Source: Candidatus Desulfobacula maris (GTDB lineage Bacteria > Desulfobacterota > Desulfobacteria > Desulfobacterales > Desulfobacteraceae). Taken from it: a stretch of 32,036 bases of DNA. The translations under genes and the position numbers were made by a program. The notes under the pieces were generated by a model, which was not told the origin of the DNA, did no database searches, and worked only from the letters and a program-made list of their open reading frames with translations. Shown in pieces: positions 1-32,036 of this stretch (within the stretch, counting starts at the first letter, position 1; every line of letters begins with the position of its first letter). The stretch lies in assembly GCA_014383445.1 (NCBI GenBank), contig JACNHV010000262.1:1-32036 (forward strand), in the 5' to 3' direction.

Positions 1-247
1 AAATCTCTCGATTTTACCTTGGAGCGGTGTAAAAAAAATAGGCGGTGGATTTGGGATTCAGTAATATCTTTATAATAACAGGAAATAAATGGTATAGATC
101 CAATGAGATGCCAATATTGTGGGAATGAAATGGAACTTGTAACGAAATGGCATCTGAAGTATGGTATTCTTGAGGAAATAACTTGAGCAAGTCTTTGATT
201 TATGAAAAAATAGACAACAGGCGTTAATATGAATTCTATGGATTTTT

Positions 248-1594
248 ATGATGATAAATAAAAAAATGTTCGGCCCCCTTACCGAAGAAACCACCAGGGT
301 AATACTTGAATGCATTTCAGACGGGGTTTTTACCATAGATTACAACTGGGAAATCACCTCTTTTAACCGTGCGGCAGAGGAGATCACGGGAATTGCCCGC
401 AAAGATGCAATAGGACGTCACTGCTGGGAGGTCTTTCGATCCAATATGTGCGAAGCGGGTTGCGCGCTCAAGCGAACCATGGAAGAAGGCAGGCCGTTTA
501 TCAATACATCCGGATATATTATCAACAGTGAAAAGAAACGAATTCCCATTACGGCATCAACCTCTCTTTTCATTGATAAAAACGGGGATGTCATCGGCGG
601 GGTTGAAACATTCAGGGACCATTCTCTTGTTGAAGAACTTCGAAAAGAAATCTTAGGCAACTTTAAGGTTGAAGATATTGTCAGCAAAAGTGCTGCCATG
701 AAAAAAATATTTAATATTCTCCCCCAGATATCTGACAGTGACTCCTCCGTCCTCATTGAAGGAGAAACGGGTACAGGCAAAGAACTGATGGCAAGGGCCA
801 TTCATAATATGAGTCCCAGAAAGGAAAAACCGTTTATTGCCATCAACTGTGGTGCAATGCCGGATACCCTCCTTGAGTCGGAACTGTTCGGGTACAAAAA
901 AGGCGCATTTACCAATGCGATCAAAGATAAGCCGGGACAGTTTGCCCTGGCCCACGGGGGAACTATTTTCCTGGATGAAATCGGCGATACAAGCCCTGCA
1001 TTCCAGGTCAGCCTTTTGCGGGTGTTGCAGGAACATGAATTCACTCCCCTTGGCGGATTAAGCAAAGAAAAAACAGATGTCAGAATTATTGCCGCCACCA
1101 ATCAAGACCTTTCAGTGCTGTTGAAAAAAAACCAGTTCCGGCAGGATCTATATTATCGGATAAATGTCATCCGTTTAATTCTGCCTCCCCTGAGGCAGCG
1201 GATGGAGGATGTTCCCCTGCTTGTGGAACGATTCATCAACAAATTGAATATGCTTCAGAAAAAATATATTCAGGGGATTGATACGAGTGTACTACAGGTC
1301 CTTATGTCCCATGATTTTCCGGGGAATATCAGAGAACTTGAAAACATTATCGAACATGCCTTTGTGCTCTGCTCTGAAGGATATATCAGACTCGATCACC
1401 TGCCTAATTTTCTGTCTTTGCCGATTAATGCCTCTGTGGACGGAAAGGATGACCCGGTCAAGGCCGTTCAGATCAAGCTCATAACGGATGCTCTGGCACG
1501 CAATGGCGATAATCGGAACTTAGCAGCAAAAGATCTGGGCATACACAAAAGCACTCTTTTCAGAAGAATTAAAAGGCTGGGCATTAAACTTTAA
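248..1594 (+). CDS. PAS-containing sigma-54-dependent transcriptional activator (ORP-locus regulator type)
   Basis: A 448-aa enhancer-binding protein that would use ATP hydrolysis to open RNA polymerase-sigma54 promoters. It has an N-terminal PAS domain (about residues 15-125), an AAA+ domain (Walker A GETGTGKE 172-179, Walker B with FLDE 241-244) and a C-terminal Fis-type helix-turn-helix (about 405-448). The sigma-54 contact loop reads GAFTNA (219-224) instead of GAFTGA. The PAS holds three cysteines (C59, C68, C72) in a CWEVFR/CEAGC pattern, possibly for redox or metal sensing. There is no receiver domain, so it should respond directly to a ligand or redox signal. A -24/-12 promoter lies 160 bp downstream, before an ORP/NifX operon. 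Desulfovibrio orange-protein operons are known to be controlled by sigma-54 and a linked activator of this kind. No clear Shine-Dalgarno precedes the start; ATG codons at 248, 251 and 266 are all possible. Confidence 0.9.
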   Translation: MMINKKMFGPLTEETTRVILECISDGVFTIDYNWEITSFNRAAEEITGIARKDAIGRHCWEVFRSNMCEAGCALKRTMEEGRPFINTSGYIINSEKKRIPITASTSLFIDKNGDVIGGVETFRDHSLVEELRKEILGNFKVEDIVSKSAAMKKIFNILPQISDSDSSVLIEGETGTGKELMARAIHNMSPRKEKPFIAINCGAMPDTLLESELFGYKKGAFTNAIKDKPGQFALAHGGTIFLDEIGDTSPAFQVSLLRVLQEHEFTPLGGLSKEKTDVRIIAATNQDLSVLLKKNQFRQDLYYRINVIRLILPPLRQRMEDVPLLVERFINKLNMLQKKYIQGIDTSVLQVLMSHDFPGNIRELENIIEHAFVLCSEGYIRLDHLPNFLSLPINASVDGKDDPVKAVQIKLITDALARNGDNRNLAAKDLGIHKSTLFRRIKRLGIKL

Positions 1595-1605
1595 ACTCAA
1601 CTCAA

Positions 1606-1623
1606 AGTCGCGTTAGCGCGACT
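1606..1623 (+). terminator. GC-rich hairpin after the sigma-54 activator gene
   Basis: AGTCGCG (1606-1612) pairs perfectly with CGCGACT (1617-1623) across a TTAG loop, 12 bases after the activator stop codon. The downstream sequence is only mildly T-rich, so this is a weak intrinsic terminator or an mRNA 3'-end stabiliser. It would separate the regulator transcript from the sigma-54 operon downstream. Confidence 0.5.
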
Positions 1624-1752
1624 CTTAAGGTCTCGTTTGTTCGATTTTGCCTCTCCCATGAGCGCTTAACAGCATATACAAAACAACTCAATAAACCCAT
1701 AAAAATCTGTAATTTAAGGCAATCGAATAGACTTAAGTTATGATTTCTTCTC

Positions 1753-1768
1753 TGGCATAGGCTTTGCA
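1753..1768 (+). promoter_or_regulatory. sigma-54 (-24/-12) promoter of the NifX/ORP operon
   Basis: TGGCATAGGCTTTGCA matches the sigma-54 consensus TGGCAY-N5-TTGCW, with exactly 10 bases between the -24 GG and the -12 GC. Transcription should start near 1779, just ahead of the AAGGAG ribosome-binding site at 1784-1789 and the ATG at 1800. The gene immediately upstream encodes a sigma-54 activator. A TTG codon inside this promoter (1764) would extend the downstream reading frame, but the promoter and the ribosome-binding site argue against that start. Confidence 0.85.
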
Positions 1769-1799
1769 ATGTAGTTCCCCAGAAAGGAGTTTGATTTGT

Positions 1800-2396
1800 A
1801 TGAAAATTGCATTAACCGTTTGGGGAAATAGAATTTCACCTGTTTTTGATTCAGCACAGACATTGCTTGTCGCACAGATTGAAAAACAAAAAATTATCAA
1901 CAAATCATATGAACCGTTTGATACCAGCAGTCTCAGTTTTATAGAGAATTTGAATAAAATTAGGGTATCTGTTCTGATCTGCGGTGCCATCTCTGAGAAA
2001 CCGGCAAATCTAATTGCCCGTTCAGGAATTGAACTCATTCCTTTTGTAACGGGAACCGCAGCAAAGGTGCTGGATTTGTATCTGAACAATACACCTGTTT
2101 CAGCAGCATATTTCATGCCGGGCTACCCAAGACAAGGATGCCGGAACGGGTTAAAAAATGCTGTGTTAAATTTGAAAAAGGGGGTGAAACATATGCCAGG
2201 GAAAAATAAGACGGATACACCGAGGCAAGGCCAGGGTCCTGGAAAAGGAAAGGGCTCGGGTCGATCCGACCAGCGACCCTGCAACGGCCGGGGATCTGGG
2301 GGAAAAAGGGTCCCAGACCAGGGATGCCGAACGGGTAAAGGATTTGGCAACAGGCAAAATCAACCCAATGCAGAACAAAACACAAATAAAGAATAA
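1800..2396 (+). CDS. NifX/ORP-domain protein with Gly/Arg-rich C-terminal tail
   Basis: 198 aa from ATG 1800, with AAGGAG ten bases upstream. Residues 1 to about 105 form a dinitrogenase iron-molybdenum cofactor biosynthesis (NifX/NafY/ORP, PF02579-like) fold starting MKIALTVWGNRISPVFDSA. Members of this family bind metal clusters or cofactor precursors; the orange protein carries a Mo-Cu-S cluster. From residue 132 the protein becomes a low-complexity Gly/Lys/Arg/Gln tail with two isolated cysteines, beginning MPGKNKTD. It resembles a degenerate DUF5320 N-terminus like that of the next gene. A GGGGGTG element just before M132 (ATG at 2193) could allow separate internal initiation of a 67-aa protein. 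It is the first gene of the sigma-54 operon. Its precise role is unknown. Confidence 0.8.
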   Translation: MKIALTVWGNRISPVFDSAQTLLVAQIEKQKIINKSYEPFDTSSLSFIENLNKIRVSVLICGAISEKPANLIARSGIELIPFVTGTAAKVLDLYLNNTPVSAAYFMPGYPRQGCRNGLKNAVLNLKKGVKHMPGKNKTDTPRQGQGPGKGKGSGRSDQRPCNGRGSGGKRVPDQGCRTGKGFGNRQNQPNAEQNTNKE

Positions 2397-2407
2397 GGAG
2401 AATTCAT

Positions 2408-2746
2408 ATGCCAGGATATAATCGAACAGGTCCCATGGGACAAGGCATGACGACAGGCCGGGGTATCGGTGTCTGCAATACGTTTCCAGATGCATTTTGT
2501 GCCCCTTATACCAGGGACATTGGATCTGGGAGGGGCATGAAAATGCGAAGAAGGGACCAGTTTTGCCGCCAGGGGTTTGGACTGGGCCGACGGTTTTCCG
2601 GGGATCAGGTTTTGGAATCTGAAACAGTTCCAGAAGATGTTGCCCTGAAAATGGATATGCTCAAAACAAAGGCAAATGCAGTCAAACAGACCCTTGATCA
2701 GATTTATGACCAAATCAAAGACCTGGAAAAAACGAAAGAAACTTAA
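2408..2746 (+). CDS. DUF5320-type small protein with Gly-rich N-terminus and C-terminal coiled coil
   Basis: 112 aa. The N-terminus MPGYNRTGPMGQGMTTGRG is the characteristic start of DUF5320 proteins, which occur beside NifX/ORP-type and MinD-type genes in anaerobes and archaea and have no assigned function. The middle is Arg/Gly/Phe-rich with a few cysteines. The last 35 or so residues (ALKMDMLKTKANAVKQTLDQ onward) form a predicted amphipathic helix or coiled coil ending in charged residues, usual for the family. It has a good AAGGAG ribosome-binding site and starts 11 bases after the previous gene. The similarity of its start to residue 132 onward of the preceding protein suggests an old duplication of this module. 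Confidence 0.75.
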   Translation: MPGYNRTGPMGQGMTTGRGIGVCNTFPDAFCAPYTRDIGSGRGMKMRRRDQFCRQGFGLGRRFSGDQVLESETVPEDVALKMDMLKTKANAVKQTLDQIYDQIKDLEKTKET

Positions 2747-2767
2747 ATCAATTGAAAAATTTTATGG

Positions 2768-2804
2768 ACAACTGGGTAAAAGCTGAAACCTTTTGCCCAG
2801 TTGT
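2768..2804 (+). other. strong intercistronic RNA hairpin
   Basis: ACAACTGGGTAAAAG (2768-2782) pairs with CTTTTGCCCAGTTGT (2790-2804): 14 Watson-Crick pairs plus one G-U, with a 7-base loop CTGAAAC. It lies between the DUF5320 gene and the receiver-like gene of the operon. No run of T follows (TATCACCG), so it is probably not a simple terminator. It may be an mRNA processing or stability element, or a partial attenuator setting different expression of the first two genes and the ATPase genes. Confidence 0.7.
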
Positions 2805-2828
2805 TATCACCGTGTAGGGAGTATTTAA

Positions 2829-3206
2829 ATGATAAACGTACTGTTGGCAAGCTCAGACAAAGCTCATTTTTCCGATATGATCAATGCATTTCAAGACCAC
2901 GGCATCCGGATAGATCCCGTACAAACAGGCGATCTTGCATTAACCATGGTGGCCGATAGCCGCTATAATATGCTGATCACTGATGAAGACCTGCCGGATA
3001 TGAGTGCTAAAACCCTGATTGAAAGAACGATTACGCTTAATCCCTTTATGAATTGCGTGGTTGCCAGTACACTTTCAAGCAATGATTTTCATGAAGCATT
3101 TGAGGGGTTGGGGGTACTCATGCAATTTCCCCGGACACCCGGCAGAACAGATGTTCAAAAACTGATTGACCACTTGAACAAAATAGAGTCGCTGTCAAAA
3201 AAATAA
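2829..3206 (+). CDS. degenerate receiver-domain (CheY-like) protein
   Basis: 125 aa, a single receiver-like fold. The presumed phosphoacceptor D52 is kept in MLITDEDLPDM. However, the acidic pair normally found after the first strand is reduced to SSD (residues 8-10), and the conserved Lys-Pro near the end is replaced by FPRTP. Phosphorylation chemistry is therefore doubtful, and it may act as a pseudo-receiver or protein-interaction module. GGGAG precedes the ATG. It sits inside the ORP/MinD operon, downstream of the 2768-2804 hairpin and 27 bases before the first ATPase gene. No output domain is present. Confidence 0.7.
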   Translation: MINVLLASSDKAHFSDMINAFQDHGIRIDPVQTGDLALTMVADSRYNMLITDEDLPDMSAKTLIERTITLNPFMNCVVASTLSSNDFHEAFEGLGVLMQFPRTPGRTDVQKLIDHLNKIESLSKK

Positions 3207-3233
3207 ATTACGGTTACAAGGAGAATTAAACTG

Positions 3234-4100
3234 ATGATTATCAGTATTGCAAGCGGAAAAGGCGGAACGGGTAAAACAACGGTGGCAACCAATTTGGCCT
3301 TTTCTCTGGGAAAAAATGTTCAGCTCATGGACTGCGATGTTGAAGAGCCGAATTCCCATCTTTTTTTAAACCCTGAAATTAAAGACAAACAAGCCGTTAT
3401 TGCGCCGGTCCCCTTGATTGATGAAGATAAATGCACCTGGTGTAAAAAATGCATGGAGATCTGCAGGTTCGGCGCTATTGCTGTGGTCGGCAAAAAGGTG
3501 ATTACCTTTCCTGATCTGTGTCACAGCTGCGGCGGCTGCATGGCAGTCTGTCCTGAACATGCTGTTTCAGAAGGCGACAGGGAACTTGGAGATATTGAAA
3601 CAGGCAGCATCAAGGAGAACCTGTTTGTCCAGGGACGATTGAATGTCGGCCAGGTCATGTCACCGCCAATTATCAAAAAGATACTCACCCTTGCCAGGGA
3701 CGGGATGGTAAACATCATTGATGCCCCTCCAGGCACTTCATGCCCCGTGATTGCTGCCATGAAAGGAGCGGATTTTGTTCTTCTGGTTACAGAGCCCACC
3801 CCTTTTGGACTTCATGACCTGGCATTGGCTGTGGAAACCGTTAAAATTTTAAAAATTCCCCATGGCATTGTGATCAATCGAGCTGGCATGGGAAACGATG
3901 GTGTCAAAGAATATGCGAAAAAAGAAGGCATCCCTATTCTTATGGAAATCCCGTTTGATAAAAAAATTGCCCAGGTCTATTCCAGAGGCGAACTCATCGT
4001 TGAAAAAATGCCTGAATATAAAGATAAATTTTTAGATCTGTTTGATCACATTAACCGCCTGATCAAAGATCCGGGCGATAAAGGAGCGGGTTTCAAATGA
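3234..4100 (+). CDS. MinD/ParA-family P-loop ATPase with inserted double [4Fe-4S] ferredoxin domain (ORP-complex type)
   Basis: 288 aa. It begins with a deviant Walker A, GKGGTGKT (8-15), typical of the MinD/Mrp/NifH superfamily. A two-cluster ferredoxin module is inserted at about residues 60-110: C67, C70, C73, C77 and C96, C99, C102, C106. The switch region DAPPGTSCPV follows. Proteins of this architecture form part of the orange-protein complex in Desulfovibrio, and related ones are thought to act in Fe-S or metal-cofactor handling. The ribosome-binding site is AAGGAG. It overlaps the next ATPase gene by 4 bases (ATGA), implying translational coupling and probably a heteromeric pair. Confidence 0.88.
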   Translation: MIISIASGKGGTGKTTVATNLAFSLGKNVQLMDCDVEEPNSHLFLNPEIKDKQAVIAPVPLIDEDKCTWCKKCMEICRFGAIAVVGKKVITFPDLCHSCGGCMAVCPEHAVSEGDRELGDIETGSIKENLFVQGRLNVGQVMSPPIIKKILTLARDGMVNIIDAPPGTSCPVIAAMKGADFVLLVTEPTPFGLHDLALAVETVKILKIPHGIVINRAGMGNDGVKEYAKKEGIPILMEIPFDKKIAQVYSRGELIVEKMPEYKDKFLDLFDHINRLIKDPGDKGAGFK

Positions 4101-4981
4101 GAGAGTTGGTAATTTTAAGTGGAAAAGGCGGCACGGGTAAAACAAGTATAACTGCGGCGTTTGCATCTTTTTCCAGCAACATGATCCTTTGCGACGCTGA
4201 TGTGGATGCTGCCGATCTTCATCTGCTCATGGCCCCGGACATTCAACAAAAAACAGATTTTCAAGGGGGCAATGTTGCTGTCATCAATCATGATAAATGC
4301 ACGAGTTGCGGGCTGTGCATTGAATTATGCCGGTTTGACGCGGTAAAGGACAACTTTATAATTGATCCCATTGAATGTGAGGGATGCGGTGTCTGTTATG
4401 ATCTTTGCCCGGAAAAGGCCATTGATTTCCCAATAAAGACCTGCGGAGAATGGTATATTTCAGATACCCGGTTCGGCACCATGGTTCATGCACGACTTGG
4501 AATTGCGCAGGAAAACTCCGGTCGTCTGGTGGCCCTTGTCAGACAGGAAGCCAGAAAAATAGTTCAGAAAAAAAACATTGACCTGATACTGACTGATGGC
4601 CCTCCAGGCATAGGCTGCCCCGTTATTGCATCCATGGGGCAGGCCAATGCGATCCTGATTGTGTCAGAGCCTACTGTTTCAGGGATACATGATCTTGCGC
4701 GAGTGGGTCAGCTGGCAGACCATTTTAAAATACCAGCCATGGTCTGTGTGAACAAATATGACCTGAATTTAGACCAGACTCAGGCTATAAAAGATCTGGC
4801 AAAAGAAAAAAACATCATTTTTGCAGGCCAGATCCCTTTTGACAAAAATTTTACTGAGTCCATGATTCAAGGAAAAAATATTATTGAAACCGATGAAAAT
4901 TCGCAGGCAAGCCTTGCTGTCAGAAAAATCTGGGAAAATGTAATGGCCCAGCCTGCTATGAATATTGTACGATTGGCCTGA
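4097..4981 (+). CDS. second MinD/ParA-family ATPase with inserted double [4Fe-4S] ferredoxin domain
   Basis: 294 aa, paralogous to the preceding gene and overlapping it by 4 bases. The deviant Walker A GKGGTGKT lies at 9-16. The ferredoxin insert has C68, C71, C74, C78 and C94, C97, C100, C104. DGPPGIGCPV is the switch II region. Tandem pairs of such ATPases are the standard arrangement in anaerobic ORP/NifX clusters. The likely role is ATP-dependent, redox-linked delivery or assembly of a metal cluster on the neighbouring NifX/ORP proteins; this is inferred from family and context. The substrate is not evident from sequence. Confidence 0.88.
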   Translation: MRELVILSGKGGTGKTSITAAFASFSSNMILCDADVDAADLHLLMAPDIQQKTDFQGGNVAVINHDKCTSCGLCIELCRFDAVKDNFIIDPIECEGCGVCYDLCPEKAIDFPIKTCGEWYISDTRFGTMVHARLGIAQENSGRLVALVRQEARKIVQKKNIDLILTDGPPGIGCPVIASMGQANAILIVSEPTVSGIHDLARVGQLADHFKIPAMVCVNKYDLNLDQTQAIKDLAKEKNIIFAGQIPFDKNFTESMIQGKNIIETDENSQASLAVRKIWENVMAQPAMNIVRLA

Positions 4982-5021
4982 ATTTTTAAACAAAATGAAT
5001 TATTTAAGGAGTTAAACAAAC

Positions 5022-5408
5022 ATGAAAAACGGTAGAATTGCTATACCTTCCAACGGACAGGGCGGCCTTGACAGCACAAGAGCAGGACATTTTGGTCATT
5101 GTGACGTGTTTACATTTGTCGATGTTGAAGATGGTCAGATCAAACAGGTAACAACACTTCAAAACCAGGAACATGTCCAGGGCGGTTGCATGGTGCCGGT
5201 CAATCTTCTGGCCGACAACAAGGTCACGGCCCTGGTTGTGGGAGGTATCGGCATGCGCCCCTTAATGGGTTTCAGGCAGGTGGGCATTGATGTATACCAC
5301 GATGCCGAACGTGAGCAGATCAGACCCGTTGTTGAAGACCTTATTGCCGGCAGGCTTCCTGAAATCAAAAATGATCAGGTCTGCGGCGGTGGCGGCGGAC
5401 AGGTTTAA
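5022..5408 (+). CDS. NifX/NifB-like (dinitrogenase Fe-Mo cofactor family) small protein
   Basis: 128 aa, starting MKNGRIAIPSNGQGGLDSTR, with the family's HFGHCDVFTFVDVEDGQI segment and a VNLLADNKVTALVVGGIGMR core strand-loop. It belongs to the PF02579 family of small metal-cluster or cofactor carriers. It ends in a Cys-Gly-rich tail (VCGGGGGQV) that may bind metal. It has an excellent AAGGAG ribosome-binding site, lies 40 bases after the second ATPase gene and 23 before the next NifX/ORP gene. The exact cargo is unknown; by context, a partner of the two Fe-S ATPases. Confidence 0.8.
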   Translation: MKNGRIAIPSNGQGGLDSTRAGHFGHCDVFTFVDVEDGQIKQVTTLQNQEHVQGGCMVPVNLLADNKVTALVVGGIGMRPLMGFRQVGIDVYHDAEREQIRPVVEDLIAGRLPEIKNDQVCGGGGGQV

Positions 5409-5431
5409 ATATAAACATTAGGAGATTTATC

Positions 5432-5791
5432 ATGAAAATCGCAGTAACATCAAAAGGCCGGAATCTTGATTCAAAAGTGGACCCCAGATTCGGTCGTGCC
5501 GCTTATATCCTCATTATTGACACAGATACGCTTGAATTTGAAGTGGTTGATAATGCTAAAAATGCAAATTCCTTCAAAGGAGCAGGAATTCAGGCTGCTG
5601 CCAGTATCAGTGAAAAAAATGCTGAAGTTCTTTTGACAGGATTCTGCGGTCCCAACGCCTTTAAAACCCTGGATACGGCCAATGTTAAGGTGGTCAGTGA
5701 TGTTGCCGGTATAGTCAGGGATGCGGTCAAAAATTTTAATAAAGGGGACATTTCTTTTACAGATGCAGCAAACGTTGAGGGACACTGGTAA
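5432..5791 (+). CDS. orange protein (ORP)-like NifX-family protein
   Basis: 119 aa, essentially one PF02579 domain, close to the size of the Desulfovibrio orange protein (about 117 aa), which carries a Mo-Cu-S cluster. It starts MKIAVTSKGRNLDSKVDPRF and continues GRAAYILIID, a start typical of ORP-like members, and contains LLTGFCGPNAFKTL. The ribosome-binding site is TAGGAG. It is the last gene of the operon. ORP assignment rests on size, start motif and neighbourhood; a generic NifX-family cofactor carrier is the alternative. Whether it binds Mo-Cu cannot be told from sequence. Confidence 0.72.
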   Translation: MKIAVTSKGRNLDSKVDPRFGRAAYILIIDTDTLEFEVVDNAKNANSFKGAGIQAAASISEKNAEVLLTGFCGPNAFKTLDTANVKVVSDVAGIVRDAVKNFNKGDISFTDAANVEGHW

Positions 5792-5891
5792 CGGATATGC
5801 TCCTTAGCATTAGAAAATAATGTTCAAACTAAAAAAGTGTTAATGAATAAAACTTTATGAATTAATATTCTATTTCAAAGAGAGGATATCA

Positions 5892-6422
5892 ATGGAACTT
5901 ACTGATCTTGCCCCCCTTGAAGCGTGGGCACAAATAGAAAAAGAATCTTTTAAAAAATTCAACCTTCAAAGCTCTGTTTTTAATACAGATGGCATAAGAA
6001 TAACAGATACCAAAAACTGGGCTAACAAAATCTGCCCGGAAATCAAATCAACAGACAAAGGCCAGAGTTTTATCTGCGCCACTGCCCACATGAATCTGGC
6101 CAACCAGGCGAGACAGACAAAAAAACCGGTGATCGAGGAATGTGATGCAGGTCTGGTCAAAATTGTGATCCCCATTTTTATTGATGATGAGTTTTTAGGC
6201 GCTGCCGGAGGATGTGGACTACTGCTGGAAGGTGGAGAGGTGGATTTATTTTCAATTAATAAAATTACTGATATTGACGAGACAATAATAGAAAAACTTT
6301 CTGAAGAAATTCCTGTCATCCCCACCCAAACCGCTGAAACTATCCGTGACTTTTTCATGAAAAAAGTCAATACACTTGTCAGCAAATATCAGGAAACCAT
6401 TAATTCTCCGGTATTATTTTAA
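5892..6422 (+). CDS. stand-alone PocR-type ligand-sensing domain protein
   Basis: 176 aa consisting almost wholly of a PocR sensory domain, usually found fused to histidine kinases or AraC-type regulators. Conserved landmarks are NKICPEI (C48), FICATAHMNLANQA (C62), PVIEECDAGLVKIVIPI (C84) and LGAAGGCG (C108). The cysteines could bind a metal or act as a redox switch. There is no output domain, so it probably signals by protein contact. It has a good GAGAGGATATCA ribosome-binding site. It lies about 100 bases after the ORP operon, and its stop codon region overlaps by 9 bases the 3' end of the opposing receiver-PAS-kinase gene. Confidence 0.8.
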   Translation: MELTDLAPLEAWAQIEKESFKKFNLQSSVFNTDGIRITDTKNWANKICPEIKSTDKGQSFICATAHMNLANQARQTKKPVIEECDAGLVKIVIPIFIDDEFLGAAGGCGLLLEGGEVDLFSINKITDIDETIIEKLSEEIPVIPTQTAETIRDFFMKKVNTLVSKYQETINSPVLF

Positions 6423-7880
6423 AGGCAGGGTGACTATAAATTCAGTATATTTATTCAATTGAGAGTTAATAGTGATGGTTCCGCCATGTTGCTTGATGGA
6501 TCGTGATGCAATAAAAAGTCCCAGGCCTGTTCCTTTATTGCCTTTATCAGAAAAGAAAAGGTTGAATATTTTATCTTTTTTATTCTCGTCCAACCCTTTG
6601 CCATTATCTTTAATGGCAAAAATAATATGAGGGTCTTCAATGCGGATTAAAAAACTGATTTCACCCTTTTTCTTTTTTGATATGCAGGCATCAACAGCAT
6701 TTTCAAGAATACTGGAAAAGGCTGCTAAAACAGCCATTTTGTCGATATAAAGTGAAATAGTATTATGGGGGAAGTCTACTTTAAAATTAATATTTTCCTG
6801 ATCAGCTCTGGGTTTAATTGACGAAACAATTTCCTTTATCAGTTCCGGCAACAGGACGTGTGATCTGTCAGGTTCTCTTTTTTTGGTATGGAATAAAATA
6901 TTCAATACCATCTCTCTGGTTTTTAAAATTTTGTCCTTAACGATTTCCCAGCCTTCCGATATTTGCCGGGTGTCATTTTTATCCAGGCCGGACTCTATGA
7001 GATATGAACCACCGTCAAGTCCAGTTAAAAGCTGTTTAAGGCCATGGGAAACAGAACCGATATGAAGTCCGAGTGAGGCGAGGTGATCCTGAAGTTCACG
7101 GATCATTGTTACATCAGTGGACATCTCCATGACATGCTTGACCTGACCTTTTGAATCTGTAATAGCAGATGTCTGGATAAAAATATTGCGTACGCTTGAG
7201 TCTTTTAAAACAACATCCATTTCAGCAGTATGAGAGCCCTTGTCCTTGAATGTTTTTATAACAGGGCAATCAGGACAGGGAGAATTTCTGCCTTTATACA
7301 CATCATAACAGGTCATCCCTTCTTTATAATTGAAGTGCTCCTTGAATATCCTGTTTGTCTCTATAATAGTAAGATTTTTATCCTGTATCGTTAAATAACC
7401 TGGAGATTCGTTAAACAGCTGAATATATCTTTTTTCAGATTCTGCAAGTTTTTGGGTTTTCTCTTTAACAAGCTTTTCAAGGTCTTTTGTATAGGTCAGG
7501 ATTTTTTTTCTTGTGTCTATCCTGTCATGGGCTCTTTTCAGTGCTATATCCAGAACATCATTATCAACAGGCTTTGAAATAAAATCAATGGCATCAAGCT
7601 TTAAGCTTTCAATGGCAAGCTTAAAATCACCATGTCCTGTAATCATAATAACTTCAGTATCAGGACTGTTCTTTTTTATATGTTTCAGCAGCGAAACACC
7701 ATCCATCCCCGGCATTCTGATATCGGTCAGAACGATATCAAAAAAATCCCAGTCGATTTTTTCAGCCGCTTTTTTCCCGTTATCAGCAGTAGAAACTTCA
7801 TATCCAAGATCCTGCAAATAGATTGTCAGAACTTTTCTAATACCTTCTTCATCATCCACAAGCAAAACTTTCGCTGCCAT
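6414..7880 (-). CDS. hybrid receiver-PAS-histidine kinase
   Basis: 488 aa, soluble. Receiver at 1-120 (acidic pair D9/D10, phosphoacceptor D53, K103), coiled linker about 120-150, PAS about 152-262, H-box around H279 (GSVSHGLKQLLTGLDGG), HATPase_c with N394, DNGKG 425-429 and GTGLGL 450-455. The PAS carries a cysteine triad, C191, C202 and C205 (CPDCPV), shared in pattern with other sensors here. The H-box is of the same unusual type as in the 389-aa kinase at 9798-10967. It is the last gene of the tmc-led operon, 19 bases after a receiver gene, and converges on the PocR gene with a 9-base overlap. The phosphotransfer partner is unknown. Confidence 0.9.
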   Translation of the reverse strand: MAAKVLLVDDEEGIRKVLTIYLQDLGYEVSTADNGKKAAEKIDWDFFDIVLTDIRMPGMDGVSLLKHIKKNSPDTEVIMITGHGDFKLAIESLKLDAIDFISKPVDNDVLDIALKRAHDRIDTRKKILTYTKDLEKLVKEKTQKLAESEKRYIQLFNESPGYLTIQDKNLTIIETNRIFKEHFNYKEGMTCYDVYKGRNSPCPDCPVIKTFKDKGSHTAEMDVVLKDSSVRNIFIQTSAITDSKGQVKHVMEMSTDVTMIRELQDHLASLGLHIGSVSHGLKQLLTGLDGGSYLIESGLDKNDTRQISEGWEIVKDKILKTREMVLNILFHTKKREPDRSHVLLPELIKEIVSSIKPRADQENINFKVDFPHNTISLYIDKMAVLAAFSSILENAVDACISKKKKGEISFLIRIEDPHIIFAIKDNGKGLDENKKDKIFNLFFSDKGNKGTGLGLFIASRSIKQHGGTITINSQLNKYTEFIVTLPLK

Positions 7881-7899
7881 AATGGTTGTCCCTATTCAA

Positions 7900-8328
7900 T
7901 TATTCCGGTTCAAGACCATTCCCCAATACACATTTTTTAATAATCTCTTTAAGATATTCAGAATCGGCATCTTTTGCAACAAAAATTGCCGGTTCAGGGA
8001 TATCGTGTTCAAGATTAATATTCAACATTTTTATATGGTGAAAAAATGCTTTGCGATCAACCCCTGAAAAGAAAATAATGGGTATGGTTTTAAATTCAGG
8101 ATGGGTTACAAGTTCCTGGTAGACGATGGCTCCCCCTTTTTTAGGCATCATGATATCCAGAATAATAGCGGAAGGCTTGATTCGGGTTAAGGTATCAAGC
8201 CCCTGCACACCATCTTTTGCCAATACAGGATCAAACCCCAAAGATTTGACAAGACTCATGAGATAAAATCTCATTTGAATCTCATCCTCCATGATGAGAA
8301 TCCTATGTCTGCATTTTTCCCGGGACAT
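7900..8328 (-). CDS. single-domain response regulator
   Basis: 142 aa receiver domain (ILIMEDEIQMRFYLM) with phosphoacceptor D58 (ILDIMMPKKGG). The switch Lys appears as AKD near K119 rather than the usual KP. No output domain. It lies 11 bases after the UspA gene and 19 before the receiver-PAS-kinase. No convincing ribosome-binding site precedes the annotated ATG (AT-rich TTTAAAAAAA), so the start could be the internal ATG at residue 13. Presumably it passes phosphate between kinases in this operon or acts by protein contact. Confidence 0.82.
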   Translation of the reverse strand: MSREKCRHRILIMEDEIQMRFYLMSLVKSLGFDPVLAKDGVQGLDTLTRIKPSAIILDIMMPKKGGAIVYQELVTHPEFKTIPIIFFSGVDRKAFFHHIKMLNINLEHDIPEPAIFVAKDADSEYLKEIIKKCVLGNGLEPE

Positions 8329-8339
8329 TTTTTTTAAAT

Positions 8340-9254
8340 TTACAATCTGTCCGGCCTGTTCACACTGGCGACAGGACAGGCTGATCTTAAAACCACTTGT
8401 TCGACTGTTGTTCCAAGAAGTGCTTCGTCAGGGTCAATATCCCTTGTATGATGGGCCATGACAATCAGATCGCCACTGGTTTCCCTTGCAAATTTTAACA
8501 GTTCCACATAGGGAACGCCTTCCCATATGGAAATCTCGTAATTATCAAAATCATTCATTTGAGAAACATACTCTTTTTCAAGTCTTGCTCTAGCAGCCGC
8601 TATCTTATCCTCTATTGATTTTTGCCCGGGTGAAACGCCAGCCTGGGAAGTATCAATATCAAGGGCATGGAAAAGATAAAGCTTGCATCCAATAGATTCT
8701 GCCATTTTAAAGGCGAATTTAAATGCAGACATGGAGGCCTTTGAAAAATCAGTTCCAAAAATAATTTTATTAAAATACCAGAAACAGGTTGCACATGGCC
8801 TGCTGATGATAAGGACCGGACACCTGGCTCTTTGGGCTACTTTCTGCATTGTAGTCCCCACGATACCCCTGAATCTTGCCGCCCCGGTTTCATCGGCTCT
8901 TGTGTGGGAGCCCATTATGATGCAGTCAATTTCCTCTTTCCTGGCAAATCTTAAGATCTCTGTTGAAGGAATACCTGCAAGAATTTCAAACCTTGGTTCT
9001 CCATGCTTCTCAATGAGTGTTGCATAGGTGTTTTTCATCTCATCCTTGACCCACTCAACATAGTCAGGCCCTGCATCATCTTTTTCTCCTGTCAGATAAT
9101 CAGTTATAGAGAAACTGCTTCCATGGGAAGGAACACCAAATACATGATAAAGGATCAATTCCGATTTGTATTTCTCGGCAAGTTCAAAAGCGATTTTAGC
9201 AGCCGCATCACAGGCCGGAGAAGCTGTTGTGGCAAAAAGTATTTTTTTAAACAT
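8340..9254 (-). CDS. tandem-domain universal stress protein (UspA family)
   Basis: 304 aa from the ATG at 9254, chosen because AAGGAGG lies directly upstream; a longer reading frame adds only 7 residues. Two Usp folds: about 1-152 (FKKILFATTASPACDAA to PVLIISRP) and about 163-304 (NKIIFGTDFSKASMSAFKFA to PVASVNRP). Each has an alpha/beta nucleotide-binding core with GSHTR...GIVGTTMQ and AHHTR...LLGTTVEQV segments, which suggests ATP binding. The stop codon of the preceding 178-aa gene lies inside its Shine-Dalgarno, so the two are translationally coupled. I recall a UspA gene also accompanying tmc genes in Desulfovibrio. Confidence 0.92.
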   Translation of the reverse strand: MFKKILFATTASPACDAAAKIAFELAEKYKSELILYHVFGVPSHGSSFSITDYLTGEKDDAGPDYVEWVKDEMKNTYATLIEKHGEPRFEILAGIPSTEILRFARKEEIDCIIMGSHTRADETGAARFRGIVGTTMQKVAQRARCPVLIISRPCATCFWYFNKIIFGTDFSKASMSAFKFAFKMAESIGCKLYLFHALDIDTSQAGVSPGQKSIEDKIAAARARLEKEYVSQMNDFDNYEISIWEGVPYVELLKFARETSGDLIVMAHHTRDIDPDEALLGTTVEQVVLRSACPVASVNRPDRL

Positions 9255-9256
9255 AA

Positions 9257-9793
9257 TTACCTCCTTATTGAACATTCTAACGGGTTAAAATTAAAAGAAA
9301 GTTCCCAGGCAATGCCTTCCACAAGTTCAAAAAGAGTGTAAAAGGTCTCATACTGGAAAACATCCTCCTTATCCCCAAAAACAACATGTTTTAATTTCCC
9401 GAGTTTTAATTTGTGATTCAATAAATCTTCCAAATGGAAAAACTTTAAATCGATCATCTTTTTGTTGGATACTCCTTTCAAAGTGGTATAAAAATTCAAG
9501 CGTGGGCTTCCTGGAAATCCTTCTATTTCAATCGTTTTATAAAATAGCAATGATTCTAATTCTTTGTTTTTAAATCCTGAACTGCAATTTTTGGAAATAA
9601 TTTCAAGAAGTGCTTCCAATATTTCGCTTATGTTTTTCAGATCCGGATACTGGTTGACCATCATAAAAAAGGAACTCAAGGTAAAGCTTTCATCAATTTC
9701 GATATAGTTTCCTAATATTTTCAGAACGGAGATGGTGAGTTTTTTACCTTTTTTTTTAATAACACCGTTTTTATGAAGAAAAATTTTTTCCAT
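9257..9793 (-). CDS. hypothetical protein in tmc regulatory cassette
   Basis: 178 aa, no family recognised. It is hydrophilic with no signal peptide, membrane segment or cysteine motif (one Cys near residue 90, one near the end). The start MEKIFLHKNGVIKKKGKKLT is strongly basic and the rest is Leu/Phe/Lys-rich and mixed helical. The ATG lies 4 bases after the preceding receiver-kinase gene and the TAA stop lies within the ribosome-binding site of the UspA gene, so it is firmly embedded in the operon. A role as an adaptor or phosphotransfer partner of the surrounding kinases is possible but unsupported. The reading frame is clearly real from its tight packing. Confidence 0.7.
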   Translation of the reverse strand: MEKIFLHKNGVIKKKGKKLTISVLKILGNYIEIDESFTLSSFFMMVNQYPDLKNISEILEALLEIISKNCSSGFKNKELESLLFYKTIEIEGFPGSPRLNFYTTLKGVSNKKMIDLKFFHLEDLLNHKLKLGKLKHVVFGDKEDVFQYETFYTLFELVEGIAWELSFNFNPLECSIRR

Positions 9794-9797
9794 GAGT

Positions 9798-10967
9798 TTA
9801 AAAGCCCCTTTCTTCGACTTTGCTCCTTAACGGGATTTTAACAACAAACAGGGTGCCTTTTCCCTTCTCAGAACTAAAATGTATTTCCCCATCATGTTCT
9901 TCTACTATTTTTTTGGTAGTCATCAAACCGAAACCGGTTCCGTTCATCCCCTTGGTGGTAATAAAGTCTTTTAAAATAGATTTTTTTATGGTGTCGTTAA
10001 TGCCGCAGCCATTATCCTGGACCTTGTACACAATATTGTTATTCTCTTTTTCAACAATAATATTTACGTTTTTGATCTGATCGGGATTCGCAATTTTATT
10101 AAAAGAATCAAACGCATTGACTACAAGATTTAAAATGCAATTGTGTATCGCATCACAGTCCATGAAAACCAGTCTTTTTTCCATACAGGGCAAAAGTTTA
10201 AAAATGATATTTTCTTCTTTTGCCCTGTGGTTCATCAGCTGCATCACCTCTCTTACCGGTTTATTGGGATTTTCCAGTTTGAAATCCAGTTTTGTTGTTT
10301 TGGCATAGTTTAAAAGATCCAGGGAGAGTTTGGTAATTTTATTTATATTCCCTTTCATCATTTCCCAGCCCTGTTTTAAATATTCACGATTTTCAAGCTC
10401 GATTCCCTGTTCCAGAACAAAAGAACTTCCCTTAAGACCTCCTGCAATATTTTTAATTGCATGGGACATGCCGGCAATTGTCTGGCCGATTGTCACAAGT
10501 TTTTCAGATTCATTTATTTTTTTGTCTTTTTCCTTTACAAGACTTTCCAGATCATCCATATAGCTGTTTATATTCTGGCTTATGGAGATACGCTCCTGTG
10601 CTTTTTTTATTGCTGATTCAAGGTCCCCGATATCAATGGGTTTGGTTATGAAATCTGCTGCTTCATGTTGAAGGCTTTTAACTACCAGATTCATGTCGCC
10701 ATGACCGGTTATCATAATAACCTCTGTTTCAGGATTCAGGTCTTTAATTCTCTTCAGGACCTCAATGCCGTCAATACCAGGCATTTTAATGTCTGTTATG
10801 ACAATACAGGGATTTTTTTCTATAAAGGTTTTAAGCCCTGTCTCACCGTCAGATGCAAGGCATACATCATACCCGGATGATTCAAGGGTAATTTTCAAAA
10901 CTTTGCGGATACCTGCCTCATCGTCGACAAGAAGTATTTTATTGTTTTCCATGGCCTTGACGTTCAT
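9798..10967 (-). CDS. hybrid receiver-histidine kinase
   Basis: 389 aa, soluble. Receiver about 8-125 (DDE, phosphoacceptor D59, K109 in FITKP), coiled linker about 130-160, dimerisation/H-box around H169 (AGMSHAIKNIAGGLKG), HATPase_c with DNGCG 318-322 and GTGFGL 343-348. No PAS domain. The AGGAGT ribosome-binding site favours the first ATG; its start abuts the stop codon of the 760-aa kinase (TAA then ATG). The same operon encodes a membrane c-heme sensor kinase, so this protein probably acts as an intermediate in a branched phosphorelay. It resembles the 488-aa kinase but lacks its PAS. Confidence 0.9.
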   Translation of the reverse strand: MNVKAMENNKILLVDDEAGIRKVLKITLESSGYDVCLASDGETGLKTFIEKNPCIVITDIKMPGIDGIEVLKRIKDLNPETEVIMITGHGDMNLVVKSLQHEAADFITKPIDIGDLESAIKKAQERISISQNINSYMDDLESLVKEKDKKINESEKLVTIGQTIAGMSHAIKNIAGGLKGSSFVLEQGIELENREYLKQGWEMMKGNINKITKLSLDLLNYAKTTKLDFKLENPNKPVREVMQLMNHRAKEENIIFKLLPCMEKRLVFMDCDAIHNCILNLVVNAFDSFNKIANPDQIKNVNIIVEKENNNIVYKVQDNGCGINDTIKKSILKDFITTKGMNGTGFGLMTTKKIVEEHDGEIHFSSEKGKGTLFVVKIPLRSKVEERGF

Positions 10968-13250
10968 TTAATACTCCTTCAGGTTTTTATAAAAACTAAT
11001 GGTGAAGGTAACACCACCTTCAGGATTATTCGTGACACAGATATCTGCACCAGATTCCTTTATGATTCCATAACTGATAGATAATCCCAGACCGGTTCCC
11101 TTTCCCACTTTTTTGGTCGTGAAAAAAGGTTCGAAAATCTTGTTCATATCTGCTTTTGAAATTCCCGTTCCCGTATCTGATATTCTAACAATAACATCAC
11201 CCTTGGTAAATGAAGTGGCAATGGTGATCCGTTTTGCTTTCCCATTTTGGTCTCCACTGGTTTCAACCCTGGCCTCTATGGAATCTCTTGCATTAATGAG
11301 AAGATTGATGAAAACCTGCTCCAGACGAGCCGGATCAGCGATTATTTCGGGAAGATTTTCATCAAGTTTCCATACAACCTCAATCTCTCGCAATTTTAAT
11401 TGCTGGCTGAAAATGTCAAAAGCCCTTTGAATGGTTTCATTTATATTGACAGCTTCCTTTGAAAGCGTTGATTTACGACCAAACAAACGCATGTGGTTGG
11501 TAATCTTTGAAGCCCGGTCCACATGGATTTCAATTTCCTGAGACAGAGTGTTTAAAATCTCCTGATCAATTTTTTCATTTCTGCTTATTTTCCGGGATAT
11601 AAAACTTGAAGCAGTTTTAATGACAGATAATGGTTGGTTAAGTTCATGTGCCACTCCTGTTGCCATTTCTCCCAAAGTCGCCATTTTACCGGCCTGAATT
11701 AACTGGTGCTCTGTTTCAACTGACAGGGTTATGTCAACCACTGTAACAAGCAGTACTTTTTGTTCTGTAAACTCAGCAGGACTGACCCAGATATTTACAT
11801 AGATAGTCTCCAGGTTCTTCTTATGATTTATTAATCGTTCATGAAGCGGATTATCAAAATTTTGCTTGAATTTTTCAAACTCCTCTGGTTCTGGGAAAAG
11901 AAAAGAAAAATGCTTATCTTTCAACTCATCTTTTTTAAAACCATATACAGTCAGAGCACTGTTATTGCAGTTCATGATCGTATAGGTATCAATATCCAAA
12001 ATAAACACGGGATTGGGAATACTCTCAAAAATCGCCTGGTATTTTCGTTCGGACTCTTTGACATTCTTTTCTAGTTTTTTTCTTCGGGAAATATCAATGG
12101 TCATTTCCATGGCAGCTATGATATTTCCCTGGTCATCTTTTAACGGTGCTGTTTTCACAAACCAGTGGGCAATCGTTCCATCCTTGTTTATTCCGGACTC
12201 TTCACTGAAATGGGATTTACCGTCAATAAATGTTCTTTCAACCGGACAGTCATTACATTTGTTGATCAAGTTTTTGTAGGCAACATAACAGCGGTCACCA
12301 TATTCAGGATTGAATTTTTTTGAAAATTCCTTATTAAATTCAATCAGTTCATAGTCTCGGTTTTGAACTGTAATGGCACAGGGAACCTGATCAAAGAGAT
12401 TCTGGTATCTGCGTTTTTGGTTATTAAGTTCATCCTGTTTGTTCTGAATTTTTTCCCCCATAACCAGAATGGCAAGGGATAACTTCCCGATTTCATCTTT
12501 CTGGATCACATTTTTTATATTGTTTTGATAACTTCCTTTTCCGATACGATCTGTTTCTTTTATTAATTTTTTGATGGGATTGGTTACCAGACGGAAAAGA
12601 CTAAAGCCAATCGTTATTGCCAGGATTATAAAAAGATAAATGGCTGTCCAGACGGACATTTTTTTTGTAAAACTGATTTCAGCCTTTACATCTTTTAAAG
12701 AAACCACAACATCAAGGGCTCCAAGTTTTTTTATTCCTTCAGGATGATAATGGCATTGGGTAGTTGAGCAGGAGGGTTCATTTAATATGGGGTTCATAAT
12801 ACCCAGCAAAAATTCATCCTGATCTGATTTAAATATTCTGACTCTGTCCTTGATATCTTTTCGAATGATTGCCGTCTCTGTTGCATGACAAGTTTTACAG
12901 GCCATATCTGTTTTTTCAACCATAGAGCCAAGTTCCATGGCCATATTTGAGAACTTAATCTGCCCCTGACAATTAAAAATTCGTATGGCTTCAATTTCAT
13001 TGTACTCTGACATGCTTTTTAAAATTTTTTGCATATCCTTGTTTGGATTATGCAACATTGCAAACCAGGTAAAATTCAAAACCGTGTTACAAAATTTATC
13101 AACCTCAGATATTTTTTTATTTATCAGGGTTTTTTCCTGAAATATAGTGGTAAAATAGGACCAGATAAAGATGCTTGCAAAAAGCACGATGCCTACAGAA
13201 ATCATAAGCTTTAATGCAAGACTCTCTATTTTTATGAAAGATTTAAACAT
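10968..13250 (-). CDS. membrane-bound c-type-heme sensor histidine kinase
   Basis: 760 aa. First membrane helix about 13-35, periplasmic sensor about 36-198, second helix about 200-221, HAMP about 222-275, PAS about 285-390, PAS about 403-510, HisKA with H535 (GVAHELNQP), HATPase_c with DTGTG 692-696 and GTGLGL 718-723. The periplasmic domain contains a canonical heme c site CKTCH (118-122) and a CSTTQCH (161-167), a CX4CH variant, so it likely senses redox state or a gas through covalent heme. The first PAS has a cysteine triad, C321, C332 and C335 (CNDCPV). It follows tmcA and a receiver gene, so it plausibly monitors the periplasmic cytochrome c pool that feeds Tmc. Confidence 0.92.
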   Translation of the reverse strand: MFKSFIKIESLALKLMISVGIVLFASIFIWSYFTTIFQEKTLINKKISEVDKFCNTVLNFTWFAMLHNPNKDMQKILKSMSEYNEIEAIRIFNCQGQIKFSNMAMELGSMVEKTDMACKTCHATETAIIRKDIKDRVRIFKSDQDEFLLGIMNPILNEPSCSTTQCHYHPEGIKKLGALDVVVSLKDVKAEISFTKKMSVWTAIYLFIILAITIGFSLFRLVTNPIKKLIKETDRIGKGSYQNNIKNVIQKDEIGKLSLAILVMGEKIQNKQDELNNQKRRYQNLFDQVPCAITVQNRDYELIEFNKEFSKKFNPEYGDRCYVAYKNLINKCNDCPVERTFIDGKSHFSEESGINKDGTIAHWFVKTAPLKDDQGNIIAAMEMTIDISRRKKLEKNVKESERKYQAIFESIPNPVFILDIDTYTIMNCNNSALTVYGFKKDELKDKHFSFLFPEPEEFEKFKQNFDNPLHERLINHKKNLETIYVNIWVSPAEFTEQKVLLVTVVDITLSVETEHQLIQAGKMATLGEMATGVAHELNQPLSVIKTASSFISRKISRNEKIDQEILNTLSQEIEIHVDRASKITNHMRLFGRKSTLSKEAVNINETIQRAFDIFSQQLKLREIEVVWKLDENLPEIIADPARLEQVFINLLINARDSIEARVETSGDQNGKAKRITIATSFTKGDVIVRISDTGTGISKADMNKIFEPFFTTKKVGKGTGLGLSISYGIIKESGADICVTNNPEGGVTFTISFYKNLKEY

Positions 13251-13277
13251 TACACCTGATCCCTTTTTCCCTTTTTG

Positions 13278-13628
13278 TTAATTTAACAATTCCGCGACCT
13301 TGGTCAAAACCTCTTTAGGATCAAAAGGTTTTCCAAAGGAAGCAGCAGCTTTTGGAATTGAATATTTAATTCCTGTAAGGCCGCTGATTACGATAACCGG
13401 TATATCAAACCCTTTTATTTTACTGATTTTTCTAAAAAATCTTGGTCCCCACTCTTCAGGCATTTCAAGATCCAGAGTGATGAGGTCAGGATTTTCATTT
13501 TTATAAGTATCAAAAGCATTTTTGCCATCCTTTGCAATACAGGTTTCATACCCGTTATCTTTAAAAAGGGTGTCAAGATATTTGGTAATAGCTGGATCAT
13601 CATCTACAATCATAATTTTTTTTGTCAT
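13278..13628 (-). CDS. single-domain response regulator
   Basis: 116 aa from the ATG at 13628, which follows a GTGAGG ribosome-binding site overlapping the tmcA stop codon; a longer frame would run 20 residues back into tmcA and is unlikely. Receiver with acidic DDD 9-11, phosphoacceptor D53 (TLDLEMP) and K100 in FGKPF. No output domain. Its position between tmcA and the heme sensor kinase suggests it is the kinase's receiver partner. Confidence 0.88.
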   Translation of the reverse strand: MTKKIMIVDDDPAITKYLDTLFKDNGYETCIAKDGKNAFDTYKNENPDLITLDLEMPEEWGPRFFRKISKIKGFDIPVIVISGLTGIKYSIPKAAASFGKPFDPKEVLTKVAELLN

Positions 13629-13635
13629 AACAACC

Positions 13636-14025
13636 TCACTTTTTGATATGGCATTCACCACATAAAACCGGTCCTTTGTTAGATTCAAAATGACACTCTT
13701 TACACTGTTTATGAAACGCCATTCTTAAAGGAATTGCGTTTTCGGGTGTTGGTTTTAAAAAGTGGCACTCAGAACACAAATAGTCCTCAGAGGACTCATC
13801 CTTAATCAATTTTTTGTTTTCATACACATGATGGCAGATGGAACAGTCATCTTCCAACATTGCTTTTTCATTATGATCATCATGATCAAACACAGCGGCA
13901 GATCTTTGGGGATGATCAAAAACTATATTGTCAATCGTTGGAATTTCTTCCCGGGAGTAAGCATAAAATGCAGTTATAATAAGTATGACGGCTGACATAA
14001 ATATTAATCGTTTTAGTTTCATCAT
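13636..14025 (-). CDS. tmcA: TmcA, type II tetraheme cytochrome c3
   Basis: 129 aa periplasmic cytochrome. The signal sequence is about residues 1-24 (KLKRLIFMSAVILIITAFYA). Four heme c sites: CSICH 61-65, CSECH 84-88, CKECH 108-112, CGECH 122-126, with further histidines for bis-His ligation. In Desulfovibrio this acidic cytochrome accepts electrons from the periplasmic type I cytochrome c3/hydrogenase pool and passes them to the Tmc membrane complex. Next to tmcB, C and D, the assignment is firm. The start may be the first or second Met. It is the last structural gene of the tmc set here, followed at once by a receiver gene. Confidence 0.93.
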   Translation of the reverse strand: MMKLKRLIFMSAVILIITAFYAYSREEIPTIDNIVFDHPQRSAAVFDHDDHNEKAMLEDDCSICHHVYENKKLIKDESSEDYLCSECHFLKPTPENAIPLRMAFHKQCKECHFESNKGPVLCGECHIKK

Positions 14026-14040
14026 AATCGCCTTTCCATG

Positions 14041-15399
14041 TTAACTGTCTTTCTGGTAAATTGTCTTTTCCATGACTTCAAAAATTATGTCCCCCAAAAA
14101 TTTAATCTCCATCTTCAGGCCATAATGATGAACAATATCTTCAAGCCCGGAGTGGCAGTTATGACAGGGTGCAATCAAAACCTGGGCCCCTGTTCTTTCA
14201 AGCTGTTCTTTCTTTTCTCTGTTATTGATCATTCTGGACCCTTTCCAGGGAGGACCGCAGTTAATAACGCCACCACCAGCCCCACAACAATAATTATGTT
14301 CCCTGTTAGGAGTCATTTCAATAAATGATTCGCACAATATGTTTACTATTTCCCTGGCTTTATTGTGCAGCCCTCTCCCGCGGGAAACATTGCAGGGGTC
14401 ATGCAGGGTAACGGTTTTTTTATATTGTTCCTTTACCTTGATCCGGCCGGAAGTTAAAAGATCATGATAAAAGTCAATGGCATGAACAAGATCCACGGGC
14501 GGCATGGCCCATCCAACCCACCTGTTTCCCACGTCATACACTGATCGGAACGCATGGCCGCATTCTCCCATGACAATTTTTTTGACATGTAATTTTGTCG
14601 CTGTTTCATAATGCGCCCGGGCAATTCTGCCGGATATTTCAAAATCACCCGTAAACATGGCCATATTGCTGTTATCCCAACCGGGTGTGGAGGGCATGGT
14701 CCAATCCAGGCCTGCTGCATGCATGATCACGGCTGTCTGGTAAATAAGCCCGGCCTGGAATTTGGGCTCAGGAGCAATCACCGAATACATGATGTCAGCA
14801 CCGTCCTTGTCCAGGGGAATTCTTAAATTTTCAAATTCCTCTCTTGCGTCTTCTTCCTGCCATTGAAGCGTGTCGATCCACTCATCTTCTTTCACCCACA
14901 TCTGGTTCATGGTAGCGGAATGGGAATTTACTGTATCCTGGATATAAAGCGGCGTAATTTCAAGTTTGTGGCAGATCCGTCGCACCAGGGTCATCATATA
15001 TGCGATATCAATGCCGAACGGACAGTACATGGAACACTTTTTACAAACATTGCATTCCGTATGGGCAATTCTCACCACATCCTTTAATAATTGTTTTGAG
15101 ACCTTTCCTTTTTTGTTAATCATTTCCAGAATGGTCTGTTTGACTTTTCCTGCAGGTGAAAGTTTTGGATCGCGGTCATTAGAAAGGAATATGCTGCAGG
15201 CATCGGCACACAGACCACAGCGCATGCAGGTTTCCACATAAACCTTAAAGCGTGCGCCCGTTTCCTTTGTCAATACCTGATTGATGACTGTGGATATTTT
15301 TTCAGGCGTAAGCCTTGCCAATCCCTTTTCAACACCTTCATCAATGACATCTTTTTTGTTTGATTCAGGCTTTTCATTTGTGGTTAATGTTTCCTGCAT
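14041..15399 (-). CDS. tmcB: TmcB, HdrD-like cytoplasmic iron-sulfur subunit (CCG domains)
   Basis: 452 aa. Two [4Fe-4S] sites near the N-terminus (C58, C61, C64, C68 and C116, C119, C122, C126). The C-terminal part has CCG-type cysteine motifs: C336 (HDPCN), C371-C372 (NYCCGAGGG) and C412/C415 (APCHNC), the ligands for the noncubane [4Fe-4S] site of heterodisulfide-reductase-type subunits. It forms the cytoplasmic catalytic subunit of Tmc, probably exchanging electrons with a thiol/disulfide or a soluble carrier. It is paralogous to HmcF at 25288-26697. AAGGAG precedes the ATG; 15 bases to tmcA. Confidence 0.93.
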   Translation of the reverse strand: MQETLTTNEKPESNKKDVIDEGVEKGLARLTPEKISTVINQVLTKETGARFKVYVETCMRCGLCADACSIFLSNDRDPKLSPAGKVKQTILEMINKKGKVSKQLLKDVVRIAHTECNVCKKCSMYCPFGIDIAYMMTLVRRICHKLEITPLYIQDTVNSHSATMNQMWVKEDEWIDTLQWQEEDAREEFENLRIPLDKDGADIMYSVIAPEPKFQAGLIYQTAVIMHAAGLDWTMPSTPGWDNSNMAMFTGDFEISGRIARAHYETATKLHVKKIVMGECGHAFRSVYDVGNRWVGWAMPPVDLVHAIDFYHDLLTSGRIKVKEQYKKTVTLHDPCNVSRGRGLHNKAREIVNILCESFIEMTPNREHNYCCGAGGGVINCGPPWKGSRMINNREKKEQLERTGAQVLIAPCHNCHSGLEDIVHHYGLKMEIKFLGDIIFEVMEKTIYQKDS

Positions 15400-15419
15400 G
15401 AATATCTCCTTAAAATGGT

Positions 15420-16079
15420 TTACCAGTCTTTTGCATGCCTGACACTACCAAATTCAGAGCCCGTATACGCTCTGGTAAATGGTGCCATAAACATATGAAA
15501 AAACCGTGTAAAAGGTATCAGAATAATCATCAGTTCTCCTGATAGGACATGGACGATAACCATCCATTGATAAGCAAAGAACTGGTGGTAGGCTAAAAAT
15601 CCGGTAACAAACGGGAGGGCCACGATCAGAATAAAACCAAAATCTGATAGTTTTGTTAAAAAATTGACTTCCGGAACGACAATTCTTCTGATGATAAAAA
15701 ACAATAATGAAAATATGACAATAAGGGTTAGGATATCGGCCACTGCGTCATTCATCGTAAACCATGACCACTGCATTGATTCTTCTAAAAGTGCAACATG
15801 GGACAATAAAAAAATCGGGATTAAAAAAAGCAGCAGATGGAACACATAGGAGATGCCGTAAAAAACAGGGCTCTTCCTTGTGCTGACAGGTAAAAATGGT
15901 ATGAGCCAGGCAAATATAGACCTGAAGCTGTATTTAAACGACATGTAAGTGTAGATAAAATTTTCTCGTTCATTGACCAGTTTGATCACCTGAAAAAATC
16001 TGAATATAACGCCAATGAAAAATATCAGAAATGAGATCCAGACCATGGGACCCATAATAAAATTGATAAAAGAATGCAT
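15420..16079 (-). CDS. tmcC: TmcC, membrane cytochrome b subunit (NarI/DsrM-like)
   Basis: 219 aa integral membrane protein with about five to six hydrophobic helices (around 5-28, 70-97, 112-132, 143-163, 169-192). Histidines in VFHLLL, LLSHVA, VHVLSGE and RFFHMF are the probable axial ligands of two b hemes, as in NarI, DsrM and HmcE. It should carry electrons across the membrane between TmcA and TmcB, with possible quinone interaction. GAGGAG ribosome-binding site; 10 bases after tmcD and 20 before tmcB. Confidence 0.92.
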   Translation of the reverse strand: MHSFINFIMGPMVWISFLIFFIGVIFRFFQVIKLVNERENFIYTYMSFKYSFRSIFAWLIPFLPVSTRKSPVFYGISYVFHLLLFLIPIFLLSHVALLEESMQWSWFTMNDAVADILTLIVIFSLLFFIIRRIVVPEVNFLTKLSDFGFILIVALPFVTGFLAYHQFFAYQWMVIVHVLSGELMIILIPFTRFFHMFMAPFTRAYTGSEFGSVRHAKDW

Positions 16080-16089
16080 AATTTCTCCT

Positions 16090-17346
16090 CTAAAGAACTT
16101 TGTCTAAAGTCAGTATCTGTCTTAAATAAATGCCGTTTTTCATAGCCTTTAAAAGAATCTTATCATTATCCGGACTGATCTGTGGCTCAAAGATCATATC
16201 AAATCGTTCCTGATAAACCTTGCCATTGACAACCAGATAAAAAATGCCCTCTTTTTCCATTCGGGTGGCCAATATTTCGCTGTTGGAACTTACAATCGGA
16301 TTCCACAGTTTGTCTGCCTTGAGGTTCCAGGGTTTTCCATTGACGGCAATATCCCAGAATCCCTGGTCCTTAAAAACCGCCACTAGTGAATCTCCATTGT
16401 CAGAGTAAAAAAGCGTTGATATCATTGAATCACAGTGGAGAGCCCAGGTTCTGTCATTTTCTGAAACAGTCCATTTTCCATAGCGGTCAGAAACGATGGC
16501 GGCAATTTTCTTTCCATCTCCATGAATCGCCAATTGACCGAACTGTTCATAACTTTTGTCCCAGAAAGGGGCTTCATCTTTAAAAAGGAACCATTTACCA
16601 CCCTGTCTGACGGGCGCTATCACAGATGTGTCCTTATTAATAAATTCAGGTTTCCAGGCAAATTGGAAATTTTTTTCCCAGGCTTGACTGTTTTTAGATA
16701 TGGAGTAGTCAATACGATTTTTTCTGATAGAAGATGCAACCTGCTTCCCTTTGCTGTCAAAGGACAGATCCCAGATATTCATGAACTTTTCAGGCTGGGC
16801 AATACCATCAACCGCTATTGAAAAAATGCCCCGGCTGAAACCCTCAATATCGCCCTGACCCAGGGGTTCCACCTGGACAATGGCTGCTGAAGTGCCCTGG
16901 CAGCTTAAGACCACACCGGATATGTTATCATAAAGTTCGTCCCACATCCTGTCATTGACAGCCATTCCATACTGCCCGTCCTTTTGAACGGCTGCCCCCA
17001 TAAATGATCCATCCGGGCTAAATTGAAAATCCCAGATATAATCAAACCGTGTTTCCCAGAAAGAGCCGTTTACACAGACTGTCCATTCTTCATCCTTGCA
17101 TACAAGTGCGGTAAGATTTCCATTCGACAAAAATCTTAGGCCCCAGGCTTTTTCAAACGTTTCTTCCCAGATTTCTCCATTCACGCAGGCACTGAATTGG
17201 GCTTCATCCAAATTCACGATGGATGCGATTTTTTCTCCATCAGGACTGACACTAAGCTCTTCCACCCAGTTAAAGCGCTCTTGCCATTCTTTTACCGGAA
17301 TTTCTTTTTTTTCTGAATCCCAATCCCATGGTTTTTTGTTTATCAT
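16090..17346 (-). CDS. tmcD: TmcD, WD40-like beta-propeller protein
   Basis: 418 aa with no signal peptide or membrane helix. It is built of about eight to nine degenerate repeats of 40-50 residues carrying a V(N/D)G..W...(F/Y)...W pattern (for example VNGEIWEETFEKAWGLRF and VNGSFWETRFDYIWDFQF) separated by SPDG turns. This is the WD40-like/TolB-like propeller described for TmcD, the Trp-rich subunit of the Tmc complex, whose exact role is unknown. CCGGAGATG precedes the ATG. Here tmcD is the first structural tmc gene, whereas it is last in the Desulfovibrio order I recall. Confidence 0.9.
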   Translation of the reverse strand: MINKKPWDWDSEKKEIPVKEWQERFNWVEELSVSPDGEKIASIVNLDEAQFSACVNGEIWEETFEKAWGLRFLSNGNLTALVCKDEEWTVCVNGSFWETRFDYIWDFQFSPDGSFMGAAVQKDGQYGMAVNDRMWDELYDNISGVVLSCQGTSAAIVQVEPLGQGDIEGFSRGIFSIAVDGIAQPEKFMNIWDLSFDSKGKQVASSIRKNRIDYSISKNSQAWEKNFQFAWKPEFINKDTSVIAPVRQGGKWFLFKDEAPFWDKSYEQFGQLAIHGDGKKIAAIVSDRYGKWTVSENDRTWALHCDSMISTLFYSDNGDSLVAVFKDQGFWDIAVNGKPWNLKADKLWNPIVSSNSEILATRMEKEGIFYLVVNGKVYQERFDMIFEPQISPDNDKILLKAMKNGIYLRQILTLDKVL

Positions 17347-17378
17347 TTTTCATCTCCGGTTTTATTTTAGTTAATGTT

Positions 17379-17411
17379 TGACCGAAAACTCAAACACAGA
17401 GTTTTCGGTCA
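17379..17411 (-). other. perfect hairpin between the leading receiver gene and tmcD
   Basis: TGACCGAAAACTC (17379-17391) and GAGTTTTCGGTCA (17399-17411) pair perfectly over 13 bp with a 7-base loop. One arm contains the stop codon of the upstream receiver gene (17409-17411). Beyond the hairpin on the - strand the sequence (AACATTAACTAAAATAAAACC) lacks a real U-run. It could be an attenuator, an RNase barrier or processing site that makes tmcDCBA mRNA levels differ from the leading receiver gene, or a leaky terminator. Confidence 0.7.
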
Positions 17412-17804
17412 GGCACTAGTTAAATGGTCCCTATTGATTTGACAAAGAATATCCTCAATGGATGCGACACTCAGAGGCTTTTCCAAAAATGCGTCAATTC
17501 CCGCCATTGATATTTCCTTTTTAAGTTCATCAGTTACGATTGTTGCCATCAAGACCCTTGTTATTCCAGGTTTTTGAATGGCTGCCTGCTTTAAAAAAGT
17601 CAACCCATCCATATCAGGTAGAAAATAATCAGAAATAACAACATCAATATCCTGATATTTAAGGGAATTAAGACCCTCAGATGCTGATTTGAATATCAGG
17701 AACCTTAACTGCCCGTTGGCAAAAAATGTACTTAACGATTCCCTGACATATTTGTCATTATCTATGAGCATGATCTGTAATATTTTTGTCTGTTCTTTTC
17801 CCAT
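17409..17804 (-). CDS. single-domain response regulator leading the tmc operon
   Basis: 131 aa receiver (IMLIDNDKYVRESLSTFF) with phosphoacceptor D59 (VISDYFLPDMDG) and K109 (FLEKP). No output domain. It is the first gene downstream of the sigma-54 promoter at 17844-17859, with a short leader of about 29 bases and a modest GGCGGAA ribosome-binding site. A 13-bp hairpin lies between it and tmcD. As a DNA-binding-free receiver it probably acts as a phosphate relay or sink in the tmc signalling network. Confidence 0.88.
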   Translation of the reverse strand: MGKEQTKILQIMLIDNDKYVRESLSTFFANGQLRFLIFKSASEGLNSLKYQDIDVVISDYFLPDMDGLTFLKQAAIQKPGITRVLMATIVTDELKKEISMAGIDAFLEKPLSVASIEDILCQINRDHLTSA

Positions 17805-17843
17805 AAATTTCCGCCAGAGTTTATTTTAATTTAAAACAATTAG

Positions 17844-17859
17844 AGCATTAAACATGCCA
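17844..17859 (-). promoter_or_regulatory. sigma-54 (-24/-12) promoter of the tmc operon
   Basis: On the minus strand, TGGCATGTTTAATGCT matches 15 of 16 positions of TGGCAYRNNNNTTGCW, with the exact GG-N10-GC spacing. Predicted start near 17833, 29 bases before the ATG at 17804. The upstream 160 bp is AT-rich with repeated motifs suited to activator binding, and an NtrC-type activator is encoded directly upstream on the same strand. Confidence 0.82.
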
Positions 17860-17900
17860 GTGATATGAGATGGTGTGGTTTTGTTTAAATTACAGCGGGT

Positions 17901-17994
17901 TGTAAAAAAAATCGTTTATTTGGATTGTGTAAAAAATTGGAAAACTTCAAATAATAGTTAGAAGATTTAAGAAATTTAGAAATTTTTAGAAGAT
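17901..17994 (-). repeat. short direct repeats upstream of the tmc sigma-54 promoter (possible activator sites)
   Basis: TTAGAAGAT occurs twice (17958-17966, 17986-17994; 28 bp apart) with a further TTAGAA at 17976-17981, and TGTAAAAAA occurs twice (17901-17909, 17928-17936; 27 bp apart). They lie about 45-150 bp upstream of the -24 element, where sigma-54 activators usually bind. The region is very AT-rich, so chance similarity is possible. Confidence 0.35.
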
Positions 17995-18017
17995 ATGGAT
18001 ACGAAATATGAGATGGG

Positions 18018-19424
18018 TTATATTTTATTTAATTTTTTCCATTTGTATCGAAATGTATGATGATTCATTTCCAGCAGCCTGGCGGCTTTGCTTTCATTTC
18101 CTTTGGTAAGTCTTAAAGCGTGTTCCATATATTTTTTTTCAATACTTTCCAGTAATTTCCCTATATTAATTCCCTGGTCTGGTATGTGGAAAGCCTGGTC
18201 TTTTAAACCATCCGGCTCAGGCTTTTCCATATTGTTTGGTTTTGGATTGTCTGATTTTGAGTAAATTCCAAGATCCTCCCTGGTAAGCACATCGGTTTGT
18301 GCGATGAGAGATGCCCTTTCAATAATATTTTTCAGCTCCCTTACATTTCCGGTAAACTCATGTGAGAGCAACAAATTCTGAGCTTCTCTTGAAATATTTT
18401 TCAGGTTCTTTTGAAATTTTTTATTAAACTCATATAAAAAATGTTTAGCTAAAGGCAATATATCGTCTCTTCTTTCATTTAAAGAAGGTATCTTTGCTTT
18501 TACTACACATAGCCTGAAAAAAAGATCGTTTCTAAAACGGCCCTGATCAATTAATTCTTCCAGATTTTTATTTGTTGCAGAAACAATGCGTACTTTTACT
18601 TTGAATTTCCTGGTACTGCCAACCTTATAAAATTCACCGCTTTCAAGGAACCTTAAAAGTTTAGCCTGACCTGCCTGACTCAGGTCTGCCACTTCATCAA
18701 GGAAAAGGGTGCCATTATCTGCTTCTTCGATAAAGCCTTTTTTACCCTGTTTTTTGGCACCGGAAAAGGACCCTCCCTCATATCCGAACAATTCACTCTC
18801 TATTAATTCATCAGGAAAGGCTGCGCAGTTTACAGCTATAAAAGGTCCTTGAAACACCGGACTTCTGGCATGGATGGCTTTTGCTATCAATTCTTTTCCA
18901 GTCCCTGTTTCCCCCATTATCATAATGGGGGTATCCGGGCTTTTTGCAATCATATTGATAAAATCCATAACATCTTCAATGTTTTTGCTTTCTCCAATAA
19001 AACAAGGGTGATTATCTTTCAGATATTTTTCCTGGAGAATTTTAACCTCTTTTCTCAAAGCAATGGAGGATATGGCTTTTTTAATGGTTAGCTCAAGAAT
19101 ATCTGGATTCATGGGTTTAAGGATAAAATCAAAAGCGCCTGTTTTCATTGACCGGATAACCATATTAATGTCTTCAAATGCAGTTATCATGATAACGGGA
19201 AGATCAAGGGTTTTCTTTTTTATGATAGCCAAAGCGTCTATCCCGTTCATAACAGGCAGACCAATATCCATTAAAACCAGATCCGGTGCATTCTTTTCCA
19301 GACCTGATAAAAATGATTCTGCATCGCTAAAACAAGAGATGTCATATTCTTCAGACAGGATCAGCTCAAGACCGTCACGAATGGATTCTTCATCATCAAC
19401 AACGCTGATTGAGTATCTTATCAC
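18018..19424 (-). CDS. NtrC-type sigma-54-dependent response regulator
   Basis: 468 aa. Receiver 1-120 (DDE 10-12, phosphoacceptor D53 in LMDIGLP, K103), AAA+ domain about 142-375 (Walker A GETGTGKE 171-178; Walker B FLDE 241-244) and Fis-type HTH at the end (NESKAARLLEMNHHTFRYKW). The sigma-54 contact loop reads GSFSGA (218-223), a variant of GAFTGA. It overlaps the kinase gene by 4 bases (ATG within the kinase's end), so kinase 19421-21061 is its partner. Its stop lies about 160 bp upstream of the tmc sigma-54 promoter, making that promoter the obvious target, though it may also act elsewhere. Confidence 0.92.
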   Translation of the reverse strand: MIRYSISVVDDEESIRDGLELILSEEYDISCFSDAESFLSGLEKNAPDLVLMDIGLPVMNGIDALAIIKKKTLDLPVIMITAFEDINMVIRSMKTGAFDFILKPMNPDILELTIKKAISSIALRKEVKILQEKYLKDNHPCFIGESKNIEDVMDFINMIAKSPDTPIMIMGETGTGKELIAKAIHARSPVFQGPFIAVNCAAFPDELIESELFGYEGGSFSGAKKQGKKGFIEEADNGTLFLDEVADLSQAGQAKLLRFLESGEFYKVGSTRKFKVKVRIVSATNKNLEELIDQGRFRNDLFFRLCVVKAKIPSLNERRDDILPLAKHFLYEFNKKFQKNLKNISREAQNLLLSHEFTGNVRELKNIIERASLIAQTDVLTREDLGIYSKSDNPKPNNMEKPEPDGLKDQAFHIPDQGINIGKLLESIEKKYMEHALRLTKGNESKAARLLEMNHHTFRYKWKKLNKI

Positions 19425-21061
19425 GGCTCAATCTCTTCTCTTTTCAGGGGTAGCTCAATAATAAACCGGGCACCTTCTTTTGTGCCTGGATTAAACCTTA
19501 ACGAACCGCCATGGTCAGTAATGATTCTATGGCATATGCTGAGACCTATGCCTGAGCTATTGGTTTTTGTTGTGTAAAATGGATCAAATATTTTTGACTG
19601 GCTTGACATGGGTATACCAGGACCTGAATCCTTTATTGAGATAGCAATGCAATCCTTTTTCTTATATGTTTCAATCTCTATTATTTTTTTGCCGTCATAC
19701 TCTTTCATGGCCTCGGCCGCATTGGTTATAAGATTTAAGACAACCTGTTCAATCAGATGCGGTTCGTTCCAGCATTCCGGAAGAGTTGGATCAAGTTTTT
19801 TTATAAATGTAATCCCATCTTTCCTTAATGAGACAGATGTCAGTTTTGTAAGCTCATCAATATTATTATTGATATTGGCCATGATAAACTGGGGTTTGCC
19901 GGGCTTTGAAAAGTCCATTACCCGTTTAATTATGGATTCTATCTTGTTGGAGGCAAGCTCTACCTTGTCAATTATTGATAGGACATTGTTAATGTCGCCC
20001 ATGTTTTTATATATTTGTTTTAATGCTTTTAAATAGATATAAATACCAGATAAAGGATTTCGTATTTCATGGGCAATTCCAGCCGTGATCCTGCCAAGGG
20101 ATGTCATTTTATCCTGGATTCTTAAAAAATTTTCAACCTCTTTAGAGTCGGTAATATCCATGACATTGGTTATCACAGATTCAATACCCATATAATCTAT
20201 TTTTTGGGCACTGATCAATGCCCATCTTACCTGAGATTCATCTTTCCCTCCCCCTTCGGGATAATATCTGAAATCTGTTTCAATATGCCTTATTTTGTTT
20301 GTAATTAAGTCTTGATAATTTTTTTTTATCCGCTTTTGATCATCAACATAGATATTTTCAAAACCAGGGGGTTCAAAAGCACTTGTACTAAGACGGTGAA
20401 TCTTTCTAGAACCAGCATTCCTATAGACTTTTTTATCGTTCTGTATAATGGAGATACAATTTAATGAATTTTCAATTAAAGTCTTAAATCGTATCCTGCT
20501 TTCTTCTTCTGCTTTTTCTGATAATTTTCTTTTCTCTTCCAGATCAATCCTGTAAAGTCCAAATGCAATATCATCTGAAATCTCTTTAACAATGCTTTTT
20601 TCAGTTTTATCCAGGCTGAGTTCATTGGGAATCGACAGGACCATAAAGCCATAGTTCTTATCCTCATGGCTAAGCCTTACCGCCATAGAAGCCCTGCCGG
20701 AATAATTTTTTGAAAGCGTGCATTCAGTGCATTCTTTGACTGGATCTGCCACACAGAAAACATCTTCTGATTCAAGGGTCTTTTTAATACACCGTGTGAA
20801 ATCCCGGTTTTCAAGCTTGCTGCGCATTTCATCAAAATTGCTGTTAAATCCTGACTGAGCGATCATCAGGACATTGTTGTCCTCATCCAGCAAACCTATC
20901 CAGGCATTGTAATAGCCTCTTTTCTTAACCAGGATACTGCAGATACCGTTTATAAGTTTTTGTTTATCATTTTGAGTTACAAGAAGCCTGCCAACATCTC
21001 TTAACGACATCAACACAAGATTTAAATGCTTGATTTTCTTTATTTCATGGTCATTGTTCAC
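19421..21061 (-). CDS. GAF-PAS sensor histidine kinase, partner of the NtrC-type regulator
   Basis: 546 aa, soluble. N-terminal GAF-like domain about 24-172, with C103, C111 and C114 (KECTEC) as possible metal or redox ligands. PAS about 190-305, HisKA with H331 (GIAHEIRNP), HATPase_c with DSGPG 478-482 and a GIGLS motif at 504-508. It starts at a GTG (21061) with GGGGTGA upstream. It lies 21 bases after the FKBP gene and overlaps its response regulator gene by 4 bases. The input signal is unknown; cytoplasmic, with no membrane helix. Confidence 0.9.
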   Translation of the reverse strand: MNNDHEIKKIKHLNLVLMSLRDVGRLLVTQNDKQKLINGICSILVKKRGYYNAWIGLLDEDNNVLMIAQSGFNSNFDEMRSKLENRDFTRCIKKTLESEDVFCVADPVKECTECTLSKNYSGRASMAVRLSHEDKNYGFMVLSIPNELSLDKTEKSIVKEISDDIAFGLYRIDLEEKRKLSEKAEEESRIRFKTLIENSLNCISIIQNDKKVYRNAGSRKIHRLSTSAFEPPGFENIYVDDQKRIKKNYQDLITNKIRHIETDFRYYPEGGGKDESQVRWALISAQKIDYMGIESVITNVMDITDSKEVENFLRIQDKMTSLGRITAGIAHEIRNPLSGIYIYLKALKQIYKNMGDINNVLSIIDKVELASNKIESIIKRVMDFSKPGKPQFIMANINNNIDELTKLTSVSLRKDGITFIKKLDPTLPECWNEPHLIEQVVLNLITNAAEAMKEYDGKKIIEIETYKKKDCIAISIKDSGPGIPMSSQSKIFDPFYTTKTNSSGIGLSICHRIITDHGGSLRFNPGTKEGARFIIELPLKREEIEP

Positions 21062-21082
21062 GAGTCACCCCAATGTAATGGA

Positions 21083-21790
21083 TTACTCCACAATGCCCAA
21101 TACTTCAACTTCAAAAATCAAGGTGGCTCCCGGCTTTATGAGAGACCCTGCTCCTCTGTCTCCATATGCCAGTTCAGGTGGGATATACAATTCCCATTTT
21201 GATCCCACCTTCATTATCTGAAGTGCCTCGACCCAACCCTGGATCACACCGCCCACCTGAAATGTTGCAGGCTTGCCCCTGCGATAGGAAGAATCAAACT
21301 CTGTGCCGTCAATAAGCGTGCCTTTATAGTGACACTCTACAGTATCCGTTGCCTTTGGCAAAGGACCTTCTCCCTCAATAATAATTTTATATTGAAGCCC
21401 GGATGAAAGGGTTACAACATTTTCCTTTTTCTTGTTTTCATCTAAAAACTTAAACCCTTCTTCTCTGTTTACTTTGGCTTCCATTTTAATCCTCTCCATT
21501 TGTTTTTGTCTTGCCAGTCGCTGATAAGACATCAGAATCTCTTCTAATTTTTCTTGAGTCAGTTTAGGCTGTTTTTCATGCCTGTCCATGGCCCCCATCA
21601 TAAAAAATGCAGGATCGAGCTCAAAAGTTTCTTTCAGTTTATCAAAAATATCATATCCAAGGGCATAACTGATCTGCTTTTCAAGATCTGCCTTTTCAAT
21701 GGATTGTTCTTTTTCTTCATTTGCAAAACATTCAATGTTGAACAAAAATAGAATAATCAGAACCAGAAAACATTTTTTATAATATTGCAT
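21083..21790 (-). CDS. exported FKBP-type peptidyl-prolyl cis-trans isomerase (Mip/FkpA-like)
   Basis: 235 aa. Signal peptide about 1-23 (KKCFLVLIILFLFNIECFA). N-terminal helical dimerisation region about 27-125, then an FKBP domain about 128-235 with EFDSS (164-168), VIQGW (182-186) and ELAYGDRGAG. It would fold or chaperone proteins outside the cytoplasmic membrane. The ribosome-binding site GTGAGGT is good and the gene starts 16 bases after thiolase. An exported foldase between beta-oxidation genes and a two-component pair is an odd neighbour; cytochrome maturation or envelope stress could be the link (inference). Confidence 0.93.
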   Translation of the reverse strand: MQYYKKCFLVLIILFLFNIECFANEEKEQSIEKADLEKQISYALGYDIFDKLKETFELDPAFFMMGAMDRHEKQPKLTQEKLEEILMSYQRLARQKQMERIKMEAKVNREEGFKFLDENKKKENVVTLSSGLQYKIIIEGEGPLPKATDTVECHYKGTLIDGTEFDSSYRRGKPATFQVGGVIQGWVEALQIMKVGSKWELYIPPELAYGDRGAGSLIKPGATLIFEVEVLGIVE

Positions 21791-21806
21791 TAAGACCTCA
21801 CTTTTA

Positions 21807-23057
21807 TCAAATAATTTCTATAGCGCATGCCATGGATACACCTCCGCCGCCGCAAAGAGTGGCAAGGCCAAGGGATTTTTTTCTGTTTTTCATGGCGTAC
21901 ATCAGGGACACGACGATTCTTGCACCTGTGGAGCCAACGGGATGACCCAGCCCTATTCCAGAACCATTGACATTGGTGATTTCCCGGTTCAGTCCAAGTT
22001 CTCTTTCGCACCCCAGATATTGGCCTGCAAAGGCCTCATTTATTTCAATGAGTTCAAAGTCCTTGAGCTCAATTCCTGATGATTTGATTAAATTGTTCAC
22101 TGCAGGAACGGGAGAAAGCCCCATGACAGAAGGATGGCAGGCCCCACGCGAAACGGCTTTTATCCTGGCAATCGGGGAAAGTCCCAATTCTTTTGCTTTT
22201 GAGGAAGACATGATAATCATACCCGTTGACCCGTCATTAATACCTGAAGAATTCCCTGCCGTTACTTTGCCGATTTTCGGAACAAAGGCTGGAGGAAAGG
22301 CTTCTAACTGCTCCATGGTTATTCCCTGTCTGAAGTGTTCGTCCTTATCAAAGATAATGGGATCTTTCCTTTTTTGGGGAACGCTTACCTGTACGATCTC
22401 ATCCTTAAATGATCCATCATGCGTTGCACGCTCTGCCTCATTGTGGCTTCTTAAAGCAACCTCATCCATATCTTTTCTGGAAATATCCATGTGCTGGGCT
22501 ATAAATTCAGTGGTATGTCCCATAATATAAGGCTTTCCAACAAAATAACTCAAAGGAGGCTTGGTTTCATCCACTGGCCCATCTTCAGGATGGGGGATGA
22601 TATGGGAACCGCAGTGCAAAGCGTGAATCATGTTATCAACAAAGGTCTGGTCCTGAAGTCTGCACCCCCAGCGGGCATTGGGAACACTGTATGGAGCTGA
22701 TGACATATGCTCTGTCCCGCCTGCCAGGATAATATCTGCCATACCGGCCTGAATCATGGCCATCCCGGAAATCATGGCCTCCATCCCGGAAATACAGACC
22801 CTGTTGACTGTGGCAGCAGGCACTGTATCTGGAATACCTGCCAGCAAGGCCCCAACTCTTGTAACATTGAGGGTGTCACAGGATTCCATACAGCATCCAT
22901 AACGTATATCATCTATAGTTTCAGGCTCAATATTTGCCCTTTTAATAGCCTCTTTCATGGTAACCGCTGCAAGGCTTGCCCCATTCATGGGGAGCAGGGT
23001 TCCACCAAAAGCACCAATGGCTGTTCTGCAGCCGGATACAATGACAACATCTTCCAT
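21807..23057 (-). CDS. thiolase family protein (acetyl-CoA C-acyltransferase/acetyltransferase)
   Basis: 416 aa, close to the normal thiolase length. The nucleophile C88 lies in NRVCISGMEA. Further catalytic motifs are NEAFA (340-344), GHPVGSTG (371-378, H372) and LCGGGG (C402). It would cleave 3-ketoacyl-CoA with CoA, or condense two acetyl-CoA. Next to an acyl-CoA dehydrogenase, the degradative beta-oxidation direction is likely. Chain-length preference cannot be read from the sequence. AGGAGT ribosome-binding site; 41 bases after the dehydrogenase gene. Confidence 0.93.
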   Translation of the reverse strand: MEDVVIVSGCRTAIGAFGGTLLPMNGASLAAVTMKEAIKRANIEPETIDDIRYGCCMESCDTLNVTRVGALLAGIPDTVPAATVNRVCISGMEAMISGMAMIQAGMADIILAGGTEHMSSAPYSVPNARWGCRLQDQTFVDNMIHALHCGSHIIPHPEDGPVDETKPPLSYFVGKPYIMGHTTEFIAQHMDISRKDMDEVALRSHNEAERATHDGSFKDEIVQVSVPQKRKDPIIFDKDEHFRQGITMEQLEAFPPAFVPKIGKVTAGNSSGINDGSTGMIIMSSSKAKELGLSPIARIKAVSRGACHPSVMGLSPVPAVNNLIKSSGIELKDFELIEINEAFAGQYLGCERELGLNREITNVNGSGIGLGHPVGSTGARIVVSLMYAMKNRKKSLGLATLCGGGGVSMACAIEII

Positions 23058-23098
23058 TTTTATTTACTCCTGTCCTTTAATTTTTATCCATGTCTGTT

Positions 23099-24895
23099 TT
23101 AAAACAAACGCTCTTCCATACTGGCGGCCGGGTTGTTTTCATATGTGATGGCCGTCAGTTTTCCAATAGTCGCAGGGATGATGGTGGTTATAAAAAATTG
23201 AGCTGTTTTGATTTTTCCCTGATAAAAATCTTTTTCCTTTGTATCTATTTTTAAAATTGAAATATTAGCCCGCCACAGCAGCATCCACGCAATTATGATA
23301 TCTCCTGCAGCCTCCATCAATGGATGGGCACAGGCAAATGCTGATATCATATGTTTTGATAAAAGTGCATTACCCGTATTTTTGCATGTGACTTCAAATA
23401 AAACAAGTGCGGCTTCCAATTTTATTGCAAGCTCATTTAAATTATCATGGTCCCTGGCTGTCAATATAGTTGCTTTAATCTCACGGATCAGCACATCCAG
23501 AAAAGCTCCATTATTTCCTGCAATCTTCCGGTTCAGAAAATCCATAGCCTGAATACCGTTTGAACCTTCATAAATGGAGGCAATTTTACAATCCCTTAGC
23601 ATCTGCTCCACAGGATACTCTCTGGTATACCCATATCCTCCAAATATCTGCATGGCCTCAACACAGACATCAAAGCCTTTTTCACTGGAATAGGCTTTGA
23701 CCACAGGTGTTAAAATTTCCACCAGATTTGAATAGTCTTGGGCCTCTTTCTTATCTGTTGCCGTCTCTTTTTTATCAAAACAATAGGCAACATAATAAAT
23801 CAGGCTTCTTATACCTTCCACATAGGATTTCATCTTTAAAAGCATCCGTTTCACATCAGGGTGACGAATAATCGGTACCTGGCCTGCCCCATGATCGGCA
23901 AGTTTTTCAATGCTGCGACCCTGGAGCCTTTGCTTTGCATAATCAAGGGCATGCAGATAGGCCAGATTAGCACTTGCAAAGGCCTGTGTTCCAACCTCCA
24001 GCCTGACTTCATTCATCATGTGAAACATGATTTGCATACCCCGGTTGGGGGTTCCCAGCAAAAATCCCCGGCACTTGCCTTTGCTGCCAAGAGACAGGGA
24101 GCAGGTTGGACTGCCATGAATTCCCATTTTTTCTTCAACCCCTGTACATACCACATCATTTAATTCACCGAATGTGCCATCTTTGTTAACCCAGATTTTG
24201 GGAACGATAAACAGGGAAATACCCTTGGTTCCAGCAGGAGCCCCTTCAATTCTGGCAAGTACGGGATGAATAATATTTTCAGTAAGATTCTGTTCCCCAT
24301 TTGTAATAAAAATTTTACTGCCAAAAATTTCATAGGTGCCATCATCCAGTTTTTTTGCCGAGGTTGTCAATGCCCCGACATCTGATCCAGCGCCGGGTTC
24401 TGTCAACAGCATTGTTCCTCCCCAGACACCAGTATAGAGTTTTTCCAAAAACAGGTCTTTTTGTTCCCTGGTTCCGAAAAGATCAATCATTTTTCCGGCA
24501 CCATGGCTGAGAATGGGATATGTTGTTAAAACATAATTTGCACAGGTAATATATTCCATGGCTGCCTGGGCAATACTGAAGGGAAGCCCCTGTCCGCCAT
24601 ACTCAGGATTTTCAGTTAATGCACACCATTCACCTTCCACAAGAAGTCTGTGGGGTTTTCTCAAACATTCCGGTACTTTGACCGTACCATTTTCAAAAAT
24701 CACGCCTTCTTTATCGCATTGAGTATAGGTTGGAAAAATTTCTTTAACGGCCAGATTTTTGGCTTCTTTTATCACCATATCAAACATTTTTTTATTAAAT
24801 GTTTTGTATTTTTCTGAAGTTAAAAACGAATCAACCTTAAATTGTTCATAAAGGACAAAATCGATATCTCTTTGATCGCTAAGTTTAGGGGCCAT
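23099..24895 (-). CDS. acyl-CoA dehydrogenase with C-terminal extension
   Basis: 598 aa, a long acyl-CoA dehydrogenase of the class with an extra C-terminal domain (after about residue 470). FAD-binding motif TEPGAGSD (165-172), catalytic base E443 in IYEGSNGIQ, flavin-side motif QIFGGYGYTREYPVEQMLRD (416-435). It oxidises acyl-CoA to enoyl-CoA and passes electrons to ETF, then to the membrane redox chain. It is the first gene of an operon with thiolase, FKBP and a two-component pair. AGAGGTG ribosome-binding site. Substrate chain length is unknown; family members act on medium/long or unusual acyl-CoAs. Confidence 0.93.
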   Translation of the reverse strand: MAPKLSDQRDIDFVLYEQFKVDSFLTSEKYKTFNKKMFDMVIKEAKNLAVKEIFPTYTQCDKEGVIFENGTVKVPECLRKPHRLLVEGEWCALTENPEYGGQGLPFSIAQAAMEYITCANYVLTTYPILSHGAGKMIDLFGTREQKDLFLEKLYTGVWGGTMLLTEPGAGSDVGALTTSAKKLDDGTYEIFGSKIFITNGEQNLTENIIHPVLARIEGAPAGTKGISLFIVPKIWVNKDGTFGELNDVVCTGVEEKMGIHGSPTCSLSLGSKGKCRGFLLGTPNRGMQIMFHMMNEVRLEVGTQAFASANLAYLHALDYAKQRLQGRSIEKLADHGAGQVPIIRHPDVKRMLLKMKSYVEGIRSLIYYVAYCFDKKETATDKKEAQDYSNLVEILTPVVKAYSSEKGFDVCVEAMQIFGGYGYTREYPVEQMLRDCKIASIYEGSNGIQAMDFLNRKIAGNNGAFLDVLIREIKATILTARDHDNLNELAIKLEAALVLFEVTCKNTGNALLSKHMISAFACAHPLMEAAGDIIIAWMLLWRANISILKIDTKEKDFYQGKIKTAQFFITTIIPATIGKLTAITYENNPAASMEERLF

Positions 24896-24933
24896 GCTTC
24901 ACCTCTTGTATGTATTAATATTTGGACATGTGA

Positions 24934-24962
24934 AATTTACTTATTCAGCATAAGTATGTCAA
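24934..24962 (-). promoter_or_regulatory. sigma-70-type promoter of the acyl-CoA dehydrogenase operon
   Basis: On the minus strand, TTGACA (24962-24957), a 17-base spacer, then TAAATT (24939-24934). The -35 is a perfect match and the -10 a 4/6 match. It sits about 40 bases before the ATG at 24895. A 19-base palindrome fills the spacer (separate entry). Confidence 0.7.
24938..24956. promoter_or_regulatory. palindromic operator inside the promoter spacer
   Basis: TACTTAT (24938-24944), TCAGC spacer, ATAAGTA (24950-24956): a perfect 7-5-7 inverted repeat placed exactly between the -35 and -10 boxes. This geometry is typical of a dimeric repressor that blocks RNA polymerase, for example TetR- or GntR-type fatty-acid regulators. 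The cognate protein is not in the window. Confidence 0.65.
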
Positions 24963-25258
24963 ACAAAAAATAACTGGGGGACAATCATGTAAACAGTGTT
25001 TATAACAAACTGGATAGAAATACAGTTAAAAAGCATGCGGAACAAAAGACTTTGCGTTGTAAAAACACTGCATATGTTTAATATGCTTTAGTTTTCACGC
25101 CTTGCCGGACAGGCGACTCAACTCCCAAAATTGGTAATTAATTTTTGAGTGAGCCCTAAAGAACGGTGCAAACCTGTTTCTTCTTTTCTGGATAATCTAT
25201 AAGGGCTCTATCTTTCTGAAAACTTCATAGTGTGGCCATTGGATATGTTATCTGAAAA
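24963..25258. other. non-coding region between the hmc and acyl-CoA dehydrogenase operons
   Basis: About 300 bases with no convincing coding frame and no tRNA fold. It contains only weak hairpins (GCATAT...ATATGC at 25070-25086, and CGCCT...AGGCG near 25099-25116) and an imperfect ACTCAA...TTGAGT stem around 25118-25152. No sigma-54 -24/-12 pattern was found on the minus strand here. A small RNA cannot be excluded, but nothing positive supports one. Confidence 0.4.
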
Positions 25259-25282
25259 TTTTGCAGGCCTATACCCGCAAAA
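25255..25282 (-). terminator. probable intrinsic terminator of the hmc operon
   Basis: On the minus strand TTTTGCGGG (25282-25274) pairs with CCTGCAAAA (25267-25259), 8 Watson-Crick pairs and one G-U, with a 6-base loop, followed by TTTT (25258-25255). It begins 6 bases after the hmcF stop codon. Confidence 0.6.
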
Positions 25283-25287
25283 GAATC

Positions 25288-26697
25288 CTATTCATCCTCT
25301 TCCTCCGCTTCCTCCTCTGGAAGTAAATGCTCCGGAATAATAAGCATTTTTATAATCAAGGGTTTCAGGAATGACCATCTGATACCAATTTCAAATTCTT
25401 CTTCCAGATCCCGGATGGCATCCCAGCAATTATGACAAGGCGAAATCACAAGTTTTGCGCCCGTTGCAATGATCTGATCTCTTTTGACTTTAAGACCTAC
25501 ATTTCTTTGTTTCCTGAAACACCCGATACCATTAAAACCACCGCCGCCGCCGCAACAGAAATTATGTTCCTTATTGGGTGACATTTCTATAAAATAACCC
25601 GGTTCTACAATGTACGAAATGATTTCCCTGGCAGTCTCTCTTAATCCATGATTTCTAACGTAGTTACAAGAGTCCTGCAGTGTAACCGGTTCTTTAATTC
25701 TTTTTGCAGGGTCTATTTTCAACTTACCCGTTCTTAACGCCTCTGCCAGCCATTCGATATAATGAATGGATTCAACGGGCGGTCTTCCGCTTTTTCTTCC
25801 GGCCCAATAGGGTCCTTCAACAACGGTTGCTCTATGGGCATGACCGCATTCAGTCCCGATCATTCGCTTGGGTCGTAATCGGTCCATGGCATCATAGACA
25901 CTTTCCACCTGCATTTTACAGGCAGCCCAGTCACCTGCGAACATGGCAAGACTTGTCAGCTCCCACCCTTTTGAAGGAATGGTCCAATTTTCTCCTGCAA
26001 TATGGAATAAAATGGCCGCTTCCGCAAGATCTTCAGGATAATGTTTCGCTTCCCGGGCATTAACGGTATACATGATATCAGCATCTTCCACATCCACTGG
26101 TACTTTCAGGCCGGGATACTCTTCTTCATTCTCTTCAATCATCCACTCAAAGGTGTCAATATAATCTTCGCTTGTTATATCCATCTGGGCATTGTAAACC
26201 CTGTGCATGCCGGCACCAATTTTCATTTCCCAGGGGACAAATCCCTGCTGGTAACAAAGGCCCCGAAGATACCCGAACATAATACCCGTATCAATTCCAT
26301 GGGGGCAATACGTCCCACACCTGTTGCAACAGGTGCACTGGGCCCATGCAACTTCCATGGCGTGAAGCATGAATGCATTGTCAACCTTTCCTTTTTTCCG
26401 TATGATTTCACCAAGGGTTGACTGAATCTTATAGGCAGGAACCTGTTTGGGATCCCTGTCATTGGCAAGATACAAAAAACAGCTGTCTGCGCACATACCA
26501 CAATGGGCACAAATTTCAAGCCAGGTCCGGATTCTTGTTTTACAGGTATTCTGGATGGTTTTCCATAAAAGATCTGAATCAATTTCCAAATGCTTCATTT
26601 CTTCATAATATATTTTACCGCTCTTGTCTGCAAGAAGCGTGGTAATACCTTCAGCAGTGTCAACGGGTTTTTTATTGCATAATGTTCCTTCTGGCAC
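25288..26697 (-). CDS. hmcF: HmcF, HdrD-like cytoplasmic iron-sulfur subunit (CCG domains)
   Basis: 469 aa starting at GTG 26697 behind TAAGGAGAT. Two [4Fe-4S] sites (C63, C66, C69, C73; C121, C124, C127, C131) and C-terminal CCG-type motifs: C344 (QDSCN), C381-C382 (NFCCGGGGG) and C421/C424 (SPCHNC). It is the cytoplasmic subunit of the Hmc complex and a paralogue of TmcB, with the same motif order. The C-terminus has an extra acidic tail ([10 protein letters not shown]) not seen in TmcB. It probably exchanges electrons with a cytoplasmic disulfide or carrier. Last gene of hmcABCDEF. Confidence 0.92.
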
Positions 26698-26737
26698 GGA
26701 TTTATCTCCTTAAAAGCTGGTTTCAATAAAATTTTAA

Positions 26738-27418
26738 CTACCAGGCCATTTTACTTCCTTTTAGTCCACCGCGTTTTATTCCAAAATCCATTCCAAGCTG
26801 TGCCCTTGAGGCAAAGAATAAAAACACGTGGGAAAGCTTGGTAAAAGGGATGGCTAAAAGAACAATTTCACCTGTCAGAATATGGGCGGTCAGCCAAAAT
26901 GAATAATCACCTACCTGATAACGGGCTAGCATCCCTGTAATAAAAGGCGCAATGGAAATCAACAGGATACCCCAGTCTTTTCTGTCTGTCATAATTCTTA
27001 CTTCAGGAAGAACCAGTCTTCGCAAAAGCAAAAATAACAAGCTGATAACGGCTATCCATGTCAACCAATCCGCAACAGGTGTGCTAAGGTTAAAAAACAA
27101 AGAAAATCCCAGCTTTTCTTTTAAAAAGACATTATGGCCGATGAGAAAAAGAGGTAGAAGGATGGCTCCCACATGAAAGCCAAAGAATGCTGCGGCCATG
27201 ACGGGTTGCGCTCTCCAGCCATAGGTACCATAAGGTATCAGCCATTTGTAAATAGATCTTACCGCCCCTTTAAAACCCATGGCCGGATATTCTTTGTATG
27301 CGACTCTGTCCAATTGCCATGAAAGACCGTTAAAATACTGATAGAATCGTACAATCATTCCAATAATACAGACCCCAAGCGCGATATAAAAGGCGGGCCC
27401 TGTTAATAATGTGTACAT
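26738..27418 (-). CDS. hmcE: HmcE, membrane cytochrome b subunit (NarI/DsrM-like)
   Basis: 226 aa from the ATG at 27418, chosen because GGAGG lies at the right distance (ATGGAGGATAAGATG); the ATG 12 bases earlier would put that Shine-Dalgarno inside the gene. About five to six membrane helices, with paired histidines in FGFHVG, LIGHNV, TAHILTGE and KLSHVF as likely ligands of two b hemes. It is a paralogue of TmcC, sharing VADWLT/VADILT and LPEV/VPEV segments. It links the periplasmic cytochrome HmcA to HmcF across the membrane. Confidence 0.92.
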   Translation of the reverse strand: MYTLLTGPAFYIALGVCIIGMIVRFYQYFNGLSWQLDRVAYKEYPAMGFKGAVRSIYKWLIPYGTYGWRAQPVMAAAFFGFHVGAILLPLFLIGHNVFLKEKLGFSLFFNLSTPVADWLTWIAVISLLFLLLRRLVLPEVRIMTDRKDWGILLISIAPFITGMLARYQVGDYSFWLTAHILTGEIVLLAIPFTKLSHVFLFFASRAQLGMDFGIKRGGLKGSKMAW

Positions 27419-27464
27419 CTTATCCTCCATATTTCCTTATAAATTTAATACTATACGTTTTGAC

Positions 27465-27587
27465 TTAATCATCCCGATCCGTCAGATATAACCAGTAAAG
27501 CGGCATAAAGACCAGGATAGCTCCCATTACAAGGTAAGTTATACCCTTGGAATATGTCATAAAATCGTGGAGAGTAAAAAATTCCAT
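27465..27587 (-). CDS. hmcD: HmcD, small membrane peptide of the Hmc complex
   Basis: 40 aa: starts MEFFTLHDFMTYSKGITYLV, then one hydrophobic helix (about residues 16-36) and a charged end TDRDD. A strong AAAAGGAGAACATA ribosome-binding site precedes the ATG. Its size, single helix and position between hmcC and hmcE match the tiny HmcD of Desulfovibrio. Its function is unknown, presumably assembly or stability of the membrane part. It is easily missed by gene finders because of its length. Confidence 0.85.
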   Translation of the reverse strand: MEFFTLHDFMTYSKGITYLVMGAILVFMPLYWLYLTDRDD

Positions 27588-27601
27588 TATGTTCTCCTTT
27601 T

Positions 27602-28774
27602 CTAATGATCTTTTTTATATTCAGGATGTTCATATAAAATGGGCATCCTTGTTACAACGAATCGATACGCAACCACACCTATTGTGATGATAAATATTGT
27701 GATAAAAAATTCCATAAAACTGGGGAAATAACGGTCAGCAGATGGCAGGTGCCAGTTAAATGCAATAAGAGAAACGTTCAGTCTGTTGAGCACAATACCC
27801 AGAACTGTCCAAATGGCTGCAATCCGGATCAATTTGGTGTTCTTTTCCCTTGAGCCGACACTATACAGGATTGCGGGGAAAAGTACAAACCCGATGAGCT
27901 CAACCAGGAACCAGAGCCCCCAACCCGTTGTGAGGTAATGCCAGTTGTTATCCACGGCAATGCCGATAATTTTTATACCAACATACCCCATCATGATAAA
28001 AGAAGCGGCTTTCCCAAATCCAAGGACAACACCATTGGCTTCGGCAAGATGCGTATCATCCATTTTGTGATGGAGCCATTTATGGGCCAGGGTACCTTCA
28101 AAAATAACCATGGACAAGCCTGCAAACATGCTGGAAATGAAAAAATAGACATGCAGATATCCTGAATACCAGAGCGGATGAAGCTTGGAAGGGGCTATGA
28201 GAAAAAGAGCACCCAGAGAGGACTGGTGAAGTGTTGAAAGAACAACACCAAAAATTGTTAAAACAAGGGTTAGTCTCACCACCCAATGGCGTATTCGTTT
28301 AAACCCGAGCCATTCAAATGCTGCCGGCGTTGTCTCTACAAACAGAACAGTCAAGTATAAAAAAACGCAAAGACCCACCTCAAACAACAAAGAAGAGGTG
28401 CCCTGGGAATAAAATATAGGATAAGGCAGTTTCCAGGGTCTACCCACATCGTAATTCAGGGCAAATACAACCAGGGCATACCCTAAAAATGCGGTTAATA
28501 TGGCTGGTCTGACAGCTGAATGATATTTTTTTAATCCAAAAATATAGCAGGCCGATGAGGTCATATATCCGCCGGCAGCCAGGGAAACACCACACAAAAG
28601 ATCAAACCCGATCCAAAGTCCCCATGGATTATTATTATCAAGATTTGTGACGGCTCCAATTCCCTTTGTGAACCTGAGTATTGTGATGATCAGTCCAACA
28701 AAGATTATGATACCGGCAACCACATTAAAGGGTGTAAAATATTGCTTTTCAGCAATGGCTTTTTCTGGTCCCAT
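27602..28774 (-). CDS. hmcC: HmcC, NrfD/PsrC-family integral membrane subunit
   Basis: 390 aa with about ten hydrophobic helices, matching NrfD-like membrane anchors that interact with menaquinone or conduct protons. It contains NNPWGLWIGFDLLCGVSLAA, the typical NrfD-family start of a helix. The ATG follows the hmcB stop codon directly, and the hmcB end GAGGAGGAATAA supplies the ribosome-binding site, so translation is coupled. It would connect the periplasmic Fe-S protein HmcB to the membrane. Confidence 0.93.
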   Translation of the reverse strand: MGPEKAIAEKQYFTPFNVVAGIIIFVGLIITILRFTKGIGAVTNLDNNNPWGLWIGFDLLCGVSLAAGGYMTSSACYIFGLKKYHSAVRPAILTAFLGYALVVFALNYDVGRPWKLPYPIFYSQGTSSLLFEVGLCVFLYLTVLFVETTPAAFEWLGFKRIRHWVVRLTLVLTIFGVVLSTLHQSSLGALFLIAPSKLHPLWYSGYLHVYFFISSMFAGLSMVIFEGTLAHKWLHHKMDDTHLAEANGVVLGFGKAASFIMMGYVGIKIIGIAVDNNWHYLTTGWGLWFLVELIGFVLFPAILYSVGSREKNTKLIRIAAIWTVLGIVLNRLNVSLIAFNWHLPSADRYFPSFMEFFITIFIITIGVVAYRFVVTRMPILYEHPEYKKDH

Positions 28775-29923
28775 TTATTCCTCCTCTTTCACAGCGTCAT
28801 CAGCAGCATTGGTTCCGTCAACAGCATTGGTATCCTCCACAGCTTCATCATCACCTGTTTCAGCTTCTTGTGCGGCTTTGGCATCTTCCTCAGCCTTTTT
28901 AGCTGCTTCCTGCAGAGCTTTTTTAACCTCATTTTGTATAGCTGTCTCTTTTTCTTTGGTCATTTTGTCTTTGAGCTTTGAAAGCTGATCGTTCATTTCA
29001 TTTTCTGCAAGCGCTTGGGTTGATTTAACTGCTTGTTCCAGTTCCTGGCTTGCAATTTTTTCTTTTCTTTTGGAAATGGCATATACGCCTGTTAAAAGAA
29101 CGGGCCAGAGTCCAACGATAATGGGTACTGTCCCTAAAGCGCCAGAAGTAAATTGGGGGGCAGGTGTAACGCCTAAGTCTTCCCGCATATCTATCTGTTC
29201 AAAAGGAATGCCTGACAGATAAAGCCAGCTTGTGCCACCCATTTCATACTCGCCATAAACATGCTCAATATAGTGGTCAGGGTTTTTATTAATTTTCTTC
29301 CAGGCAAGCTTTACAAGATCTTTCCGCTTCCCGAAAATAAGCGCTTCTCTCGGGCAGATATCCACACAGCCCGGAAGTTTGCCTTCCAGGATTCTGGGAA
29401 GACACATGGTACACTTGGTCACTTTGGGTGTTAAAGGATCATTATAGGTATATGCAGGAATATTAAAGGGGCAGGCAACCATGCAGTACCGGCAACCCAC
29501 ACAAAGCGATTCGTCATATACCACTGCACCTGTTTCATCTTTTTTTAATGCCTTTACAAAACATGCAGAGGCACATGCCGGCTCCTGGCAATGATTACAC
29601 TGTTTTTTTGCAAAAACATCCCCGCTTCCTTTAAACTTATTTACCACAGTATAGCTTGCTTCGCCTGTTCGCCTTTTTTGATCCATTACTTTAAGATCAT
29701 CAAACGGTCTTTCTGGTTTATCAAGCTTGTTGACTTCATTACAGGCTTGTTCACATTTCCTGCATCCGATACATTTGGTTGTGTCATGCAGAACGCCAAA
29801 GCCTTCCGGATATCCCTTGAAATGTTTGTTTGTGGCACCATAAGCTTTTGTCAGTGCGCCCGTTGTGGTGGCACCGATCGTCGCTCCAAGCGAACCCAAA
29901 AACTTTCTACGAGAAATAGCCAT
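28775..29923 (-). CDS. hmcB: HmcB, periplasmic four-cluster ferredoxin subunit with Tat signal
   Basis: 382 aa. A twin-arginine signal SRRKFLG (4-10) plus hydrophobic stretch directs export. Sixteen cysteines in four groups: C51-C61, C109-C121, C141-C151 and C171-C190, giving four [4Fe-4S] clusters as in DmsB/HmcB. One membrane helix at about 261-284 anchors it. A long tail (about 287-382), rich in Ala, Glu, Lys and Asp and probably coiled coil then acidic, follows the helix and should face the cytoplasm. It relays electrons from HmcA to HmcC. AAAGGG precedes the ATG. Confidence 0.93.
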
Positions 29924-29958
29924 AATTATACCCTTTATATTTATATCCTTTGAATATT

Positions 29959-31542
29959 CTATTTCTTTTCTTCATGACATTTGGCGCAGTCTGTTGCTGC
30001 AACGGCTTTAACTTCCATTTTCTCATGGCAGGTGATGCACTGTCCATGATATGCCCCTTTTAACCCGGGTCTGCCGTCTGATCCATCACTTGTATCAGGG
30101 CCTTTTTTACTGTGACAGGAAGCACATTTAGGCGGTTCCAGCGTTTTGGGACTATTATGATGGCATCCCATACACAGCCCTGCCTGGTCATTATGAAACG
30201 TCTTGGCCATATCGCTTTTTTCAACCCGCAGGAATATCGCCTGAACCATTTTCCGGTGAGGGAACGAACTGGGTTTATACTCACTGGACAACACATCTAT
30301 AACGACATTTTCAGGAATCTTGTCTATCTGAACAGATTTGTAATGTGAGGACAGATCTTTTAACGCCATTTTTGCCACTTTTGCAGGTTCCATAGATTGC
30401 AGTTGTTTTTTATCTAAACTATGGCATGTCTTGCAGGAATCGGAATTATCCTTTTTAGCGGGTGCCTGAAAATGGCAGCCGGCACAATCAGAATTTTTTG
30501 TCAATTCCTTGTGACAGCCGATACAACTCTTTGTGCTGTCCTGTTTGTGCATGGCTTGTTCAAGACTGATAAATCCACCCTTTGATTCACCCCCGTCTGT
30601 CCCATGACAATCATTACATTTTTTCAATGTCTCATGATGACATACCTTACAGCTTTGAGCAGTTGCTTCATGGGACTTATGATCAAAGGCCACAGCCTTC
30701 ATATAATTGTCTTTTGTCTGAGTTCCGGTTTCCCAGCCTGTGATGGCAACTTCATCTGGCTGATTTCGTTTGAGCCGAGGGATATCAACAACTTTTTTTA
30801 TCTTTTGCTGCTTTTCTTTATCATGACAGGCCTCGCAGGTTGTGGGGCCGGCAGCAATATTTTGGCCTTTAAAGGTTTGATGACATTTTACACAGGAATC
30901 ATGGGACGCTTCCTGAATTGACCTGATGTCGTCTTGTTTTACCGGTTTATGACAATAAACACAGGATTCTTCTTCACCTTTGATGTAAAAAATCTCTTTT
31001 GTTTTCTCATTATATTTATGATGGCAACGGCTGCAATTATCTTTAATTAAAGGATCCATACCCTTAATCTGGTCTGAACTTTCATGTATGAAATGCAATG
31101 ATTTATCAAAACTGATTTCCTCCCAGGATGATCCTTTAGATTTATCCGGAATATGACAGGTTCTGCACTCAGCAGCTTCAGGGCCGAAAGTTTCATTGGA
31201 TGCTTTTTTTTCCACATGACAGGCAATACATTCAGCATGATATAAATCCATGGACGCTTTCTCATTGGTCCTTTTGAATTTAAAGACAAAGGCATTATCT
31301 TTTTCAAGATGACAGGCTGCACATTTCCCTTCAAGAGCCTGGGTGTGAAGATCATGCTTAAAACTGACAGCCGGCATTTCATCTTTGCTCAACCCGGTTT
31401 CAAGTTTAATAGTAATCCGATCCGATCTCTTATCATTATCAATATCAATATTTTTAGTACTGGTTTGCCCTATAAAGGGAAACAAAATGGATAAGACAAT
31501 CATCGCAAGAAACGTGAGCTGAAATGATTTAACTTTTAACAT
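29959..31542 (-). CDS. hmcA: HmcA, 16-heme high-molecular-weight cytochrome c
   Basis: 527 aa periplasmic cytochrome. Signal sequence about 1-26 ([19 protein letters not shown]). I count exactly 16 CXXCH sites: CAACH, CIACH, CRTCH, CSRCH, CVYCH, CVKCH, CEACH, CKVCH, CNDCH, CIGCH, CAGCH, CKTCH, CMGCH, CASCH, CITCH and CAKCH. This equals the 16 hemes of Desulfovibrio HmcA (about 545 aa). It collects electrons from periplasmic cytochrome c3/hydrogenases for the Hmc membrane complex. AGGGGATT precedes the ATG; first gene of hmcABCDEF. Confidence 0.96.
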
Positions 31543-31912
31543 GATTCAATCCCCTGATTGATTTGTAAAACTCAATTCCAAACTACCCAACCATCATTAA
31601 TCGGGTATTTCCTACTATTTTTATAGTATTAAGTCAACCAAAAACTATGAATCTTTAACTCTTCTTAAAAAAGCTATTATTTTAGCATGTTACATACAAT
31701 AAAGACAGGTTTCAGTTCCAATTCAAATAGCGACAAATATTCAGCCGGAAAGATATCCTTTATTTCATATCATGGCTTGATTGCCTTTTCTACTTGATTT
31801 AATTGAATATTTCAGGCTATTATTGATTTTTTTTATTTCAGAGCATACACTGCATTGAATTTTTCAGTAGAATATTGATTAGGATATAGACATAATAGAA
31901 CAGGAGGAAGGA
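31543..31912. promoter_or_regulatory. divergent control region between hmcA and the ferredoxin-NADP+ reductase gene
   Basis: 370 AT-rich bases with no coding frame. A perfect palindrome TACTAT-TTTT-ATAGTA lies at 31613-31628. On the hmcA strand a TTGACT -35-like box (31637-31632) stands just upstream, with no good -10 at 17 bases (TAGGAA), which suggests an activated promoter or an operator. No -24/-12 sigma-54 pattern was found on either strand. Confidence 0.45.
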
Positions 31913-32036
31913 ATGGCAAGAATTATATATCGTGAAGAAATGGCTCAAGGGACCATTATTCTTAATGAAATAGAAGCTTCCCGCATATCACGAAAAGCAA
32001 AGCCCGGTCAATTTGTGATACTTCAGGCAGATGAAA
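31913..32036 (+). CDS. ferredoxin-NADP+ reductase subunit (NfnA/SudB-like), N-terminal fragment
   Basis: Partial: 41 codons before the window ends. The start MARIIYREEMAQGTIILNEI and continuation KPGQFVILQADE match the N-terminus of the NAD-binding subunit of NADH-dependent ferredoxin:NADP+ oxidoreductase (Nfn, or sulfide dehydrogenase beta), where PGQFV(I/L) begins the FAD-binding beta-barrel. The ribosome-binding site AGGAGGAAGGA is excellent. It is divergent from hmcA, which suggests co-regulation of electron-carrier genes. Only the first strands are visible, so a related dihydroorotate-dehydrogenase electron-transfer subunit is possible. Confidence 0.65.
   Translation, partial: MARIIYREEMAQGTIILNEIEASRISRKAKPGQFVILQADE

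Follow-up and report, generated by a model that had tools for sequence, protein, structure and literature searches.

We found that the tmc genes of Candidatus Desulfobacula maris lie within a run of twelve contiguous genes on the minus strand, from the receiver gene RR3 (start at 17804) to the kinase gene HK1 (end at 6414), in the 32,036-nt stretch of contig JACNHV010000262.1 that was analysed as a whole and is called the window here. The regulators among them are most likely a two-component module that senses redox state through c-type haem and is coupled to complexes of the CCG/HdrD type, with haem binding, phosphotransfer and targets predicted from the sequence. In our best explanation, mechanism included, an ordinary tmcDCBA set and a conserved, portable two-component module would be expressed from a sigma-54 promoter, an account that we hold tentatively, belief and doubt being almost balanced. 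To our knowledge, how sulfate reducers fit the direction and amount of Tmc/Hmc electron flow to the supply of hydrogen and sulfate is largely open. The module is tied to Tmc/Hmc in Desulfovibrionaceae and Desulfobacterales, and its kinase, most versions of which have two periplasmic haem motifs, would make the question of flow control directly testable.

Layout of the operon and order of the tmc genes

From 5' to 3', the genes read RR3-tmcDCBA-RR2-HK3-HK2-UNK-Usp-RR1-HK1:

17409 to 17804, minus strand: RR3, stand-alone receiver, first gene of the operon (Pfam Response_reg, 1.1e-15)
16090 to 17346, minus strand: tmcD (NF045725, 509 bits, cut-off 440)
15420 to 16079, minus strand: tmcC, membrane anchor (NF045723, 296 bits, cut-off 240)
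14041 to 15399, minus strand: tmcB, iron-sulfur/CCG protein (NF045724, 807 bits, cut-off 735; CCG domain)
13636 to 14025, minus strand: tmcA, tetrahaem cytochrome c3 (NF045722, 150 bits, cut-off 114)
13278 to 13628, minus strand: RR2, stand-alone receiver of the DVU0259/DivK family (NF045717, 176.3 bits, cut-off 160)
10968 to 13250, minus strand: HK3, membrane kinase with periplasmic PAS/Cache-like domain, HAMP, PAS, HisKA and HATPase
9798 to 10967, minus strand: HK2, receiver-kinase (REC-HK, Pfam)
9257 to 9793, minus strand: UNK, conserved protein and marker of the module (no Pfam/NCBIfam match; AF2 pLDDT 88)
8340 to 9254, minus strand: tandem Usp (Pfam Usp, two stretches)
7900 to 8328, minus strand: RR1, stand-alone receiver (Pfam)
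6414 to 7880, minus strand: HK1, receiver-PAS-kinase (REC-PAS-HK, Pfam)

The intergenic gaps are, in order of transcription, 62, 10, 20, 15, 7, 27, 0, 4, 2, 11 and 19 nt, where the 7 nt between tmcA and RR2 presume an ATG start of RR2 at 13628 and the 2 nt between UNK and Usp would become an overlap with an upstream Usp start. We moved the RR2 start from TTG 13688 to this ATG, which would remove an overlap with tmcA. The layout claimed by the original prediction, twelve genes on one strand with junctions of at most 27 nt and a single exception of 62 nt, was thus borne out. The same is true of its gene set, since Pfam and NCBIfam together gave four tmc genes, three kinases (two of them with an N-terminal receiver), three stand-alone receivers, a tandem Usp and one protein without a match, and TmcA, TmcB, TmcC and TmcD each exceeded their curated cut-off. 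The twelve genes presumably form one transcript. Scanning the operon returned 41 sigma-70-like sites (33.4 +/- 5.5 in shuffles) and 14 terminator-like sites (8.8 +/- 3.0 in shuffles), counts that give no clear ground for splitting it. A hairpin had also been proposed in the 62-nt gap between RR3 and tmcD, and it is present there. Its conservation did not hold: at this junction the mechanically called genes of six of eight relatives overlap or lie at most 2 nt apart, and the gaps of the other two (66 and 37 nt) lack the hairpin. As it is not conserved in relatives, a role as attenuator was dropped.

The order of the tmc genes had been described as reversed, and comparison with relatives led to the opposite view. 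D-C-B-A was found in 39 of 66 tmc loci of one set and in 59 of the 72 named loci with TmcC, within 80 of 350 confirmed named matches; most of the remaining loci of both sets have part of it (DCB). A-B-C-D was seen in neither set (66 loci; 72 named loci with TmcC), the two sets overlapping in part (L019 and L112, for instance, are on contigs of equal length and layout). D-C-B-A is therefore the usual tmc order, Desulfovibrionaceae included; a reversed order is ruled out, and the idea of a conserved partnership in a rearranged order loses its second half. D. vulgaris Hildenborough, which lies outside the 80 named loci, has tmc locus tags running from A=0263 to D=0266 in a table of PMC10920352. 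According to the accessible part of PMC4215793, hydrogen oxidation is impaired in tmc mutants of D. alaskensis G20.

A portable set of regulators

That tmc genes stand beside kinases, receivers and UspA is already in print: the accessible part of PMC5109826 describes tmc with response regulators, a universal stress protein and histidine kinases in D. vulgaris Hildenborough (DVU0263-0266) and at the tmc1 locus of Desulfococcus multivorans, where Hmc genes adjoin tmcA1 and the arrangement is likened to that of D. vulgaris. The loci agree with ours in this respect, and another D. vulgaris gene, DVU0259, names the receiver family whose cut-off RR2 exceeds. In contrast, haem motifs in a kinase, portability and a sigma-54/repeat promoter are not mentioned in that part of PMC5109826.

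To follow the regulators across genomes, UNK was used as marker; relatives' genes were called mechanically and labelled by their best BLAST hits to the window proteins. The PDB held no convincing solved relative of UNK (best E 0.35 by sequence and 0.11 by fold), so that structure suggests no function for it. UNK was found in 112 of 389 genomes of the order, our own included. Among the best 60 of these 112, Usp was next to UNK in 57 neighbourhoods, RR1 followed Usp in 54, and 47 had tmc and/or hmc genes on that strand at a distance of at most 8 genes. The 60 divide into 23 with tmc alone, 19 with hmc alone, five with both and 13 with neither, and of these 13, five (L053, L054, L064, L065 and L084) are short contigs or reach a contig end. 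In L061 the module sits after HdrABC-like genes (Pfam), and in L066 it is beside an Orp-like cluster. A CCG-type protein is common to partners of the module, namely TmcB, HmcF and, in L061, an HdrB-like protein.

Of the 274 genomes of the order that are positive for TmcD, 175 lack UNK, and Tmc thus does not need the module. TmcD presence means here a match at E of at most 0.001, which 2 of 14 control genomes reach as well; 239 of the 274 exceed the cut-off. Another TmcD search matched 45 of 395 genomes, of which 40 were fetched, leaving out our own genome, G028, G065, G227 and G292. Conversely, of 13 UNK-positive genomes without TmcD, HmcF was over its cut-off in nine, below it in two and absent from two. 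As judged from these neighbourhoods, the regulators are a conserved, portable module that is not dedicated to Tmc. The partnership put forward originally therefore stands, with 47 of 60 neighbourhoods holding tmc or hmc, and its dedication to Tmc falls with the hmc and HdrABC-like contexts. It could be argued further that the regulators serve another target altogether, Tmc being a mere neighbour in some lineages, as the Hmc, HdrABC-like and Orp-like contexts and the lack of UNK in most TmcD-positive genomes would suggest; since 47 of these best 60 neighbourhoods hold same-strand tmc or hmc genes, and five of the other 13 are truncated, we consider such hitch-hiking quite improbable.

The sigma-54 promoter and its likely activator

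Upstream of RR3 lie the following features:

17844 to 17860, minus strand: sigma-54-like -24/-12 promoter CTGGCATGTTTAATGCT, recurrent in relatives
17958 to 17991, minus strand: enhancer-like TTCTAA repeats, 104, 122 and 132 nt upstream of the -24 element
18018 to 19424, minus strand: NtrC-type sigma-54 activator (REC-AAA-Fis, Pfam), outside the operon
19421 to 21061, minus strand: HK4, kinase (weak GAF match, HisKA, HATPase; Pfam), paired with the activator

Taken alone, the promoter claimed in the original prediction is not beyond chance, the sigma-54 consensus at up to 3 mismatches giving 24 matches where 23.2 were expected. Its recurrence supports it: the site is present in all eight close relatives with RR3 (at least 54% identity) and in one of 123 other tmc upstream regions (59 of 3600 in the control). 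It was not found at threshold in L087, whose RR3 is 31% identical. In nine upstream regions of 200 nt each, TTCTAA was counted 19 times against 3.15 expected from first-order Markov shuffles, as the best of all hexamers and in sequences that are related to each other. The repeats stand at matching positions in several relatives, and enhancer-like repeats are present in most and missing in L068. Each of the nine genomes that have the RR3 operon encodes the activator or a homologue of it (67-100% identity), the gene adjoining the operon in only three. A GG-N10-GC element, upstream repeats and an activator in the genome, the parts of a system of sigma-54 and NtrC-type activator, are thus all present here, and the protein at 18018-19424 is the likely activator of the operon. 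The Orp-side activator is not favoured as regulator of this operon, because no TTCTAA/TTAGAA hexamer is near the Orp-side sigma-54-like site at 1752.

A regulon defined by the repeats was rejected for our own genome, since the pattern (up to one mismatch) was found in 42 places, fewer than the 88 of a backwards control. Among 20 places fetched, only two overlapping ones, at tmc, had a sigma-54 site behind the repeats, the sigma-54 pattern used for these 20 covering part of the mismatch forms. A search in front of the HdrA-like gene in L061, and of its counterpart in L058, returned no sigma-54 site. In L065, L070 and L071, a site directly precedes HK3, versus L066, where it is missing and the best activator match in the genome reaches 44%; this suggests that the promoter travels with the module.

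The putative haem-c sensor kinase and its relay

HK3 carries two periplasmic motifs, CXXCH at residues 118-122 and CX4CHxH at residues 161-169, and the conserved periplasmic CXXCH expected of a haem-c sensor is thus present in the window protein. Both motifs (CXXCH and CX3-4CHxH) recur in 56 HK3 homologue rows of at least 38% identity. In the aligned set, filtered at 38% identity and at least 600 aa, which places three haem-less homologues of about 500 aa outside, both motifs are kept in 51 of 53 and the HisKA histidine in 53 of 53; under the same filter, HK2 directly follows HK3 in 52 of 54 rows. Five apparently whole homologues (L081, L087, L110, L111 and L187) lack the haem domain, so that the module can exist without it; six others, cut by the locus edge, were not judged, and three rows are C-terminal pieces of split genes. 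In L037, L043 and L045, the gene that immediately precedes tmcD codes for a diverged kinase with the same two motifs (about 30% identity over the sensor region); these three are the only ones to carry them among 18 distant HK3-labelled kinases (below 38%). The kinases after or near tmcA in L177 and L186 are without haem motifs.

The AF2 model of the HK3 sensor has a PAS/Cache-like fold, of moderate confidence (pLDDT 77.6, and 53-60 around the motifs). Its best solved relatives in Foldseek were receptor domains of sensor kinases. Weak matches were obtained to 3b42 (8e-4, sequence profile), which we take to be GSU0935, and to 3b47, titled GSU0582 (1.9e-3, Foldseek). These Geobacter chemotaxis proteins share a periplasmic PAS-like domain, presumably with c-type haem, and HK3 differs from them by its kinase output and two conserved haem motifs. 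Assuming that both chemotaxis sensor domains are haem proteins, HK3 might be a gas sensor of the haem-c PAS type for oxygen, NO or CO, in a stress-response module that shuts or opens Tmc/Hmc while Usp reports stress, and that Usp belongs to the module would fit. However, two motifs with a CHxH extension seem to resemble redox haems more than gas-sensing ones, and the association with electron-transfer complexes is strong, so this role is unlikely. We favour redox sensing, and HK3 may read redox state outside the cell membrane.

For the relay itself, the receiver aspartate motifs are conserved in alignments of RR1, RR2, RR3, HK1 and HK2 filtered by identity and length. Pfam detected HisKA in HK3 and no HisKA match in HK1 or HK2. 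The phosphorelay of the original prediction therefore keeps its conserved kinase histidine and receiver aspartates, whereas a strict His-Asp-His-Asp chain is unproven, no HPt domain being matched by Pfam among the 20 window proteins scanned. RR1 falls short of the DVU0259/DivK family (NF045717, 63.8 bits, cut-off 160).

No Pfam DNA-binding domain was detected in the twelve operon proteins, UNK being without family match, and no Rrf2 HTH domain among the 20 window proteins scanned. The only DNA-binding outputs stand upstream, in the NtrC-type activator, or in relatives: in nine named loci (within 80 of 350 matches), an Rrf2 DNA-binding domain is fused to an RR2-like receiver divergent from tmcD, as judged by Pfam on three loci and by N-terminal sequence on all nine. 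Descriptions of this fusion or of the HK3 haem motifs were not met in the literature searched, which extended to few subscription papers. Rrf1 is a response regulator. The rrf1 and rrf2 genes of D. vulgaris adjoin Hmc and are named regulators of hmc expression in the accessible part of PMC10924467; in this they resemble the present regulators, with the difference that the window proteins scanned include no Rrf2. Phosphorylated receivers, Usp and UNK could instead bind or gate Tmc/Hmc directly, NtrC and HK4 alone setting transcription, which the missing DNA-binding domains and the separate activator exerting sigma-54 control would accommodate. The receiver-Rrf2 fusion and the hmc regulators point rather to transcription, and we regard such a post-translational relay as rather unlikely.

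In the transcriptional scheme that we prefer, HK3 would span the membrane, attach two c-type haems to its periplasmic PAS/Cache-like domain and read how oxidised or reduced the cytochrome c3 pool of the periplasm is, a pool on which Tmc and Hmc also draw. Via HK3/HK2 the signal would reach RR2, RR1 and the receiver of HK1. RR2 would act on transcription via an Rrf2-type DNA-binding partner, a link suggested by the fusion of a similar receiver to an Rrf2 domain in some Desulfovibrionaceae and relatives; which partner could serve in this genome is a guess, and the stand-alone DVU0259-type receiver would gain Rrf2 as a likely output. The partners of RR1 would be UNK and the tandem Usp. Expression of the operon in this lineage would be turned on by an NtrC-type protein, most likely the activator described above, and the cell would retune the amount of its transmembrane electron-transfer complexes to periplasmic redox state. 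The more specific version, a portable di-haem-c module that senses c3 redox, plugs into Tmc, Hmc or HdrABC-like complexes and gives its output through an Rrf2-linked receiver and a branch of Usp and UNK, is possible and somewhat doubtful; if true, it would give sulfate reducers a redox control dedicated to electron flow across the membrane. In L172, a Usp-REC-Usp fusion immediately follows tmcA.

Operon layout and tmc gene order

Two operons of the window, a 4.85-Mb draft genome in 400 contigs being its source, encode transmembrane complexes named by curated NCBIfam models (RR, stand-alone receivers; HK, kinases; Usp, tandem Usp protein; UNK, conserved protein of unknown family):

17804 to 6414, minus strand: twelve genes in the transcription order RR3-tmcD-tmcC-tmcB-tmcA-RR2-HK3-HK2-UNK-Usp-RR1-HK1; TmcA, TmcB, TmcC and TmcD all above cut-off
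25288-31542, minus strand: second operon, Hmc, with HmcA, B, C, E and F, all over cut-off

The gene coordinates bore out the predicted run of twelve same-strand genes, with all junctions at 27 nt or less except that of RR3/tmcD (62 nt). HmcD was not called in the Hmc operon; it could lie in the 171 nt that separate HmcE from HmcC. RR2 was originally listed from a TTG at 13688; we infer that the ATG at 13628 is to be preferred, a choice that removes the overlap with tmcA. The RR3/tmcD gap holds a perfect hairpin lacking a U run (17365-17408, minus strand), which was not conserved in the relatives compared. A gene at 5892-6422 (plus strand), whose product we take to be PocR-like, is convergent with HK1, the two genes overlapping by 9 nt, and a gene resembling it also follows HK1 in loci L101 and L104.

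Gene order was surveyed in 100 neighbourhoods, 40 found by TmcD and 60 by UNK, of which 66 contained tmcD and/or tmcC. The order was D-C-B-A in all 39 loci with tmcA called on the same strand as tmcD, one of them with an extra tmcA-like gene on the opposite strand; the remaining tmc loci were mostly D-C-B, some with an additional tmcB, and A-B-C-D was found in none of the 66. Among 80 named loci (of 350 confirmed matches), 72 contained TmcC, ordered DCBA (59), DCB (9), CB, CA, DCBAB and ADCBA (1 each). These included Desulfovibrionaceae: DCBA was found in Solidesulfovibrio (L129), Pseudodesulfovibrio (L144, L152) and Desulfovibrio cuneatus (L145), and DCB, with tmcA not called, in Humidesulfovibrio (L118). 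The tmcDCBA order of the window is thus ordinary, prevailing in both sets with no ABCD, and the original prediction of a reversed order did not hold. The D. vulgaris locus tags quoted in one source run from tmcA = DVU0263 to tmcD = DVU0266 (PMC10920352). The A-B-C-D order of the original prediction was probably this numbering, the D. vulgaris strand itself lying outside the loci compared. A further TmcB paralogue stands immediately before tmcD in L013, L016, L017, L018 and L022.

The regulator module and its partners

UNK, used as the module marker, was present in 112 of 389 Desulfobacterales genomes; TmcD was found in 274 at E <=0.001 and in 239 above the family cut-off. At E <=0.001, 99 genomes had both proteins, 13 UNK only, 175 TmcD only and 102 neither, counts for which a Fisher value gives no clean probability since the genomes are related. 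Of the 13 UNK-only genomes, 9 had HmcF above cut-off, two (G564, G626) had it below cut-off and two (G742, G552) lacked it. In the best 60 of the 112 UNK neighbourhoods, the gene after UNK was Usp in 57 and RR1 followed Usp in 54. Counting up to eight genes away on the strand of UNK, 23 neighbourhoods had tmc alone, 19 hmc alone, 5 both and 13 neither. HK2 came directly after HK3 in 52 of 54 cases (35/36, 2/2, 15/16). The predicted regulator partnership is therefore real and conserved, yet not exclusive to Tmc, and its supposed dedication to that complex fell away.

Among the 13 neighbourhoods without tmc or hmc, five lie on short contigs or reach a contig end (L053, L054, L064, L065, L084); the others are L058-L061, L066, L070, L071 and L085. 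L058-L061, from same-genus genomes, have an extra Usp and RR2 and then the module. Ahead of these, Pfam identified three gene products in L061: a flavoprotein that resembles HdrA and carries 4Fe-4S domains, a 4Fe-4S protein, and an HdrB-like protein with a CCG domain. L058 is laid out alike, the Pfam test covering L061. Because a CCG domain is shared by TmcB, HmcF and the HdrB-like protein, CCG/HdrD-type electron transfer is suggested as the common theme of the partners. The L085 neighbour tested gave a 4Fe-4S match and no CCG match. The UNK model was confident (pLDDT 88.1), and neither sequence nor fold search found a solved relative.

An Orp-like cluster with a sigma-54 activator occupies 248-5791 (plus strand), with products that we presume to be MinD-like and NifB/NifX-like. 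Orp-like genes also lie close to the module or to tmc in L011, L033, L040, L042, L044, L054, L055, L066, L093, L138 and L152, L044 and L138 being apparently one contig.

The published tmc1 locus of Desulfococcus multivorans comprises, besides Hmc, genes for three response regulators, four kinases and a universal stress protein, and is said to resemble the Pereira 2006 operon of D. vulgaris (PMC5109826). As described there, it is like the window in setting tmc beside Hmc genes, receivers, a universal stress protein and kinases. As far as the literature searched shows, four things are new: the two haem motifs of HK3, the portability of the module, which is found with Tmc, Hmc or HdrABC-like genes, the Rrf2-receiver fusion and the putative sigma-54/repeat promoter accompanying the module.

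Haem-motif kinase and receivers

On our reading, and from long helices in the model, two membrane segments seem to flank a periplasmic domain in HK3. We aligned 53 HK3 sequences including that of the window (at least 38% identity and 600 aa). Of these, 51 had both C118-xx-C-H and C161-x(3-4)-C-H-x-H, and all 53 had the HisKA histidine. With the length filter off, both motifs were found in 56 homologue rows and not in 14, of which 6 were cut by the locus edge, 3 were C-terminal pieces of split genes with the motifs in the other piece, and 5, apparently whole, were missing the haem domain (L081, L087, L110, L111, L187). The putative haem sensor is thus the common form of HK3, not the sole one. 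Immediately before tmcD in L037, L043 and L045 lies a diverged kinase (28.7-30.0% identity to HK3 over the sensor region) with the same two motifs; none of the remaining kinases labelled by HK3 at <38% identity, 15 in number, has them.

The AlphaFold2 model of the sensor was PAS/Cache-like and of moderate confidence, with a mean pLDDT of 77.6 and values of 53-60 around the motifs. Its top solved Foldseek matches were integrative models of WalK and of a chemoreceptor, along with sensor-kinase receptor domains, GSU0582 ranking 22nd (E 1.9e-3); the sequence profile picked up HAMP domains for the most part, with a weak match to 3b42 (E 8e-4). From its gene place and motifs, HK3 may sense the cytochrome c3 pool. 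The PAS_4 stretches of HK1 (6414-7880) and HK3 (10968-13250), both on the minus strand, carry CPDCP and CNDCP motifs, that of HK1 being kept at 75% or more in its homologues.

RR2 passes the DVU0259/DivK cut-off and RR1 fails it. In nine named loci (L112, L113, L115, L116, L117, L118, L120, L121, L135) an RR2-like receiver protein (50-63% identity to RR2) is divergent from tmcD. Pfam found Rrf2 plus receiver in all three tested (L112, L117, L120), and all nine share the Rrf2-type N-terminal sequence. Four of the records are named Desulfovibrio, Humidesulfovibrio or Desulfocurvus; the other five bear only Deltaproteobacteria, Desulfovibrionales-level or Proteobacteria names. According to one account, hmc expression is regulated by rrf1 and rrf2 (PMC10924467). 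The window's own genome has three Rrf2 proteins above cut-off; the best is 40% identical to the fused domain, and the convergent gene beside it has, by eye, a receiver-like start. In L172 a single Usp-REC-Usp protein immediately after tmcA ties Usp to a receiver.

Predicted sigma-54 promoter and activator

18018-19424, minus strand: NtrC-type activator gene (REC-AAA-Fis)

The sigma-54 promoter originally predicted before RR3 was, on the window sequence alone, within chance expectation; what upheld it was recurrence. An element scoring at least 6 was found upstream of RR3 in 8/8 close relatives (RR3 identity 54-88%), in 1/123 other tmc upstream regions and in 59/3600 random stretches, and was absent before RR3 of L087 (31%). 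By this comparison across relatives, the predicted element is beyond chance. In nine upstream regions of 200 nt each, TTCTAA/TTAGAA was counted 19 times vs 3.15 expected. It lies at -132, -122 and -104 in the window, and several relatives, L068 not among them, have it at similar positions.

The same element (score 7) also stands immediately before HK3 in L065, L070 and L071, with no RR3 and no tmc beside the module (L065 soon reaches a contig end). The promoter thus tracks the regulator module and not tmc. One repeat hexamer each precedes HK3 in L065 (-131) and L070 (-129), and none in L071. No element was found in L066 (best score 4) or before the HdrA-like gene of L061 and its L058 counterpart (best 4 and 3).

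An activator homologue (67-100% identity) was present in 9/9 genomes with the RR3 operon, its gene adjoining the operon in just three of them (the window, L056, L072). Best matches elsewhere were 68% in G755 (L070) and G739 (L071), 51% in G752 (L065) and 44% in G732 (L066). These findings favour the NtrC-type protein as the regulator without establishing it. In L055 an MTHFR-like gene (48-962, minus strand), divergent from RR3, has its own sigma-54 element and four upstream TTCTAA/TTAGAA hexamers, some maybe common to the RR3 promoter; it is a possible further target of the activator.
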